From Oscillospiraceae bacterium (lineage in GTDB: Bacteria > Bacillota > Clostridia > Oscillospirales > Ruminococcaceae): DNA of 64,000 nucleotides. The stretch is from assembly GCA_024404915.1 (NCBI GenBank), contig JAKSPJ010000007.1:1-64000 (forward strand). Reading direction: 5' to 3'. The notes below the pieces were generated by a model that was given only the letters and a program-made list of their open reading frames with translations, had not been told where the DNA came from and ran no database searches. Position numbers and translations under genes: made by a program. Positions 1 to 64,000 of this stretch are shown here, one piece after another (positions within the stretch are counted from its first letter, which is position 1; the number at the start of each line of letters is the position of its first letter).

Positions 1-2009
1 GCTCTTGCACGAGTAAGAAGAACTCTGTAGGCATTCAGCATATACTGCATTCGTTCCTGTTTGCTTTCAGTGTCAGCCTTGATTTCACGCCATTCCTTAC
101 AAGTGCGTGTATCAAATCTGTAGTAATGCCATTTACCGTTTTCATATCGCATATCAGCATCCCACAGCAGACATGTATAATCAAGTTCAAGTCCCTGCAC
201 CTGTATTTCTGTTGCAGCATCTTCAAGATAATTTGAAGAACGTGTATCCTTTTTATCATCAAGAAACCAGTGTACAGCCTTTTCATCATCACTCAGCAGC
301 ACATGAATTCCCAATGGCTTATATCTTGCTGATTCTTTGCTGATTAATACTCCTGTTCTTTCTGATCCTCTGACTTTACTATGAAGCCATGCTTTTGCTT
401 TTTCCATATTTCGAGTTAAAACAATAGGATACTTATCCTTTATTTTCGCATAAATCGACTTTGCATTTTCATCTAAAGCAAGCATAGCGTGAACAAATGC
501 AGACAGCTTTTCTGCTCTGTAAGAACGCAGAGATACACCCAAGTGCAGATTTTCTGCAAAGGTAACATTATTATTCTCTTTTAGCAGTTCATTAACCTTG
601 CCTTCAGCATATTCAGCTTCAGTTAACTGTGGAGAGATGTACACTTTCCAATGAATAAAGGTTTCATTTAACGCTCTTATCCACTCAGAAATACCAGCTT
701 CACCTGTGTTTATTTCCTGTCCACCGCCGACTAAGCATACAATTGTTGCCCAGTCCTCACGCTGATCAAGAGACCATATTAAAAAGGCCGCTTCTGACAT
801 AGGAAAATTAGGAACTTTCAGCTTGTTTCCATAAGTTCCGCCTCTTTTTAAATAATCAGCCAGTCGTTTGTGTGTCCATGAACGCTGTGCCTCATCAAAA
901 ATTGCAACGTGTTCAACTTCTCCGTATCCCGCTTTCTGCATTTTTACAGCTTTTTCGGTATCAATTTCGAGAATGCCGTTTTCTACAGGATTTTTTATCT
1001 TAGCAAGCATATTATCACGATAACGATGAATAATTTGAATAAATTTTCCTACTTCACGTCTGGAATCCGTTATTTTTTTACCTTCTCCACGAGCCTTACA
1101 CTTTTCAAAATTGTCTCTTGCTAGTGCTTCATTCAAAACTGCAACCAAAGGACCATTTCCTGATAAATACACAGCACCTTCATCTTCAATTGGTGCGTCT
1201 GAATCCTGATATGTCTGTTTTACTGCAACATCAAGACCAACCAATGTTTTTCCTGCACCCGGAACACCTGTTACAAAGCAAATACTTTTCTCACCATTTT
1301 CTTTACTTCTTTTTATTACATCCAAAATATAGGCAATTGTTTTGTCAGTTGAAACTTTATCTGCTTCATGTCTTGTAATATCTTCAACGGAATGGCTTTC
1401 ATAGAGTGTTCTTGCTGCTTCAATAATTGTTGGCGTTGGTGCATACGGACTGATTACCCAATTTTCGATGATAGGAGATTCATCCGGATATGCGTTCAGC
1501 ACCTCTGATATAAGATTTGTAATTCCAGATTCACCAGTTATCAAAGGATTCACTACTTTATCGTCATAAGCAGATTTCTGAATAAAAGAGGATGATTTAT
1601 TATATTTTGTTGCAATTAAAACAGGGACAATAACTTTGTTTTCACTGTATTTATGAAAATTCTTCAAGTCCAATGCATAGTCCAAAACTTGATCAACATC
1701 ATTTTCAAGTATTTTTGATTCTCCGACTTTAAATTCAAGACAAAAAACAATACCTTTTAACAGAAATACGACATCAATTCTCTTGCCAAGACGTGGAATA
1801 TCATACTCGAATATTATATGTCCATCAGAGTGATTCCAAGCGCTTAAAGAATTCTTTAATATTTCTATTTCTTTAAGCCATGCATCTCTTGTTGTTGTAA
1901 GTGCATCACCATGATAATTCTCACAAAGCACACCAAAAATCGCTTTACTGTCTTTTTCTAAAAATGAATGAATATCGTCTTCATACAGACAACGTGGACT
2001 TTTTCTCAC
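1..2009 (-). CDS. DUF2075 ATPase/helicase-like protein with N-terminal PD-(D/E)XK nuclease-like domain (3' end outside window)
   Basis: The frame is open from a GTG at 2009 to the window edge, about 669 residues. The GTG follows TTAGGGGTG at good spacing. Around residues 65-95 a Lys-Arg-Ile-Asp strand (D79) followed by Glu-Phe-Lys (E92, K94) matches the PD-(D/E)XK nuclease signature. A Walker A motif GVPGAGKT lies at about 248-255 and a DEAQR Walker B-like motif at about 372-376. The last visible residues, LLTRA, match the arginine-bearing C-terminal motif of DUF2075 proteins. DUF2075 is a P-loop family related to superfamily 1 helicases and is often found in mobile or defence islands. A role in phage defence is inference. 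The gene is A+T-rich compared with genes to the right and neighbours broken mobile-element genes, so it was probably acquired by transfer. Confidence 0.85.
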   Translation of the reverse strand, partial: MRKSPRCLYEDDIHSFLEKDSKAIFGVLCENYHGDALTTTRDAWLKEIEILKNSLSAWNHSDGHIIFEYDIPRLGKRIDVVFLLKGIVFCLEFKVGESKILENDVDQVLDYALDLKNFHKYSENKVIVPVLIATKYNKSSSFIQKSAYDDKVVNPLITGESGITNLISEVLNAYPDESPIIENWVISPYAPTPTIIEAARTLYESHSVEDITRHEADKVSTDKTIAYILDVIKRSKENGEKSICFVTGVPGAGKTLVGLDVAVKQTYQDSDAPIEDEGAVYLSGNGPLVAVLNEALARDNFEKCKARGEGKKITDSRREVGKFIQIIHRYRDNMLAKIKNPVENGILEIDTEKAVKMQKAGYGEVEHVAIFDEAQRSWTHKRLADYLKRGGTYGNKLKVPNFPMSEAAFLIWSLDQREDWATIVCLVGGGQEINTGEAGISEWIRALNETFIHWKVYISPQLTEAEYAEGKVNELLKENNNVTFAENLHLGVSLRSYRAEKLSAFVHAMLALDENAKSIYAKIKDKYPIVLTRNMEKAKAWLHSKVRGSERTGVLISKESARYKPLGIHVLLSDDEKAVHWFLDDKKDTRSSNYLEDAATEIQVQGLELDYTCLLWDADMRYENGKWHYYRFDTRTCKEWREIKADTESKQERMQYMLNAYRVLLTRAR

Positions 2010-2155
2010 TTAAATTTCACCCCTAACGCATCTTATTATCATATTCCACAAAGACTTGCTTGATAGCATCTTCATTTTCTTGTCCTTGGGTTTTCTGGGT
2101 TTTATGGGTTTTCTTGTGATTCTAAACAAATAACCGAAACAATATTTGTACTATA
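2010..2155. other. Intergenic stretch between the DUF2075 gene and the broken XRE gene
   Basis: No complete gene is visible. On the minus strand there are three spaced AAAACCC units near 2080-2115, and a short frame without a start codon that ends in residues resembling a protein tail (Asp-Ala-Ile-Lys-Gln-Val-Phe) at about 2030-2090. It may be a scrap of a lost gene. Confidence 0.4.
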
Positions 2156-2845
2156 TTACTCCAAGCCTGAAATCATGTATTTAAGGCTCTTATCAAAGGA
2201 ATCTCCCAATGTGAGAAGGTCGGAAAGATTGAAAGGGTAGTTCCTGAGATTATCCTTATGTTTTTTATCATTGAGTATAAAATCAGCTTTGCTGCTTAAA
2301 AACTCATCAGAAATCTGCTCTGCAGATGTTACACCCAGATTGTGAAGAATAATTCTGCTAAGCTGCATCTGAATATTTGAAATAATCGGATTATCATTGA
2401 CATTATCAAATATGGAAATCAGTTTATCCTTTCCACGTTCGCTTATTTCAACTTTCTGTCTGTTCGGTTCGGTCTGAATGAACTTTTTCTCGGTGCCGCA
2501 TAAAAACAGTATACTGCTGTTTGCAAATACAGCAATTTCATTCAGGAAGTTGTCCTGTAAAGTCTTACTGCTTCTGAGGGAGATTGTTCTTGCCGGAGTA
2601 GACTTGATGCTCCTTAATGCGTGGCTTACTGTAGCGCCTGCACCATGGCTTTCATCCTCTGTACCGAGAAGATATCCAACACTGCATTCCAGTGTCTGAG
2701 CTATCTTTATCAGTATGTCATAGCTTGGATTGCCACCGTTCTTCCAGTTGGTTATATTACTCTAACTTATGCCGAGTTCAGTTACAAGTCTGCTTGCAGA
2801 GTAACCTTTCTCCTTGCATTTTTGTTTAAAAGCATCATAATTCAC
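2156..2845 (-). pseudogene. XRE-family helix-turn-helix regulator, interrupted by an in-frame amber stop
   Basis: From a GTG at 2845, behind GGAGATG, one frame runs 229 sense codons to TAA at 2156. Codon 28 (2764-2762) is TAG. The residues flanking the stop, GIS then SNITNWKNG, form the recognition-helix region of an XRE/Cro-type HTH, where a Lys codon (AAG) would be one base away. The rest of the protein (about 30-229) continues without another stop and contains the typical post-HTH sequence YDILIKIAQTLECSVGYLLG. No good internal start follows until Met at 2368, so the DNA-binding domain is lost unless the stop is read through. It was probably the regulator of the integrated element. A sequencing error cannot be excluded. 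Confidence 0.8.
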
Positions 2846-3014
2846 ATAATCATCTCCATGTCATTTGTACAAAATAAAAAATCAACAGTCAGAGTATTGA
2901 CATTGTAAATCATCGATGTATCACATATGCATAAGGGTTCTATCTTATCAGACTTTGCATTTTCGACGGACTTTACGATACATAATCGCAAATGCTGATT
3001 ATCTAATATATCAT

Positions 3015-3043
3015 ATTATACCATATTAGGAGTGTAAAATCAA
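3015..3043 (-). promoter_or_regulatory. Sigma-A type promoter for the XRE gene
   Basis: On the minus strand TTGATT (3043-3038), a 17-base spacer and TATAAT (3020-3015) with an upstream TG (extended -10). It points at the XRE gene and leaves a leader of about 165 bases. Confidence 0.6.
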
Positions 3044-3074
3044 TAACGGAAATATAATTCCGCGTATATAACAA

Positions 3075-3411
3075 ACGCGGGCAAAGATTACAGTTGCAAT
3101 TGCCTATGCAGTAGAGTTGGAGAATCACTGCAAGGGATTCAGCCTGCTTAATGAGAATATGAAGTTCTCGGAGCTTGCCGACTGGTATTTCGCAAGAAAC
3201 GGAGTTCGAGGATTTAACCCTGCATCAGCTCAGACACTGCAACGCAACTCTCTTGCTTAACAGTGGCGTAGACCTCAAGATTGTTTCTGAACATTTAGGA
3301 CACAGCGGAGTGGAGGTTACTGCAAATGTATATGCAGACGTTCTCAAAAGCAGCAAAGCTAAGACTGCTGACATTATCGCCCTTAAACTCGGTGATTCCA
3401 GGGCAAAATAA
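3075..3411 (+). pseudogene. Tyrosine recombinase (integrase) remnant with internal deletion and frameshift
   Basis: About 38 codons in one frame (from about 3087) read as the N-terminal SAM-like core-binding domain of a phage-type integrase, including FSELADWYFARN. Near 3205 the coding sense switches frame to LTLHQLRHCNATLLL, the catalytic HxxR box, then SEHLGHSGVEVTANVYADVL with the nucleophile-type Tyr near its end. Some 200 residues between the two pieces, including the first catalytic Arg, are missing. The product cannot be functional. The gene lies beside the 3' end of rpsI, in convergent orientation. Confidence 0.8.
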
Positions 3412-3412
3412 A

Positions 3413-3443
3413 AGTCCGTCCCGTATTTTCTACGGAACGGACT
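3413..3443 (-). terminator. Intrinsic terminator of the rplM-rpsI operon
   Basis: Twelve-pair stem AGTCCGT(C)CCGTA / TACGG(A)ACGGACT with one mismatch and a TTTTC loop. On the minus strand it is followed by TTTTATTTT. It lies about 90 bases past the rpsI stop. Confidence 0.75.
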
Positions 3444-3531
3444 ATTATCTCTGAATAAAGACCAAACAAAGGCCAAATAAATGGTATTTGTTCTGAAAAC
3501 ACCGATAATACGTTGATTTTCGGGGCTCTGA

Positions 3532-3948
3532 TTATCTCTTTGAGAACTGAGGAGCACGACGAGCAGCCTTCAGGCCGTACTTCTTTCTTTCCTTCATTCT
3601 CGGGTCACGAGTGAGGTAGCCTGCCTTCTTCAGTACGGAGCGAAGCTCTGCATTGAACTGCAGCAGTGCACGTGCAACACCGTGACGGATAGCACCAGCC
3701 TGGCCGGTTACACCGCCGCCTGCAACTGTGCAAACGATATCAAACTGAGCAGATGTCTCGGTCAGCTCCAGCGGCTGGCGAACAATCAGCTTCAGTGTCT
3801 CAAGGCCGAAGTATTCATCAATGCTTCTGCCGTTGATGGTAACATTACCAGAGCCCGGATACAAGCGAACTCTTGCTACAGAATGCTTTCTGCGGCCTGT
3901 GCCATAGAAAGACTTCAGTTTTGCTTCATAAGAAACTGTTTCACTCAT
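3532..3948 (-). CDS. rpsI: Small ribosomal subunit protein uS9
   Basis: 138 residues. It shows the S9 core [20 protein letters not shown] and the conserved basic tail ending APQFSKR, which reaches into the P-site region of the 30S decoding centre. It begins 17 bases after rplM and is co-transcribed with it, the usual bacterial arrangement. The 3' end adjoins integrase debris, and the 3' end of rpsI is, as I recall, a known integration target of some Firmicute integrative elements. Confidence 0.98.
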
Positions 3949-3965
3949 GGTTCAAGGCTCCTTTC

Positions 3966-4394
3966 TTACAGTGTCCACAGCTCAGGCTTCTGAGCTGCAT
4001 TCTTGTGCTCTGCATCTGCATAAACGCGAAGACGCTTCATAGATGTTCTGCCGATGTGGTTGTTAGGCAGCATGCCCTCAACAGCGATGAACATTGCGTG
4101 CTCCGGCTTCTTCTCCATCAGGTCACGATAGGAGACCTTCTTCAGGTGACCAATCCAGCCAGTATGCCAGATCTCGAATTTCTGATCCAGCTTCTTGCCG
4201 GTCAGAACTGCCTTTGCGCAGTTGATGATGATAACGTGATCACCACAATCTACGTTCGGAGCAAAATCTACCTTGTGCTTGCCACGGAGAATGGCAGCAG
4301 CCTTTGCAGCGACACGGCCAAGAGGCTGACCAGCTGCGTCAATGATATACCAGTTGCGATTGATTTCAGCAACCTTAGGCATAGTTGTTGACAT
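3966..4394 (-). CDS. rplM: Large ribosomal subunit protein uL13
   Basis: 142 residues, the usual length for L13. Visible family signatures are RNWYIIDAAGQPLGRVA near the N terminus, then DFAPNVDCGDHVIIINC and MLPNNHIGRTSMKRLRVY. It is an early assembly protein of the 50S subunit. The start ATG at 4394 follows GGAGGAATAGA. It is transcribed from the consensus promoter at 4480-4508 through a short structured leader and leads the rplM-rpsI operon. Confidence 0.98.
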   Translation of the reverse strand: MSTTMPKVAEINRNWYIIDAAGQPLGRVAAKAAAILRGKHKVDFAPNVDCGDHVIIINCAKAVLTGKKLDQKFEIWHTGWIGHLKKVSYRDLMEKKPEHAMFIAVEGMLPNNHIGRTSMKRLRVYADAEHKNAAQKPELWTL

Positions 4395-4473
4395 ATTCTA
4401 TTCCTCCATATATGATTTTTAGAATGCTGAATCAGCGGCTTTACGGGGGAAAGCTTGGCTTTCTTCAGCGTGC
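4395..4473 (-). promoter_or_regulatory. Structured 5' leader of rplM (candidate L13 leader)
   Basis: The predicted transcript starts near 4473. It contains a tight hairpin GAAAGC-CAA-GCTTTC, framed by GCTGA and TCAGC that can close an outer stem, and then the Shine-Dalgarno site. Autoregulatory L13 leaders at this position are known in Firmicutes. Assignment to that family is inference from position and size. Confidence 0.45.
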
Positions 4474-4479
4474 CCTACT

Positions 4480-4508
4480 ATTATACATGATTCTGATTGA
4501 AATGTCAA
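4480..4508 (-). promoter_or_regulatory. Consensus sigma-A promoter of rplM-rpsI
   Basis: Perfect TTGACA (4508-4503), a 17-base spacer and perfect TATAAT (4485-4480) on the minus strand. From 4509 to 4715 I see no gene, only A+T-rich sequence and a weak hairpin (CCTGC/GCAGG near 4710) after gpsA. Confidence 0.9.
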
Positions 4509-4715
4509 TAGGCAAATTACCGAAAATTCAAAATATATCACTCAATCTCTTATTTTCTCTTGAATTCTCTTCAAATTACTGCATTTCTCGTTTTTCATTT
4601 CATTTTTCGCAGTATTCTGCAAAATCGGAAATCTGCACGATATTTCTTCTGAAGCGCATATAATTTTTATGATATTGCATTACTTTTCTGAGACTGCCTG
4701 CTTATCGCTGCAGGT

Positions 4716-5714
4716 TTATGTCAGCTTCTCGTATTCGTGTTTTTTGGGGCGTTCCATCAAAGCCTGTGCCACGGATTCCACGCTTTTCCCCTCATAGAGC
4801 AAGTGATACAGGGCCTCTGTAATCGGCATTTCAATATCATACCGTTTTGCAAGACCATACGCTGCACGGCAGCAATAGTAGCCCTCCACTGTACCCACTC
4901 TTGCCACGGCCTCCTCGGGAGATACGCCCTCGCCAATGAGAATGCCGGCCCGTCTGTTACGGGAGTGCATAGAGGTGCAGGTCACAATCAAGTCACCAAT
5001 GCCGGTCAGCCCTGCAAAGGTATTTGCACGAGCACCAAGGGCAGAGCCGAGACGTTCAATTTCGTGGAGACCTCTCGTCATCAGAGTAGCTTTCGTATTA
5101 TCTCCATATCCCAGGCCGTCTGAGATGCCTGCCGTCAGGGCAATGACATTTTTCAGCGCACCGCCCAGCTCGCAGCCCGTTACGTCGTCATTGATATATA
5201 CACGGAAAGTTTTTGACGAGAACCATTCCTGTACAAGATATGCAGCCATTTTATTGGAGGACGCCGCCACAACACTGGTAGGAATATTTCTGCCCACTTC
5301 CTCCGCATGGGAAGGTCCTGTCAGAACCACATATGCGCCCTGGGGCAATTCCTCTGCAAACACCCTGCTCATCAGCTGCAGAGTTTCTTCCTCGATGCCC
5401 TTGCCCGCATTCACGATAATGGTACCTTCTTTCAGGTGCGGTGCAACCTTTTTGCAGGTGGCACGAACAAATGCAGAAGGAATTGCAAACAGTACCAAAT
5501 CACTGCTTTCAATCACCGAGATATCCGATGTAAGGTGAATATCACTTGGAATTTTCACACCGGGAAGTTTCTGCTTCTGTTCTCCGTCCCGTTTCATAGC
5601 CTCAATTTCTTCCGGTATTGCGCTCCAAAGTGTCACTCTGTGTTTTTTTCCACGATTCAGCATGACTGCAAGTGCAGTGCCGAATCCGCCGCCCAGAACC
5701 GTTATGTTCGCCAT
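4716..5714 (-). CDS. gpsA: Glycerol-3-phosphate dehydrogenase [NAD(P)+]
   Basis: 332 residues. It reduces dihydroxyacetone phosphate to sn-glycerol 3-phosphate for phospholipid synthesis. The N-terminal Rossmann motif reads VLGGGFGTALA, where many GpsA proteins have GxGxWGTA. GPSHAEEV (substrate side) and LKNVIALTAGISDGLG with the catalytic Lys follow. The ATG at 5714 is preferred over a TTG 21 bases upstream because GGAGG lies nine bases before it. The gene sits 27 bases downstream of plsY, which uses its product. Confidence 0.96.
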   Translation of the reverse strand: MANITVLGGGFGTALAVMLNRGKKHRVTLWSAIPEEIEAMKRDGEQKQKLPGVKIPSDIHLTSDISVIESSDLVLFAIPSAFVRATCKKVAPHLKEGTIIVNAGKGIEEETLQLMSRVFAEELPQGAYVVLTGPSHAEEVGRNIPTSVVAASSNKMAAYLVQEWFSSKTFRVYINDDVTGCELGGALKNVIALTAGISDGLGYGDNTKATLMTRGLHEIERLGSALGARANTFAGLTGIGDLIVTCTSMHSRNRRAGILIGEGVSPEEAVARVGTVEGYYCCRAAYGLAKRYDIEMPITEALYHLLYEGKSVESVAQALMERPKKHEYEKLT

Positions 5715-5741
5715 GTCATTTCCTCCGGTTTTCAAGATGTT

Positions 5742-6443
5742 TCAGTCTGTCTTTTTCGATGAACCGATTTTATGCTCTGTACCCGCACGCAGTCTTTTGA
5801 TATTTTCACGATGGCTGTAGATAATCCATGCAGCAGAAAGTGCCATCATCGCTGTATAGAACAATGCCATTCCCATATCTGTCCCCCGCTGAAAACGCTC
5901 CAGAACAAATGTCAGCGGCACCACTGCTGCAGAGGCAGTACACGAGGACACTGACACATATTTTGTACACCCAAGCACAATGCCGAAGATAACCAGTGCA
6001 ATGCAGAACAGCAGCGGATTAATCACAAGAAATGTGCTGACGCCCACGAGAACGCCTTTGCCGCCTTTGAACTGATGCCAGATAGGAAATACATGACCGA
6101 GAATTGCAAAAATCGCTGCCAGATAGCAAAGCCATCTGTAGGGACGTGCCTGGTCTGCATTTTCCATCAGCGGTGCCCATGCCAGACGGGATGCAATCCA
6201 TTCTGTCAGGAGCATGGAAACAGCACCCTTGCACAAATCGATGAGCAGTGTGATGATGCCGCAGCCCTTTCCGAAGCAGCGCAGCACATTGGTTAAGCCT
6301 GCATTTTTACTGCCATAATCACGAATATCCTTTTGTTTCAGCAGACGAACTGACACAATAGCGCCATTCAGGCTGCCCAGAAAGTATCCTGTTACGCAGG
6401 CGATCAGAATACTGCAAACATAGCCAAGGATTGTACCATTCAT
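5742..6443 (-). CDS. plsY: Acyl-phosphate:glycerol-3-phosphate acyltransferase
   Basis: 233 residues, polytopic membrane protein. It transfers an acyl group from acyl phosphate to glycerol 3-phosphate, the first acylation in phospholipid synthesis. The PlsY loops are recognisable: GSLNGAIVSVRLLKQKDIRDYGSKNAGLTN near residues 23-52 (shown here only as the landmarks GSLNGA and SKNAGLTN), and a second loop with FKGGKGV. The start follows AAGGAG. It pairs with gpsA immediately downstream. The family's usual length is about 200, so the C-terminal tail is slightly long. Confidence 0.95.
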   Translation of the reverse strand: MNGTILGYVCSILIACVTGYFLGSLNGAIVSVRLLKQKDIRDYGSKNAGLTNVLRCFGKGCGIITLLIDLCKGAVSMLLTEWIASRLAWAPLMENADQARPYRWLCYLAAIFAILGHVFPIWHQFKGGKGVLVGVSTFLVINPLLFCIALVIFGIVLGCTKYVSVSSCTASAAVVPLTFVLERFQRGTDMGMALFYTAMMALSAAWIIYSHRENIKRLRAGTEHKIGSSKKTD

Positions 6444-6468
6444 TTCATATGCACTCCTTATTTCTATC

Positions 6469-6499
6469 GCTGATATAAAGATAATAGCCGTATATCAGC
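6469..6499 (-). repeat. Perfect inverted repeat between der and plsY
   Basis: GCTGATATA and TATATCAGC, nine bases each, separated by 13 bases, lie in the 83-base gap between der and plsY. No T-tract follows on either strand, so an operator, a processing site or an attenuating hairpin is more likely than a plain terminator. Confidence 0.5.
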
Positions 6500-6526
6500 C
6501 CAGATGCTTCTCAGCATCCGGAACTG

Positions 6527-7861
6527 TTATTTTGTTCCGTTATCATTTCCACGCTCACGGACAATGAACCTTACCGGTGTACCTTCCAGACCAAAGTTTT
6601 CACGAATCTGATTTTCCAGATAACGCTGATAAGAGAAGTGGAACAAATCAGAACGATTCACAAAGAACACAAACGTAGGGGGCTGTGTGCTTGCCTGTGT
6701 CATGTAATAAATCTTGAGACGTCTGCCCTTATCCGTAGGCGGCTGCACACGGGCTGTGGCATATGCCAGTACATCATTCAGGCGGCCCGTGGTAATACGC
6801 ATTGCATTATTGGCTGCCACCTGCTGAATCATAGGAAACAGCTTCTGCACACGCTGACCTGTCTTCGCACTGATAAACAGGAACGGCACATAGCTCATAA
6901 AGCTGAAATCGTTTTCCAGCTTCTTGGTAAATTCCTGCATGGTCTTGTCATCTTTTTCCACAATATCCCACTTATTCACGCAGACAATACATGCCTTGCC
7001 CTGCTGATGTGCATAGCCTGCCACCTTGCTGTCCTGCTCCGTAAAGCCGGTTGTGGCATCAATAATGATGACCGCCACCTGTGCACGATCCACAGCCATG
7101 AACGCACGCAGTACGCTGTAGTGCTCCACATTATCCGAAATCTTCGACTTTTTGCGGATGCCTGCCGTGTCGATAAACAGATACCTGCCTGTTTCATTCT
7201 CAAAGGGCAGGTCAATGGCATCTCTTGTGGTGCCTGCCTCATTGGCCACAATGCTGCGCTCTTCTCCGGCCAGATAGTTAATCAGGCTGGACTTACCCAC
7301 ATTTGGCTTGCCGATAACAGCCACCGCAATACGATCTGCATCCTCTTCGTTCTCCGCTTCATCCGGGAGCTGTTCACAGACTGCATCCAGCAAATCACCT
7401 GTGCCGTTACCGTGTACAGAGGAAACGGCATAGGGCTCGCCGATGCCCAGATTATAAAATTCATAGAATTCGGCCGGCGGCTCACCGATGCTGTCGCACT
7501 TGTTCACGCACAGCACGATGGGTTTTCCGGATTTCTGCAGCATATTTGCAACATCCAGATCATTGGCCGTAACGCCGGAGCGCAAATCCGTCACCAGAAT
7601 AATCACGTCTGCACGTTCAATCGCCAGCTCCGCCTGTCGGCGCATCTGCTCCAGCATATGGTCATCTGTTTTCGGCTCAATACCACCTGTATCCACCAGC
7701 ATAAAGCTTCTGCCGCACCATTCTGCCTTTGCATAAATACGGTCACGGGTAACACCAGGGGTATCCTCCACGATGGAAAGACGCTGTCCCACAATTTTAT
7801 TAAACAGCGTAGATTTGCCCACATTCGGCCGTCCAACCACTGCAACTACCGGTAAAGCCAT
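6527..7861 (-). CDS. der: Ribosome biogenesis GTPase Der (EngA)
   Basis: 444 residues with two tandem GTPase domains and a C-terminal KH-like domain, as expected. The first domain has GRPNVGKST (about 10-18), DTPGVTRD and NKCD. The second has GKPNVGKSS (about 185-193), GTTRD, DTAGIRKKSK and NKWD. It acts in 50S subunit maturation. The ATG at 7861 is chosen over a GTG nine bases upstream, because AAGGAG sits ten bases before the ATG but only one base before the GTG. Confidence 0.97.
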   Translation of the reverse strand: MALPVVAVVGRPNVGKSTLFNKIVGQRLSIVEDTPGVTRDRIYAKAEWCGRSFMLVDTGGIEPKTDDHMLEQMRRQAELAIERADVIILVTDLRSGVTANDLDVANMLQKSGKPIVLCVNKCDSIGEPPAEFYEFYNLGIGEPYAVSSVHGNGTGDLLDAVCEQLPDEAENEEDADRIAVAVIGKPNVGKSSLINYLAGEERSIVANEAGTTRDAIDLPFENETGRYLFIDTAGIRKKSKISDNVEHYSVLRAFMAVDRAQVAVIIIDATTGFTEQDSKVAGYAHQQGKACIVCVNKWDIVEKDDKTMQEFTKKLENDFSFMSYVPFLFISAKTGQRVQKLFPMIQQVAANNAMRITTGRLNDVLAYATARVQPPTDKGRRLKIYYMTQASTQPPTFVFFVNRSDLFHFSYQRYLENQIRENFGLEGTPVRFIVRERGNDNGTK

Positions 7862-7985
7862 AGTGCTCACACTCCTTCATTTATTCTCTCAGACTGCATT
7901 CTCATAAATTTCTGCAAATGTGCTTGAAAAACACCTGCACAAAAGTATTTTTCAAAAACATTTTCTGAAGTGATATGAAAATGCA

Positions 7986-9284
7986 TCACTCTGCATATCC
8001 AAGAATGGTATCCAGCAACACATAGCCGTCCACCTTGGTTTTGATTACGGGTACACCCAACAGGGTTTCCAGATCCTCCCTGGACATATCATCCAGGAAT
8101 ACATCATCATGGCGAAGGCAGGTTTCTGTTACCAAAACAGCACTGCCCAAATCTTTGTCCTTCAGCTGATTATACAGATCCTGTCCCGTCATCAAGCCCG
8201 CAACGGTGACGCTGTGCCCGTAAAAATCATTATAAATTGTGATAATCTGACAATGCACCTGCGGAAATTTCAGCTCCAGATCACGCATCATATCCTGAAA
8301 AAAAGGCGACGCAGCTGTTCCTGTAGCAATGGTCAGAAATCGGGATTCCCCATCATATTCCGCATCCTCCAGCGCATCATAGAATTCATTCAGCAGATAC
8401 CGCAGCATTCCCACGCCATTCTCATACTGCGGATATCCCTCATAGGCATCATCATCCGGCAGAGGAAGCTGTGCCAGCAGATACAATTCATCTGCCGCAT
8501 ATACAATACGGCTTCCATGCTCTGCAAGACTCCATCTCTGCACCGCTTCAATCTGCTCAATGGCAGCACGGGCGGTTTCCACCGTAAAAGCCGGTATCTG
8601 GCAAAGCTTCTGCCTGTGTTTTGTCTGGCCAAAGGGTACAACGGCAATGCTTTCCACCGCTGGCACCATGGAAAACAAATCCGCCAGTGTTTTGTGAAGC
8701 TGATCTCCGTCATTCCATGTAGGGCAAAGCACAATCTGGCAGTTCATGGAAACTCCAGCCTCCGCCATACGCCACAAATGCCGCAGGGATTCTCCCGCAT
8801 GAACATTGCCCAGCATCTTATTTCGCAGAACAGGATCTGTTGTCTGCACAGAAACATTCACTGTCATATGCATACGAATGATTCTGTCCACATCCTCATC
8901 CGTCAGATTTGTCAAAGTGATATAACTGCCCTGCAAAAAAGATAGTCTGGCATCATCATCCTTAAAGTAGATGGTCTCACGCATTCCTTTCGGGTTCTGG
9001 TCAATAAAGCAGAAAATGCAGTGATTGCCGCAGGTTTTCTTTTCATCCATCAAGGCAGTGGCAAATCCCAGTCCCAGGTCATCATACTCATTCTTGCGAA
9101 TCTGCACGGAAACGGCTTCGCCTTCCCGCACCAGATGAACCGTAAGGTTCTTTTCCGCAACGGCAAAGCGATAATCCAGCACATCATTAATCATCGTATC
9201 ATTGACGGCTACCAGCATGTCACCGCACTGAATGCCTGCACGCTGTGCCGGTGAACCACAGTAAATCTCCGTAATTTCAATCAT
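7986..9284 (-). CDS. PDZ/radical-SAM DUF512 protein
   Basis: 432 residues. An N-terminal PDZ-like segment (about 1-65, with GSPAQRAGIQCGD) precedes a cysteine cluster CGNHCIFCFIDQNPKGMR (about 84-101) of the CxxxCxxC radical-SAM type, then the DUF512 region. The family is widespread in Clostridia and commonly adjoins der, as here, with a gap of 124 bases. Its substrate is unknown to me; a link to ribosome or tRNA biology is only inferred from the neighbourhood. Confidence 0.9.
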   Translation of the reverse strand: MIEITEIYCGSPAQRAGIQCGDMLVAVNDTMINDVLDYRFAVAEKNLTVHLVREGEAVSVQIRKNEYDDLGLGFATALMDEKKTCGNHCIFCFIDQNPKGMRETIYFKDDDARLSFLQGSYITLTNLTDEDVDRIIRMHMTVNVSVQTTDPVLRNKMLGNVHAGESLRHLWRMAEAGVSMNCQIVLCPTWNDGDQLHKTLADLFSMVPAVESIAVVPFGQTKHRQKLCQIPAFTVETARAAIEQIEAVQRWSLAEHGSRIVYAADELYLLAQLPLPDDDAYEGYPQYENGVGMLRYLLNEFYDALEDAEYDGESRFLTIATGTAASPFFQDMMRDLELKFPQVHCQIITIYNDFYGHSVTVAGLMTGQDLYNQLKDKDLGSAVLVTETCLRHDDVFLDDMSREDLETLLGVPVIKTKVDGYVLLDTILGYAE

Positions 9285-9307
9285 ATGCAGGCCTCCTTAC
9301 TGTGCAT

Positions 9308-9664
9308 TCAAATGTCAGATTCTGTATACACCTCGCCGTTTTCATCCATAATCCGTGCATGCAGAAGTTCTGCAAGCTCCAGAAACGGATACAACTCAGC
9401 GGTATCTTCCAATGAAAAGGACGGAACATCGTCCTGAAAACGAATATACACCCGATGATTTGCGTTGTAGTAATCCTGATAAAATACACATGGGCCGAGC
9501 TGTTCGGTGGATACGCCATAGGGCGTCCGCACTTCCACAACACCTTCCCAATCAATTTCAAACCCAAGGGGAAGCTCATAAGAAAGCTCATCCACCTCAT
9601 GAATGGTTATGGGATCATTGTCCTGCTCCCATGAGGCCGATCTTGTGATATAAAAATGATACAT
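9308..9664 (-). CDS. Hypothetical acidic protein
   Basis: 118 residues from an ATG at 9664 with GGAGG seven bases upstream. An in-frame extension upstream lacks a ribosome site and runs into the rpmF terminator. The protein is acidic, with many aromatic residues (a YYNANHRVYIRF segment), and has no signal peptide or membrane segment. I recognise no family. It ends 23 bases before the DUF512 gene and is probably co-transcribed with it. Confidence 0.7.
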   Translation of the reverse strand: MYHFYITRSASWEQDNDPITIHEVDELSYELPLGFEIDWEGVVEVRTPYGVSTEQLGPCVFYQDYYNANHRVYIRFQDDVPSFSLEDTAELYPFLELAELLHARIMDENGEVYTESDI

Positions 9665-9694
9665 GGGAACCTCCTTCACAATGCAAACATAGAA

Positions 9695-9727
9695 AAGGGG
9701 AGAAGTACATGTTGTCCCTCTCCCCTT
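9695..9727 (-). terminator. Hairpin terminator after rpmF
   Basis: Nine-base perfect stem AAGGGGAGA/TCTCCCCTT with a 15-base loop, followed on the minus strand by TTCTATG. The T-tract is short. Confidence 0.55.
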
Positions 9728-9755
9728 CAGCAATACGCATGTTGCTATTGAACGA

Positions 9756-9941
9756 TTATTCCTCGTCAATCTTAATTACAGCAACGCCCTTGTAGAAACC
9801 ACACTGCTTGCAAACTTTGTGGGGCGCTTTCATTGCGCCACAGTTGGAGCACTTGCTCATTGCAGGCATTTCCAGCTTGCTAACAGCAGAACGACGTGTA
9901 TTGCGTCTAGCTTTGGATACTTTTCCCTTTGGTACTGCCAT
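9756..9941 (-). CDS. rpmF: Large ribosomal subunit protein bL32
   Basis: 61 residues starting MAVPKGKVSKARRNTRR, the family hallmark. A zinc ribbon follows with CSNCG and CKQCG (CxxC pairs), so this is the zinc-binding form. The ATG at 9941 is selected because GGAGGT lies seven bases upstream. It is downstream of the DUF177 gene, the common yceD-rpmF order. Confidence 0.97.
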   Translation of the reverse strand: MAVPKGKVSKARRNTRRSAVSKLEMPAMSKCSNCGAMKAPHKVCKQCGFYKGVAVIKIDEE

Positions 9942-9982
9942 TGTCGGCACCTCCTTGTTTTAAATTGCGTAATTTCGACAAC

Positions 9983-10483
9983 CTACTGATAACTCAGTGT
10001 GACATCCGCAGATTCACAGCCGCAGAGCCTCTCATTGAGATTTTGTCCGCATGAAGGGCACAGGCCCTTGCAGTCAGGACTGCAAAGCGTCTTTGTCGGC
10101 ATTGACAAACGCAGGTCTGTCATGACGACCTCTGCAAGATTGAGCATAGCGTCCGGTGCCAACAGATATTCGGCGTCGTTTCGCTCTGACGCTGCTTCCG
10201 TGACAATCACATGGAAAAATTCCTCTTCCACAGGTAATTCCACGGGGGAAAGACAACGGTCACATTCCAATGACGGTATACAGTGCAGCCGATACTTCAG
10301 CATCAGGACGCCGGCACGATTTTCCAGCACTCCGGATACCGAAGGCTGCTCTTTACACTGAATGCCATATGATGCGGATGTCTCTGCATCTATCACAGTT
10401 TCCAGTGTCCGTACTTCATCCGGTCTGAGAAGAAGGGATCGGATCTGAACCCGATAGCCTTCCAGAATCTTCGCTTCCGCCAT
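9983..10483 (-). CDS. yceD: YceD/DUF177 family protein
   Basis: 166 residues from ATG 10483. An ATG at 10525 would lie only about eight bases from the predicted transcription start, so the internal ATG (MAEAK) is preferred, although its ribosome site (AGGCAGG) is weak. The family features are a CDRC pair in the middle and a C-terminal zinc-ribbon-like cluster CxxxCxxLCPSCG plus a last Cys. YceD proteins are linked to 23S rRNA and ribosome assembly in some bacteria and to plastid rRNA accumulation in plants. It forms an operon with rpmF. Confidence 0.88.
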   Translation of the reverse strand: MAEAKILEGYRVQIRSLLLRPDEVRTLETVIDAETSASYGIQCKEQPSVSGVLENRAGVLMLKYRLHCIPSLECDRCLSPVELPVEEEFFHVIVTEAASERNDAEYLLAPDAMLNLAEVVMTDLRLSMPTKTLCSPDCKGLCPSCGQNLNERLCGCESADVTLSYQ

Positions 10484-10539
10484 TCTAAAGAACCTGCCTT
10501 TCGGATAAGCGACGTTTTCACGCATAGCATTACAGAATG

Positions 10540-10568
10540 ATTATACCAAAAACGCAGCATTTTGTCAA
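10540..10568 (-). promoter_or_regulatory. Consensus promoter of yceD-rpmF
   Basis: TTGACA (10568-10563), 17-base spacer, TATAAT (10545-10540), minus strand; both hexamers are perfect. Confidence 0.88.
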
Positions 10569-10608
10569 TTGCTTCAGGAAATATGCGGCAATTTGACTAA
10601 ATTTTCAA

Positions 10609-11028
10609 TTAGTCAGCCTGCGGAATCAGGTATTTGAGCACAGACTCCGGCAGAGCCTCTTTATCCTCAGAAATGGTAATTACCATATGAACGTCATCAC
10701 CGGCCAGAATAGCAAGCTTTTCCAGCAATGCGCCCAGAGCATCATAGTTTCTGCCGCCGATTTTCAGAATGCCGTCAATGAAGACTTCCTTGATATCGTA
10801 GTTGCCAGCAAGAACGCCTGCAACAAAGCCGTAGAGCATATCGAAGCCCTCGATGGTGTAACGCTCTGCATCCACCAGACGAACCTTATGGTTTACGCTG
10901 TAGGTCAGCTTCATGCATTTCTCAATGCAGATGATATCACCTGTAGATGCCTTTACTGCATCATCAATCATGCCAAGCAGAATCTTGGTCTTTCCGGATC
11001 CTTTTTTTCCTGTAATTACCTGAATCAT
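10609..11028 (-). CDS. Small P-loop ATP-binding protein of unknown function
   Basis: 139 residues beginning MIQVITGKKGSGKTK, with a Walker A motif at residues 7-14. A hydrophobic strand ending in Asp (EVFIDGILK, about 85-93) may serve as Walker B. It is too short for a complete known ATPase subfamily. Similar short proteins in Clostridia are usually left as hypothetical. Its stop overlaps a small inverted repeat (GACTAA/TTAGTC, 10595-10614). It follows pgi by 66 bases on the same strand, with no terminator between that I can see. Confidence 0.75.
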   Translation of the reverse strand: MIQVITGKKGSGKTKILLGMIDDAVKASTGDIICIEKCMKLTYSVNHKVRLVDAERYTIEGFDMLYGFVAGVLAGNYDIKEVFIDGILKIGGRNYDALGALLEKLAILAGDDVHMVITISEDKEALPESVLKYLIPQAD

Positions 11029-11094
11029 AGTTCATTCTCCCTTCAACATTTCAGTTTTAAAACACATTCCAGCTCATTGCGGCATATGAAACGA

Positions 11095-12432
11095 TCAGCC
11101 GTTCAGCTTTGCCTCCAATGCAGCCTTCATATCCTCATAGCCAGGCTTGCCGAGCAGCGCAAACATATTCTTCTTGTAGCTCTCAACGCCCGGCTGATTG
11201 AACGGATTGACGCCCAGCATATAGCCGGATACTGCGCATGCCTTTTCAAAGAAGTAAATCAGCCAGCCAAGAGACTCTTCCTTGGTATCATCCATCTCCA
11301 GAACAATATTCGGAACGCCGCCCTCTGTATGTGCCAGAATGGTGCCTTCCAGTGCACGGCGGTTTACAACGCTCATGTTCTGCTCTGTCAGGAAGTTCAG
11401 GCCGTCAGCATTCTCTGCATCCGGTTCCAGATACAAATCCTGCTTCGGTGTCTTGATATCAATGACGGTTTCAAACATCAGTCTGGAACCATCCTGAATA
11501 TACTGACCCATGGAGTGGAGGTCGGTGGAGAAAATTGCGGAGGACGGGAACAGGCCCTTGTTGTCCTTACCCTCGGATTCGCCGAAGAGCTGCTTATACC
11601 ACTCGTTCATCATTGTGAAGGAAGGATCGTAGCTGACAACCATTTCCACAGCCTTGCCCTTGCGGTAGAAAATGTTGCGAAGTGCTGCGTACTGATAGCA
11701 CTCGTTCTCCTCGAAAGGTGCGCAGTATGCATCCTGTGCAGCCTTTGCGCCTGCCATCAGCTTTGCAATATCGCAGCCTGCAGCGGCAATCGGCAGCAGA
11801 CCAACTGCTGTGAGAACAGAGAAACGGCCGCCCACATCATCCGGAATAACGAAAGTCTCATAACCCTCGGCATCTGCAAGATTTTTCAGTGTGCCCCGTG
11901 CCTTGTCAGTTGTGCAGTAGATGCGCTTCTTAGCTTCATCCTTGCCGTACTTGTCTTCCAGCAGCTTCTTGAAAATACGGAAAGCCAGTGCCGGCTCTGT
12001 GGTAGTACCGGATTTGGAAATCACGTTTACTGCAATATCTCTGCCTTCGCAGATGGAGAGCACCTCATTCAGATATGTCGGGGAAATGTTGTTTCCGACA
12101 TAGTAGATGTCAGGGGTATCCTTCTTCATATTGTTGTAGAACGGGGACTTCAGCAGTTCAATTGCTGCACGTGCGCCCAGATAGGAACCGCCGATACCAA
12201 TAACGATCAGAATGTCAGCCTGTTCCTTGATACGAAGCGCAGCAGCCTGAATACGGGCAAACTCCTCTTTGTCATAATCTGTCGGCAATGTCAGCCAGCC
12301 GAGAAAATCATTTCCCAGGCCGCTCTTCTCATGCAGTACCTTTGCAGCAGCTTCTGCCTGTACTGCGATACCCTTCATTTCCTCATCACCGAGGAAGCTT
12401 TTCAAATAGCTTTTATTCAGCTTTAAAGCCAT
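11095..12432 (-). CDS. pgi: Glucose-6-phosphate isomerase
   Basis: 445 residues, the short Firmicute form. It interconverts glucose 6-phosphate and fructose 6-phosphate. Visible motifs are [18 protein letters not shown] (phosphate site), [10 protein letters not shown], the PGI signature [13 protein letters not shown], and near the C terminus a Lys in the segment [16 protein letters not shown]. It is read from its own promoter at 12537-12565 through a leader of about 100 bases, behind a GGAGG site. Confidence 0.98.
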
Positions 12433-12536
12433 GTGTCTTTTTCCTCCACAATTCTTAAACTAGCACCGTCATTTCACGATACTGTGGATGTCAGATGAGA
12501 TTTCCAAAATGGCATATCCGACACCTATACAATCAT

Positions 12537-12565
12537 ATTTTACTATAATTTTGCAATTATTGCAA
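12537..12565 (-). promoter_or_regulatory. Probable promoter of pgi
   Basis: TTGCAA (12565-12560), 17-base spacer, TAAAAT (12542-12537) on the minus strand. No gene is seen between 12433 and 12632. Confidence 0.6.
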
Positions 12566-12632
12566 GTGATTCTCACCTTTTTTGGCAATAAAGCTAAAAT
12601 TAAGGGTCAACTTTCAGCATATTGTCTATATC

Positions 12633-13316
12633 TTATGTGGAATTTTCAGCAGATTTCTTTCGGGGAACCACTGCGCAAACTGCTGCGGCAGTCACGGCTG
12701 CGGCTCCCTGCTGCCGCAGCAAAGCGGCACACTGCTGCATGGTCCATCCGGTTGTCAATATGTCATCCACAAGAAGGATATGCTCCTGCTTCAGCAGCTT
12801 TCCCGTGGCATAAAACCTTCCTGCATACGCCCTGCGCTCCTTCGCAGACAGCTGATGCTGCCGAACACTGCCGTAATGTTCCTCCAGAATATCTGTGTAC
12901 AGCGGCACCTGAAGATTCTCTGCAATGATGCGGCCAAGTATTTCGGTATGGGAATAACCCTGCCATATTCTTCTGCGCTTCGCCATCGGCACACAGACAA
13001 CGGCATCCACAGACAGCTTTTTCATACGAATTTCTTCCGCCAGCAGCCGTCCTGCATAGGCCGCAAAATTCCGATGTCCATCCTTCAGGGAAAGCACGCC
13101 ATTTTTGGCTGTGTCCAGATAGGGAAACAGCACTGCACCTGTTTCCCAGGCTTTTTCCTGTACTGTCCCCCTCCACATTGCAAAGGAAATCCGCATACGC
13201 TCCAGCGATTCTGTGCAGCCGCTGCACAGGCAGGCATCAAAGGCTATCCGTTTGCCGCAGCAGTCACAAACATTCGGATAGCACAAATCCAGAATCCATG
13301 CCTTCAGTCGGTTCAT
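12633..13316 (-). CDS. comF: ComF family protein (phosphoribosyltransferase fold)
   Basis: 227 residues. An N-terminal zinc finger (CDCCG about 17-21, then CxxC with CSGC) is followed by a type I phosphoribosyltransferase domain with the PRPP motif ILLVDDILTTGWTM (about 178-191). ComF is needed for DNA uptake in transformable bacteria, where it works with the ComFA helicase; many non-transformable species keep it. Its ATG overlaps the recD2 stop by four bases (ATGA), so the two are translationally coupled. Confidence 0.93.
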   Translation of the reverse strand: MNRLKAWILDLCYPNVCDCCGKRIAFDACLCSGCTESLERMRISFAMWRGTVQEKAWETGAVLFPYLDTAKNGVLSLKDGHRNFAAYAGRLLAEEIRMKKLSVDAVVCVPMAKRRRIWQGYSHTEILGRIIAENLQVPLYTDILEEHYGSVRQHQLSAKERRAYAGRFYATGKLLKQEHILLVDDILTTGWTMQQCAALLRQQGAAAVTAAAVCAVVPRKKSAENST

Positions 13317-15532
13317 ATTTCTTCTTCCTCACGGGACGCTGTATTTTCCAGCATATCTGTCAGGCAGGAATACCGCAGTGCCCGCTGCTGATTGTAAATC
13401 ATTTCTGCCATTTTGCGTGGTGCTCCAATGATAATCAGCAGATGTTTCGCACGGGTGACTGCCGTATATAACAAACTGCGGTAACTCAGCCGGTCTGTTC
13501 CCTCTCCCAGCATCAGAATCACTGCCTCGAACTCACTTCCCTGGCTTTTATGCACCGTCACCGCATATGACAATTCCAGCTGGTCTACCTGTTCCTTGGT
13601 ATATTTCACAATGCGTCCTTCGTAGTCCACCAACAGCTGATTTGTATTTTTATCCACCCACTTCACCGTTCCGATATCGCCGTTGAAAACGCCTGTCCCC
13701 CGAATGCCGTCCTTTGTCCATTCCATGTCATACTGGTTCATTGTCTGCATGACCTTATCCCCCTCACGGAATGTATACAGCAGATTTTTCAGAACCATCT
13801 TTCCATATTGGGGTGGATTCACGGCTTCCTGCAGCATCTGGTTCAGCGTCACCACGCCCAGTATTCCTTTCTTCGTGGGTGAGATCACCTGTATGTCCGT
13901 CTGGGGCGTATACTGAAACGCCTGCGGCAGTCTCTTCACATATAAATCCCGCAGCAATTCCATGGCTTCTCTGGCATCACGGCGGTCAAAGAAAAAGAAG
14001 TCCTTGTGCTTTTCCGTCAAATCAGGCACAATGCCGTTCACAATCTTGTGGGCATTCTGTACGATACCGCTTTCCTGTGCCTGACGGAAAATCTCTGTCA
14101 GACGAACAACCGGTATGCGCTTGGAGGCGATGAGGGAGTGCAGCAGATACCCTGCCCCAACCGAGGGCAGCTGGTCCTCATCACCCACCAGAATCACTCT
14201 TGCAGACAATCGGACTGCACGCAGAAGACATTCAAATAAAAGCACATCCACCATGGAAACCTCATCCACAATGATTACATCTGCTTCCAGGGGGTTCTGC
14301 TCATGATGCTGAAACACCAGACCTTCCTCACCAGCCACCGTTCCCAGCATTCTGTGAATGGTTTTTGCCTCACGGCCTGTCAGTTCTGTCATCCGCTTGG
14401 CGGCACGCCCTGTGGGGGCGGCAAGCAGAATCTTACTGCCTGCTTTTTTGCACAGATGTATCACACTGTTCAATGTGGTTGTTTTGCCTGTACCGGGGCC
14501 GCCCGTCAGAATCATGATGCCCCTGGAAAAAGCGCAGGCAATGGCTTTTTTCTGCTGTTCTGCGTATACCATACCCGTTTCCTGCTCGTCTTCTGCAATG
14601 GCTTTTGTACAGTCAAAATCATGAGGAGATGAAAAGGCAAGCATAGCGGCAATGCGGTCCGCAATAAAGCGCTCCGCAATATAGTATTCTTCCAGATACA
14701 CAAAGTCCCCTTCCGCTGCGGAATAGGCCATCAGCACACGTTCTTCCAAGGCTTCCTGATAGGCCTTCTGAAAGACCTGCACATCCACATTCAGCTCATT
14801 TACAGTCTGATTTTGAAACGCTCCAAACATCATACAGGCATGGCCTTCCAGTGCGTACTGCTCCAGAATCCATTGAAAGCCGGCAATCATCCGTTTCGGG
14901 GAATCCTGCGGAATCTCCATCTGATACGCCATTTTTTCAACCAGGCGAAATTCCACGCCCAGCCTGCACAAACGATAAGGGTTCTCACGAATCATTTCCC
15001 AGGCAGCATGCTCCCATTTCCGATAGGCCTTCATGGCCACCGATGCGGAAATGCCGAAGGCCTGCAGACGGTCCATCAGATTTCGCAGGCCAAAAATCTG
15101 CTGTGCTGCCTCTGAGATTTCCTCGCACTTCTGGGGTGTAATGCCCTTGATGCGGCACAGCTTATCCGGTTCATTTTCAATCACCTGAAAGGTAAATTCG
15201 CCGAATTCCGCCACAATTCTCCTGGCAAGTGCCTTGCCGATGCCCCGTATGACACCGCTGCCCAGATAGCGTTCAATATTAACCACTGTAGAAGGCAGCG
15301 CACGGACACAGCTATCTGCCCGGAACTGATCACCGTATCGGGGGTGACTGACAAATCTGCCCGTCAGCTCCAGTTCCTCTCCCGGCTCAATTTCTCCCAG
15401 TTCCCCCACAATGGTAATGAGGGCATCCTCGGTTTCCAGATCCGCCACAACATAGCCGTTTTCCGCATTATAGAATAATACCTCGTCCACAGTGCCCCGA
15501 ATCCCCTGTGTCATATCCTTTGGATTTTTCAT
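13313..15532 (-). CDS. recD2: RecD2-type ATP-dependent 5'-3' DNA helicase
   Basis: 739 residues, typical of RecD2 proteins that act without RecBC. The N-terminal region (about 1-85) precedes helix-hairpin-helix repeats (about 90-200). The motor has GGPGTGKTT (Walker A, about 341), DEVSMVD (Walker B), VGDEDQLPSVGAG and, near the end, VTVHKSQGSEF and YTAVTRAK. It is implicated in DNA repair and replication-fork processing. It is upstream of, and overlaps, comF. Confidence 0.96.
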   Translation of the reverse strand: MKNPKDMTQGIRGTVDEVLFYNAENGYVVADLETEDALITIVGELGEIEPGEELELTGRFVSHPRYGDQFRADSCVRALPSTVVNIERYLGSGVIRGIGKALARRIVAEFGEFTFQVIENEPDKLCRIKGITPQKCEEISEAAQQIFGLRNLMDRLQAFGISASVAMKAYRKWEHAAWEMIRENPYRLCRLGVEFRLVEKMAYQMEIPQDSPKRMIAGFQWILEQYALEGHACMMFGAFQNQTVNELNVDVQVFQKAYQEALEERVLMAYSAAEGDFVYLEEYYIAERFIADRIAAMLAFSSPHDFDCTKAIAEDEQETGMVYAEQQKKAIACAFSRGIMILTGGPGTGKTTTLNSVIHLCKKAGSKILLAAPTGRAAKRMTELTGREAKTIHRMLGTVAGEEGLVFQHHEQNPLEADVIIVDEVSMVDVLLFECLLRAVRLSARVILVGDEDQLPSVGAGYLLHSLIASKRIPVVRLTEIFRQAQESGIVQNAHKIVNGIVPDLTEKHKDFFFFDRRDAREAMELLRDLYVKRLPQAFQYTPQTDIQVISPTKKGILGVVTLNQMLQEAVNPPQYGKMVLKNLLYTFREGDKVMQTMNQYDMEWTKDGIRGTGVFNGDIGTVKWVDKNTNQLLVDYEGRIVKYTKEQVDQLELSYAVTVHKSQGSEFEAVILMLGEGTDRLSYRSLLYTAVTRAKHLLIIIGAPRKMAEMIYNQQRALRYSCLTDMLENTASREEEEI

Positions 15533-15556
15533 CTCAACCCTCCTGAATTGGAAGAA

Positions 15557-15584
15557 GCGCCCGGAGAAATGGTACTCCGGGCGC
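15557..15584 (-). terminator. Terminator downstream of the DUF4190 gene
   Basis: Perfect ten-base G+C-rich stem GCGCCCGGAG/CTCCGGGCGC with an eight-base loop; TTCTTCC follows on the minus strand. It separates metA-DUF4190 from recD2-comF. Confidence 0.65.
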
Positions 15585-15627
15585 TGTGATTACGAGCAAT
15601 GCCGCATGATCATCATACGGCGCAGCC

Positions 15628-16215
15628 TTATATAGCAGGTTCAGCGGATACATCAGATAAATCGACTGTACTGCTGTCTGCTGGTACTGAAAAATCATAT
15701 GTATGCAGAAGGCCGCTCTTGTACTGTTCCAGAAGCACGTCCATAAAGTCATAAACGTCAGTGTCATACTGATCCATAAAGTCAGAGAACGGCGGTTCCA
15801 GATATTTATTCATATATGCCGGAAGTGTGTGCGTTTCCTCATATGCAGGGAATACTGTATCCTGTTCTTCTACCAGCTGCATATAATCAGTCAGAATTGT
15901 CTGAGAATAGGGAATCATTGTACGGAATGAGAAAACCACCGCCAATACCATCACGATACTCAGAACGGAAAGCATTATGCCGGCAATGGAAAAACCGGTG
16001 CCGTCATGCTTCTGAACCAGTGCGACAACGCCGCACACAATGGCGATCGGTGCCAGAATGACATTTATGCCGCAGCAGCACATACCCAGCAGACTGAAAA
16101 TGCCAAGCACAAAAGCCGTGATGGCAACCTTGCTGTTTCGTGTTATTTTCGGCAAATGACCGGATGCACCTACGCTTTCATAAACATCATTTACATTTTG
16201 CGTTTCTTGTTCCAT
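15628..16215 (-). CDS. DUF4190-type membrane protein
   Basis: 195 residues. After a polar N terminus (about 1-27) come two or three hydrophobic segments (about 30-60 and 72-98), including a CCCG motif in the first hairpin, the pattern of DUF4190 proteins. An acidic, Tyr-rich soluble tail of about 95 residues follows, predicted to face outside or inside depending on topology. No catalytic motif is seen. It begins 12 bases after metA and probably shares its transcript. The function is unknown. Confidence 0.75.
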   Translation of the reverse strand: MEQETQNVNDVYESVGASGHLPKITRNSKVAITAFVLGIFSLLGMCCCGINVILAPIAIVCGVVALVQKHDGTGFSIAGIMLSVLSIVMVLAVVFSFRTMIPYSQTILTDYMQLVEEQDTVFPAYEETHTLPAYMNKYLEPPFSDFMDQYDTDVYDFMDVLLEQYKSGLLHTYDFSVPADSSTVDLSDVSAEPAI

Positions 16216-16227
16216 GATACTCTCCCG

Positions 16228-17175
16228 TTACACATCTGTCTGCCAACTCCAGCTGCGCAGCGTCAGCTCCGCCAAATCGTAGGGGGTACGCTGATACACA
16301 CAGTAATTCAGCCAGTTGGAAAACATTAGATTTGCATGGCAGCGCCACGAAAACTGCGGTATTTCCCTGGTATCGTCCTGCGGAAAATAATGATACGGAA
16401 TCTGGATATCCAATCCCTTTTCCACATCACGGAAATACTCAGCTGCAAGGGTATTTCTGTCATATTCCGAATGTCCCGTAATAAAATACTGTCTGCCGTT
16501 TTTATTTGCCGCAATGTGTACGCCGGAAATCTCTGAATGCGTCAGAATAACCAGTTCATCCACCTTCTCGATATCCTCACGCCGCACTTCCGTATGACGG
16601 GAATGGGGCACATAGAACACATCGTCAAATCCCCGCAGCAGCAAAGAATCCTTCACATCAATCTTGTGGGGAAACACGCCAAACATTTTCTGCGGCAAAA
16701 GATACTTCGGCACGCCAAAATGATAATACAGACCGGCCTGCGCACCCCAGCAGATATGCAGGGTACTGAACACATGGGTTTTAGACCATTCCATCAGTTC
16801 GCAGATTTCAGGCCAGTAATCCACCTCTTCAAAGGGCATCTGTTCCACCGGTGCACCCGTAATAATCATTCCGTCATAATACTTGTCACGAATTTCAGAA
16901 AGTGTCGTATAGAACGCATCCATATGGCTCTGGGCAGTATGTTTGGAAACGTGTGTTTCCATCCGCAGCAAAGAAATATCCACATGCAGCGGTGTATTGC
17001 TCAGCAGCCGCAGAAGCTGGAGTTCTGTTTCCTGCTTTTTGGGCATGATATTCAATATCAGGATTCTGAGCGGACGAATATCCTGATGAGCCGCACGGTC
17101 GCTGCTCATCACAAAAATATTTTCGCCGAGCAAAGCCTGATACGCAGGCATATCAGGAGAAATACAAATCGGCAT
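16228..17175 (-). CDS. metA: Homoserine O-acetyltransferase (MetA family)
   Basis: 315 residues from ATG 17175, chosen because AAGGAG lies eight bases upstream; a GTG 18 bases earlier lacks a site. It activates homoserine for methionine synthesis. Catalytic elements are visible: the Cys in HICWGAQAG, the His in FITGHSEYD and the nearby Glu. The acyl-donor loop reads [17 protein letters not shown]; Glu in the APVE position, versus Gly in E. coli, is the published marker of acetyl-CoA rather than succinyl-CoA use. The substrate call rests on that single residue. Confidence 0.93.
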
Positions 17176-17216
17176 ATTCACTTCTCCTTTCACATTGATC
17201 TATTGCTAAATGAATG

Positions 17217-17249
17217 GAGAGACCGCTGACATCAAACCAGCGGTCTCTC
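17217..17249 (-). terminator. Terminator of the carboxyltransferase operon
   Basis: Perfect 12-base stem GAGAGACCGCTG/CAGCGGTCTCTC with a nine-base loop, 18 bases after the 5S-like subunit gene. The T-tract is weak on both strands. Confidence 0.6.
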
Positions 17250-17266
17250 GAAAATTCTACGCAGGT

Positions 17267-18664
17267 TTATACCGGATGAATCTGTTTCTCCGCATTGCCG
17301 TTTACGCCGTCAAGACCAAACATCTTATCACGGCGCTTCTCAAAGAACTTCACAGCAACCTGGCCAAACTGTGCATAGGACAGCACATCTTCTTCCTGTG
17401 TAATCCATTCTGCACATTCCTCACGAAGCTTATCCAGCTCCGGCTCCAGCAGATCAGCCGGACGGCAGGTAATCGGCTCAGCATCCTTCAGAATCATCTT
17501 CTGGAATTCAGGATCGATCGGCAGAGGAGTTCTGCCGTATTCGCCGCGAACCATTGCACGGAACTCTTTTGTTACCATCTTATAGCGTTCGCCGCCAATG
17601 ATATTGAACACAGCCTGTGTTCCCACAATCTGGGAAGTCGGAGTAACCAGCGGCGGGAAACCTGCATCCTTACGGACACGAGGCACTTCTTCCAGAACAG
17701 CAGTCAGCTGATCCTCCTTGCCTGCCTGCTTCAGCTGAGAGAGCAGGTTGGAAAGCATGCCGCCCGGCACCTGATAAATCAAGGTCTTGCCGTCGGTTGC
17801 CAGCATCTTCGGATCCAGCAGGCCGGATTCGATGTACTTGTCACGCAGCTTCATAAAGAAGGGGCGAAGTTCGCAAAGCTTTACCAGGTCGATACCGGTA
17901 TCATACTCGGTTCCCTGGAATGTTGCAACCATAGACTCTGTCGGCGCATGGGATGTACCCAGAGCCAGCGGAGACATTGCTGTATCAATCACATCAACGC
18001 CTGCTTCCACAGCCTTAATCAGACACATGGATGCCAGACCGGAAGTGTAGTGGGTGTGGAGCTGAATCGGCAGCTTGGTTGCCTTCTTCAGTGCCTTCAC
18101 CAGTGTTTCTGCACGATAAGGTGTCAGCAGTGCTGCCATATCCTTAATACAGATGGAATCTGCACCGGCATCTTCAATCTGCTTTGCATACTTGACGTAG
18201 TATTCATCGGTGAACACTTCACCGGTTGTGAAGCTCATTGCAACCTGTGTATGAGCGCCTTCCTTCTTTGCAGCATTGATTGCTGTCTCCAGGTTGCGGA
18301 TGTCGTTCAGCGCATCAAAGATACGGATGACATCAATACCATTTGCAATGGACTTCTGTACAAAATATTCCACAACATCATCTGCATAGTGACGGTAGCC
18401 CAGCATATTCTGGCCACGGAACAGCATCTGCAGAGGAGTGTTGGGCATATTCTTTTTCAGGGTGCGGAGTCTCTCCCACGGATCCTCGTTCAGGAAACGC
18501 AGACAGGAGTCGAAGGTTGCGCCGCCCCAGCACTCCAGGGAATGAAAGCCGATTTTGTCCAGTTCCGGTAAAATCGGGAGCATCTCATCCATTGTCATAC
18601 GTGTCGCAATCAGGGATTGATGTGCGTCACGCAGTACGGTTTCTGTAATACCAATTCTTGCCAT
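17267..18664 (-). CDS. oadA: Oxaloacetate/pyruvate carboxyltransferase subunit (OadA / transcarboxylase 5S-like)
   Basis: 465 residues. It holds the HMGL-like TIM barrel and the conserved C-terminal domain, but no biotinyl domain; that is supplied by the next gene upstream. Landmarks are ITETVLRDAHQSLIATRM at the N terminus, with the metal-binding Asp, then LHTHYTSGLA (metal His pair) and FRGQNMLGYRHY. The reaction is transfer of a carboxyl group between oxaloacetate/pyruvate and carboxybiotin. The neighbours are a biotin carrier and an acyl-CoA-type carboxyltransferase in one operon. No sodium-pump beta subunit or biotin carboxylase is present in this window. Confidence 0.92.
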   Translation of the reverse strand: MARIGITETVLRDAHQSLIATRMTMDEMLPILPELDKIGFHSLECWGGATFDSCLRFLNEDPWERLRTLKKNMPNTPLQMLFRGQNMLGYRHYADDVVEYFVQKSIANGIDVIRIFDALNDIRNLETAINAAKKEGAHTQVAMSFTTGEVFTDEYYVKYAKQIEDAGADSICIKDMAALLTPYRAETLVKALKKATKLPIQLHTHYTSGLASMCLIKAVEAGVDVIDTAMSPLALGTSHAPTESMVATFQGTEYDTGIDLVKLCELRPFFMKLRDKYIESGLLDPKMLATDGKTLIYQVPGGMLSNLLSQLKQAGKEDQLTAVLEEVPRVRKDAGFPPLVTPTSQIVGTQAVFNIIGGERYKMVTKEFRAMVRGEYGRTPLPIDPEFQKMILKDAEPITCRPADLLEPELDKLREECAEWITQEEDVLSYAQFGQVAVKFFEKRRDKMFGLDGVNGNAEKQIHPV

Positions 18665-18682
18665 ACTCGTTCACACTTTCTA

Positions 18683-19069
18683 TCAGCCCAGAATTGCCAG
18701 TGCATCGCCGGGGTTGACGGAGCTGCCCTTTGTGGTGTTGACAGCAAGGATGGTGCCGTCTTCCGGTGCAACGATATCGTTTTCCATTTTCATAGCTTCC
18801 AGAACGAAGAGAACCTGTCCCTTGGAAACGGTATCTCCGTTGCTGCACTTTACTTCGAGAATGGTGCCGGGCATCGGTGCAGAAACCGGGGTACCATCTG
18901 CTGCGGATGCTGCCGGAGCCGGTGCTGCTGCAGGAGCAGGTGCCGGAGCCGCTGCCGGTGCAGCCGGAGCTGCTGCGGGTGCTGCTGCAGGAGCTGCGCC
19001 TGCGCCCATTTCTTCAACAACGACATCATACTGTTTATTGTTAACGGTTACACGAAACTGCTTGCTCAT
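18683..19069 (-). CDS. Biotin carboxyl carrier protein (1.3S-like)
   Basis: 128 residues from ATG 19069, with GGAGG six bases upstream. A short N-terminal segment ([16 protein letters not shown]) is followed by a long Ala-Pro linker (about 20-58) and a biotinyl domain with the target Lys in EAMKMEND (about 92-99) and the closing GDALAILG. The layout matches carriers of decarboxylases and transcarboxylases. It lies between the two carboxyltransferase genes, the position expected for the carrier that shuttles CO2 between them. Confidence 0.94.
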
Positions 19070-19140
19070 GATAATCCTCCAGAATATTGAATTATGAACA
19101 GTGAACCGCAATAAAATGCCGATTCACATTGGTTTCAGGC

Positions 19141-20481
19141 TTAGAACGGGATATTGCTGTGCTTCTTCGGCATGCCGGATACACGCTTGCCCTCCAGCAT
19201 TTCCAGTGCGCTGCACACTGCCTGGCGGGTTGCAGATGCGGAGATAACGGCATCCACCACACCCAGCTGTGCTGCCTTTTCAGCAGAAGCAAGTGTTGAC
19301 TTATATTCCTTTGCAAGCTCTGCACGCTTTGCATTCACATCAGCTGCGCCCTTGAGCTTATCATGCCACAGGAATTCCACTGCACCCTCCGGACGCATCG
19401 GTGCGATTGCTGCCTGCTCCCATGCAAGCACATAGTCACTTCCTGCACCCCGGCCTGCAATTGCAGAGAATGCTGCGCCGCATGCTTCTCCTGCAATCAG
19501 TGCAATCTTCACAGTGGTAGCCTCTGCGTATGCACCGCAAAGCTGTGTCATAGCACGCAGTGAGCCATTCACTGCTGCATCTGTATCATCCGCAAATCCG
19601 ATGGTATCCACAACGGTGAGCACCGGAATAGAGAATGCATCGCATGTGCGGACAAAGCGAGCCATCTTGGAAGCATCTGCTGCGGTAATGGCATCTGCGC
19701 TGCCGCAGGTTGTGATGATACCGACAGACTGGCCGCGCACTGTGGCGAGCACGGTTTCCACAGAATCGCCGTATGCCTCATACAGCACATCAGCAGAATC
19801 TGCATCTGCAATGCCTGCCAGCAGGTTTTCCTTGGTGCAGACAGCAGCGGGCTCATCGAATTCAGTAATCGGTGCTCCCTCAATATTGTTTGCCGGGAGC
19901 TTGCGGAGCAATGCCTTCACCTTTGCCATTGCTGCTGCATCGTCCTCACAGACAGCAGCCACAACGCCTGCCTTTGCGGCAGTTTCCGGCTTTGCTGCAT
20001 TTGTGCCGTAGGGCGGTGTCAGATAAAGTTCTGCCTTTTCCGTTGCAATTACAAAATCAGCTGATGCTGCCATCAGTGCAGCACTGCCGGCGCAAACGCC
20101 TGCAACAACTGAAATCTGCGGAACAACGCCGGAAATATTGGCTGCTGAAGCAATCAATTTTCCGTATGCGGCCAGAGCGTCTGCTGTGCCGTCCACAAAC
20201 ACGCCGTTGGAATCATACACACCGACAATCGGTGCACCTGTCTTTGCAGCAAGGTGATACAGCCGATTGATTTTTCCGGCTGTGTTCTTGCCCATGACAC
20301 CGTTGTTGACATCAGAAGCCTGTGCAAATGCATAAACTGCCTGACCTTCAACGTAACCATGTGCACATACAACGGCAGCGGATTCATCCCGCTCCATTCT
20401 CAGTGCATCCAGCTCTGTAAACGCTCCGCTGTCAAACAGCAGCGAAAGGCGTTCTCTTGCAATCTTTCCGATATTTTCCAT
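19141..20481 (-). CDS. Acyl-CoA carboxyltransferase subunit (12S / MmdA-like, short form)
   Basis: 446 residues; the family usually has about 510. It shows the crotonase-like carboxyltransferase fold: an early IGKIARERLSLLFDSGAF segment, an N-half with GVYDSNGVFVDGTADALAAY and VVAGVCAGSAALMAASADF, and a C-half with DTIGFADD and AGEACGAAFSAIAGRG. The C-terminal half ends early compared with MmdA/PccB. The ribosome site is weak (AAAGGA is 15 bases from the ATG), so the start is uncertain. It is the first gene of the operon and should carboxylate or decarboxylate an acyl-CoA using the co-encoded carrier. Confidence 0.88.
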   Translation of the reverse strand: MENIGKIARERLSLLFDSGAFTELDALRMERDESAAVVCAHGYVEGQAVYAFAQASDVNNGVMGKNTAGKINRLYHLAAKTGAPIVGVYDSNGVFVDGTADALAAYGKLIASAANISGVVPQISVVAGVCAGSAALMAASADFVIATEKAELYLTPPYGTNAAKPETAAKAGVVAAVCEDDAAAMAKVKALLRKLPANNIEGAPITEFDEPAAVCTKENLLAGIADADSADVLYEAYGDSVETVLATVRGQSVGIITTCGSADAITAADASKMARFVRTCDAFSIPVLTVVDTIGFADDTDAAVNGSLRAMTQLCGAYAEATTVKIALIAGEACGAAFSAIAGRGAGSDYVLAWEQAAIAPMRPEGAVEFLWHDKLKGAADVNAKRAELAKEYKSTLASAEKAAQLGVVDAVISASATRQAVCSALEMLEGKRVSGMPKKHSNIPF

Positions 20482-20545
20482 ATAAATATGTACGCATCCT
20501 TTCGTGGTTTCCGTGATATGTCCATACTGGAATTCATACTATTGT

Positions 20546-20574
20546 ATTATACCATATTAGAAAAAAAAATGCAA
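20546..20574 (-). promoter_or_regulatory. Promoter of the carboxyltransferase operon
   Basis: TTGCAT (20574-20569), 17-base spacer, TATAAT (20551-20546) with an upstream TGG (extended -10), minus strand. Confidence 0.8.
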
Positions 20575-20668
20575 GTGTCTGCACAAAAAAATTACAAAAA
20601 ACTTTGTACTTCGGCAGGTTTTGCAGGAAAGGGATGCACATTACAGTCCCCGTCTGCCAGTTCAGCGC

Positions 20669-20711
20669 AAAAAAACAGACTGTCCGGCAAAAACCGGACA
20701 ATCTGTTTTCC
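20669..20711 (-). terminator. Terminator of the moxR-DUF58-transglutaminase operon
   Basis: Long stem around TTGTCCGG/CCGGACAG with a short A/T-rich loop, followed on the minus strand by TTTTTTT. A classical intrinsic terminator just after the transglutaminase gene. Confidence 0.88.
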
Positions 20712-20722
20712 GGAATTCAGCT

Positions 20723-23152
20723 TTATGTCTTCTGACTATCCCCGGATGTTCTTCGGCTGCCGCTTTGCTTTGCAGCTGCCTTTTCTTCCCTTTTATGCCG
20801 CTTGACAGCAGAATGCCATTTATCTCTGGCTTCGCAGTACACACGGAAAATCCGCTCTGCGGTCTGTGCGTCGCACCGTCCTGCGTATACGGTTTTCTCA
20901 AAGTCTTCCGCAAATTCTGTGAAATCCATTTCCAGGAATGCGCCCATTTCACTGCACAAATCCCTGGCCGTCATGGCAGGATCCGCTCTCCACTGTCTGC
21001 GGAGTCTTGCAAACGCTTCTGTCACGCTTTCTGCATTCATCTGCTTCTGATATCTGCTTCTGAAACGCTTTTCCCGATAAACCGGCACCACATAAATCAG
21101 AATTGCGCCTGCCAGTATGGCTGCAGCCAGCAGAATCAATCCGGAATACTGCAATGCCACAATCACATTCGGCTTAATATGCAGCAGATTATTGTCTGCG
21201 CTGGCGGTAGCATCCATCATCATCCAGCCATAGCCTGCAATGAATACATCCACAAAGGCATGACCGTCATCCGTGGTCACTGCATAATCCCAGTTGCTGC
21301 CAAAGCTTCGTGTATCAGGATTCTGCATGGCATATCCTTCCACATACCGTGCAGTCAGACCTGCCGCGCGGCAAAGCTCCGCCATGGCGGCGGCAAACTG
21401 CCGGCAGACACCTGTTTTATGGTCAAACAGAAATGTGCTGATATTATCATCCATCGTCGGTTCAAATTCCAGGGAATAGATAAAATCACCGTCAAACCGC
21501 AGATAATCCCGAATCGCCATTGCCTTCTCATAATCAGAGTGCAGACCTTCTGTCAGACGTACCGCCAGTTCCTGCACTTCCATTGGTGTCTGGCTTTCCA
21601 CAGAATCGCCATATGTCTGTGCATGGAACGTATTCATAACCATCTGCCTCAGGATTTCTTCATCCAGTGCCCCCGATTCCAAGTGAATATTCAGAAGATC
21701 CTCCAGCATATCCTGCCAGGTCTCCGTGCTGCAGTTCTGCAAAAGAGCCTGCGCCGCATCCGACTGTGCAAAGGATTCGCTGATGTATTCCAGTGCATAG
21801 GATTCTTCTGTTCTTCGGTTCTGCTGATAGCGGAATACAATGCCGCTGTCATTCTGGTACACATCCTCGCTTACGCTGATTTTTTCAATGTAATTCGGCG
21901 CAGGATACACGCTGAGATTATAGGCAGCCGACTGTACAAGCAGCTGCTTCTTATATGCCGCTTCTGAAATGGGCATCTCAGAAAATGCCTGGAGATTCCA
22001 TTTTTCCGCAAAAGACGGATTCTCCCTTGCTGCCTGCTGTATCAGCTGTGCAACCTGAATCGGGTTCGGTTCATCCAGAACAGTCAGCATGTAATGTTTT
22101 TCCATATACCGGGGGTCACTCTCCGGCGGCTGTTTGTCATAATCCGATGCGGTCCATCTGTCTCCGTCATAATGATAATTCGTAAATGTTCGGATACGCA
22201 GATTCAAAGGTTCATCCGCCTGGGTATAATACAGGGTTCTGGTAAAATTCAGATTGCCGAAATTGCCGTTTGTGCCGTCAGAAGTATCTGTAAAGCCGCT
22301 GATTGCATTCATCAGATAATCCGACACGGCGGACATATCCAGCATGGCATCCAGATAATTACGATCTGCTTCCACCTCCGGTTTTGGCAGAATCAGCACA
22401 ATAATTGTTGCGCCTGCCAGAAACAGTCCGATGGACTGTACAAATGTCTGGTCCAGAATTTCCGGAATCATGCCGAAAAAGGCAGATTTCTTCTTTGGCA
22501 TCTTCAGGGTACTGTCCGCATCCGGCTGATAAATCTGCACAATTTCCTCATCCTCCGCATGAGCCTGACGGCAATACATCATAACGGCAAAATAAGCCGC
22601 CAGCAGAATGATAATGGAAGGAATCGGCATGGTCTCATTTTCCTTCGCATAAATCGCAAAAGGAAAGACCATGACCGTAAAGGACATCAGTACACGATAC
22701 CGCAGCAGCGTAAAATAATACGCAATGGATGCAATAAAGAAGGTAAAGAAGGAAAACAATGCCCAGGTATATCCCATATAGTCAGCAGTCAGAACCGACT
22801 GGGGCGTTAAAAACCAGACGAAAAAGCTCAGCTGATGATTTAAATCATCCGGGCCGAATCCGGGAGTGGAATAGCCCAGAGAAATCATTTTCACCGAGAT
22901 GGACATAAATACAAAGCCTACGGCCAGATAGGCAATGCCCCCCAGAAAATGATGCTTCTTCACATAATCAAATAACCGGAACAGCAATGACTGCAGCACC
23001 AGGGACAACAGAATCCAGACGACTGTCAGCTTCGGGGCATAGTGATAAAAAATGCCGGATACAACGGTAACTGCAAACAGCAGAGGAATCCGCCGTGCCT
23101 GCAGCAGCCAGCTGACTACTCGGTTCTGCCGTGTAAAAATAGATTGTTTCAT
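20723..23152 (-). CDS. Membrane transglutaminase-like protein (TgpA-like)
   Basis: 809 residues from ATG 23152, chosen because the stop of the upstream gene lies 25 bases before it. Six or so N-terminal membrane helices (about 20-200), another near 240-260 and one near 680-700 flank an extracytoplasmic domain. The transglutaminase core shows the catalytic Cys in KTGVCRQFAAAMAELCRAAG, the His in DDGHAFVDVF and the Asp in WMMMDAT. The cytoplasmic tail is basic. The function of such proteins is unclear: possibly cell-wall or surface-protein processing. The DUF58 and MoxR partners form a widespread conserved triad. Confidence 0.9.
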   Translation of the reverse strand: MKQSIFTRQNRVVSWLLQARRIPLLFAVTVVSGIFYHYAPKLTVVWILLSLVLQSLLFRLFDYVKKHHFLGGIAYLAVGFVFMSISVKMISLGYSTPGFGPDDLNHQLSFFVWFLTPQSVLTADYMGYTWALFSFFTFFIASIAYYFTLLRYRVLMSFTVMVFPFAIYAKENETMPIPSIIILLAAYFAVMMYCRQAHAEDEEIVQIYQPDADSTLKMPKKKSAFFGMIPEILDQTFVQSIGLFLAGATIIVLILPKPEVEADRNYLDAMLDMSAVSDYLMNAISGFTDTSDGTNGNFGNLNFTRTLYYTQADEPLNLRIRTFTNYHYDGDRWTASDYDKQPPESDPRYMEKHYMLTVLDEPNPIQVAQLIQQAARENPSFAEKWNLQAFSEMPISEAAYKKQLLVQSAAYNLSVYPAPNYIEKISVSEDVYQNDSGIVFRYQQNRRTEESYALEYISESFAQSDAAQALLQNCSTETWQDMLEDLLNIHLESGALDEEILRQMVMNTFHAQTYGDSVESQTPMEVQELAVRLTEGLHSDYEKAMAIRDYLRFDGDFIYSLEFEPTMDDNISTFLFDHKTGVCRQFAAAMAELCRAAGLTARYVEGYAMQNPDTRSFGSNWDYAVTTDDGHAFVDVFIAGYGWMMMDATASADNNLLHIKPNVIVALQYSGLILLAAAILAGAILIYVVPVYREKRFRSRYQKQMNAESVTEAFARLRRQWRADPAMTARDLCSEMGAFLEMDFTEFAEDFEKTVYAGRCDAQTAERIFRVYCEARDKWHSAVKRHKREEKAAAKQSGSRRTSGDSQKT

Positions 23153-23177
23153 GTTTATCACCACATTTCCTGCTGCT

Positions 23178-24476
23178 TCACATTTCACCGCCGGCCTGCA
23201 CCAGACGATGATCATGGGTAATCAGCCACAGTGAACCGTTTTTAGGTGTCACACACTCTGCCGCAAACTGTTCCGGCACCGCCAGATACAGCAGAACCGG
23301 ATACTGCTCCAGTACAGCCGCCAGTTCCGGGGAGGTGTCCGTTGAAAAATACAGCAGTACAGAACCGCTGTCCTGCAGAACACTCTGCGGAAGAAGGGGA
23401 ACCTCGCCCAGTTCTTCTTTGCTGCGGAATCCGCCCTGCAGCAGGGAGACCGCCTCCACTTCGATTTGTTCCGCATCATCTACGGAAAGACTGTTCCATT
23501 CTCCGCTGCCATCCAGATAACTCAGGCGGCAGGGATAACCGTATTTTGCACAAAGCATCAGAAAGCCCAGAGAGGTTTCAATCAACTGTTCCTCTGCCCC
23601 CAGCTGCTGTTCCGGCGGAAGGTCCTCATGGCACCGGCGGAAATCCATTACCACGGAAAGTCTTGCCAGTGCAACGGGTTCATCCTGCCGTACCATCAGG
23701 TGACGGCGCTTTGAGGACAATTTCCAGTTAATGCGCTTTAAGGAGTCACCGGGGATGTAGTCACGATGGTCATATCCCGGCATGGCAGAGGCAGAATGAT
23801 TCGGTGTGGATTCGGATTCCTCATCCGATGCCGCCACAGCAGTGGAAACAGAACGGAACAAATCACTGTTGGCCTTCATCTCCGGAATCTCCGGCATAAT
23901 CAGTGTATGCGCATAATATTCTTCTTTCATTCCAAAGCGAAACATACCAAGAAAATCCGACAGCACAATCTGTCTCAGATGCAATGTGCCATTGCCGCTG
24001 AACCGCGGTGTCAGGGCAATCTGATATGTCTGTCTGCAGCGGGTGCCCATAGAAAAACACAAAGGCAGACATTCCGGTGTCAGCTGGGTTTTGCGCAGCT
24101 TTTTCCATTTGTTCATTTCACTGCGGTAACGCATAGCGGCAGCAGCACCATTGCCCTGTACCGGTTTCGGCGGCAGCGGGACAGCCTTTGGACTCAGCGC
24201 ATCAAAATGAGCATCCGTTTCCAGTGTCATGCGCAGAAAAGGCAGAGGCAGCGGCCATTTTTTCTCAATGACAATGACGGCAGAAATTCGCTTTTGCTTG
24301 GCTGCTGTGTCGGGCAGCTCCAGATGAATCCGCAGTGTCTTTCTGGCAATCAGGGTAATGATCACGGAAAGCAGCGGAACCAGAATCAGAAAGCTCAACA
24401 TCATCACGCCAATCTGACCGTCCATATACATCATAAATATAATTGCGATGCATACCGCACAGATATACCCAACCAT
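23178..24476 (-). CDS. DUF58 domain protein
   Basis: 432 residues. Two N-terminal membrane helices (about 1-45) precede a beta-rich region and the DUF58 signature YDHRDYIPGDSLKRINWKLS (about 235-254), then RRHLMVRQDE. A vWA-like C-terminal part follows. Proteins of this kind pair with MoxR ATPases. The start overlaps the moxR stop by one base (TAATG), so translation is coupled. The exact role is unknown. Confidence 0.9.
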   Translation of the reverse strand: MVGYICAVCIAIIFMMYMDGQIGVMMLSFLILVPLLSVIITLIARKTLRIHLELPDTAAKQKRISAVIVIEKKWPLPLPFLRMTLETDAHFDALSPKAVPLPPKPVQGNGAAAAMRYRSEMNKWKKLRKTQLTPECLPLCFSMGTRCRQTYQIALTPRFSGNGTLHLRQIVLSDFLGMFRFGMKEEYYAHTLIMPEIPEMKANSDLFRSVSTAVAASDEESESTPNHSASAMPGYDHRDYIPGDSLKRINWKLSSKRRHLMVRQDEPVALARLSVVMDFRRCHEDLPPEQQLGAEEQLIETSLGFLMLCAKYGYPCRLSYLDGSGEWNSLSVDDAEQIEVEAVSLLQGGFRSKEELGEVPLLPQSVLQDSGSVLLYFSTDTSPELAAVLEQYPVLLYLAVPEQFAAECVTPKNGSLWLITHDHRLVQAGGEM

Positions 24477-25417
24477 TATTTTCCTTCTTCCATCGGCACA
24501 GGAATGGAGGACAGAATCTCTGCAATGATGCTGCGGGTATCTCCTGCCGTTGCCTTGCCCTTCGGGGACAGAATCAGACGATGTGCAAGCACGCTCTCTG
24601 CCATTGCCTTCACATCATCCGGCAGAACATAATCACGGCCGGAAAGATAGGCATTTGCCTTGGCGGCCTTATACAGCGCAATGGAACCACGGGGAGATGC
24701 ACCCAGCGTCAATGCCGTATGCTGGCGGGTTGCAGCCACAATCTGCAGAATATAGCGGCTGACCGCCTCGCTGACAAACACCGCCTTCACCTCCTCCTGC
24801 AATGCAACGATATCCTCCGGATGCAGTGCTGCGCACGCAATATTCTCCTGGGGATTGTGGTGCTCTGTACGGGAAAGAATCTGCAGCTCCTCATCCTCCG
24901 TGGGGTAGCCCATGCTGACACGCATAAAGAAACGGTCCATCTGAGCCTCCGGCAAATGATAGGTGCCGTAGGTTTCCACAGGATTCTGGGTTGCCAGAAC
25001 CATAAAGGGCTTGGGCAGCTTATGAGTTGTGCCGTCAATGGATACCTGATGTTCCTCCATGATTTCCAGCAGTGCAGACTGAACCTTCGGAGAGGCACGA
25101 TTGATTTCGTCTGCCAGAAGGAAATTGCAAATAGCTGCACCGGGGCGGTATTCCAGTTCAAAGGTTGTCTGATTGACCATAGAATAGCCTGTGATATCAG
25201 AGGGCATAATATCCGGTGTCAGCTGAATACGGTTAAAATCTCCGCCAACAGAACGGGACAGCGCAGCAGCAAGCTGTGTTTTTCCAACGCCCGGAACGTC
25301 CTCAATCAGAACGTGGCCGTCACACAGCAGACAGGCGGTTACACAGCGAATCACCTGTTCTTTCCCAACAATGACTTTGCCGACACTCTCCGCCAGCTTC
25401 TGAATTTTCTCATTCAT
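24476..25417 (-). CDS. MoxR-type AAA+ ATPase
   Basis: 313 residues from ATG 25417 (AAAGGAAA upstream); an earlier Met at 25435 lacks a site. Walker A is EDVPGVGKTQ (about 39-48), Walker B is LLADEINRASPK and sensor 1 is VLATQNPVE, followed by LPEAQMDRFFM with an arginine finger. Members act as chaperone-like ATPases that remodel or insert cofactors into partner proteins carrying vWA domains. It is the first gene of the operon. Confidence 0.95.
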   Translation of the reverse strand: MNEKIQKLAESVGKVIVGKEQVIRCVTACLLCDGHVLIEDVPGVGKTQLAAALSRSVGGDFNRIQLTPDIMPSDITGYSMVNQTTFELEYRPGAAICNFLLADEINRASPKVQSALLEIMEEHQVSIDGTTHKLPKPFMVLATQNPVETYGTYHLPEAQMDRFFMRVSMGYPTEDEELQILSRTEHHNPQENIACAALHPEDIVALQEEVKAVFVSEAVSRYILQIVAATRQHTALTLGASPRGSIALYKAAKANAYLSGRDYVLPDDVKAMAESVLAHRLILSPKGKATAGDTRSIIAEILSSIPVPMEEGK

Positions 25418-25481
25418 TTTTTGATTTCCTTTCATGCATTATGGAATGCAAAGCCGATGATTTTTCATCGATTTTATACGT

Positions 25482-25510
25482 ATTATACCATATTTTTCCA
25501 TAAAATGCAA
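25482..25510 (-). promoter_or_regulatory. Promoter of the moxR operon
   Basis: TTGCAT (25510-25505), 17-base spacer, TATAAT (25487-25482), extended -10. A small hairpin CGATGA-TTTT-TCATCG follows in the leader (about 25455-25470). Confidence 0.82.
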
Positions 25511-25521
25511 GCTGTTTTTGG

Positions 25522-25550
25522 TTGACTTTTCATCAAGGTTATGTTATAAT
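25522..25550 (+). promoter_or_regulatory. Promoter of the hydrogenase-regulator gene
   Basis: TTGACT (25522-25527), 17-base spacer, TATAAT (25545-25550). Back to back with the moxR promoter, 12 bases apart. Confidence 0.85.
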
Positions 25551-25582
25551 GACCACAGACACAAGAGGAAAGGATGATTTTT

Positions 25583-25828
25583 ATGCCGACACGAGTAGCC
25601 GTGATTGCCATTATTGTGCAGGACATCCAGTCTGCATCCAGCATCAATGCACTGCTCCACGCATACGATCAATATATCATCGGGCGAATGGGCATCCCCT
25701 ACCGCACCAAAGGAATCAGTATCATCAATGTAGCCATTGACGCCCCACAGGATATGATCAATCGTCTTGCCGGAGAAATCGGCAGGCTGAACGGTGTAAC
25801 TGCAAAAACAGTTTATGCTCCGCTGTAG
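25583..25828 (+). CDS. TM1266-type putative iron-only hydrogenase system regulator
   Basis: 81 residues from ATG 25583, eight bases after AAAGGA; an ATG at 25574 is too close to the site. The protein is a single ACT/ferredoxin-like domain: RVAVIAIIVQD at the N terminus, then YIIGRMGIPYR and KGISIINVAIDAPQD, ending in LNGVTAKTVYAPL. These residues match the small TM1266 family that accompanies FeFe-hydrogenase maturation genes in Clostridia and Thermotoga. No hydrogenase or hyd gene lies nearby, so it is a stand-alone copy. It is the only plus-strand gene between 3532 and 34811. Confidence 0.88.
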   Translation: MPTRVAVIAIIVQDIQSASSINALLHAYDQYIIGRMGIPYRTKGISIINVAIDAPQDMINRLAGEIGRLNGVTAKTVYAPL

Positions 25829-25865
25829 GAATCATGGCTTGATATCCGTTCCGGACAAAAAGCAA

Positions 25866-25897
25866 AAGAAGCGCCGCTGCATGCGGCGCTTCTTTTT
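25866..25897. terminator. Bidirectional terminator
   Basis: Perfect 12-base stem AAGAAGCGCCGC/GCGGCGCTTCTT followed by T residues on the plus strand and flanked by A/T on the other. It serves the hydrogenase-regulator gene and overlaps the stop of the convergent gene. Confidence 0.85.
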
Positions 25898-27707
25898 ATA
25901 GATCAATGGTATATTCCCAGATGACGCAGTCCCCGTCCTTCAGATGATACGCACCGCATCCCACATCGGGGCGCACGCCGTTGACAGTATACGTCCATCC
26001 GGATAAATCGCCGAAATCAAATTCATACAGGGAGGCAATGCCCCGGACATAGGCGTTATCCGTGATTGCAGCGGAAATGCCGTCTACCTCTATCTGCAGC
26101 GCATAGGTCTTTACTGCATCATAAAGCAAATCCAGTGCCGTATCATTCTCTGCAATGGAAAACGCAGTCAGCGGCATGATTTCGCCATCTGCCGGATAGG
26201 CTTCACTGCCTTCCAGGCCGCATATGACATCGCAGTAGATTGCCATGGTCACTGTACCGCCGCCGTTTTTTTGCTGTCCCTGATAGAACTGCGACGGCGT
26301 TTCAATGCGAATGCAGAGAATGGCGGCCGCCAGAATGCCCCAGCCCCCTGCCAGCGTCAGATATGTTTTGGGACTGCGTTTTTTTCGCAGCCAGCATATG
26401 CCTGTCGAAACCGCAAACAGCACGCCGCTTCCAATCAGCAGCGGCAGCCGATAGGGATGTGCCGCTTTCGGCTGATTTTGTTCGTCAGCGGGCTTTGTAG
26501 TACGCACTTCTGAATCATGGGTGACTGCCGTTGTATCTGCGGTGCTTTCTGTAATAATATGCCCATCCGCCTGAGGAACATCTGTAATCTTAGTATCCGG
26601 AGCTGCCGCTGCTGTATGCACTGTATCATTCGCATGCTCTGAATTCTCCTGTGTTTCCTTCTGAGAATCTGCAGTGCTGACTTGTGTCTGTCTTTGCTTC
26701 GTGGTCTGAGGCCGTTCTGCAGAAACAGGTGCAGTATTCTGCGGAGCTGCCTCCGGAAAAGCTGTCCCGGGGGGCCTGTCATAGAGATACAGCGATTGTT
26801 TTCCGCATTGCAGTAAATCAGCAGCAGTCAGTGCAAGAAAGACCTGCATTGAGGCCATATTGCTGTATTCTCCCTGTAACTGATGTGCATATTGTCCTCC
26901 GCCAATATAAAACTGCTGAATGCCGTCCAGCAATGTGTGCCCCTCTTTTATAAATCGTTCATCCGACAAGGCATCCACGCCCAGGCAGGAAAGTGCAATC
27001 CAGGTTTGTGCAGTGCTCTCTGCATTTTCTGCACCATAGCTGGAATAAGCACCAGAGGAAAGCTGTTTGTCCGATAAAAAGCGGATGCCGTTCTCCGCAG
27101 CGGCTGCAACATTCTGCCGATTGCAGTTTGGTGCAAGAGCCTGTATTGTCATGGCCGTAACATCCGGGTCCCCGCAGCTGCCCATAACAGACCACCCGCC
27201 GTCTCCGCATTGCAGGGAAAGCAGCACATCGGAAACACTCTCCACCGTGTATTTCTGTGAGGGAACACCGTTATTCAGCAGATGCAGCGCAAAAACCCAG
27301 CTCATAATGCCCTGCTGTCCTGCACTGTTGTCCAGCAGTTCAGCGCATACAGCAGGCAATTCCGCAGAGCCCGCCAGCAGAGAAAGAGCAAGACGTTCCC
27401 TGGATACTGCAGAGCGTTCACAGTCAGCGGCAATATATTCCTGCAGTGCGCTGCAGAAAGAGGTGAAATCATATCCCCCCTGGGAAGACAATGCCATACA
27501 GTACCAGTCCGGACTGCTGCTGCCCGCCATGGCAGGCAGTGTGTTCTGAATCCAGCCATTAACATTTCCGCCGCTTTCCATCAAAAGAATTTCATTTGCC
27601 AGTTCCGGAATCTGTCCATCATACGCTTGGGAAGAAAAGGCAGGTTGTAAACCGCCGATGCAGCACACCAGCGAGCAGAAGCCTGCAAGTAATTTTATAT
27701 GTTTCAT
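25896..27707 (-). CDS. Transcobalamin-like surface protein (alpha-barrel plus DUF4430)
   Basis: 603 residues from ATG 27707. A signal peptide of about 25 residues (KLLAGFCSLVCCIGGL) leads to an all-helical region of about 300 residues with prenyltransferase/squalene-cyclase-like repeats; SLQCGDGGWSVMG and LSSGAYSSYGAENAE are typical. A Thr/Gln/Ala-rich linker (about 330-430), two hydrophobic segments (about 435-455 and 463-482) and a C-terminal DUF4430 domain (about 495-603, ending FGDLSGWTYTVNGVRPDVGCGAY) follow. This barrel plus DUF4430 pair is the architecture of mammalian transcobalamin and intrinsic factor. Corrinoid binding is inference. The Shine-Dalgarno site is weak. The upstream promoter is strong and no cobalamin riboswitch is visible. 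Confidence 0.8.
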   Translation of the reverse strand: MKHIKLLAGFCSLVCCIGGLQPAFSSQAYDGQIPELANEILLMESGGNVNGWIQNTLPAMAGSSSPDWYCMALSSQGGYDFTSFCSALQEYIAADCERSAVSRERLALSLLAGSAELPAVCAELLDNSAGQQGIMSWVFALHLLNNGVPSQKYTVESVSDVLLSLQCGDGGWSVMGSCGDPDVTAMTIQALAPNCNRQNVAAAAENGIRFLSDKQLSSGAYSSYGAENAESTAQTWIALSCLGVDALSDERFIKEGHTLLDGIQQFYIGGGQYAHQLQGEYSNMASMQVFLALTAADLLQCGKQSLYLYDRPPGTAFPEAAPQNTAPVSAERPQTTKQRQTQVSTADSQKETQENSEHANDTVHTAAAAPDTKITDVPQADGHIITESTADTTAVTHDSEVRTTKPADEQNQPKAAHPYRLPLLIGSGVLFAVSTGICWLRKKRSPKTYLTLAGGWGILAAAILCIRIETPSQFYQGQQKNGGGTVTMAIYCDVICGLEGSEAYPADGEIMPLTAFSIAENDTALDLLYDAVKTYALQIEVDGISAAITDNAYVRGIASLYEFDFGDLSGWTYTVNGVRPDVGCGAYHLKDGDCVIWEYTIDL

Positions 27708-27768
27708 ATCAGAATCCTGTGCCTCATCATATTTGCAGATGCCGCAGGGGCATTTGCTGTGCCTTGAC

Positions 27769-27797
27769 ATTGTACCATACTGATGTTGATTTGTCAA
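27769..27797 (-). promoter_or_regulatory. Promoter of the transcobalamin-like gene
   Basis: TTGACA (27797-27792), 17-base spacer, TACAAT (27774-27769), minus strand. It lies just past the phage-cluster terminator, so the gene is independent of that cluster. Confidence 0.82.
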
Positions 27798-27803
27798 GCC
27801 GCA

Positions 27804-27847
27804 CAAAAAGCAGAATACCATCTGCACATGCGGCAAATGGTATTCTG
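27804..27847 (-). terminator. Terminator of the phage-like cluster
   Basis: Eleven-base stem CAGAATACCAT/ATGGTATTCTG with a 15-base loop, followed by CTTTTTG on the minus strand, four bases after the last gene. Confidence 0.8.
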
Positions 27848-27851
27848 TCTG

Positions 27852-28769
27852 CTATGGATTGCAAAAGGAATCAAAATAGAAGGTATCCTCCGTAAAAATG
27901 CCCTTTTCATTGCCGCTTACCGCAATTCGGCTGACACGGCCGCTGATTTCACCATTGACCTGTATCAGGTCTTCCAGGTCCTCTCCACAGTACCCCTGAT
28001 AAACAACCGTTTTACTGCGAAGACGGCGGTTGCTGAGGGCAATCCGAAACTGCAGGGCATCCTCCGGGTGATAGAGAAACTGCCGATCCATCTGTATCTG
28101 ACGCACAGACACAATCTCTCTTGCCGCCGCTTCCGGATTATCTGCGGCAAAGCTGCCGTATTCTCCTGCCAGATTTGCCATTTCAATCCGGCTGACAAGA
28201 CCGCTTGTGTCACCGCCGCTGCTTTCCTGAATGATATGATGTGCCGGCAGATTGATTGCTACAGAATCTGTACGGGGCAGCATACAGAGATGATTGCTGT
28301 TTCGTATAAAGGGATATCCGTGATTCAATTTGTAGTTGTATGCCACCACAGAATCCCAGATGCCTGCATGCTCCCTGACATAAATATAGGAGATGGCAGG
28401 CACATCTTCATATGTCAGATGAGGCAGGCGGTAAGCATTCAGCAGATCAGACAGCGTGGTATTCGGGTACAATCCCGGCACAAGCTGATTTCTGGACAAG
28501 CAGCAGGAAAAACTGCGGATCTGCGCCTGCAGAATGTATTGATTCTTTCTTTTCAGAAAAGAATATTTCTGAACGGTTCCATGCATCAGTTCCTGCTGCT
28601 CCAGATAAAAGAAAGCAGAGCAGGGCTGGAAGGAAACATCCTCTGCTGCAAGCTGAATATACAATGTGCTGAAGGGCTGATAGCGTTCCCGTATCAGATG
28701 AAAGCGGATACATTTTTCAAAAGCATGCTGTTCCTGCTGTAGATCCGTCAGTACACAGCGGATATTCAT
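27852..28769 (-). CDS. Phage baseplate/tail hub-like protein (gpD/XkdQ-like)
   Basis: 305 residues, start behind GGAGGG and overlapping the previous stop by four bases. The N-terminal third is beta-rich. The middle (TTLSDLLNAYRLPHLTY, then YIYVREHAGIWDSVVAYNY) and the C-terminal part with DLIQVNGEISGRVSRI resemble the late-control-D / XkdQ group of tail hub proteins. Identification is by pattern only. It is the last gene of the cluster and one of few tail-related genes in it. No tape-measure, sheath or tube gene precedes it. Confidence 0.55.
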   Translation of the reverse strand: MNIRCVLTDLQQEQHAFEKCIRFHLIRERYQPFSTLYIQLAAEDVSFQPCSAFFYLEQQELMHGTVQKYSFLKRKNQYILQAQIRSFSCCLSRNQLVPGLYPNTTLSDLLNAYRLPHLTYEDVPAISYIYVREHAGIWDSVVAYNYKLNHGYPFIRNSNHLCMLPRTDSVAINLPAHHIIQESSGGDTSGLVSRIEMANLAGEYGSFAADNPEAAAREIVSVRQIQMDRQFLYHPEDALQFRIALSNRRLRSKTVVYQGYCGEDLEDLIQVNGEISGRVSRIAVSGNEKGIFTEDTFYFDSFCNP

Positions 28770-29140
28770 AGCTGCATCCCTCCTGAAAATGTTATGGCGA
28801 ATGCCATCACTTCAGAATCCTCTCTGACATCGCAGGTGAAAGACAGAATTTGCATATCTGTAAAAGTCATATCCGCAAAGGCAAACTGAAATGCAGTATG
28901 CTGATGCAAAGCGTTTTTCAGAAATGATAGAATGCTATGCATATCGGGATGCAGTATCTTCCCCTGTACAGTCAGCGTACAGGGATATTCCTCCAGCAGC
29001 GTGATCTGGTGGGAACCATCTGCCAGTGTACGCCTGAGCACCGGTACTTCATTTTTCAGCTGATAGCCCTGTATCGGCAGTGTCAGATACTCAAGCTGAA
29101 TCTGCCGCTGCGGCAGTGTTGGATCCGGGCGTATTTGCAT
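28766..29140 (-). CDS. Small phage structural protein, probably tail/baseplate
   Basis: 124 residues behind the strong site GGAGGAGG. The N terminus overlaps the previous gene by 50 bases, which is real because both genes have good sites and codon use. It is beta-rich, with an ILHPDMHSILSFLKNALHQH helix in the centre and no membrane segment. I cannot name the family. Position between a terminator-like protein and a hub-like protein suggests a small tail or connector component. Confidence 0.5.
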   Translation of the reverse strand: MQIRPDPTLPQRQIQLEYLTLPIQGYQLKNEVPVLRRTLADGSHQITLLEEYPCTLTVQGKILHPDMHSILSFLKNALHQHTAFQFAFADMTFTDMQILSFTCDVREDSEVMAFAITFSGGMQL

Positions 29141-29543
29141 TGGCTTCCTCCTCCGGTGTACAGTACAGCATTCCGCTGAGACAAAGTATACATTCTTCCG
29201 TCATGCGGTCAGTCTGTGCATCGTACCGCTGTCCGATATGCTGCACAGAACGCACATTGCAGTTTTTAGAAATCAGGATATTCAGCAGAATATCCTGTAC
29301 CTGTTCAGAAAACGCATCTATATCCTGTTCCGGTGAGGCATACATGCAAATGCGGAACTGACAGGAAAAGGGTACTGCGAATTGCTTTTGCATTGCAATG
29401 GGCGGATAGTAGTCCGTCTTGTTCTTTGCAACGGTAACAAATCGGGCTTCTGCCGGAATCTCACGGCATTTCCGTGCATACGCCGGAAATGCAGGAATTC
29501 CTGCATTTCTCAGGCGTGAAATCAGTAATTCGGTGAATAGCAT
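29091..29543 (-). CDS. Phage tail-terminator/neck-like protein
   Basis: 150 residues behind GGGAGG. The N-terminal helix LFTELLISRLRNAGIPAF followed by beta strands and an acidic C terminus recalls tail-terminator or minor neck proteins (about 130-150 residues). The position, after the head-tail connector gene, supports this. The overlap with the upstream gene is 22 bases and with the downstream gene 50 bases. The name is a positional inference. Confidence 0.5.
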   Translation of the reverse strand: MLFTELLISRLRNAGIPAFPAYARKCREIPAEARFVTVAKNKTDYYPPIAMQKQFAVPFSCQFRICMYASPEQDIDAFSEQVQDILLNILISKNCNVRSVQHIGQRYDAQTDRMTEECILCLSGMLYCTPEEEANANTPGSNTAAAADSA

Positions 29544-29914
29544 TGTGACCTCCCTTCAGAAAGCACATCAGCGGCTGCAAAGAAAAAAGCATCATCCTTC
29601 AGAAGCGGAGCCGCCTGTTCCCTGCAGCTTTTCAGAATCTCTTCGGCAATGCCGCACTGGTTCACGGCTGCTTTTTGTGCAGCGGCAGAGCCTGCAGATG
29701 TAAGGGAGCAGCTGTTTGCCGCCGTCATGCGACGATACTGCAGATTTGCCATTGCAGCTGCATAATAATACAGCCGTTCATCTTCTGCATCTGCATTGGT
29801 ACGCATCTGTGCAGTCACCGACTGTATTGCCTGGTCCGCCAGAAAGCGATAGGGCGCATCCTCAGAAATCCCGGCAAAATGGCGAAACAGCATGAGAACC
29901 CGTGCAGTCTGCAT
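29522..29914 (-). CDS. Head-tail connector-like protein
   Basis: 130 residues, mostly helical, with an N-terminal MLFRHFAGISEDAPYRFL segment and a Tyr-Tyr-Tyr-Ala helix in the middle, as in DNA-packaging adaptors of the gp6/YqbG size class. The start is behind AAAGGAGG and abuts the protease stop. It is the first gene after the capsid/protease pair. The function is inferred from size, helicity and position. Confidence 0.5.
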   Translation of the reverse strand: MQTARVLMLFRHFAGISEDAPYRFLADQAIQSVTAQMRTNADAEDERLYYYAAAMANLQYRRMTAANSCSLTSAGSAAAQKAAVNQCGIAEEILKSCREQAAPLLKDDAFFFAAADVLSEGRSQCYSPNY

Positions 29915-29915
29915 A

Positions 29916-30812
29916 TCACGCCTCCTTTCGTTCTGCTGTCCGAAAAGCGGTCAGCGATGCTTCTGTATCATGGTATGCAGCGGCAGAAAGCTGCGGCGCA
30001 TTGATATCGCTTTCTGCGGCAGAGAGGGTTTCTTTCAGATGCATCAATCCGCTTGCATCCATATGAATCACCGTATCTGCCAGTGCATCTGCGCAGGCGT
30101 TTTCTCCATTGCGGTAGCACAGGCGAATCACTTCCCTCCGCAGTTCCTCAGTCAGCTGGGAAAGCAGTTCCTCCGTGTGGCATGCCGCAGACCGCAGCGC
30201 CTCCTTTTCTGCATCAAAGCCGCTGCCGCCAAAGGTTTTTACAACACCGGCGGCAGGCTGTGCAGGCACTGCCACAAAGCTCCATTCATAGACATCCGTT
30301 ACGCCGCACAGCGTTGTATAGCATTGCTTCCCGGCATACTTTCTGCCCTTGATATGGGCACAGGGCGTGTGAATCACATTTGCACCACAGACGGAACAGA
30401 TTTTTTCTGACACGGCGCAGGAAATACTGACCTCCTTTTTGATACCTGCATCAATTTCACGAATCAGGTCTGCATTGCTGTCGGTACGAACCATATACGC
30501 ATGAGCTTTCAATGCACAGTAGGCATTTCCGTTCTGTGTCCTGCGGCTTTCATCTCTGATCAGCTCCGTCTGAAAAATCCGTGCAGTCTGGCATGCAGAT
30601 TTGGGGTTGTGGTCAAAAATGCCGGTTACCCCCACAAAACGCTTCTGCAATTCCGCCAGTGCCTCATCAGAGAAGCAGTCTCCGTCACGGTCAGTTTCAT
30701 TGTCGCACAGAATCATGTCAAAAAGATATACTTCCTCCGCAGAGTGTTCTCTGCGTGTAAAACGGTTCAGCTGTTTCAGCAGCTCTCCATTCGGGGCAGA
30801 TGTATTTTCCAT
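29916..30812 (-). CDS. Phage prohead protease / scaffold-type protein (XkdF-like)
   Basis: 298 residues behind AAGGAGGAG. The segment ETDRDGDCFSDEALAELQKR, then VGVTGIFDHNPKS and QTARIF, matches the clostridial prophage proteases annotated as prohead proteases or XkdF-like. A Cys cluster (CSVCG, then TPCAHIKG) and VYEWSFVAVPAQPAAG follow. About 90 C-terminal residues could serve as an internal scaffold. Maturation of the HK97-fold capsid is the expected role. It lies downstream of the capsid gene, whereas the protease usually precedes capsid. Confidence 0.7.
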   Translation of the reverse strand: MENTSAPNGELLKQLNRFTRREHSAEEVYLFDMILCDNETDRDGDCFSDEALAELQKRFVGVTGIFDHNPKSACQTARIFQTELIRDESRRTQNGNAYCALKAHAYMVRTDSNADLIREIDAGIKKEVSISCAVSEKICSVCGANVIHTPCAHIKGRKYAGKQCYTTLCGVTDVYEWSFVAVPAQPAAGVVKTFGGSGFDAEKEALRSAACHTEELLSQLTEELRREVIRLCYRNGENACADALADTVIHMDASGLMHLKETLSAAESDINAPQLSAAAYHDTEASLTAFRTAERKEA

Positions 30813-30842
30813 CAGAACTCCTCCTTTTTATCCGAAAGAACA

Positions 30843-30870
30843 GGGGAAGGAAGCCGCTGCCGCCTTCCCC
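30843..30870 (-). terminator. Hairpin between capsid and protease genes
   Basis: Eight-base stem GGGGAAGG/CCTTCCCC with a 12-base loop, 18 bases after the capsid stop, followed by TGTTCTTT. It may partly terminate or stabilise the capsid mRNA and so lower expression of the genes behind it. Confidence 0.5.
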
Positions 30871-30888
30871 ATGAAATGCATTGCCGTC

Positions 30889-31866
30889 TTATGCGCTGCG
30901 CAGAGACAGTACAGCGGCGGCTCCTGACATCATCGGCTGGAATCCCATGCGCACAGATACTGCAATGCGGTCCAGCTGGCAGTCAATCAGACGGTCGGAT
31001 TCCAGCAGCACATCTGAGCCGGAAATGGCAGCCAGTGCAAAGGGCTTGGAAATGCCGATAATGGTTTTATTGTCCAGAGAAGCATCCTTCAGCAGTTTTG
31101 CGCCAAAGGGCAGACGGATTTGTCCGTGCTGATCCAGCGTGCGGTCATGCATCTGGTTCATGGCAAGAATCTCCGCCACAACGGATGGGGATGCAATCAC
31201 AGTGGTCAGATCATAATCAGAGAATTTGCCGTAGAGTGTCGCCAGGTCACCATATGTGACAGCGGAAGATGCAGAAGAAAAGGGCGTAACGGAATTCCGG
31301 ATAACCCCAAGTGCAGCTTTGGCAATACCCGCTGCAATTTTGCGTCCCACTGCACGGAGAATCACTGCAAGCGCATCCAGACGCTGCTGACGGATTGCCT
31401 CATAGGACGCTGTAACCAATCTGCCGTATTTTGGCAAGTCAATGGCTGCCGATTCCAGAATCGCTGTTTTTTTCAGCAGTGCACCTTCGTTGATTTCCCC
31501 AGAGTACACGCCGTCTGTTTCATCAATGGCGAAGCCCTTGCAGGCAGAAGCAGATGCGCTGGAAACCGTTGCTGTCAGCTCAGAAAGAATCGAATCCTCC
31601 ATACCGCTGCGAACTGCACGCCGCACAAATTCCGGGAAAAGCACAGCACTTTCCGTGGTGGCATAGAATTTTTCCACATGGTCACAGTCTGCGCCGGAAA
31701 TGCGGATATTAAAACGCTTCAGCTGACGCTCATACGCATCCAGGTTGGCCAGTGGTGTACCTGCATATGCAGAAGATGGATCGGCATTTTCCAGTGCCTG
31801 GGTAAAACTGCAGTTAGAGAGATGGTGCATACCTTTTTCCAGTTTGACAGAATTATAAGGATACAT
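30889..31866 (-). CDS. HK97-fold major capsid protein
   Basis: 325 residues from ATG 31866 (AAAGGAAA upstream); a longer in-frame reading would overlap the portal gene. Features are an N-terminal arm, then FYATTESAVLFPEFVRRAVR (about 85-105, the capsid-family motif), a helical spine (AILESAAIDLPKYGRLVTAS) and a C-terminal P-domain strand MGFQPMMSGAAAVLSL. The arm before the motif is short, so a large delta scaffold domain is absent. The frame is open throughout. Confidence 0.78.
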   Translation of the reverse strand: MYPYNSVKLEKGMHHLSNCSFTQALENADPSSAYAGTPLANLDAYERQLKRFNIRISGADCDHVEKFYATTESAVLFPEFVRRAVRSGMEDSILSELTATVSSASASACKGFAIDETDGVYSGEINEGALLKKTAILESAAIDLPKYGRLVTASYEAIRQQRLDALAVILRAVGRKIAAGIAKAALGVIRNSVTPFSSASSAVTYGDLATLYGKFSDYDLTTVIASPSVVAEILAMNQMHDRTLDQHGQIRLPFGAKLLKDASLDNKTIIGISKPFALAAISGSDVLLESDRLIDCQLDRIAVSVRMGFQPMMSGAAAVLSLRSA

Positions 31867-31879
31867 AAGCACTTTCCTT

Positions 31880-33046
31880 TCATGTTGGATTGGCATTTGC
31901 CAATCGCTGTTCAATTTCGGCCGCCTGAGCATTTTTCAGGCGTGCAGCTGCCAGTTCCGTGGCATCCTGCAGGTTAATATGGTCCCACTCCAGCCGTGGG
32001 GAAAGATGGAAACCGCTGCTGCGGAGAACCGCCCTTCCGATTTTCACCAGAACGGGAGACAGAATTCTTCGGAAATATTCCAGTTCCGTAGTCAGGATAT
32101 CTGCCTGCTGTGCAGACATCCGCTCTGTTGCAGACCAGGAAAAGCCCAGCAGAAACGGCGGAATAGATAATTTGGAAATCAGCTGTTCCAGCAGCTGCCG
32201 CACAGGGATATTGGTATCAGACAGCTGATTTTCTGCGCCGATTACCTTAATGCCGATATCCCCTACTGCAACGAAATCCTGAACGATGCCGTTTTCCGCT
32301 GCCAGAATGCCGCTCTGCCATACCCTGGCAATTTCCTGCGCATGTTCCCTGGCATATGCTGCAGAGTTGGCATCCGGCTGATAGGTCACAGCATAGCGAA
32401 CATTTCCGGCACGCTGATAGTTTTTCCCGATGCAGTGAAAAATCTGCATCAGAATACGGGACAGCGCCGGCAGTCCACGAAGAACCGAAACGCCGTAAAC
32501 ACTGTCTGCCGGAGGATTCAGTGCCGCAAACAATATACGCTCCGGATGGTTTAAAGGATAAGCTGTCCCCTCCTCCGATACAAAGGAAAAACCGCACAGG
32601 CCGTCAGAATGCGGCTGAACTTTCAGCACTTCCGGGCGAACGGTCCGCAGCGCAGCCGGATATCCGTTTTCCGTGCAAAGCATTTCCCCTGCAGCATTTC
32701 CATAGGTTAGCAGACTGTCCAGCATCTGGTCAGCGAACAGCTGCAAAGAAACACCGGAACCATTCACAGGCACATGGTCGGCATAGGCATCCAGAATCCG
32801 CTGCGCCTGGGGATTTTCCACAGTGAAATGGAAACCGCCGGTCAGACGGACAATTTTGAGTAACGCCGCATCAATGACAGGCACGGCATATCTCAGGGCA
32901 TCATACAGCCGGTATTCTTCAACAGAGGGAAGCGGCTGGGGCTGCATAGGCAGGGTATCCAGAGGGGCAGGGCGGGCATCGGAGCAGATCAGCGGCATCG
33001 TGCATGGGGCGGAAGTCTTGCGGCGCCGCAAAAATGAAAAATCCAG
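31880..33046 (-). CDS. Phage portal protein, probable CTG start
   Basis: About 388 residues. The portal signatures include AVPVIDAALLKIVRLTGGF near the N terminus, then MLDSLLTYGNAAGEMLC, and in the C-terminal half the segment KLSIPPFLLGFSWSATERMS with QQADILTTELEY. It forms the dodecameric DNA gate of the capsid. No ATG lies near the expected start. GGAGGTGA (33058-33051) sits ideally before a CTG at 33046, giving Met-Asp-Phe-Ser-Phe-Leu-Arg-Arg, a typical portal N terminus. A TTG at 33031 is the alternative, but its spacing to the site (over 20 bases) is poor. Confidence 0.8.
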   Translation of the reverse strand: MDFSFLRRRKTSAPCTMPLICSDARPAPLDTLPMQPQPLPSVEEYRLYDALRYAVPVIDAALLKIVRLTGGFHFTVENPQAQRILDAYADHVPVNGSGVSLQLFADQMLDSLLTYGNAAGEMLCTENGYPAALRTVRPEVLKVQPHSDGLCGFSFVSEEGTAYPLNHPERILFAALNPPADSVYGVSVLRGLPALSRILMQIFHCIGKNYQRAGNVRYAVTYQPDANSAAYAREHAQEIARVWQSGILAAENGIVQDFVAVGDIGIKVIGAENQLSDTNIPVRQLLEQLISKLSIPPFLLGFSWSATERMSAQQADILTTELEYFRRILSPVLVKIGRAVLRSSGFHLSPRLEWDHINLQDATELAAARLKNAQAAEIEQRLANANPT

Positions 33047-33064
33047 AAGATCACCTCCATCAGA

Positions 33065-34330
33065 TCAAAACGCATTTCCTCGTTCCAGAGCGGCAACAAA
33101 GAAATCATCGGGTGTATGGTCAACAATCGTTGCAACAAAATAACGGATATCATCCATAGCGTGGTCATTCTCCTTAATCGGCTGGTCCCTGGGTGATTTC
33201 TCATCCCAGGCATACAGAGAAAATTCACGAATGGCATCTCTGCATTCCGGTGCAATTTTGATTTCGCCGTTCCGCAGGGCATCGGCTGTGCGGTGAATTC
33301 CGTAAAGCACATCATTTTTTGCAGCCTGAACACGATATTCTCCATGGCTGCGGATGCAGGCAATCAGGCTTGCTGCGGAAGGATCAATGACAATTGTTTC
33401 AATTTTCCTGTCACCAATCAGTGCTGTCAACGCCTGATAGTGTTCTTCATCCGTGCGGGTTATGCCGCTGATACGGGAATCATAGTAGCTTTCTGCAATA
33501 CGGTACCAGCAACCACGGCATTCTCCCCAAAGCCCGAAGGAAATCGGATTCACAGTACCGTAATCGCAGGAAACCACATACCGATCCGGTATCTGCGGCG
33601 GAGAAGCAATATGATATTTCTCCTGAAACATGGGATAAACCAGACCCTGTGCCGCAGTCCAGATTCCCTTGACATAGCGGTCATAGAAGGCACCGGAATA
33701 CAGCCGCTGATAACGCTTCCGCACCGCAGGAGAGAGGGCAGGATTATCGTCCATTGTAAAATGCAGATAGAGCGCATGTTTCTCTTTTGCCCTGCAGATC
33801 CATTCCTGATAAAACCAGTGAGCCGGCTTGTCCGGATTACAGGAAAACCATAGTCTGGAACCATTTACAGAGCATCTGGCAATGGCCTGTTCCACAAAGG
33901 AACGCGGCATCAGTGCCACCTCATCCAGCAGTACACCTGTCAGCGTAATGCCCTGTATCAGCGGCGCAGAACTTTCATCCTTTCCGCCGAAAATATAGAA
34001 ATGGTTTGTGTGCCCGGCATAAGAAATAGTCATCATGTTTCTGGAGGGATAATCTGAAACATGAAATCCGTATTGCCGCAGCATTTCACAGAGCGGAACA
34101 ATCAGATTGCGCCTGATATTGGTGCGTGTTTTGCCGCACAGTGCGAAGTAATGTCCCTGAAAGCAAACCGTTGCCCACAGCACGAAGCTGAAAGATAAAA
34201 CGGTTGTCTTTCCGGAACGGACAGCACCATCACAAATCACAGCATCCATCCCGGCAGTATCAGGATTCCGCCACCAGTTCAGAACCTTCAGCTGTTTCGG
34301 CGAAAACGTCTGAATCGGAGTCTGTTTGAT
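33065..34330 (-). CDS. Terminase large subunit (PBSX-type), probable ATC start
   Basis: 421 residues if started at ATC 34330. The motor and nuclease that package DNA: Walker A DGAVRSGKTT, Walker B ITLTGVLLDEVALM, coupling motif WFSCNPDK and nuclease Asp residues in VVSCDYGTVNP and TIVIDPSAA, with a late Asp in ENDHAMDDIRY. The first ATG (34249) would cut off FSPKQLKVLNWW, the conserved N-terminal segment of this family. Upstream of it the only well-placed initiation site is GGAGGTGA (34344-34337) six bases before ATC. The gene overlaps the small-subunit gene by 71 bases. Confidence 0.85.
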   Translation of the reverse strand: MKQTPIQTFSPKQLKVLNWWRNPDTAGMDAVICDGAVRSGKTTVLSFSFVLWATVCFQGHYFALCGKTRTNIRRNLIVPLCEMLRQYGFHVSDYPSRNMMTISYAGHTNHFYIFGGKDESSAPLIQGITLTGVLLDEVALMPRSFVEQAIARCSVNGSRLWFSCNPDKPAHWFYQEWICRAKEKHALYLHFTMDDNPALSPAVRKRYQRLYSGAFYDRYVKGIWTAAQGLVYPMFQEKYHIASPPQIPDRYVVSCDYGTVNPISFGLWGECRGCWYRIAESYYDSRISGITRTDEEHYQALTALIGDRKIETIVIDPSAASLIACIRSHGEYRVQAAKNDVLYGIHRTADALRNGEIKIAPECRDAIREFSLYAWDEKSPRDQPIKENDHAMDDIRYFVATIVDHTPDDFFVAALERGNAF

Positions 34331-34811
34331 GCAGCATCACCTCCTGTTCATTCTGCCCGTTTCCCTGCAGGACAGACAGCAGTGCATCGGACAAATTCAG
34401 ATGTTCTGCCTCTTCCGCCAGTTCCAGCAGTTTTTCCATAGCCGCCAGTCTGTCAGCCAGCTTCACTTCAAATCCGTTGCGGTCATGCCTGATGCTTGTA
34501 ACATGGAACAAATCCAGCTGCGCAATTTCTTCTGCAGTCGGACATTCTGCGAATGCCAGCCGCACCGCATCGTTTGCCGCACCGAAGGCAAGGCGGGAAA
34601 ATCCTGCGGTTACCATTGCTTTGAAGGGAAGGGGCGTCCGTTCCGCCAGAGAGGCAAGATACCTGCGACACCCTGCATCCTGCAAAAGGCGGATGCCCTC
34701 CTGTTCTGCGGAATCGCCTGAATAGCCTGCCCTTTCAGCGGCCTCCCGGATATTCCCCAGCATCAGATAGCGGCAGCAGAAATCACGCTGTCTGCGAGAC
34801 AGCTTTGGCAT
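34260..34811 (-). CDS. Terminase small subunit
   Basis: 183 residues from ATG 34811 (AAAGGTGG nine bases upstream; a TTG nine bases earlier is too close to the site). The N-terminal part reads LSRRQRDFCCRYLMLGNIREAAERAGYSG, the helix-turn-helix of XtmA/Terminase_2 proteins, here cited by its landmarks RQRDFCCRYL and AAERAGYSG. The rest is helical with an acidic tail. It recognises DNA for packaging with the large subunit. It is the first gene of the cluster. Confidence 0.82.
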   Translation of the reverse strand: MPKLSRRQRDFCCRYLMLGNIREAAERAGYSGDSAEQEGIRLLQDAGCRRYLASLAERTPLPFKAMVTAGFSRLAFGAANDAVRLAFAECPTAEEIAQLDLFHVTSIRHDRNGFEVKLADRLAAMEKLLELAEEAEHLNLSDALLSVLQGNGQNEQEVMLHQTDSDSDVFAETAEGSELVAES

Positions 34812-35030
34812 ATTTATCAACCACCTTTCTTTTTAGCGACAGCAGAGGGAGCTTGAAAACAGCTGTCTGCAACTCCTGCATTCAGCGTGATTTTTTGCAC
34901 GTTTCCATGCAAAAGAAAATAGAAAACGTCGGAAGATACAATATTTCGTTTTTATAGGTTTGGTTTTTATGCAAAATGCCGGCAGACAGAAAGATTCCTG
35001 AAAACATCAATTCTTTGTGCGATTTCTTGC
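34812..35030. other. Intergenic region between the phage cluster and the cyclophilin gene
   Basis: There is no gene. An inverted repeat TTTTGCA/TGCAAAA (34893-34914, eight-base centre) lies about 85 bases before terS and could be an operator. I could not find a convincing sigma-A promoter for terS on the minus strand. Confidence 0.5.
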
Positions 35031-35058
35031 TTGACAAACAGCCAAAAAGTGATATAAT
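35031..35058 (+). promoter_or_regulatory. Promoter of the first cyclophilin-like gene
   Basis: TTGACA (35031-35036), 16-base spacer, TATAAT (35053-35058). Confidence 0.82.
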
Positions 35059-35092
35059 GATATGGTACAATTGTTTTATTAAGGATGGTTAT

Positions 35093-35890
35093 ATGAAATT
35101 AGTTAGAAACGGCATGAGTCCCCGAAGAGCAGGAATTATCAGAACCCTGACCGTGATGGCCATTGTAACATTGCTGGCATCGGTTCTCCTGGGCATTCTT
35201 TCCAGTCTCACAGGCGAATATTCTACCGTGCTGGATGAGTCCGAAATCGAGCTGATTCAGTTGGAAGACCCCAAGCCGGGAGATGTCAAAGCAACGGTTC
35301 ACACCACCTGCGGAGACATGGTGTATGTGCTGTATCCGGATGAGTGTCCGGAAGCAGTGGCAAATTTCTGTTCCCTTGCTGAAAGCGGATATTATGACAA
35401 TACATATGTCTATCAGGTGGAGCCGGAAATCTTTTTCTCTGCAGGTGCCGCAGATACAGACGGCAGTGTGAAAGACGGAACAGACACATATACCCCACGA
35501 GAGCTGTCCCCGAAACTCTGGCCCCTTCGTGGTGCACTTTGTTCATTGACCGCAAAGGTTGAGGGCGGTGTCTGGAAGCGAATCACCAAAACAGAGGATT
35601 ATTATTCCGGAAGCAGATTCCTGACAGTCGATACCATTGCATTCACCGAATCCCTCAAGCAAAGCCTGACCACAGATGCAGATGAGTACATGAAGGATAT
35701 TGCAGAAGCCTTTATCGAATATGGCGGTATCCCGAATTACTCCCAGCAGATTACCATTTTCGGCCAGCTGAAAGAGGGTTTTGAGGTACTGGATGCCATC
35801 ACCGAAGCAGAAACAGAAGGGGAAGAGGGCAGACAGCATCCGAAGGAAGAAATCATAATTACCTCTGTGGAAATCTCAGATTTTTCCTGA
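35093..35890 (+). CDS. Membrane-anchored degenerate cyclophilin-like protein
   Basis: 265 residues from ATG 35093 (AAGGA upstream); a longer in-frame reading contains the promoter and is rejected. One membrane segment near residues 18-40 (IIRTLTVMAIVTLLASVLLG) would anchor it with the domain outside. The cyclophilin fold is visible from VHTTCGDMVYVLYPDECPEAVANFCSLAESGYYDNT. The usual FHRVI/IQGGDP stretch is replaced by YVYQVEPEIFFSAGAAD, so the catalytic Arg and Gln are missing. It may be a chaperone or binding protein rather than an isomerase. Confidence 0.82.
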   Translation: MKLVRNGMSPRRAGIIRTLTVMAIVTLLASVLLGILSSLTGEYSTVLDESEIELIQLEDPKPGDVKATVHTTCGDMVYVLYPDECPEAVANFCSLAESGYYDNTYVYQVEPEIFFSAGAADTDGSVKDGTDTYTPRELSPKLWPLRGALCSLTAKVEGGVWKRITKTEDYYSGSRFLTVDTIAFTESLKQSLTTDADEYMKDIAEAFIEYGGIPNYSQQITIFGQLKEGFEVLDAITEAETEGEEGRQHPKEEIIITSVEISDFS

Positions 35891-35984
35891 GGTCCATTCA
35901 TTCATCATTTGATATGATATAATATAAAAACAAGGTATCAGGAATAAAATTCTTGGAAAAGATAACATATTCCCCGATAACCGC

Positions 35985-36013
35985 TTTACAAAACAAAAAA
36001 AACATGTTATAAT
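35985..36013 (+). promoter_or_regulatory. Promoter of the cyclophilin lipoprotein gene
   Basis: TTTACA (35985-35990), 17-base spacer, TATAAT (36008-36013). Confidence 0.72.
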
Positions 36014-36089
36014 AACATTAAGATTGCCTTGTTGTAAACAAATAAAGAACATGTGCAGGCAGTCAAAAAAGAAAAGGAGATTTCTGTTC

Positions 36090-36905
36090 ATGCAGATACA
36101 GCATCAGTGGAAAGCTGCGGCTGTAGTATTCAGTGCGGTCATGGCAGGAGTACTTACAGGCTGTGAGCGAAAACAGGTTGTTCTGGATCAGGCAGAAATG
36201 AATGATTCAGACACATTGCAGACACTTGGAACAGATGAAAACATCTTGAATTATACGCTCCCTGCTGTGGGAGAAGATATTGCAGTAATGCAGATCCGTG
36301 ATTACGGAGATGTGAAAATCCGTTTGTTTCCGGAGGAAACCGAAACTGGTGTGGAGAACTTTAAATTGCTGGTAGAAAGCGGCTATTATGACGAGCTGAT
36401 TTTTCATCGTGTAATTGATGACTTCATGATTCAGAGCGGTGACCCGAAGGGAAACGGAACCGGCGGAAGAGATGCCTGGAACAGCGAAAGCGGATTTGCC
36501 CAGACTATTTCAAACCGTCTTGCACATGTGACAGGAGCAGTCGCCTATGCAGTAGGCGAAGACAAAATGAACCAGTCGCAGTTTTTTATTGTAACCGGAG
36601 AAACGGTACAGAATGAATTGTTCCAGCAGCTTCGGGAATACTATGGAAAAGCATTTACCCCTGCGGTGGAGCAGCTTTATCAGACTATGGGAGGTCAGCC
36701 GTATCTGGACGGAGACTATGAGATTTTCGGTCAGGTATTCGACGGCCTGGAATATTGTCTGGAAATACAGAAAACAGAAGTAGACGGCAACGATAAGCCG
36801 AAGCATGCTGTGGTAATCGAAAAAGCATATATTACGCAGTATCAAGGCGAAGAACCCCATTGGCTGAATGCAGCCGGTGAAGAAATAACGGGTGAAGCCG
36901 AATAA
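36090..36905 (+). CDS. Cyclophilin-type peptidyl-prolyl isomerase lipoprotein
   Basis: 271 residues from ATG 36090 (AAGGAG upstream). A lipobox LTGC follows a short hydrophobic stretch (residues 12-27), so the mature protein should be lipid-anchored outside. The cyclophilin core is intact: FHRVIDDFMIQSGDPKGNG, and the NQSQFFIVTG strand. An insert of about 35 residues follows. Expected role: folding of exported proteins. It is a tandem relative of the preceding degenerate protein; the two share GYYD-type sequence. Confidence 0.9.
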   Translation: MQIQHQWKAAAVVFSAVMAGVLTGCERKQVVLDQAEMNDSDTLQTLGTDENILNYTLPAVGEDIAVMQIRDYGDVKIRLFPEETETGVENFKLLVESGYYDELIFHRVIDDFMIQSGDPKGNGTGGRDAWNSESGFAQTISNRLAHVTGAVAYAVGEDKMNQSQFFIVTGETVQNELFQQLREYYGKAFTPAVEQLYQTMGGQPYLDGDYEIFGQVFDGLEYCLEIQKTEVDGNDKPKHAVVIEKAYITQYQGEEPHWLNAAGEEITGEAE

Positions 36906-37018
36906 ACGCAAAGGATGATGGAGTCGTTTTGAAAGACACAATAGAAAACGGCATGGATAAAACAGAATTAACACCAGAAGCCGATTATATAAAATGTGAA
37001 AAACAAGGAGAGCAAATC

Positions 37019-38338
37019 GTGGAGACACCGAAGAGATTTGTAATTAAAGGCGGCAGAACTCTGCGGGGAGAAGTGGAAATCAGCGGTGCAAAAAATGCAG
37101 TTGTTGCGATTCTTCCGGCAGCGCTTCTGGCAGATGAGCCCTGTCTGATAGAGAATGTTCCGGATATCAGCGATGTGGAAATCAGTATCCGTATTCTGCG
37201 TGAACTGGGTGCAGAGGTTGAGCGCATTTCCCCGCACTCCTATAAGATTGACCCTCGTGGTGTTCACAGCTCCTGTGTGCCCTATGAGAGTGCCAGGAGA
37301 ATGCGTGCATCCTACTATTTCATGGGTGCATTGCTGGGACGCTTCGGCCATTGCCGGGTATCCATGCCGGGCGGATGTCCGCTGGGTGACCGTCCGATTG
37401 ACCAGCACATCAAAGCTTTTGCAAAGCTTTCCGCAGCATGTAAACTGGATCGCGGCATGGTTGATATTACCACAGAGGGCGGTTTAAAGGGCAATCAGAT
37501 TTTCTTCGACTGTGTAACAGTAGGCGCAACCATGAATGCGATGCTGGCTGCTGTCAAGGCAGAGGGCCAGACCATTATTGAGAATGCCGCCAAAGAACCT
37601 CACATTGTGGATCTGGCAAGCTTCCTGAATTCCATGGGCGCAGATATCATGGGAGCCGGTACCGACACCATCAAGATTCGTGGCGTAAAGTATCTCCGTG
37701 GTACAAGCTATGCTGTTATCCCCGATCAGATTGAAGCCGGCACTTACATGGTAGCAGCTGCTGCAACCGGCGGAAATGTGCTTGTGAAAAATATCATCCC
37801 GAAGCATCTGGAATCCATTATCAGTGTCATGGAAAAAATCGGCGTAAAGATTGAACAATTTGACGATTCCGTCCGTGTATCTGTAGATGGTCCCTTGGTT
37901 AAGACCAGCATTAAAACACGGCCGCATCCTGGTTTTCCCACGGATATGCAGCCGCAGATGTCTACACTGCTCTGTCTTGCAAACGGCACCAGCCTGATTA
38001 AAGAAGGCGTGTCTGAGCAGCGTTTCCAATATGTGGATGAGCTCCGCAGAATGGGCGCAGATATTCAGGTGGATGGTAAAGTGGCTGTCATTGAAGGCAC
38101 AGGCCAGTTGACTGGTGCTCCGGTCAAGGCATGTGATTTGCGTGCAGGCGCAGCACTGATGATTGCAGGACTGGCTGCAAGCGGCATAACCACCATTGAA
38201 GATATTCATCATATTGAGCGTGGATATTCTGATATGGTCGGCAAGCTTCGTGCATTGGGAGCATGTATTGAAAAAACAGAGTGCATCCCGGATGCTGCTG
38301 CCGGCAATGCTGCGATTACAGATTCAGCGGTAGTATAA
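37019..38338 (+). CDS. murA: UDP-N-acetylglucosamine 1-carboxyvinyltransferase
   Basis: 439 residues from GTG 37019, which has AAGGAG eight bases upstream and gives the usual N terminus (KRFVIKGGRTLRGEVEISG). A TTG at 36929 also has a GGAG but would add 30 non-conserved residues. MurA starts peptidoglycan precursor synthesis. KNAVVAIL holds the conserved Lys-Asn, and the mobile loop reads MPGGCPLGDRPID with the reactive Cys that binds fosfomycin. It lies 113 bases after the cyclophilin gene; a terminator follows. Confidence 0.96.
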   Translation: METPKRFVIKGGRTLRGEVEISGAKNAVVAILPAALLADEPCLIENVPDISDVEISIRILRELGAEVERISPHSYKIDPRGVHSSCVPYESARRMRASYYFMGALLGRFGHCRVSMPGGCPLGDRPIDQHIKAFAKLSAACKLDRGMVDITTEGGLKGNQIFFDCVTVGATMNAMLAAVKAEGQTIIENAAKEPHIVDLASFLNSMGADIMGAGTDTIKIRGVKYLRGTSYAVIPDQIEAGTYMVAAAATGGNVLVKNIIPKHLESIISVMEKIGVKIEQFDDSVRVSVDGPLVKTSIKTRPHPGFPTDMQPQMSTLLCLANGTSLIKEGVSEQRFQYVDELRRMGADIQVDGKVAVIEGTGQLTGAPVKACDLRAGAALMIAGLAASGITTIEDIHHIERGYSDMVGKLRALGACIEKTECIPDAAAGNAAITDSAVV

Positions 38339-38346
38339 GAAAAAAC

Positions 38347-38380
38347 AAAGGTTGTGTGAAGGATTTCACACAACCTTTTT
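38347..38380 (+). terminator. Intrinsic terminator of murA
   Basis: Stem AAAGGTTGTGTGAA/TTTCACACAACCTTT followed by TTTTTC, eight bases after the murA stop. Confidence 0.88.
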
Positions 38381-38427
38381 CTCTATACAAGTCAGCGTCC
38401 GGAATAATGATGAAAGAATCAAGGCAT

Positions 38428-38456
38428 AAAAAAAAGGGCTTTCAGCAAAGCCCTTT
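38428..38456 (-). terminator. Terminator of the tRNA-Val gene
   Basis: Stem AAAGGGCTTT/AAAGCCCTTT with a four-base loop, then a T-run on the minus strand, directly after the tRNA. Confidence 0.85.
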
Positions 38457-38460
38457 ACGA

Positions 38461-38534
<74 letters not shown>

Positions 38535-38550
38535 AACTTTCTACCTGGAT

Positions 38551-38579
38551 ATTATACCACAATTTGAAAGAAAAGTCAA
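38551..38579 (-). promoter_or_regulatory. Promoter of the tRNA gene
   Basis: TTGACT (38579-38574), 17-base spacer, TATAAT (38556-38551), minus strand. Confidence 0.82.
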
Positions 38580-38598
38580 GACTTTCAGCGAGATTTTT

Positions 38599-38636
38599 CA
38601 AAAAAGAACGGGACACTCCCCCAAGCGGAGTGTCCC
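38599..38636 (-). terminator. Terminator of the rhomboid gene
   Basis: Ten-base stem GGGACACTCC/GGAGTGTCCC, then GTTCTTTTTT on the minus strand. Confidence 0.85.
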
Positions 38637-38652
38637 TGTTTCATGTCATGCC

Positions 38653-39231
38653 TCATCCTTCCAATGGCTTTGCTACCAGGCCGCCGAATACAGTGCCGCA
38701 GATACCGCCAATAATGTGGCCCATCTGAGATACATTATCATTCTTCGCCACAGCATCCACAACCTCGCCGCTGAGATAAATCAAAGCCACAAGTACCACT
38801 GTCAGCGGTATTTTTCCCTTTTCATGATTGGTAAAGGAGCTGAGCAGAATCAGCATAAATGCAATGCCGCTTGCGCCCAGCAGAGCCGTACCCGGGAAAA
38901 AGATAATCTGGATCAGACCTGTAATAAATGCGGTTATGAGAATCATTTCCAACATTTGCTTTGAACCGTATTTTTCTTCCAACACCGGCCCGATCAGCAA
39001 AATGATCGTGAAGTTGCCGATAAAGTGCGCATAATTCGCATGGCCCAGAATATGAGTAAACATTCGGAGATACATCAGCAAATCCCAGGCATGCGAGCGA
39101 TACACACTGAAGAATACTTTGTTTGTCCATCCTCCCGTCATAAAACTGAGAATCAGTGCCATTGCGGAAAGCAGTGTCATCGACAGAATCACCGGGGCGT
39201 TATATTGGAATTTCGAAAACAGTTTTTTCAT
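38653..39231 (-). CDS. Rhomboid-family intramembrane serine protease
   Basis: 192 residues, six hydrophobic segments. The rhomboid elements are HFIGNFTIILLIGPVLE (HxxxN oxyanion region), the nucleophile motif GASG in LLGASGIAFM (about 119-128) and the catalytic His in SQMGHIIGG (about 169-177). It cleaves membrane-bound substrates; the substrate here is unknown. It has its own promoter and terminator, so it is monocistronic. Confidence 0.9.
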   Translation of the reverse strand: MKKLFSKFQYNAPVILSMTLLSAMALILSFMTGGWTNKVFFSVYRSHAWDLLMYLRMFTHILGHANYAHFIGNFTIILLIGPVLEEKYGSKQMLEMILITAFITGLIQIIFFPGTALLGASGIAFMLILLSSFTNHEKGKIPLTVVLVALIYLSGEVVDAVAKNDNVSQMGHIIGGICGTVFGGLVAKPLEG

Positions 39232-39264
39232 TTTCCCATCTCCTGTATGAATTTTGGTAATGTC

Positions 39265-39293
39265 ATTATACCCGATTTTGATTCAAAAGTCAA
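39265..39293 (-). promoter_or_regulatory. Promoter of the rhomboid gene
   Basis: TTGACT (39293-39288), 17-base spacer, TATAAT (39270-39265), minus strand. Confidence 0.83.
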
Positions 39294-39345
39294 CATGGCT
39301 GTTTTATATTTCAACCATTCTTCACAATTGCAATTGCAGATACAA

Positions 39346-39376
39346 AGAAGGTACCCACATGATGCGGGCACCTTCT
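39346..39376 (-). terminator. Terminator of aspS
   Basis: Imperfect 14-base stem AGAAGGTACCCACA/TGCGGGCACCTTCT, then TTTGTATC on the minus strand. Confidence 0.65.
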
Positions 39377-39382
39377 GCAGCT

Positions 39383-41128
39383 TTATGCTTCTTCACGAAC
39401 CTGAATATTTGCTTCACGCAGCTGCTGTTCTGTAACCGGGGAAGGTGCGCCCAGCAGCAAATCCTGCGCATTTCCGTTCAGCGGGAATGCAATGACATTA
39501 CGGATGGTCTCTGTATCAGCCAGCAGCATAATCATACGGTCGATACCGGGAGCCATACCTGCATGAGGCGGTGCACCGTACTGGAATGCGGTGTACAGAG
39601 CGGAGAAACGTGCAGCCAGTTCTTCCTCTGTGTAGCCGGCCAGTGCAAATGCCTTTTTCATGATGTCCACGCTGTGATTGCGGACAGCGCCGGAAGCCAG
39701 CTCAATGCCGTTGCAGACCAGGTCATACTGATATGCAAGAATCTCCAGCGGATCCTGATTGTTCAGTGCATCCAGTCCACCCTGAGGCATGGAGAAGGGG
39801 TTATGTGTGAAGTCCAGCTTATGTGTTTCTTCGTTGATTTCATACATGGGGAAATCAACCACGAAGCAGAAACGGAAAGCCTTTTCTTCCAGCAGATTCA
39901 GACGCTCACCCAGCCATGTACGAATCTGGCCGGAATAATTATCCACGCTCTTCGGCTTATCGGAAATAAAGAATACGGTTTCGCCGTCCTTGATGCCGGA
40001 AAGCTGACGGATTTCTGCACGCTGTTCATCGCTGAGGAACTTGTCAATCGGGCCCTTGAAATTGGACTGACCTTCCACAGCGGTCAGATAGCCGAGGCCC
40101 TTCATGCCGATGGAGGTTGCAAATTTCAGGGAATCTTCAAAGAATTTCTTAGAGCATTCTGCACAGTCAGCAACGATGCCTCGTACCGGCTTGCCCTTGA
40201 AAATCGGGAAATCAACATTTGCAAAGAAGTCTGTCAAATCGATAATTTCCAGCGGGTTGCGAAGATCCGGCTTATCTGTACCGTATTTCATCATGGCGTC
40301 ACGATAAGTAATTCTCTCGAAAGGCGCATCAGAGATGGTATAATCCGGAGCGAACTTCTTGAAGGTATCAGAGATAACCTCTTCGCAGACAGCCAGCACT
40401 TCATCCTGTGTAGAGAATGCCATTTCAAAATCCAGCTGATAGAATTCACCCGGAGAACGGTCCTGTCTTGCATCCTCATCACGGAAGCAGGGTGCAATCT
40501 GGTAGTACTTATTGAAACCAGATACCATCAGCAGCTGCTTGAACTGCTGCGGTGCCTGAGGCAGTGCGTAGAATGTGCCCTTATGCTTACGGCTGGGAAC
40601 CAGGAAATCACGGGCGCCCTCCGGAGAAGATGCAGTAAGAATCGGTGTCTGGATATCCAGGAAGCCCAGGTCCTCCATCTTGCGGCGCAGGTATGTAATA
40701 ACCTTGGAACGCAGAATAATATTCTCATGGATTTTCGGGTTTCTCAAATCCAGATAACGGTACTTGAGACGAACCTCTTCACGGGTCTCCAGGGACTCTG
40801 CCGGAATAAAGGGAAGCATGGACTTGGACGGACCAAGCAGTTCCATTTTCTCCACCAGAACTTCCACAAGACCTGTTTCCAGCTTGGTGTCAACGGTGTC
40901 AGCATCACGCTCAATTACCGTTCCTGTTACGGAAATAACGCACTCTCTGCCCACGCCTTTCAGCATGGAATCATCGTGGAAAACGGTCTGTGTAATACCG
41001 GTTTCATCACGAAGTGCCAGAAACAGAACACCACCGTGGTCACGAATGGTATCCACCCAGCCAGCGAGAGAAACGGTCTGACCAATGTGCTCTTTGCGCA
41101 GTGCATTGCACATGACGGTACGATACAT
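39383..41128 (-). CDS. aspS: Aspartyl-tRNA synthetase
   Basis: 581 residues from ATG 41128 (AGGAGG seven bases upstream), the usual bacterial length with an N-terminal OB-fold and the inserted GAD domain. Class II motifs: motif 2 FRDEDARQDRSPGEFYQLDFE and motif 3 GMAPGIDRMIML near the C terminus; EGARDFLVPSR is also typical. It charges tRNA-Asp. The in-frame sequence upstream encodes nothing sensible and contains the T-box leader. The N-terminal RTVMCNALRKEHIGQ segment fits bacterial AspRS. Confidence 0.97.
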   Translation of the reverse strand: MYRTVMCNALRKEHIGQTVSLAGWVDTIRDHGGVLFLALRDETGITQTVFHDDSMLKGVGRECVISVTGTVIERDADTVDTKLETGLVEVLVEKMELLGPSKSMLPFIPAESLETREEVRLKYRYLDLRNPKIHENIILRSKVITYLRRKMEDLGFLDIQTPILTASSPEGARDFLVPSRKHKGTFYALPQAPQQFKQLLMVSGFNKYYQIAPCFRDEDARQDRSPGEFYQLDFEMAFSTQDEVLAVCEEVISDTFKKFAPDYTISDAPFERITYRDAMMKYGTDKPDLRNPLEIIDLTDFFANVDFPIFKGKPVRGIVADCAECSKKFFEDSLKFATSIGMKGLGYLTAVEGQSNFKGPIDKFLSDEQRAEIRQLSGIKDGETVFFISDKPKSVDNYSGQIRTWLGERLNLLEEKAFRFCFVVDFPMYEINEETHKLDFTHNPFSMPQGGLDALNNQDPLEILAYQYDLVCNGIELASGAVRNHSVDIMKKAFALAGYTEEELAARFSALYTAFQYGAPPHAGMAPGIDRMIMLLADTETIRNVIAFPLNGNAQDLLLGAPSPVTEQQLREANIQVREEA

Positions 41129-41157
41129 AAAATAACCTCCTGTCAATATAATGGAAA

Positions 41158-41398
41158 ATAAAAACGTCCCCAAGCAGCCTGTATCATCTGACTGCTTCGG
41201 GACGAGTGTTTCTGATGGAAAACCCGCGGTGCCACCCGAATTAACCTGTATCTGCACAGGTTCTCTTTTATGGGGCGTTTCAATGGGACGCAAATAGAAT
41301 TGCGAGGAGTGTTCCCGATTCTACTACTTTCCGTAACGGCACTTTCAGCCTGCGGCGCCTGTCTCTCTGAACGGATTTCCACAAAGATCGATTCTCCT
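41158..41398 (-). promoter_or_regulatory. T-box leader of aspS
   Basis: The core GGGTGGCACCGCGG on the minus strand (41237-41224) is the T-box antiterminator signature; its TGGC pairs with the GCCA end expected for tRNA-Asp. Downstream, CGTCCCCAAGCAG/CTGCTTCGGGACG followed by T residues (41158-41204) is the terminator. Uncharged tRNA-Asp should stabilise the antiterminator. I could not place the specifier codon with confidence. Confidence 0.93.
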
Positions 41399-41404
41399 GT
41401 ACAT

Positions 41405-41433
41405 ATTGTATTCTATTTTTCTTGTTTTGTCAA
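41405..41433 (-). promoter_or_regulatory. Promoter of the aspS T-box transcript
   Basis: TTGACA (41433-41428), 17-base spacer, TACAAT (41410-41405), minus strand. Confidence 0.85.
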
Positions 41434-41483
41434 GTGCATTTTTTTAAACAAACTTTGTTTCCGATGATTTTTCAAGTTCTTAC

Positions 41484-41520
41484 AAAAAAACGCATTCTCC
41501 CGAAAGGAAATCGGGCGGAT
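41484..41520 (-). terminator. Terminator of the BspA-like dockerin gene
   Basis: Imperfect hairpin around CCCGA/TCGGG with extended flanking pairs, then a run of seven T on the minus strand. Confidence 0.65.
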
Positions 41521-41534
41521 TGACAAGGATGTCC

Positions 41535-43619
41535 TCAGCCCATAAGGTCATCCCAATCTGTTGAAAGATGCATAATGGTATTATTCAGATAATAGAGAAG
41601 AATATACTGTGCATCACGGGACGTAATCTGATTTGTGCCGTCAATATCTGCGGCAGCAAACAGTGCATCTGAAATACTCAGTTCCTGATTCAGCAGTCCC
41701 AGCATATAATACTCCAGCACCATCTGTGCATCCGTGCTTTCGATACTCTGATTCAGATTTATGTCACCCAGCATCATTTCCTCAGTAGCAGGCGGCTCTG
41801 TTCCCAGAACGCCGAAGGTATAGCCGTATTTTTCAGCATACGCCTGTGCCGTGGAATTTTCAGCACCGTAAACAGAGGTACTGTGCTGATTATACTTATT
41901 GGAAAATGTATCTGCACAATCCAGAATATTGCAGGAAGGGTTGTGAATAGACACGGTTTCCAGCTCTGTGCAGTTTACAAATGCATACTCTGCAATCTTT
42001 GTAATATTTTCAGGAATAGAAACCGTTTTCAGGGAAGAACAGCCATAGAAAGCACCCTGGGGAATGGTCATCATGGAATCAGAGAATACCAGATTTTTCA
42101 AAGAAGAACAATTGGCAAAAGCATATTCATCCATGGTAATTACGCTGTTGGGCAGAATCATTTTTCTCAGGGAAGTACAATCACGGAAGCAGCTGTTGCC
42201 CAGTTCTGTGATGCTGCCAGAAAGCTGAACATCCTCCAATGCGGTACAGCCCTGGAAGGCAGAATTTTCGATTCTGACAGTTCCCTCATATACCATCAGC
42301 TTGTTCAGCGACTCGCACTGATAAAAAGCATATGCGCCGATGGCGGAAACACTGCCGGGAACGGAGATATCCTCCAATGCGCTGCACTGATTAAAGCAGT
42401 AAGAGGGCACAGAGGTCATGTTGGCAGAAAGTTTTGCGGATTTCATTGCAGTACACTGTGTGAAAGCACCGCTGCTGATATTCACCAGACTATCCGGCAG
42501 AGAGATTTCTTCCAATGCGGAACACTGCTTGAAGCAGTTCTGCCCGATACTGATGAGGCTGCTGCCGAATGTGCAGGTTTTCAGTGCTGTGCAGCCGGCA
42601 AAGGTTTCATTTTTTATGGTCAGTACGGAATCCGGCAGCACAACGGCAGGCAATGAACGGCAGTTTGCAAATGCGCAGGAGCCGATTTCAGTCACGCCAT
42701 CCGTCAAAGTCAATGACTGAAGGTTCAGGCAGTTCTTGAAGGCATAATGGTCAATGGAAAGAACGCTTGCGGGAATGGTAACAGCTGTCAGTGCTTCACA
42801 GTCAGCAAAAGCGTAAATCGGAATGCCCGTCAGGTTCTCAGAAATTGTCAGATTATTCAGGGCAAGACAGCCCTTGAAGCAATAGCCGCCCAATGTTGTT
42901 ACAGAATCCGGCAGAACCAGTTTTTGCAGGGCGGTACAGTCGGAGAACGCATATTTGCCTACGGAGACAAGGCCCTCTGTCAATGCCACGGAAACCAGCT
43001 CCGTGCAGCCCGTAAAGGCATTGTCCCCGATGCTGCGGATATTTTCCGGCAATGCAGCACGGGTAAGGGAAACACAGCCCTGGAATGCATTGTCTGAAAT
43101 GGCAGTCAGGCCGCTGCCAATCGACATGGAAGCCAGTGCGGTACAGCCACGGAAACAGTCTGCGCCAATGGCGGTCACAGTGTCAGGCAGTGCAATTCTG
43201 CTAAGGCCGGTACAGCCGTAGAATGCGCCGTCTCCGATTCCGGCAATGCCCTCTTCCAGTGTGACAGAAATCATTGTGGTACAGTGGCTGAATGCATTTG
43301 CTGCAATTGTCTTTACGGAAGCAGGCACAGAAATTGTGGTAATGGATGCACAGTTTGCAAAGGCGGAATCGCCAATGGCAGTCACCGGCAGCTGCTCCAC
43401 TTCCTCCGGAATTTTGATTGCACCGGAGGCATTCACGGCACACTTGACAACCTCTGCATGGTCTGCATATTTGCGGAATGCCAGGCTGTTCTGTGTCAAC
43501 TGTTCATAAGCTTCTTCCGCCTGTACAGACATTGAGAAACGGGCATCGGATGTGTAGCTGCATACGGAAGTCAGTGTCATAATTGCTGCGAAAAACGCTG
43601 CAATGCTTTTTCCCTTCAT
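41535..43619 (-). CDS. BspA-type leucine-rich repeat protein with C-terminal dockerin
   Basis: 694 residues. After a signal peptide (about 1-35) more than twenty LRR_5/BspA repeats of about 23 residues run from about 60 to 580; the unit is of the type IGDNAFTGCTELVSVALTEG. The C-terminal 75 residues are a type I dockerin with two calcium loops: GDINLNQSIESTDAQMVLEY and ADIDGTNQITSRDAQYILLY. The dockerin should fix the repeat domain to a cohesin-bearing scaffold. BspA-like repeats commonly bind host or bacterial surfaces. No catalytic domain is present. Confidence 0.93.
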   Translation of the reverse strand: MKGKSIAAFFAAIMTLTSVCSYTSDARFSMSVQAEEAYEQLTQNSLAFRKYADHAEVVKCAVNASGAIKIPEEVEQLPVTAIGDSAFANCASITTISVPASVKTIAANAFSHCTTMISVTLEEGIAGIGDGAFYGCTGLSRIALPDTVTAIGADCFRGCTALASMSIGSGLTAISDNAFQGCVSLTRAALPENIRSIGDNAFTGCTELVSVALTEGLVSVGKYAFSDCTALQKLVLPDSVTTLGGYCFKGCLALNNLTISENLTGIPIYAFADCEALTAVTIPASVLSIDHYAFKNCLNLQSLTLTDGVTEIGSCAFANCRSLPAVVLPDSVLTIKNETFAGCTALKTCTFGSSLISIGQNCFKQCSALEEISLPDSLVNISSGAFTQCTAMKSAKLSANMTSVPSYCFNQCSALEDISVPGSVSAIGAYAFYQCESLNKLMVYEGTVRIENSAFQGCTALEDVQLSGSITELGNSCFRDCTSLRKMILPNSVITMDEYAFANCSSLKNLVFSDSMMTIPQGAFYGCSSLKTVSIPENITKIAEYAFVNCTELETVSIHNPSCNILDCADTFSNKYNQHSTSVYGAENSTAQAYAEKYGYTFGVLGTEPPATEEMMLGDINLNQSIESTDAQMVLEYYMLGLLNQELSISDALFAAADIDGTNQITSRDAQYILLYYLNNTIMHLSTDWDDLMG

Positions 43620-43675
43620 TTGGGCTTCTTTCCTTTCTGGAAAATATTTTGATACTATGAATCATATTGCATTTC

Positions 43676-43705
43676 ATTATATCACAAAACAAGAAGTATT
43701 TGCAA
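43676..43705 (-). promoter_or_regulatory. Promoter of the BspA-like gene
   Basis: TTGCAA (43705-43700), 18-base spacer, TATAAT (43681-43676), minus strand. Confidence 0.68.
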
Positions 43706-43776
43706 GCATTTGCCTGTAATTTGTGTATTTGGTTGATGATAGGGGAATTTTCTTCAAAAAACATATGGAAAACACA

Positions 43777-43811
43777 AGAAAAAGGAGATGCCGATTTGCT
43801 GCGGCATCTCC
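43777..43811 (-). terminator. Terminator of mscL
   Basis: Ten-base stem GGAGATGCCG/CGGCATCTCC with an eight-base loop, then TTTTTC on the minus strand. Confidence 0.82.
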
Positions 43812-43837
43812 CATTCTTATCGTATCAGTTTACAGAA

Positions 43838-44257
43838 TTACTGCTTTGCCTTCAGCAAATCACGGATTTCAGTGAGGAGAACCTCTTCCTTAGAAGGCTC
43901 AGGCGGAGCAGCAGGAGCTTCCTCTTCCTTCTTCTTGCCGATTGACATTGCCTTGTTGACAATCTTAATCAGGCAGAACAAAATCATAGCGATGATGAGG
44001 AAGTTGACAACTGCGGACAGGAATGCGCCATAGGTGAACACAGCACCATTGATGGTGAACTGGCCGCCAATCTGCACGCCGTCTTCGCCGGTGCCGCCTG
44101 TGAGACAAGCAATCAGCGGATTGATGAAACTGTCAGTCAAAGCGGTAACGATGCTGCTGAATGCGCCGCCGATGATTACACCGATTGCCATGTCCATTAC
44201 GTTACCCTTCAGTGCGAATTCCTTGAATTCGGTGAGAAAACTTTTCTTATCTGCCAT
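43838..44257 (-). CDS. mscL: Large-conductance mechanosensitive channel
   Basis: 139 residues from ATG 44257 (AAAGGA upstream). The MscL pore helix FALKGNVMDMAIGVIIGGAF is near residues 11-30, a second helix is near 75-98 (LSAVVNFLIIAMILFCLI), and the C terminus holds a charged helical bundle (KEEVLLTEIRDLLK). It releases solutes on hypo-osmotic shock. It is monocistronic behind an extended -10 promoter. Confidence 0.97.
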   Translation of the reverse strand: MADKKSFLTEFKEFALKGNVMDMAIGVIIGGAFSSIVTALTDSFINPLIACLTGGTGEDGVQIGGQFTINGAVFTYGAFLSAVVNFLIIAMILFCLIKIVNKAMSIGKKKEEEAPAAPPEPSKEEVLLTEIRDLLKAKQ

Positions 44258-44304
44258 ACGAAACCATCCTTTCTGATTTGCGGAATCCCGCAATATATGT
44301 TAAT

Positions 44305-44313
44305 ATTATACCA
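44305..44313 (-). promoter_or_regulatory. Extended -10 promoter of mscL
   Basis: TGGTATAAT on the minus strand (TATAAT at 44310-44305). No clear -35 hexamer is present. Confidence 0.62.
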
Positions 44314-44395
44314 TAAAAATGAAAAAAATACATCTGTGAGTATTCACAAATTTTCCTGATGCAATCAGGCTGTTTTAAGGCGATATCGCACAGAC

Positions 44396-45448
44396 TCAGT
44401 CAATATAGCCCTGGAGTTTTTTGCTGCGGCTGTAGTGCTTCAGCTTACGCAGTGCTTTTGCCTCAATCTGGCGGATACGCTCACGGGTAACGCCCAGTGC
44501 ATGACCAACATCTTCCAGAGTCTGCTGCTTGCCGTTTTCCAGACCATAGCGCATACGCATAACCCTTGCTTCACGTTCTGTCAATGTGGAAAGCACTTCG
44601 TTCAGCTGTTCCTTCAGCATAGCATTGGAAGCAGCTTCATCCGGGGAAGGTGCCTGATCATCCGGAATAAAGTCGCCCAGATGGCTGTCCTCCTCTTCAC
44701 CGACAGGTGTTTCCAGGGAAACCGGATCCTGTGCGATGCGCATAATTTCCAGCACCTTTTCCAAGGGCATTTCCAGCTTTCTTGCGATTTCCTCCGGGCT
44801 GGCTTCCTGTCCTGTTTCATGAAGAATCTGGCTGGAAATCTTCTTCACTTTTGTAATGCTTTCCACCATATGCACCGGAATACGGATGGTTCTTGCCTGA
44901 TCTGCCAGTGCTCTGGTGATTGCCTGGCGAATCCACCATGTGGCATATGTGGAAAATTTAAAGCCTTTGGTATAATCGAATTTGTCAACAGCCTTCAGCA
45001 AACCCATATTTCCTTCCTGAATGAGATCCAGGAACTGCATGCCTCTGCCCACATATTTCTTTGCGATACTGACAACCAGACGGAGATTTGCCTCAGCCAG
45101 ACGCTGTCTTGCAGCTTCATCCTGGGAATTACTTGCCAGTCTTCTTGCCAATTCTGTTTCTTCTTCTGTGGTCAGAAGCGGGACTCTTCCGATTTCCTTC
45201 AGATAAATCTTTACGGAGTCATCGTTGGAAATTTCATCGTTCGCCATGGAAATTGCAGGATCCTGCATATCATCCAGTGTCAGGTCATCGTCAACCATTT
45301 CAATCTGCATTGTGGTGCAGCGTTCAATGATATGGTCAAAATCGATGGAAAGCAGTTCCGCTGCCTCCTGCACCTCTGCCATTGTAATTTTACCAATGGA
45401 CTTTGCTTTTTCCAGTACAAGGTCTAATTTCTTTTCTTCATCAGCCAT
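44396..45448 (-). CDS. sigA: Primary RNA polymerase sigma factor
   Basis: 350 residues from ATG 45448 (AAGGAGG upstream). Regions run in order: 1.1-like N terminus; region 1.2 [17 protein letters not shown]; region 2 with [20 protein letters not shown] and [15 protein letters not shown]; region 3; and region 4 with [20 protein letters not shown]. This is the housekeeping factor that recognises the promoters listed here. It follows dnaG, the macromolecular synthesis operon order of Firmicutes. Confidence 0.97.
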
Positions 45449-45594
45449 TTTCGTTTCCTCCTTATCAGATTGCCCTTGCAGTCTGTCAGTTTTTCTGACG
45501 GATTGTTCAGGCAACAGCCTGTGTCATCCCGCATTCCACGTTCTGACGCTCTCTATATCACCGCATGATTTCTGCGGAGAACAGCTTATGTGGA

Positions 45595-47337
45595 TTAGTT
45601 CTTTCTTCTGCGCAGTTCTTCAAACATCGCAGAAAAATCCGTATCATTCATATCAGATGCCGACAGCACATTGATTTGTTTCTGCTTCAGAATTCTGAGG
45701 CAGTCCGCAATGGACTGCTCTGAAAAATCAATGCTGTCATATTTGGCTTGTATGCCGATGATTCTTCCCATTTCCGCAGGAGTAAACGAATCAGAAAACA
45801 GGGAGAATGAGAAGGAATACCCCTCTTTCAGCCGCTTTGCCAGATGTTCAAAAATACGCCGGTGAAGGTCTGTGGGAAAGTCCTCAGGGGAAATCTGCTG
45901 CATAACCGTTTCCAGCGCATCCGGCTGTCGGAACAGATAGCAAAGAATCTGTTCCTCCGCCTTTGCCTCTTTAGGGTAATGGTCAGCGGCAGGATTAACA
46001 GGATCCCGCAAAACCGCTGACTGTGTCACGCTGCGCCATTCCTGTTTTTTTCGGCTTGCCTGTTTTTTTCGTATCTCCTGGTTCACCTGTGCTTTCAGAA
46101 TCTCTGTCTGAATGCTGTATTCTTTGGCAACTTTTGAAAGATAAACCTCACGGTCCAGCTCATTTTCAATGCCCGCCAGAACCGATACCGCCTTATGCAG
46201 TGCGGTGATGGTATCCCCTTCTGTATCAGTACTGCCCTTGCAGCGGTCCAGTTCATAGGTCATGGCATCGCCGGATTCCTCCAGCAGTCTGCGGAAATAA
46301 GCCGCACCGAATTTCTTAATATACTCATCCGGGTCCTTGGCATCATGCATCCGCAGGATATAGGGGCGAATTCCTGCCGCACGCAGCAGATTGATGGCTT
46401 TCACGGTGGCATTCTGCCCTGCTGCATCGCTGTCATAGGAAATTACCACTTCTTCTGCATACTGCCGTATCAGACGGCATTGCTCCGGGGTGAGTGCGGT
46501 GCCCAGTGAAGCCACCACATTTTCAAAGCCCGCCTGATGAATGGCAATGACATCCATATAGCCTTCCGCCAGAATGATGCGCTTGGACTGGGATTTCTTT
46601 GCAAAGTTCATGGAAAACAGATTGCGTCCCTTATGGAATACGGGTGTATCTGAGGAATTGAGGTATTTGGGTGTGCCATCCTTTTCAATCGTACGGCCGC
46701 CAAAGGCAATCACGCTGCCTCTCAGATCCAGAATCGGAAAGATCACGCGATTTCGGAAACGGTCATACAGCGTATTGTTTCTGGAAGAACGGCTGCACAA
46801 ATTGGCAGTAATCAGTTCCTGGTCTGTATATCCCAGGGCAGTCATGGCTTTATAAAGGCCGTCCCACTGTTCCCCGGCAAAGCCAAGTCCGTATTTGCGG
46901 ATGATTTCCGGCTGAAGGCTGCGTTCTTTCAGATACTGCAGTCCCCGTTTGTCTGCGCCCGTCAGCTGCTTATAGTAGTAATTGGCAGCCGCACGGTTCA
47001 GTTCCAGAATCCGCAGCCGCATTTTGGCTTCCCCGTTATCCTGTTCCTCCTGGGGCATCTGAAGCCCTGCACGTTCTGCCAGCATTCTGACGGCACTGAT
47101 ATAATCCAGCCCTTCTATCTGCATGATAAAGGTGATGACATCGCCGCCTGCATGACAGCCAAAACAATAGAAGCTGTTATTGTGGGGGTATACAGTACAG
47201 GAAGCAGATTTTTCAGAATGGAACGGACAAAGGCATTTCATCAGGGAACCTGCCCGCATCAGATGCACATAGCTGCCCATAATCTCCGTAATCGGATTGG
47301 ACTGTTTCAGCTGATATAGGAATTCTTCCGGCAGCAC
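45595..47337 (-). CDS. dnaG: DNA primase
   Basis: 580 residues from GTG 47337, eight bases after GGAGG; the reading MLPEEFLYQLKQSNPI is the usual primase N terminus, so longer in-frame upstream starts are rejected. The zinc finger is CPFHSEKSASC...CFGC (about 39-63). The RNA polymerase core contains the TOPRIM motif ILAEGYMDVIAIHQ (about 255), then SYDSDAAGQ. The C-terminal helicase-binding domain ends with residues of DNA-B type contact. It makes RNA primers for replication. A 146-base gap separates it from sigA. Confidence 0.96.
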   Translation of the reverse strand: MLPEEFLYQLKQSNPITEIMGSYVHLMRAGSLMKCLCPFHSEKSASCTVYPHNNSFYCFGCHAGGDVITFIMQIEGLDYISAVRMLAERAGLQMPQEEQDNGEAKMRLRILELNRAAANYYYKQLTGADKRGLQYLKERSLQPEIIRKYGLGFAGEQWDGLYKAMTALGYTDQELITANLCSRSSRNNTLYDRFRNRVIFPILDLRGSVIAFGGRTIEKDGTPKYLNSSDTPVFHKGRNLFSMNFAKKSQSKRIILAEGYMDVIAIHQAGFENVVASLGTALTPEQCRLIRQYAEEVVISYDSDAAGQNATVKAINLLRAAGIRPYILRMHDAKDPDEYIKKFGAAYFRRLLEESGDAMTYELDRCKGSTDTEGDTITALHKAVSVLAGIENELDREVYLSKVAKEYSIQTEILKAQVNQEIRKKQASRKKQEWRSVTQSAVLRDPVNPAADHYPKEAKAEEQILCYLFRQPDALETVMQQISPEDFPTDLHRRIFEHLAKRLKEGYSFSFSLFSDSFTPAEMGRIIGIQAKYDSIDFSEQSIADCLRILKQKQINVLSASDMNDTDFSAMFEELRRRKN

Positions 47338-47554
47338 TCGCTCCACCTCCTGTAAAAACGTATATAAAAAGTATCCCTTTCCAACAATAAGAACCCCTGA
47401 TGCATTTCTCCCCTGAAAGGCAATCGGAGCTTCTATATATAAATATACAAGATGTCCTCTCAAAAGTCCTCTTTTTTCAAGGCAAAAAATCAGATTTGTA
47501 TAAATAACAAAAACACATTTGCTTCAGTATGTATAATTTAGTCATTGCAAACAA

Positions 47555-47588
47555 AAAATCGGCATCTCCCGAGGGAATGCCGATTTTT
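47555..47588. terminator. Terminator of the COG2426 gene
   Basis: Stem AAAAATCGGCAT/ATGCCGATTTTT with an internal CCC/GGG extension, with A/T runs on both sides; it can act in both directions. From 47338 to 47554 I see no gene; a promoter for dnaG must lie here but is not clear. Confidence 0.82.
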
Positions 47589-47595
47589 CATCTGG

Positions 47596-48156
47596 TCAGA
47601 ATAAATTGATAATAGCCTGTAAGCCGCCGTAGAACAGCAGGCACATAATCACAGTGGCCATAATCAGACCTATGAAGATTGCAGGAACGGACTTCTTTCT
47701 GCTGACATGCAGCAAAGCCGCAATCAGGGAACCGGTCCAGCCGCCTGTGCCCGGCAGAGGAATGCCCACAAACAGAATCAGACCAAGGAATTCAAACTTC
47801 CGGATTTTCTCTGCTTTTTTGCCGGTGCCTCTCGCCTTCAGCCAAAGCGCAAATTTACTGATCCAGCCAACAGGACACTGTTCCATCCAGTCCAGAACCT
47901 TTTCCACGAAAAGCAGAATAATCGGAATCGGAAGAATATTGCCAAGCACACAGGCACCGATTGCCTGCCACATGGGAATATTCAGAAGGGAAGCCGCAAT
48001 CAGTCCGCCTCGCAGTTCCAGAATCGGAATCATGGAAATAATGAATACAACCGCAATGGGGGGAAGACCGCCCAGCAGGGAGGTCAGCTTTTCAGCCAGT
48101 GCCTCTGTACCGCCGGAGGCAAGCATGGCAGGAAATAAGGTTAAAAACATTCTCAT
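47596..48156 (-). CDS. COG2426-type membrane protein (putative small multidrug export protein)
   Basis: 186 residues with about five hydrophobic segments. The conserved start region PPIAVVFIISMIPILELRGG (about 31-50), the central ACVLGNILPIPIILLF helix and FVGIPLPGTGGWTGSLIAAL (about 128-147) are typical of COG2426. Database names mention small multidrug export, but the transport role is not demonstrated to my knowledge. It is monocistronic, with a terminator 8 bases after the stop. Confidence 0.85.
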   Translation of the reverse strand: MRMFLTLFPAMLASGGTEALAEKLTSLLGGLPPIAVVFIISMIPILELRGGLIAASLLNIPMWQAIGACVLGNILPIPIILLFVEKVLDWMEQCPVGWISKFALWLKARGTGKKAEKIRKFEFLGLILFVGIPLPGTGGWTGSLIAALLHVSRKKSVPAIFIGLIMATVIMCLLFYGGLQAIINLF

Positions 48157-48529
48157 TCACCCTTTATCAAGTTTCATGCAGAACAGTTTTCTGCTGTTTC
48201 TATTATCGCATAAAAACATAGATTCGTCAAGTATTCCTTTGGAAAATAAAGCTTTTGCACAAATTCAATTTGAATCTGCAAAGAATTCACAAGAAAATAA
48301 CAAAGAAGAAAACGCCCTGCAATGCAGATGCACAGTCAAAATGGAACACATTGCGGCAGCCTGCCCTGTGCAATTTCGCCGAAATGTCGTAAACGTGCCG
48401 CAATTTTGCTTATGTAATTTATAAACATTATTATTTTTTATATCTTTTTTGCGGTAATTATGGTATACTGTTTTTATCTCTTTACAGCAATAAAAGGTGA
48501 TTTGCACAAGGGAAGAAAGGAAGTTAAAA
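48157..48529. other. Intergenic region with weak promoter for the ABC exporter operon
   Basis: There is no gene. On the plus strand an extended -10 TGGTATACT (48461-48469) lies 60 bases before the ATPase ATG; the -35 box is poor. An A+T-rich stretch with no obvious repeat fills the rest. Confidence 0.45.
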
Positions 48530-49468
48530 ATGGGATTTCAAGTTGAAGAATTGTTCAAAAAATACGGTGACAAGGTGGTTGTGGATCATCTGAGCTTTGA
48601 AATCAAGGAGCCGGGTGTTTATGCACTGCTGGGCACCAATGGTGCAGGAAAAACCACCTCCATCCGAATGATTCTGGGCATGCTGTCCAAGGATGGAGGT
48701 ACAGTCAAATGGAATAATGGTCCTCTGACCACGAAGACCTGCAACATCGGTTATCTGGCTGAGGAGCGTGGACTGTATCCCAAAAGCACACTGATGGACC
48801 AGCTGATGTATTTTGCATCCCTTCGCGGCATGTCCCGCAGCGATGCAAAAAAGCGCATTGAGTATCTGGCAGAGCGATTGGAAGCCACAGAGTATCTTTT
48901 CCCGAAGCAGGATACCAAAGTGCGGGTGAAGCCGAAGGTAGCCGATCAGCTCTCCAAGGGCAATCAGCAGAAAATCCAGCTGATTCTCTCCCTACTGAGT
49001 GATCCGGAGCTTCTGATTCTGGACGAGCCACTTTCCGGTCTGGATCCTGTGAACACAGATTTGTTCAAGAGCATTATTCACGAGGAAATCCAGAAGGGCA
49101 AATACCTGATTATGTCCAGCCATCAGATGTCAACCATCGAAGAATTCTGCACAGATCTGACCATTCTCAGCCGCAGCAAAACAGTCTTGCAGGGCAATCT
49201 GGCAGAAATCAAGAAAAGCTACGGAAGAATCAATCTGTTCATCAAGGCAGAGCAGGAACTCCGTCCGCTGATTGAAGAAGCAGGCGTAAAGATTGAATCC
49301 AATGTCGGATTTTCCTATCAGTGCAAGGTGACAGGCGATGCCCAGGCAAATGCATTGCTGAAAAAGCTTGTGGCAGAGAATATCACGCTGGTAGCCTTTG
49401 AACTGCGTGAACCAAGCCTGCATGAAATCTTCGTAGAGAAGGTGGGAGAAGTCCATGAAGAAGCGTAA
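48530..49468 (+). CDS. ABC transporter ATP-binding protein (NatA-like)
   Basis: 312 residues from ATG 48530 (AAAGGAAG upstream). Walker A is GTNGAGKTT (about 37), the signature is LSKGNQQK (a variant of LSGGQ, about 146), and Walker B is LLILDEPLSGLDP. The H-loop reads SSHQMSTIEEF. The C-terminal 90 residues match the DUF4162 regulatory tail of NatA/bacitracin-type ATPases. It energises the two permeases encoded next; the stop overlaps the first of them by 14 bases. Confidence 0.94.
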   Translation: MGFQVEELFKKYGDKVVVDHLSFEIKEPGVYALLGTNGAGKTTSIRMILGMLSKDGGTVKWNNGPLTTKTCNIGYLAEERGLYPKSTLMDQLMYFASLRGMSRSDAKKRIEYLAERLEATEYLFPKQDTKVRVKPKVADQLSKGNQQKIQLILSLLSDPELLILDEPLSGLDPVNTDLFKSIIHEEIQKGKYLIMSSHQMSTIEEFCTDLTILSRSKTVLQGNLAEIKKSYGRINLFIKAEQELRPLIEEAGVKIESNVGFSYQCKVTGDAQANALLKKLVAENITLVAFELREPSLHEIFVEKVGEVHEEA

Positions 49469-50801
49469 TTTCAAGAATGCCGGCACTGTATTCCGCTATA
49501 CACTGTCTCAGCATTATAAGAACAAATCCGTCATTATTTTTTTGCTCTTCCTCTTTCTCCTGGCACTTGCCGTTTTCCCCTTCGTGAAATGGCAGTCTGG
49601 CAAAGAATCAGATGACATTTCCACAGTAAAATCCATCTATCTCTGCAATGAGACAGCGTATCCGCTGGAATTATCCCTTGAAAATGATAAGGGAATCTAT
49701 GCAGATGCCGGAATCACTTTTATAGAATCCGGAGAAACTGCAATTGCAGATGCGCTGAATCAGGATAAAGACGGCATCGCATCCGTCATTTCTGTAGATG
49801 AGACCTATGGCTGTCTGGCCATCCGCTCCTATTACAGTGAGACAGGCAATATGGGACAGTCGGACGCCTCCTCCGTAAACGAATGGCTGAAAGATGTTCT
49901 GCACGATACCATTATGCTGACGGCAGATGTAACAGAAGAACAGGAAACCCTGCTGAACACACCAAGCTACTCCAGTGTGGCAAAGGTGGCAGATTATCAG
50001 AATGGCAGTCAGGAATCCACCACAGGAACTCACATGGTCATCAATTATATATACAGCTATCTGATTATTATTCTGAGTACGCTTTCCATGGGCTATATTT
50101 TCCAGCTGTGCATGGATGAAAAAAGCTCCAAGCTGGTGGAGTCCATGATTGTCAGCATTCAGCCGGAGGCACTGCTGTTCGGAAAAATACTGGCAGTATC
50201 TATTTTCATTTTCCTGGGCATCGGCATTGTGGCGCTTGGCCTGTTCCTCTCGTATCAGATTTCCGGCATTGGCAGCGAACTCAAGGAGATTATGCAGTCC
50301 TCCAGCAGCTTTTTTTCTGAAATAAAGCTGCCGGAACTGAATCTGCAGGCATCTGTATGGCCCATTATCATCCTTTGCGTCGTGCTTGCTTATCTGATTA
50401 CGCTGCTGCTCAGCGGCATTGTCGGTTCCTGCTGTTCCAAACAGGAAGATGTTCAGACGGTCAGCTGGATTGTGGTGGCTTTCCTGCTGCTGGGCTTTAT
50501 CGCCAATGCATTCATTCCGCTTTTGGAAAGCGACATCGCAAACCATGTGATTTCCCTTTTGCCGCTGACCTCCATTTTTGCAGCTGTCCCCAACTATCTC
50601 TGCGGCAAAATCGGCATGCCGGTTTTGGTCATTTCCATTGTGCTTCAAATAGGATTTGCAGTATTTCTGGCGTGGCTGTCCGGTATTGTTTACAAAGCAA
50701 TGCTGCTGTATCGCGGACAGGTGCCGAAGCCCGGCCAGCTGATTGGCATGCTGCGTGAGCATTATGCATCAGAAAAAGCAGCTGCAGGAAAGGAGCAATG
50801 A
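49455..50801 (+). CDS. ABC-2 type permease (NatB-like), first copy
   Basis: 448 residues. One N-terminal membrane helix (about 20-40, IIFLLFLFLLALAVFPFV) is followed by an extracytoplasmic domain of about 160 residues and then five or six helices (about 195-430), the NatB layout. The segment SKLVESMIVSIQPEALLFGKILA is the conserved coupling helix region. Together with its neighbour it should form a heterodimeric export channel. The substrate is unknown; Na+ and antimicrobial peptides are the options in this family. Confidence 0.9.
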   Translation: MKKRNFKNAGTVFRYTLSQHYKNKSVIIFLLFLFLLALAVFPFVKWQSGKESDDISTVKSIYLCNETAYPLELSLENDKGIYADAGITFIESGETAIADALNQDKDGIASVISVDETYGCLAIRSYYSETGNMGQSDASSVNEWLKDVLHDTIMLTADVTEEQETLLNTPSYSSVAKVADYQNGSQESTTGTHMVINYIYSYLIIILSTLSMGYIFQLCMDEKSSKLVESMIVSIQPEALLFGKILAVSIFIFLGIGIVALGLFLSYQISGIGSELKEIMQSSSSFFSEIKLPELNLQASVWPIIILCVVLAYLITLLLSGIVGSCCSKQEDVQTVSWIVVAFLLLGFIANAFIPLLESDIANHVISLLPLTSIFAAVPNYLCGKIGMPVLVISIVLQIGFAVFLAWLSGIVYKAMLLYRGQVPKPGQLIGMLREHYASEKAAAGKEQ

Positions 50802-50802
50802 T

Positions 50803-52206
50803 ATGGCAGGAAATATGAAAAAGAATCAATTTGCCGGCACAGGAAAAGTATTCGGCTTTACACTGAAGCATCTGATCGGCTCAAAAGGCTGGCTGCTGAC
50901 CACATTTATTACAGCGTTTTTGCTGATTGTGGGCATTCCCTGCCTTCTGTATTTCATAGCGTCCCAGTCTACCGGTGAAAAGGCAGCGGCGAGAAAGGCA
51001 AAGATTGAGCGTGTACTTGTGGTAGATGAAACCGAAGGCAATGCAGATTATTCTGTTCTTACGCAGGTGGATTATACCGCTGCACAGTACGATGCATATG
51101 ACAATATGGACCAGGCAATAGAAGCGGCAGCTGCCTATTCCTCTGCGATAATTCTGAATGTTACCAAATCGGAAGACTACTATTCCCTGAAAGTGTATCT
51201 GCCGGAGCAGACAGATGTTTCCCGCAGTTCTGCCGGCAGCTATGGTGAATTTGCAGCCTCCGCCTTTCAGTTAATTCTGATGCAGAAGGCAGAACTGGAC
51301 GAGGCAACTGTACAGCAGCTTTCTCAGGGCATTATGACAGATACTATTTCTATGAGTGCGGATGCGGAAACCGAAAGTGACAGCGAATCGATATCCGAGA
51401 TGCTCTTCAGCATGCTGATTCCCTTCATTTGCCTGATGGCAATCTATATGATGATTATTCTCTATGGACAGAGCACTGCAAACAGTGTAATGCTGGAAAA
51501 GAATTCCAAGCTGATGGAAACCATTTTGACTGCGGTTCATCCTTCTGCGATGATGGCAGGAAAACTGCTTGCCAACGCCTTCGCAGCAGTATTGCAGCTG
51601 TTTATCTGGATTGCTGCCTTTTTCTTTGGCATAATGAGCGGTGCTGCATTTGCACTGCAAATGGTACCTGACACTACCAACGACACTGTGAATACCATAA
51701 ACAGCATGACAGAATTCTCCATGGATATTTCCATGAGCGGCCTGGCACTTGGTCTGGTGATTGTCGCACTGGGCTTTTTCCTGTACCTTTCCCTGTCCTG
51801 TATTTCCGGTGCATTGGCAGCCAAGCCGGAAGAACTGAACAAGACGTCAATTATCTATATGATTTTCCTGCTGCTCAGCTTTTTACTATCCATGGCTTCC
51901 TTTGAGGAGGCAGACACCACAAACTCACTGCTTTCCACTGCAGAATGGCTGAATTACTTCCCCTTTACAGCCATTCTGGTAACACCCGGCCGATTGATTA
52001 CAAAGGAAGCCACGCTGATACAGGGCTGTATCTCCGCAGCCATTCTTCTTGTATCCGTGCTGATTTGCGTATGGGCAGCCGGAAAGATTTATCAGATGTT
52101 CATATTGTACCGTGGTGAAACACCCACAGTAAAGAATGTTGTTTCTATTATCCGGAAACAGGCAAAAGAAACCTCCGGCATTCAGAAAGACATCGAAAAC
52201 CAATAA
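50803..52206 (+). CDS. ABC-2 type permease (NatB-like), second copy
   Basis: 467 residues from ATG 50803, with AAAGGAG eight bases upstream; an earlier in-frame Met lies inside the previous gene. The layout is the same as its neighbour: one helix at about 30-50, a large outside loop, then a C-terminal membrane block. SKLMETILTAVHPSAMMAGKLLA is parallel to the coupling region of the first permease, so the two arose by duplication. It is the last gene of the operon, closed by a terminator. Confidence 0.9.
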   Translation: MAGNMKKNQFAGTGKVFGFTLKHLIGSKGWLLTTFITAFLLIVGIPCLLYFIASQSTGEKAAARKAKIERVLVVDETEGNADYSVLTQVDYTAAQYDAYDNMDQAIEAAAAYSSAIILNVTKSEDYYSLKVYLPEQTDVSRSSAGSYGEFAASAFQLILMQKAELDEATVQQLSQGIMTDTISMSADAETESDSESISEMLFSMLIPFICLMAIYMMIILYGQSTANSVMLEKNSKLMETILTAVHPSAMMAGKLLANAFAAVLQLFIWIAAFFFGIMSGAAFALQMVPDTTNDTVNTINSMTEFSMDISMSGLALGLVIVALGFFLYLSLSCISGALAAKPEELNKTSIIYMIFLLLSFLLSMASFEEADTTNSLLSTAEWLNYFPFTAILVTPGRLITKEATLIQGCISAAILLVSVLICVWAAGKIYQMFILYRGETPTVKNVVSIIRKQAKETSGIQKDIENQ

Positions 52207-52229
52207 CAGATTGCTTTTGTGATGGACAC

Positions 52230-52278
52230 AAAAACAGCACCACATCTTCACACATTGCTGAAGATGCGGTGCTGTTTT
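52230..52278. terminator. Bidirectional terminator, ABC operon and 57-codon gene
   Basis: Long stem AAAACAGCACC/GGTGCTGTTTT with extra pairs (CATCTTC/GAAGATG). The convergent small gene ends within its right arm. Confidence 0.82.
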
Positions 52279-52450
52279 ACTCTGCAATTTCAAACATGCC
52301 CATCATGCCGATTAGTTTTGTACCGATATCCGCAGCGGGAGGCAGCAGTGCCATCGCCACCTGAAAAAGCTCCGGATTGTCGGCATCCGTCTGTTTCAGG
52401 AAAGCGTAATCCCCCTGTATATCTGCAATGATGTATTCATGCTGTTCCAT
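52277..52450 (-). CDS. 57-residue protein of unknown function
   Basis: 57 residues from ATG 52450, seven bases after GAGGTGA, ending at TAA 52277. Acidic N-terminal half (YIIADIQGDYAFL) and a Met-rich hydrophobic C terminus (AALPP-like turn, then IGMMGMFEIAE). I recognise no family. The strong ribosome site, the extended -10 promoter and the long structured leader argue that it is real. It may be a small regulatory or membrane-associated peptide. Confidence 0.65.
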   Translation of the reverse strand: MEQHEYIIADIQGDYAFLKQTDADNPELFQVAMALLPPAADIGTKLIGMMGMFEIAE

Positions 52451-52635
52451 TTTATCACCTCAACTTTTCTGCGGGTGTCCTATTTTATGGCTTGGGCAGC
52501 CGGATAGAAGAACCTGTAAAATCCCCCATAAAAAAGATAAGAGCTACGTGGCATATGCCACATAGCTGCAAGGAGAAGTAAAATCAACAAAACATAGGGG
52601 ATTGGGGGATTTGAAACAAGGTTTCCTCAACCTTG
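52451..52635 (-). ncRNA. Structured 5' leader with alternative pairing
   Basis: About 185 bases. From the 5' end: hairpin CAAGGTT/AACCTTG (52635-52617); two adjacent C-rich tracts, AATCCCCC (52611-52604) and AATCCCC (52603-52597); a perfect-looking 11-pair hairpin AGCTATGTGGC/GCCACGTAGCT (52567-52542, one G-U pair); then ATGGGGGATT (52529-52520), which can pair with either C-rich tract. The two pairings exclude each other, as in a switch. The type is unknown; 6S-like RNA is possible but not supported. Confidence 0.55.
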
Positions 52636-52640
52636 GCTAT

Positions 52641-52649
52641 ATTATACCA
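52641..52649 (-). promoter_or_regulatory. Extended -10 promoter of the structured leader
   Basis: TGGTATAAT on the minus strand (TATAAT 52646-52641); no clear -35 box. The predicted start coincides with the base of the first hairpin. From 52650 to 52798 I see only A+T-rich sequence. Confidence 0.65.
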
Positions 52650-52798
52650 GACAAACATAAAATAAACCTGAATATAGAATGAACATTTTATGAACAGTTC
52701 AAAATAATTTTATGAACGCTCAGCATTTTGCACATGCTTTTTCAATATGTAATATCATATTTATTTCATGTTCTATTTTCACATCTGGCAAAAATGTC

Positions 52799-52828
52799 TT
52801 GACATTCCTGCGGATGCTGTGGTATGAT
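52799..52828 (+). promoter_or_regulatory. Promoter of the dockerin esterase gene
   Basis: TTGACA (52799-52804), 18-base spacer, TATGAT (52823-52828). Confidence 0.72.
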
Positions 52829-52901
52829 AAGAGAATAGAATTGTGGCAATCCATTTTTATTGCAAAAGAATATTCTGTCCATTATTTTCAGGGGGTTCCT
52901 T

Positions 52902-55844
52902 ATGAAACACATATTCAAAAAGCTGTCCTCAGCGGCAGCATCACTGGCAATGACCTGTTCTCTTGCGGCATTGCTCCCCGGCGGAAGCATTGCCGCTTCT
53001 GCTGCATCCGACTACTGGAAGTTTGACTTTGGAAACGGCGGCGTTGCCAGCGGATACACCGGTGTCAGCGCATCCACCGGATATGATGCAGGACGGGGCT
53101 ATGGTTTCTCTTCCGGCACCAGTGTTGCAGATGTCGGTGCATCCGGCTCCGGCGCACTCAGCGATGCTGTCCAGTTTAAAAATGCATCTGCAACAGGAAA
53201 ATACACGTTCTGTGCAGATGTTCCCAACGGTCTGTATCAGGTTTCCGTCTGGCTGGGCAACACCAACCGTACCAGTATCGGCATTGAGAATATGCTCCAG
53301 ATTGTCAATATGACAGGTAACGGCGCATATCATACCCTGCAGGTACCTGTTACAGACGGCCAGCTGAACATCTGTGCCTTCCCCGGAAAAGAAGGCTACG
53401 CTTATTCCATTTCCGCACTGGAAATCAAGCGGATTTCAGAAACAGCAGTCACAAATCCTACAATCTGGGTCTGCGGAGATTCCACCGTCTGCAACTACTA
53501 TCCGCTGAATTCCTCCAGCCAGGCAGGCTGGGCTCAGATGCTTCCGCAGTTCATCGACACCAATCAGTGGCAGGTTATGAACATGGCAGCATCCGGACAG
53601 TGGGCAAGGGGCTTTATGGAGGCAGGCCAGTTCGATGTCATTGAGAAAAACGGTCAGCCTGGAGATATTTATGTCATTTCCATCGGCATCAATGATACAA
53701 ACTCCAAAAACAATACCACGGAAGAACAGTATGAAGCCATTATCACAGATATGGCAAAGCGTGCAATGGCAAAAGGCATGCGTGTCATTCTTGTGAAGCA
53801 GCAGGGCAGAAACGGCGACTGCCAGCGCAATCCCCTTCTGACGGGACGCTGGTACGGCGGTGCACTGGACAGAGTGGGCGCAGCACTGAATATTGAGGTT
53901 GTGGATCTGTTCAATCTCTGGCAGGATTACTGTCTGACCAAAACCGCAGATGAAGTATCCGCAATGTATCTGTCGGACGGACTGCACCCCAATCGTGCCG
54001 GCGCAACTGTTCTGGCACAGTTCATGGCAGATGCCATCAATGCAGGCGGTTCCGGCCCTGCTGGTGAAATCTTCGAAGACGGCAAAGTCGTTATGTTCCG
54101 CAATCTGGAATCCGGCATGTATCTTTCCGTTGAGGACGGCATCGCAGCAGACGGCACCAATGTTTCCCAGAGCAGCGGCATGCTGCCCACAGAGAGCAAT
54201 ACCTGGAAACTGAAGGCTGCTGCAGAGGAGGGAGAATACTACATCTACTCCATGCTGGATAACGGAAACACCTATCTTCTGGATGTCGATTCTGCCAAGA
54301 CGGAAAACGGCACGAATATCGGCATCTGGAGCAACACAAAATCCAACGCACAGATTTTCAAGCTGATCAAGGACGGCAGCTATTATCACATCGCTACTTC
54401 TGTTACGAAATTCCGCAGCTATGTGGGAATCTGGGGCGGCTCCCATGAAGAAAAAGGCAATGCCATTGAATGGCAGAATGACGGCACCGACAATCAGAAG
54501 TGGATGCTGCAGTTTCCGCAGGATGCATCAGAGGGTCCGCTGCTGCAGGCAGATATGGATGGTGACGGCAAAGTCACAGCAAAAGACCTGACACTGATGA
54601 AGCGCACCAATGCACAGACAGCCTACAACCTGAAACAGGCTGCTGATCTGAACGGTGACTTGAAGGCAGATGCAGAAGACGCTGCATTGCTGCAGGATTA
54701 TCTCACAGCCCGAACTGACAGCTTTGCGGATCCGAAATTTGCAGCAACAGAACAGATGTATGTGGATGGCTGGAAGGAAGAAACCAATGCCGGTTATCAG
54801 TATCTGGATTATCTGAACCTGGACAACACCACAAAAAGCGAAGTCACATTCACTGTAAATGTTCCGCAGGAAGGCAATTACCTCTGCTCCTTCAATATTG
54901 CAAACGGCTCTGCCAATGACCGCAGAATGAAAATCACAGTCAACAGCAGAAAGGAAATCTGGTATCAGAGCTTTCTGACCACAAGCGCATGGACCACATG
55001 GGAAGAACGTGCACTGGTACTGCCGCTGGCAGCAGGCATCAACTTCATTACACTGCATTCCGATACCGCAGAGGGCGGTCCGAACTTTGATTATCTCAAG
55101 CTGACATTCACCGACGAACCGATTGCAGAGCCCTATGATCCGTCACAGAATCAGCAGGGCACTGTCAGCGACAAGCCGGTTGTGTATGTTGCTGCCGACT
55201 CCACTGCACAGTCCTACAAAGAAAGCTATGCACCGCAGCAAGGCTGGGGCTATTATCTTCAGGATTATTTCTCCGACAATGTCACCATTGCAAACCACGC
55301 AATTGCAGGCAGAAGCTCCAAGAGTTTCTATGACAACGGCAGACTGGCAACCATTCTGGATTCCATCAAGCCAGGTGATTATCTGCTGGTAGATTTCGGC
55401 ATCAATGACGGCGCATCCTCTCAGCCGGAACGCTATGCACCGGTCTGCAACAACGTAGATAATCCCGCAGTGGGTTCCTTCGAGTATTACATGACATTCT
55501 ATATCAAGGGTGCCCTGGAAAAAGGCGCAACACCCATCCTCATGAGTCCCACCCTTTCCATAAAAAATGCAACCCAGCCCTTCTCAGCAGGCTACCGCAA
55601 CATTGATTCCGCCTGCTCTGCTCTGGCGAGAAAATACAATATCCCGTATTTCGACCTGGGCGGTGCCATGGCAGCAGATTTCAACAAGCGTAATTACAAC
55701 ACCGTAAAGAGTTACTACATGGGCGGCTACAACGGCGGAACCGACTTCACCCACTTCACCGACACAGGTGCAAAGGTCGTAGCAAATATCATCACACAGG
55801 GAATCCGCAACCTGAATATTGACCTTTCCCAATATGTAAAATAA
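52902..55844 (+). CDS. Bimodular SGNH (rhamnogalacturonan acetylesterase-like) esterase with internal dockerin
   Basis: 980 residues from ATG 52902 (AGGGGG upstream). Order: signal peptide (1-35); a beta-rich N-terminal domain (about 38-180, WKFDFGNGG, typical of rhamnogalacturonan acetylesterases); SGNH hydrolase 1 (about 185-385, GDST about 190, IGINDTN about 262, DGLHPN about 358); ricin/CBM13-like domain (about 395-535); type I dockerin (about 550-603, DMDGDGKVTAKDLTLMK then DLNGDLKADAEDAALLQ); CBM35/CBM6-like domain (about 613-740); SGNH hydrolase 2 (about 758-979, AADSTAQSY, FGINDG, FTHFTDTGA). Both hydrolases keep Ser, Asn-Asp and Asp/His-type motifs. Likely a secreted pectin or hemicellulose deacetylase anchored to a cellulosome. 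Confidence 0.9.
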   Translation: MKHIFKKLSSAAASLAMTCSLAALLPGGSIAASAASDYWKFDFGNGGVASGYTGVSASTGYDAGRGYGFSSGTSVADVGASGSGALSDAVQFKNASATGKYTFCADVPNGLYQVSVWLGNTNRTSIGIENMLQIVNMTGNGAYHTLQVPVTDGQLNICAFPGKEGYAYSISALEIKRISETAVTNPTIWVCGDSTVCNYYPLNSSSQAGWAQMLPQFIDTNQWQVMNMAASGQWARGFMEAGQFDVIEKNGQPGDIYVISIGINDTNSKNNTTEEQYEAIITDMAKRAMAKGMRVILVKQQGRNGDCQRNPLLTGRWYGGALDRVGAALNIEVVDLFNLWQDYCLTKTADEVSAMYLSDGLHPNRAGATVLAQFMADAINAGGSGPAGEIFEDGKVVMFRNLESGMYLSVEDGIAADGTNVSQSSGMLPTESNTWKLKAAAEEGEYYIYSMLDNGNTYLLDVDSAKTENGTNIGIWSNTKSNAQIFKLIKDGSYYHIATSVTKFRSYVGIWGGSHEEKGNAIEWQNDGTDNQKWMLQFPQDASEGPLLQADMDGDGKVTAKDLTLMKRTNAQTAYNLKQAADLNGDLKADAEDAALLQDYLTARTDSFADPKFAATEQMYVDGWKEETNAGYQYLDYLNLDNTTKSEVTFTVNVPQEGNYLCSFNIANGSANDRRMKITVNSRKEIWYQSFLTTSAWTTWEERALVLPLAAGINFITLHSDTAEGGPNFDYLKLTFTDEPIAEPYDPSQNQQGTVSDKPVVYVAADSTAQSYKESYAPQQGWGYYLQDYFSDNVTIANHAIAGRSSKSFYDNGRLATILDSIKPGDYLLVDFGINDGASSQPERYAPVCNNVDNPAVGSFEYYMTFYIKGALEKGATPILMSPTLSIKNATQPFSAGYRNIDSACSALARKYNIPYFDLGGAMAADFNKRNYNTVKSYYMGGYNGGTDFTHFTDTGAKVVANIITQGIRNLNIDLSQYVK

Positions 55845-55873
55845 GCACCGAAAAAAATCGTTTTCACAGCATG

Positions 55874-55916
55874 AAAAAAGCAGTTCCTGCGGCAGATGCA
55901 GGGACTGCTTTTTTTC
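55874..55916 (+). terminator. Terminator of the esterase gene
   Basis: Stem AAAAAAGCAGTTCCTGC/GCAGGGACTGCTTTTTT, then TTTC; strong. Confidence 0.88.
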
Positions 55917-55924
55917 GTTCTGCC

Positions 55925-55954
55925 TTGACTTTCCTCCGGAATTCATGATATAAT
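55925..55954 (+). promoter_or_regulatory. Promoter of the signalling operon
   Basis: TTGACT (55925-55930), 18-base spacer, TATAAT (55949-55954). Confidence 0.78.
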
Positions 55955-56009
55955 AAACATATAGATGTTCAGGCATTTTTCTTTGTGAAAAGGCTGAAAG
56001 GAGAACAAA

Positions 56010-59000
56010 ATGCGAAAACTGACGCTGCGACTGGTCTTCAATGTTTTTATTATTGTTGTATCCATGTTTATTATTGTTGCCCGTGCGACAGCATCCGTCA
56101 TAAACACTTCTGCCAGTAAAGAAAGCAATTACCATTACGAACTGCTGGCACAGGTTACTTCTCAGGAAATCACAACCTGGTTTTCCAATGAAGCGCAGAT
56201 TGTTATGAACCAGAAAGCCAGCATTGAAATCAATAATGACTATTCACGGGAATATCTCACCGCATATCTCACCAGAATCGTCAATGAATACAATGACGAA
56301 GGCTATATCTATGACCTGTATTTTGTCAATACGAAGAATGAAATGTTCTCCGGATACGGCTATGTCCCGGATGCATCCATTGATTTCCGTCAGCGTCCCT
56401 GGTACGCAAACTGTCTGAACCAGAATGCGCTGTATTATTCCACGCCATACAAAGATACCAATCTGGATAAATTCGTTGTTACCATTTCTTCTGCGGTCTA
56501 TAATCAGAATCAGGAATTGCAGGGGGTTCTGGCACTGGATATTTTTGTGGATACCTTGTTCCGAATTGTCGAAAAGCAGGATACTCCCGAGAACAGCTAT
56601 GTATTCCTGCTGGATTCCGAATTGGGGATTGCAACCCATCCAAGCGATGCCTTTCACTATGTTAATGAACAGCCGCTTTTATTGTCGGACACTTCAGATG
56701 AAATCTATCAGGAACTGACAAATCAGCTGAAGAACAGCACGCCGAAACTGGCCGCTTTTACCGATTATGATGGTGTGAAGCGTGTGCTGTATGTCAGCCG
56801 CATTGAATGCTGCAACTGGTATGTGGTGGTTGCCATTTCCGAAGCAGTGGTACAGCATTCCAAAAAAGCCATGCTGACCAGCGTTCTGGCTGCACTGCTT
56901 GTTTCACTGGTTGTGGGCATTGTAACCACACTGATTGCTGCCAGAGAAATTGTGGAAAAGCTCTCTGCCGCCACCGAAGCCGCCAACGCCGCCAATGAAA
57001 CAAAAAGCTCTTTCCTTGCCAATATGTCCCACGAAATCCGTACCCCCATCAATGCAGTCATCGGCATGAACGAAATGATTCTGCGGGAAAACCATGAGCC
57101 CCATATTCAGGAATATGCACTGGATATCGCCTCTGCCAGCCGAGGTCTCATTTCCATCATCAATGACATTCTTGATTTTTCAAAAATCGAATCCGGCAAG
57201 CTGGAACTCATTATAAACGAATTCAATATTGCTTCTGTTGCCAATGACATCATTCACATGGCACTTTCCCGCATGGGTGAAAAGCCGCTGAAACTGCTGG
57301 CAGATATTGATCCTACCATTCCTGCCGGCATTCTGGGAGATGAAAACCGCATCAAGCAGATTATTCTGAATCTGGTTACCAACGGCATCAAATACACCAA
57401 TAATGGGTATGTGCTGCTTCGTCTTTATTATTCCAGACAGGCTTACGGCATCAATCTCAATATCTCTGTGGAGGATTCCGGCATCGGCATTACGGAAGAA
57501 AATATAGAAAAGCTGTTTCACAGTTTTCAGCAGGTAGACACCAAGCGAAACCGCATGGTAGAGGGCACAGGCCTTGGCCTGGCGATTACCAAGCAGCTGG
57601 TTTCCAGCATGGGCGGTTTTATCCATGTATCCAGCACTTATGGTGCAGGCTCTGTGTTCCATGTGGTGCTTCCCCTGAAAATCAGCAATGATACGCCTTT
57701 TCTTTCTATTTCCAAACCGACAGCCGTTCATGCACGCTATCTGCCGGATTTTCAGAGAAACAGCAGCACCATGGAAAAATTTTTCCAGGTGGTACACTCC
57801 GCCTCAGAACAAATGGATATTGACCTGCTGATTTGCATTAATCTGCAGGCTCTGAAAAATGAAACAGCAGAAAAACGGATTACGCATATCTTTGTGGAAC
57901 AACAGCAGTATCTGGAAAATGAGGCGTATTTCTGCAGCATTGCAGACAGCATTGTTGTCACCGTCATCCGCCAACGGAATACGGTATGCAGTATGCCGGA
58001 GAACATCCGCTGCATTTCCGAACCATTCTCTGCTCTTTCCGCAGCCTGTATCATCAGCAATCAGACACAGCTGCTCCACTGGGATAACAGAAAACATCTC
58101 ACATTCCGCTTTATTGCACCGGAAGCAAAAATTCTGGTGGTCGACGATAATCAGGTAAATCTGAAGGTTGCTGTAGGACTGCTGAAGCCCTATCAGATGC
58201 AGATTCAGACGGCAGGAAGCGGCGCAGAGGCCATTGCCCTGATGGAACAGCAGCGGGATTTCACGCTGGTATTCATGGATCATATGATGCCGGTGATGGA
58301 TGGTGTAGAAACCGTTTCTCTGCTCCGGGCAAAACCGGATCCCTATTTCAAAAATGTACCCATCATCGCACTGACAGCCAATACAACCAATGAAGCAAGA
58401 ATACTTTCCGCCCAAGTGGGCTTCCATGATTTCCTTCCAAAGCCCATTGATGTCAGTATGCTGGAACGCATCCTGTGCAAATATATCCCCGGCGCACTGC
58501 AGCAGCCTATGGAACAGACCGCTGAAATGACTGCGCCTCCATCCAAAGAAAGCAGCGGGAAATTCGACCCACAGCAGGGGCTCATATATATGGGTGGAGA
58601 TGAAACGCTGTATCATGAAATCCTGAGCGAATATCTCCGCAGCGGTGAGCACGTACAGAAGGAACTGGAAGCACTGTATCAGGCGGAAGACCTGCCGAAC
58701 TACACCATTAAAGTCCATGCACTGAAAAGCACCTCCATGAGCATCGGCGCATCTGAATTATCTGCACTTGCCAGGGAACTGGAAACCGCCGGAAAAGCCG
58801 GTGATTTCTCCGTGATACAGGCGCATCACAGGGAAGTCTGCGCCCAGCATCTGGAAATATTGTCCGCCATTCGTGCCTATCTGCAGGAACAGAATTCTGA
58901 TACAGCGGATACCGCTGCTGCAGCTGCCTGCCGCAGCCTGTCTGAGGAAGAAATGGCATCCTGGATTGCGGAATTTACAGCGGCATGCGAAGCCTTCGAC

Positions 59001-59177
59001 TGCGACACGGCGGAAACATTGCTGCACACTGCAGAACAAGCCGAATTTCAAGGCTGTCCGCTTCTGTCCTTTGCAAAAGAAACCGCCGCACTGATCAACG
59101 ATTTCGATTACGACGAGGCCATACAGAAAGCCCGCAGCTTGTATCCTCATCTGTCAGGAAAGGAGCAAACGGAATGA
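56010..59177 (+). CDS. dCache hybrid sensor histidine kinase with HPt domain
   Basis: 1055 residues, start behind AAAGGAGAAC. Order: membrane helix 1 (about 9-32); extracytoplasmic dCache sensor (about 35-285, with YDLYFVNTKNEMFSG and RQRPWYANC); membrane helix 2 (about 290-312); HisKA with His in SHEIRTPINA (about 340); HATPase with NLVTNGIKYTNNG and GTGLGLAITK (about 450-540); a degenerate receiver-like region (about 575-700); a true receiver with Asp in LVFMDHMMPVMDG (about 753); and an HPt domain with His in KVHALKSTS (about 901). It is a multi-step phosphorelay kinase. The stop overlaps the next start by four bases. Confidence 0.93.
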   Translation: MRKLTLRLVFNVFIIVVSMFIIVARATASVINTSASKESNYHYELLAQVTSQEITTWFSNEAQIVMNQKASIEINNDYSREYLTAYLTRIVNEYNDEGYIYDLYFVNTKNEMFSGYGYVPDASIDFRQRPWYANCLNQNALYYSTPYKDTNLDKFVVTISSAVYNQNQELQGVLALDIFVDTLFRIVEKQDTPENSYVFLLDSELGIATHPSDAFHYVNEQPLLLSDTSDEIYQELTNQLKNSTPKLAAFTDYDGVKRVLYVSRIECCNWYVVVAISEAVVQHSKKAMLTSVLAALLVSLVVGIVTTLIAAREIVEKLSAATEAANAANETKSSFLANMSHEIRTPINAVIGMNEMILRENHEPHIQEYALDIASASRGLISIINDILDFSKIESGKLELIINEFNIASVANDIIHMALSRMGEKPLKLLADIDPTIPAGILGDENRIKQIILNLVTNGIKYTNNGYVLLRLYYSRQAYGINLNISVEDSGIGITEENIEKLFHSFQQVDTKRNRMVEGTGLGLAITKQLVSSMGGFIHVSSTYGAGSVFHVVLPLKISNDTPFLSISKPTAVHARYLPDFQRNSSTMEKFFQVVHSASEQMDIDLLICINLQALKNETAEKRITHIFVEQQQYLENEAYFCSIADSIVVTVIRQRNTVCSMPENIRCISEPFSALSAACIISNQTQLLHWDNRKHLTFRFIAPEAKILVVDDNQVNLKVAVGLLKPYQMQIQTAGSGAEAIALMEQQRDFTLVFMDHMMPVMDGVETVSLLRAKPDPYFKNVPIIALTANTTNEARILSAQVGFHDFLPKPIDVSMLERILCKYIPGALQQPMEQTAEMTAPPSKESSGKFDPQQGLIYMGGDETLYHEILSEYLRSGEHVQKELEALYQAEDLPNYTIKVHALKSTSMSIGASELSALARELETAGKAGDFSVIQAHHREVCAQHLEILSAIRAYLQEQNSDTADTAAAAACRSLSEEEMASWIAEFTAACEAFDCDTAETLLHTAEQAEFQGCPLLSFAKETAALINDFDYDEAIQKARSLYPHLSGKEQTE

Positions 59178-60025
59178 AAATCGGCATTACAACGGATTGC
59201 GTCTGCGACCTGCCTGAAAAATACATCAGCCAATACCGGATTGGCCTGATTCATTTTGATATTACCACAGATACCGGTTGTTTTAAAGACAGAGAAGAAA
59301 TCACTTCCCACAATGTGATCGAGGCCTACCGGGCAGGGGCTCCTGTCATGATTTCCGATGCGCCCTCTGAAGAGGCCTACTTGTCTTTCTTTCAGAAACA
59401 GCTTCGCTCCTTCGATGAAATCATTCATATCACGATTTCATCCGGCATCAGTCATTCCTATGAACGTGCTGCCGCTGCGGCACAGCATCTGGAGGGAAAG
59501 GTTTTTGTGCTGGATTCCCTGCATCTTTCTACGGGCATCGGGCTGCTTGTACTGCGTGCATGCGAGCTGAGAAACGCAGGAAAAAGCACGCAGGAGATTC
59601 TGGAGGAAATTTCTGCCCTGCGGGAACATGTTGTTACCACATTTATGGTAACAAATACAGAATATCTGTACCGCAATCAAAAGATGAGCAGCTTTGTCAA
59701 CAAGCTTTGCACATTCTTCCGCTGGTACCCTGTCCTGGAAATGAAGCAGGGCATGATTCATCTGCACTCCATGCGAATCGGCAATATACAGCACGCCAGA
59801 AGGCGTTATGTCCGTTCCATGCTGCGCCGTTCTATTCCGATTTTTACAGACAAGCTGTTCATAACCCATGCAGGCTGCAAATATTCAGAAGTGGAAATGG
59901 TGCGGAATGAAGTCATCAAAAAACGGACCATGGATGAAATCATTGTTTCAAATGCATCTGCCACCGTCACCGTCAACTGCGGTGAGGGAACACTGGGCAT
60001 AATTTATATGAGATTGGAGAAATAA
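59174..60025 (+). CDS. DegV family (fatty-acid-binding) protein
   Basis: 283 residues from ATG 59174, AGGAG nine bases upstream; ATGA overlap with the kinase gene. The DegV N-terminal part is GITTDCVCDLPEKYI and HFDITTD; then ITISSGISHSYERAAAAA and VLDSLHLSTGIGLLVLRA, which hold the fatty-acid head-group Ser/Thr residues. DegV/FakB proteins bind a fatty acid for phosphorylation by FakA. The EYLYRNQKMSSFVNKLCTFF region departs from the usual EYLRRGGRIS form. Being inside a kinase/cyclase operon suggests a sensory or adaptor role (inference). Confidence 0.88.
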   Translation: MKIGITTDCVCDLPEKYISQYRIGLIHFDITTDTGCFKDREEITSHNVIEAYRAGAPVMISDAPSEEAYLSFFQKQLRSFDEIIHITISSGISHSYERAAAAAQHLEGKVFVLDSLHLSTGIGLLVLRACELRNAGKSTQEILEEISALREHVVTTFMVTNTEYLYRNQKMSSFVNKLCTFFRWYPVLEMKQGMIHLHSMRIGNIQHARRRYVRSMLRRSIPIFTDKLFITHAGCKYSEVEMVRNEVIKKRTMDEIIVSNASATVTVNCGEGTLGIIYMRLEK

Positions 60026-60026
60026 T

Positions 60027-61382
60027 ATGGACACCATTCTGATTGTCGATGATGATAAGGTCAGCCTTTCTGCCGCCAAAGGCGTTCTGGGGGTTTCCTA
60101 TAAAACCATCCTTGTAAAGCATGGTGAACAGGCTTTGCGTTATCTGGAATCCAATCCCTGCGACCTGGTTTTGCTGGATATCAATATGCCGGAAATGAAC
60201 GGATTTGAAGTGTACGACAGAATCCGCTGTATTCCCGGCTGCCGGGAACTGCCTGTTATTTTCCTGACTGCCGATAACGATGCCGCAGTGGAAACACAAT
60301 GCTTTGAAACAGGTGCCATTGACTTTATTGCAAAGCCATTTGTCCCCAGCGTCATCCGCTCCCGTGTGGCAAGAGTGCTGGAGCTGGAGAAGCTGCGCAT
60401 CAGTCTGGCGGACCGCCTCAAGCAGAAAACAGAAGAGGTTTCTGAAATCCGGCTCCGTGCCCAGACCGATGCCCTGACAGGGCTGTGGAACAGAAAATAT
60501 ACGGAGCAGCACGCAAATCAGTATCTGGAACAGGGCGTGCCGGGTGCTGTAATGATGATTGATATGGATAATTTCAAATCCATCAATGATATCTACGGCC
60601 ACCAGGAGGGAGACCGTGTCCTGATGATGTTTGCTGACACACTGCGGGAAAACAGTGAAAAGGAAGATATCCTTTGCCGTATCGGCGGAGATGAATTTCT
60701 GGTATTTGTCAGCGGAAATACAGAACGGCAGATTCTGGCACAGCGTGCCCAGGCAATCATTGATCAAATAGCACAGAAGCTGAAAGCCGCCGATTACCAG
60801 ACCAACACATCGGTATCCGTAGGCATTGCAGAAGCCCCGGGAGACGGCACCTCTTTCAGCAAACTGTATCACTGTGCGGACAAGGCATTGTATTTTGTTA
60901 AGCAAAACGGAAAAAAATCATTCCGTTTCTTTCGGGAACAGTATGGCAATACAAACTCCGACAGGCTTGGCACAGCCGGTTTACAGGAACTGCACAGCCA
61001 GATTCTGCGCTCCGACAGCGGTGCCAATACCTACATGACAGATTTCGGCATCTTTGAGCATCTCTATCACATGTCTGCCAGAGATGTTACCCGTTCACAG
61101 CGCTGTATTTTTTCCGTACTGTTTACGCTGGATGCCCCCTCAGAAGAAAATATGGAGCTGCTCCAGCAGCTGATTTCTGAAGCTGAAATGCATCAGGCAG
61201 CAGCAGCCCCCTATTCCGACGGTCAGCTGATCTTTTTTGTCCCCGATGCCACCGAAGCGGATACAAAGGCATTTGCGGAAACTATCTGCCGGGCATTTGG
61301 GCAGAAAGCCGCTTCCGGCACCGCAGCTTTTGAGATGATGCAGATGCCGGAACGACCTGTATACAAAAAGGAAACAAAATAA
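60027..61382 (+). CDS. Response regulator with GGDEF (diguanylate cyclase) domain
   Basis: 451 residues. The receiver (1-120) has the Asp in LVLLDINMPEMNG (about 50) and the conserved Lys in IAKPF. A short coiled linker leads to a GGDEF domain (about 145-300) with RIGGDEFLVF (about 219-228) and the substrate loop DALTGLWNRKY. The usual allosteric RxxD I-site before the motif is absent (EKED). A C-terminal extension of about 140 residues has no recognised domain. The expected product is cyclic di-GMP, made on phosphorylation by the upstream kinase. Confidence 0.93.
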   Translation: MDTILIVDDDKVSLSAAKGVLGVSYKTILVKHGEQALRYLESNPCDLVLLDINMPEMNGFEVYDRIRCIPGCRELPVIFLTADNDAAVETQCFETGAIDFIAKPFVPSVIRSRVARVLELEKLRISLADRLKQKTEEVSEIRLRAQTDALTGLWNRKYTEQHANQYLEQGVPGAVMMIDMDNFKSINDIYGHQEGDRVLMMFADTLRENSEKEDILCRIGGDEFLVFVSGNTERQILAQRAQAIIDQIAQKLKAADYQTNTSVSVGIAEAPGDGTSFSKLYHCADKALYFVKQNGKKSFRFFREQYGNTNSDRLGTAGLQELHSQILRSDSGANTYMTDFGIFEHLYHMSARDVTRSQRCIFSVLFTLDAPSEENMELLQQLISEAEMHQAAAAPYSDGQLIFFVPDATEADTKAFAETICRAFGQKAASGTAAFEMMQMPERPVYKKETK

Positions 61383-61383
61383 C

Positions 61384-62166
61384 ATGGCAAGAATTTATCC
61401 CTTATTCAGTTCCAGCAAAGGAAATGCTGTTTTTGTCGGCACACCGGAATGCGGCATTCTGATTGACTGCGGCGTATCTGCCAGAAGGCTGACGAAAAAG
61501 CTGGAGGAGTGCGGCATTCCCATTGCAGCAATTCAGGGTATTTTTATTACTCATGATCACATGGATCATGTCAGCGGACTGCGTGTATTCGTCAGGAAAA
61601 ATCCGGTTACAGTGTACGCAGAGCCTGTTACACGCAAAAATCTGTATGCGGCACATTATCTGGAGCAGGATGCGGTCTGTGAAGAGCTGACGGGCACCAT
61701 ACGCTGCGGCGGAATAACCGTCACGCCTTTTGCTACTTCCCATGATACTAGTCAGAGCTGCGGCTACCGCCTGGAAATGCCTGACGGCAGATGCTGCGCC
61801 GTCTGTACCGATCTGGGTTACGTTTCGGAAACGGTGCATGCCGCCATTCTGGGCTGTCATCTGGTACTGCTGGAAGCCAATTATGATGCCGACATGCTGA
61901 GACGGGGGCCATATCCCCCTTACCTGAAAGAGCGCATTGCCTCACAGCATGGGCACCTTTCCAATGAAGAATGCGGAGCAGAAGCGGCATCCCTGATTGC
62001 CGGCGGCACCACACATTTTGTGCTGGGACATCTGAGCCAGGAGAACAATCTGCCTGCCGCCGCAGAGCAGACTGTCATGCAGTATCTGTCCGGATATCAG
62101 CGTGGAAAAGATTATCTTCTGGATGTTGCGGCACCGGAAAGTGAAGGAAGGATGATTGTATTTTGA
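61384..62166 (+). CDS. WalJ/YycJ-like MBL-fold hydrolase
   Basis: 260 residues. The metallo-beta-lactamase HxHxDH motif reads ITHDHMDHVSG (about 56-66), with further metal ligands in ATSHDTS and LLEANYD and the His in VLGHLS. The length and SSSKGNAVFVG N terminus match WalJ/YycJ, a putative 5'-3' exonuclease linked to cell-wall stress signalling in Firmicutes. It starts one base after the GGDEF stop and its last base pair overlaps rlmH. Confidence 0.9.
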   Translation: MARIYPLFSSSKGNAVFVGTPECGILIDCGVSARRLTKKLEECGIPIAAIQGIFITHDHMDHVSGLRVFVRKNPVTVYAEPVTRKNLYAAHYLEQDAVCEELTGTIRCGGITVTPFATSHDTSQSCGYRLEMPDGRCCAVCTDLGYVSETVHAAILGCHLVLLEANYDADMLRRGPYPPYLKERIASQHGHLSNEECGAEAASLIAGGTTHFVLGHLSQENNLPAAAEQTVMQYLSGYQRGKDYLLDVAAPESEGRMIVF

Positions 62167-62639
62167 TGCAGATTCATTTGGTAACCGTGGGAAAGCTAAA
62201 AGAAAAATGGCTGCGGGATGCCTATGCAGAATATGAAAAGCGGCTGCAGCGGTATTGCAGGCTGATTCTGACGGAGCTGCCGGAATCCCGTCTCAGTGAC
62301 AACCCCTCAGACGGAGAGATTGCGGCTGCCCTGACACAGGAAGGCAAAGCCATTCTGGCAGCCTGCCATGGAAAAATCATAGCCATGTGCATTGAAGGAA
62401 AAATGCACAGCAGCGAATCTTTCTCCGTCATGCTGAATCAGATGGCACTTCTGGGCGACAGTACCGTTACCTTTGTAATTGGTTCCAGCTTCGGGCTTGC
62501 AGAGGAAGTCAAGAAAAAGGCGGACCTTCGTTTTTCCATGTCCCCCATGACATTTACCCATCAGATTGCAAGAGTGTTGCTTGCAGAACAGATTTATCGT
62601 GCATTTCAGATCAGCAGCGGCGGAAAATACCACAAATAA
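62166..62639 (+). CDS. rlmH: 23S rRNA (pseudouridine1915-N3)-methyltransferase
   Basis: 157 residues. A SPOUT-fold methyltransferase: MQIHLVTVGKLKEKWLRDAY at the N terminus, FVIGSSFGLAEEVKKKADLR with the SAM-binding knot, and the C-terminal MTFTHQIARVLLAEQIYRAF. It methylates pseudouridine 1915 in helix 69. The ATG at 62166 shares its A with the previous stop. The gene order walJ-rlmH is common in Firmicutes. Confidence 0.97.
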   Translation: MQIHLVTVGKLKEKWLRDAYAEYEKRLQRYCRLILTELPESRLSDNPSDGEIAAALTQEGKAILAACHGKIIAMCIEGKMHSSESFSVMLNQMALLGDSTVTFVIGSSFGLAEEVKKKADLRFSMSPMTFTHQIARVLLAEQIYRAFQISSGGKYHK

Positions 62640-62727
62640 TCCCGTGAAGCGACACTGCTTTCATACCCCCATCATACAGAGTGCGGCACTGCGGCAAATG
62701 GGTGCCGTCGGAACAGGAGGATGTATC

Positions 62728-63048
62728 ATGAATTATTCCGAAATTGAAAAAACAGCGGCGGAGATTGCAGAATTAGGAAAACCGCTGAAGCTTTATCTGA
62801 TCAGTCACAAAACAAATCATGCCACAAATGAACTGATCAGCTTCAAACTGGCTCTGATTGTCCGTGACGACACCCCCAGTATTTCAGAACTGGAGTGCTT
62901 TATTTACACCGCCGTGGATTGTCCCTATCCGTATGACCTGGTACTGTACAAGGAAAGCGAATGGAATACCCTTTCGCAGGACCCCCAGACATTTGCTTGG
63001 AGTATTCGTGAGACAGGAGGCTTGCTTTATGAGCAGAGGATATCGTGA
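62728..63048 (+). CDS. MNT-like nucleotidyltransferase partner with degenerate active site
   Basis: 106 residues, ATG 62728 behind AGGAGG. The C-terminal part (PYDLVLYKESEWNTLSQD, then SIRETGGLLYE) is typical of minimal nucleotidyltransferases (MNT). The N-terminal catalytic loop expected as GSxxxGxxxxxSDxD is replaced by LISHKTNHATNELISFKLAL, so neither the GS nor the metal Asp pair is present. It overlaps the HEPN gene that follows by 20 bases, as in HEPN-MNT toxin-antitoxin pairs. Confidence 0.72.
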   Translation: MNYSEIEKTAAEIAELGKPLKLYLISHKTNHATNELISFKLALIVRDDTPSISELECFIYTAVDCPYPYDLVLYKESEWNTLSQDPQTFAWSIRETGGLLYEQRIS

Positions 63049-63466
63049 CGGAGACAGCAAGCGGTATTTTGACTGGCTGTATTATGCGGCCATTGACCTT
63101 CGGGTTGCAAAGCTGATTCTGGAGGATGGCAGATGCAGAAATATGGTGGCTTTCCACTGCCAGCAAAGCGTGGAGAAAGCCTTGAAGGGCTATCTGCTGT
63201 GGCGGAAAAACCGCCTTTATGACGGCCATAACCTTCCGTTTTTATGCAAGCAGGCCATGATGGAGGATGAGCATTTCCGTGCCTGTCTGCCCCTTGCCAG
63301 TGAAATCAACCACTACTATATTGAATCCAGATATCCGGCAGACTTTCTGCTTTCTCTGGATGAGGAAACCGCCACCATGCTGATTGTCAACACCACCGAC
63401 ATGGTGCATTTTATCAACAGCCTGGTGAAATTTGATTTTACCAGCTATCATCCCAAGAAAATGTAA
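63029..63466 (+). CDS. HEPN-domain protein
   Basis: 145 residues, ATG 63029 behind AGGAGG. The HEPN four-helix bundle shows the R-x5-H motif RNMVAFH (37-43), followed by CQQSVEKALKGYLL and a C-terminal YYIESRYPADF. In HEPN-MNT modules this motif is the RNase active site of the toxin. The partner upstream lacks a catalytic centre, so antitoxin AMPylation is unlikely. It could neutralise by binding or be a degenerated pair. Confidence 0.85.
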   Translation: MSRGYRDGDSKRYFDWLYYAAIDLRVAKLILEDGRCRNMVAFHCQQSVEKALKGYLLWRKNRLYDGHNLPFLCKQAMMEDEHFRACLPLASEINHYYIESRYPADFLLSLDEETATMLIVNTTDMVHFINSLVKFDFTSYHPKKM

Positions 63467-63484
63467 TGGGTGAAAGGAGTTACT

Positions 63485-64000
63485 ATGGAACAGGAATTCA
63501 AATGGAATATCAATTCCGCTTCGCTGACAGCACTGGCAAAGCATCTGCATGAAATGCCGGAACGCATTGCAAGGGATTCCCTGCACATGCAGGCCATCTA
63601 CTATGATACTGCAAATGATGCCGTCCGTACAAACGGAGCAGCTCTGCGCATACGCCGGGAAAATGACCGCAGTGTATGCTGTATGAAGAAAACAGTAGTC
63701 AGAGAGGGCGCAAAAGCAATCCGTGAGGAATATGAAACAGAAGCGGATACGCTGAAGGAAGGTCTCGAAAAACTGCCGGAAGCAGGCGCACCCAAAGATT
63801 TCTGCATTTTTTTACAGCAGCAAAATCTGGTGGAGATTGCCAGAACAGACTTTATCCGGAACTGCTATCTGATTGCGCCTGACAATGCCTTCACCGCTGA
63901 ATTTGCCATTGACGTGGGCAAGCTGGGGGGCAATGGAAATATGGTGCATTTCGAAGAAATTGAACTGGAACTGAAAGACGGCGATGCAGCAGCATTTGAA
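63485..64000 (+). CDS. CYTH-domain protein, partial (runs off the window)
   Basis: 172 residues visible from ATG 63485 (AAAGGAG upstream). The N terminus MEQEFKW is the ExExK motif of CYTH enzymes; YYDTANDAVRTNGAALRIRRE, VCCMKKTV and EEYETE follow, and ELEL near the visible end. CYTH proteins hydrolyse tripolyphosphate or thiamine triphosphate, or make cAMP. The C-terminal part is missing from the window. Confidence 0.88.
   Translation, partial: MEQEFKWNINSASLTALAKHLHEMPERIARDSLHMQAIYYDTANDAVRTNGAALRIRRENDRSVCCMKKTVVREGAKAIREEYETEADTLKEGLEKLPEAGAPKDFCIFLQQQNLVEIARTDFIRNCYLIAPDNAFTAEFAIDVGKLGGNGNMVHFEEIELELKDGDAAAFE

Follow-up and report, generated by a model that had tools for sequence, protein, structure and literature searches.

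A phage-derived head and packaging operon conserved in genera of Oscillospirales as a candidate gene transfer agent

To our knowledge, very few clusters encoding gene transfer agents (GTAs) are known outside the Alphaproteobacteria. RcGTA of Rhodobacter has a full siphovirus-like tail with a tape measure, as well as dedicated regulators. PBSX of Bacillus, a defective phage, carries genes for sheath, tube, tape measure, baseplate, fibre and lysis together with a repressor. Capsid-forming PICIs have head, connector and terminase genes and little tail, but are mobile and bring their own integrase and replication genes. GTA-like packaging has been described in the fecal virome for Ruminococcaceae and Oscillospiraceae, where an operon was identified for Faecalibacterium only (FpGTA); Ruminococcus callidus packages 4.6-kb fragments, and no operon was reported for Ruminococcus (PMC12946183). 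FpGTA is reported to be near-ubiquitous in its own genus, and small particles containing host DNA were demonstrated experimentally (PMC12946183).

Here we analysed a window of 64,000 nucleotides, by which we mean the whole stretch of DNA under study. An ORF list and profile searches placed nine genes in a single operon on the minus strand (27852-34820), in the order terS, terL, portal, capsid, protease, g6, g7, g8 and hub:

34260..34820, minus strand: terS, small terminase (PF03592 Terminase_2, 3e-14; phrog_51, 2e-14; start at ATG 34811 or TTG 34820)
33065..34249, minus strand: terL, large terminase of the PBSX family (TIGR01547, 1.8e-51; phrog_2, 4e-47; frame open further upstream)
31880..32998, minus strand: portal protein (phrog_30703, 8e-118; alignment of homologues)
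30889..31866, minus strand: major capsid protein, HK97 type (PF25209, 5e-11; phrog_3922, 1e-55; start moved from 31932)
29916..30812, minus strand: gene called head maturation protease (phrog_16951, 7e-91; position; conserved residues)
29522..29914, minus strand: g6, head-tail adaptor by position (beside capsid/protease in 114 of 120 loci)
29091..29543, minus strand: g7, member of the tail terminator family (terminator profile, hhalign)
28766..29140, minus strand: g8, predicted tail-tube or tube-initiator fold (predicted structure, fold matches)
27852..28769, minus strand: predicted baseplate hub of the gp27/Mu gp44/VgrG type (predicted structure, fold matches, homologue profile)
27811..27847, minus strand: intrinsic terminator-like hairpin at the operon end, 3' of the hub gene (15-pair stem followed by a T-run)

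One flank of the operon holds genes for an acyl-CoA carboxylase, homoserine O-succinyltransferase, a transglutaminase and MoxR-type proteins, and the other holds peptidyl-prolyl isomerases (PPI), murA, a rhomboid protein, AspRS and primase. The hub is present as a single copy in the genome, and PADLOC found no defence system. An earlier note, made from the letters of this DNA, had given the same nine ORFs in the same order, at the same coordinates and as one minus-strand operon, and both ORFs and profiles confirmed it. Its operon-ending terminator and its ordinary chromosomal flanks were likewise borne out, by the hairpin and by the identities of the flanking genes. Strong ribosome sites had been claimed for every gene; they were found for the protease, g6, g7, g8 and the hub, but the claim does not extend to the whole operon.

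Two start codons required attention. The capsid most likely starts at 31866 and not at 31932, because an SD-like AAAGG precedes the ATG at 31866 and the protein read from there aligns with its homologues. TerL read from the ATG at 34249 is about 27 residues shorter than its homologues, and its frame stays open as far as an ATC codon near 34330, which lies 9 nt past an AGGAGG. A rare start codon, a lost ATG or an assembly error could each account for this in the genome of the window. TerL belongs to the PBSX family (TIGR01547 at 175.8 bits, against a cut-off of 105), and the residues taken as its ATPase (Walker) and nuclease motifs were at least 95% conserved across 36 homologues. H68 and S129 of the fifth gene were conserved to the same level (at least 95%) in 39 homologues; these residues and its position are the basis on which it is called a protease, as its PHROG match has no named function. 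By sequence, neither capsid nor portal had a usable match in the PDB, and g6 matched no family in profile searches.

We then considered the three tail-like genes. The terminator profile matched g7 of congeners with E values down to 4e-25, and g7 aligned with the tail terminators of related clusters over 132 columns (hhalign 85%, E 7e-6); on this profile evidence, g7 is homologous to them. The AlphaFold model of g8 (pLDDT 89.7) gave a Foldseek match of 3e-5 to a diffocin baseplate chain, and aligned with the Pam3 baseplate (VIA Z 11.0, 109 aligned, rmsd 3.8) and with Hcp (VIA Z 11.1). By hhalign, g8 did not match the tube family of its relatives and gave only a weak full-length match to their GpU family, so that its role rests on fold: as modelled, it has the fold of a tail tube or tube initiator. 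For the hub, the predicted structure (pLDDT 95.5) matched 3d37 in Foldseek at 4e-17, with a VIA Z of 23.0 over 279 aligned residues (rmsd 3.3 A), and resembled the hubs of phage Mu (gp44), MuSo2 and the VgrG type. A homologue in one related locus (L058) matched phrog_177, baseplate hub. Judged by its model, the last gene is a true hub of the gp27/Mu gp44 type.

Sheath, tape measure, baseplate wedge and fibre are all missing from the locus, and Baseplate_J was absent from all 30 genomes of the window's genus. The operon had been described as having no tail genes, which held for sheath, tape measure and fibre but not for terminator, tube fold and hub. Given g7, g8 and the hub, the product would be a head fitted with only a minimal neck and a tail tip, and thus not quite tail-less. 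The particle predicted for this genus consists of head, adaptor, terminator, one tube-fold protein and hub. Such a particle could conceivably serve a use other than transfer, with DNA packaged for export into biofilm or as nutrient, for degradation of the genome at lysis, or for storage. The clearly conserved DNA pump would suit these uses, as would the lack of any known gene for receptor binding or lysis in the genus. However, the retained terminator, tube protein and hub suggest a delivery end, as does the fibre domain fused to the terminator in a sister group, and we regard a non-transfer use as unlikely, although it deserves to be kept in mind.

An HMM sweep of 120 loci, many of them with organism names, revealed a gradation of architectures. 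In Merdimmobilis hominis and Anaerotruncus colihominis the cluster reads terS-terL-portal-protease-capsid-adaptor-neck-terminator-sheath-tube-GpU-hub-baseplate J-gp48-fibre. For L058, profiles confirmed the identity of baseplate J, gp48, sheath and hub; two further loci (L079/L100) gave a profile match to a gp25-like wedge. In none of the sheath-to-fibre clusters in the sweep did an ORF large enough for a tape measure lie between tube and hub. Further loci lack the sheath, and others the tube too. An in-frame fusion joins the terminator to the C-terminal domain of the fibre in 16 loci, where all genes between are gone. The genus of the window and four other genera form one branch, in which capsid and protease are swapped (Portal-CAP-PROT) and only g7, g8 and hub remain. 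Head and packaging genes are kept in every variant. As far as gene content can tell, related genera show a stepwise loss of the tail that ends in the terminator-fibre fusion.

This series bears on whether the particle could be a PBSX-like killing particle or tailocin, selected to kill competitors with DNA packaging as a secondary matter. TerL is of the PBSX family, and Merdimmobilis and Anaerotruncus retain sheath, hub, baseplate and fibre. However, tailocins keep the tail and lose head and terminase, whereas here head and packaging genes are kept while sheath, tube, baseplate and finally hub are lost. The genus of the window has neither a sheath nor a baseplate gene at the locus, in addition to its lack of Baseplate_J. 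PBSX itself likewise offers an incomplete match: its terminase family is present, but the cluster is without genes for sheath, tape measure, baseplate or lysis. A killing function thus appears improbable to us.

We further examined how the cluster is distributed and inherited. The capsid was found in 28 of 30 genomes of the same genus at 61-74% identity, with one full-length copy per carrying congener except in a few fragmentary assemblies, and congeners share the gene order and open reading frames. The portal occurred in 127 of 298 genomes of the family, at one locus each (two fragments in G036), and in 62 of 126 genera, so that about half of the genera are without it. Among the 75 genera sampled more than once, presence or absence was uniform in 58; when the labels were shuffled 10,000 times, the mean was 19.8 and the maximum 33. 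Presence of the cluster is a genus-level trait. Outside the order, a class-wide draw of 291 genomes gave no match.

Within the genus, a tree of portal, capsid, protease and hub was compared with an AspRS housekeeping tree. The two were correlated (Mantel r 0.84, with none of 5000 permutations as high), had 9 of 17 splits in common, and showed no conflict where both had at least 90% support. The cluster adjoins PPI-PPI-murA in the genome of the window and in about one third of its congeners, and has other neighbours elsewhere. Chromosomal rearrangement around a vertically inherited cluster is the simplest reading of this, because the cluster and AspRS trees are congruent. In 24 congeners the flanking genes were ordinary ones (SecA, tRNA synthetases, dockerin proteins, germination protease), and families of integrase, holin or fibre did not recur among them. 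More broadly, genes for integration, replication, repressor or lysis were neither linked to the operon in the flanks of the window nor recurrent in those of the 24 congeners.

These data bear directly on a capsid-forming satellite of the cf-PICI type, which would build a small head for its own DNA and take its tails from a helper phage. The gene set expected of it, head, connector and terminase with hardly any tail, is the one seen here. But such elements are mobile, sporadically distributed and equipped with integrase and replication genes, whereas the cluster is chromosomally fixed, present in single copy and inherited vertically, and within the genus neither integrase nor primase nor regulator lies next to it. 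Terminator, tube protein and hub are still its own, and it has relatives with full baseplates. We consider a satellite very unlikely.

Pairwise dN/dS was 0.01-0.37 across the genes, save one g7 value of 0.62; it was lowest for capsid and TerL and highest for g7, g8 and hub. Some copies have decayed (L048, with broken frames), and some lineages have lost the cluster. A decaying prophage whose head genes were left by chance would explain the missing integrase, repressor, replication and lysis genes, the broken L048 frames and the odd TerL start, but is scarcely credible against a set found in 28 of 30 congeners, genus-level presence, congruent trees, strong purifying selection and conserved catalytic residues.

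The earlier note had offered either a domesticated packaging module or a decayed prophage. The former is supported by conservation, selection and inheritance with the chromosome; the latter fits only as a distant origin. It had asked for dN/dS, which revealed purifying selection in the congeners, and for the same set at the same locus in relatives, of which the set was found and the fixed locus was not. The block is neither confined to this strain nor sporadic, the frames of congeners are open and under selection, and the missing genes were not found as an active prophage elsewhere in the contigs examined.

Relatives were also abundant in viral collections. In IMG/VR, at least 341 relatives of the portal family were found, and the 80 contigs examined held either the bare module or the module with non-module flanks. 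In INPHARED, only five unannotated fecal contigs were closer than a 28% match in a Microcystis phage. In one of the five, MT835508, the module sits within bacterial chromosome, surrounded by rnf genes and the rpoA/secY ribosomal-protein operon. A study of DNase-treated virus-like particles from Mexican children exists (PMC8361208), and MT835508 has not been tied to it. Hundreds of 'viral' contigs in public collections thus match host-encoded, vertically inherited modules.

In comparison with the known systems, the cluster resembles FpGTA in being a domesticated TerS/TerL/portal/capsid operon of Ruminococcaceae without replication or integration genes. FpGTA also includes a scaffold, and a second operon supplies its baseplate, fibre, holin and endolysin (PMC12946183); for the genus of the window the evidence on such an operon is limited to the missing Baseplate_J. 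Particles of the type considered here have not been demonstrated. The portal profile of the cluster, which matches the 127 family genomes, found nothing even at E<=10 in the four sampled genomes of one genus (g115). We take this genus to be Faecalibacterium from its MAM genes, which a search with the MAM protein identified. Three further genera (g13, g109, g127) had matched a 16S probe for Faecalibacterium and were rejected, as they hold other elements. Because g115 lacks a portal homologue even at this threshold, the two systems appear not to be orthologous by the portal test; the FpGTA proteins themselves were not compared. With PBSX the cluster shares its TerL family, vertical inheritance and, in its relatives, a PBSX-like contractile tail; of the PBSX genes named at the outset, the Ruminococcus version has none at the locus save one tube-fold protein and the hub. 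With RcGTA and other alphaproteobacterial GTAs it shares long-term chromosomal conservation, purifying selection and intact head and packaging genes, while the sequence comparison with them extended only to the shared capsid Pfam family, which a control search also found in Caulobacter.

Taken together, we consider it probable, with some reserve, that the operon encodes a chromosomally fixed, vertically inherited, GTA-like particle for DNA packaging whose ancestor was a PBSX-like phage with a contractile tail. Its head and packaging genes are of phage origin, have a fixed place in the chromosomal inheritance and are passed on vertically, no integration, replication or repressor genes are linked to them, and structural and packaging genes are under purifying selection with active-site residues kept, all as required of a GTA. 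A GTA would further be expected to fill its particles with random host DNA in pieces smaller than the cluster itself, for which the 4.6-kb fragments of R. callidus offer a literature lead only, and to pass host genes to recipients. The parts of this reading differ in strength. That the operon is domesticated and selected we hold with high confidence; that the particle packages host DNA is inferred with good confidence; and that it transfers genes between cells is an inference for which the balance is even. That the DNA pump, the shell and its closure were all retained suggests that selection acts on DNA packaging, and a terminase of the PBSX family is in keeping with headful packaging of host DNA. 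TerL would pump host DNA through the portal into the procapsid, the shell would be matured by the protease, and adaptor, terminator, tube ring and hub would close the neck. Expressing cells may then release particles with short random chromosomal fragments. With genes for baseplate, fibre and lysis missing from the locus, release and uptake would have to rely on genes located elsewhere, or on the lysis and DNA-uptake functions of the host. That particles are made, that they package DNA at random and that they transfer it is in each case an inference. Against the GTA-like reading we count that no particle, packaged DNA or transfer has been shown, that about half of the genera lack the portal, that some copies (L048) have decayed, that the TerL start is non-canonical in this genome, and that no lysis or receptor-binding gene is known for the genus.

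In summary, we lean, a little more cautiously, towards an ancient, order-restricted GTA-like family of Oscillospirales with a portal distinct from that of FpGTA. Its tail would have been dismantled stepwise (tape measure, sheath, tube, baseplate), ending either in a DNA-filled head with a fibre domain fused to the neck ring or, for the genus of the window, in a head that retains one tube ring and the hub. The family is a candidate source of the unexplained 4.6-kb packaging in R. callidus, although the species of the window has not been shown to be R. callidus or a member of its genus. Its graded series of tails allows one to ask what minimum tail a DNA-delivering particle needs, and the family provides a specific, testable GTA candidate for Oscillospirales other than Faecalibacterium.

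In the position homologous to the TerL start of relatives (window ~34330), the operon's terL carries ATC instead of ATG or GTG, with AGGAGG 9 nt upstream and the nearest ATG 27 codons downstream. This ATC is a rare start, a lost start, or an assembly error. The protease family (window 29916-30812) displays a conserved cluster of C132, C139, C142, C151, H153, and C164, which possibly forms a metal site. Such a cysteine/histidine cluster is unusual for a prohead protease.

Two window genes outside the operon were also noted:
25896-27836, gene for a secreted protein carrying both a DUF4430 domain and terpene-cyclase-like repeats
39383-41293, AspRS

The secreted-protein gene starts inside the operon's terminator and has a promoter-like site of its own (27797-27769); it was not found adjoining the cluster in congeners, the sampled genomes of the same genus. 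Two AspRS paralogues, ~42% identical, are present in most congeners, and a 635-aa antisense ORF runs across the window copy.

Among relatives, these loci stood out:
L048 (genome G056) 6400-13750, decayed cluster copy
L116:14036-14872, terminator-fibre fusion
L026:9676-10215, L032:8874-9326, and L033:5670-6146, MazF-like growth-inhibitor genes divergent from terS

In the decayed copy, terL is in pieces and the capsid, portal, and protease frames are shortened; portals are full-length in sister species of that genus. An in-frame fusion of the tail terminator with a fibre C-terminal domain was detected at 16 loci (including L116, L131, L082, L101, L094, and L113), all missing the sheath, tube, hub, and baseplate genes between the two parts. 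A divergent MazF-like gene adjoins terS in about nine loci.

At least 341 relatives were found in IMG/VR, where contigs labelled viral (L141-L220) match the module, with or without non-module flanks. The INPHARED entry MT835508.1 (4800-45750; L267), a 'Bacteriophage sp.' from human feces, has the module embedded in a bacterial chromosome, beside the rnf operon, ribosomal proteins, rpoA, and secY. This record was either misfiled or represents host DNA recovered in a virome.

Finally, four species of genus g127 (L280, L281, L282, L285) carry a second cluster comprising terS, terL, portal, a scaffold-position gene, capsid, sheath, tube, GpU, hub, baseplate J, and gp48. Its portal gave no match to the portal family of the window operon, and its neighbours are common to at least two of the four species. 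This cluster may be another domesticated phage element.
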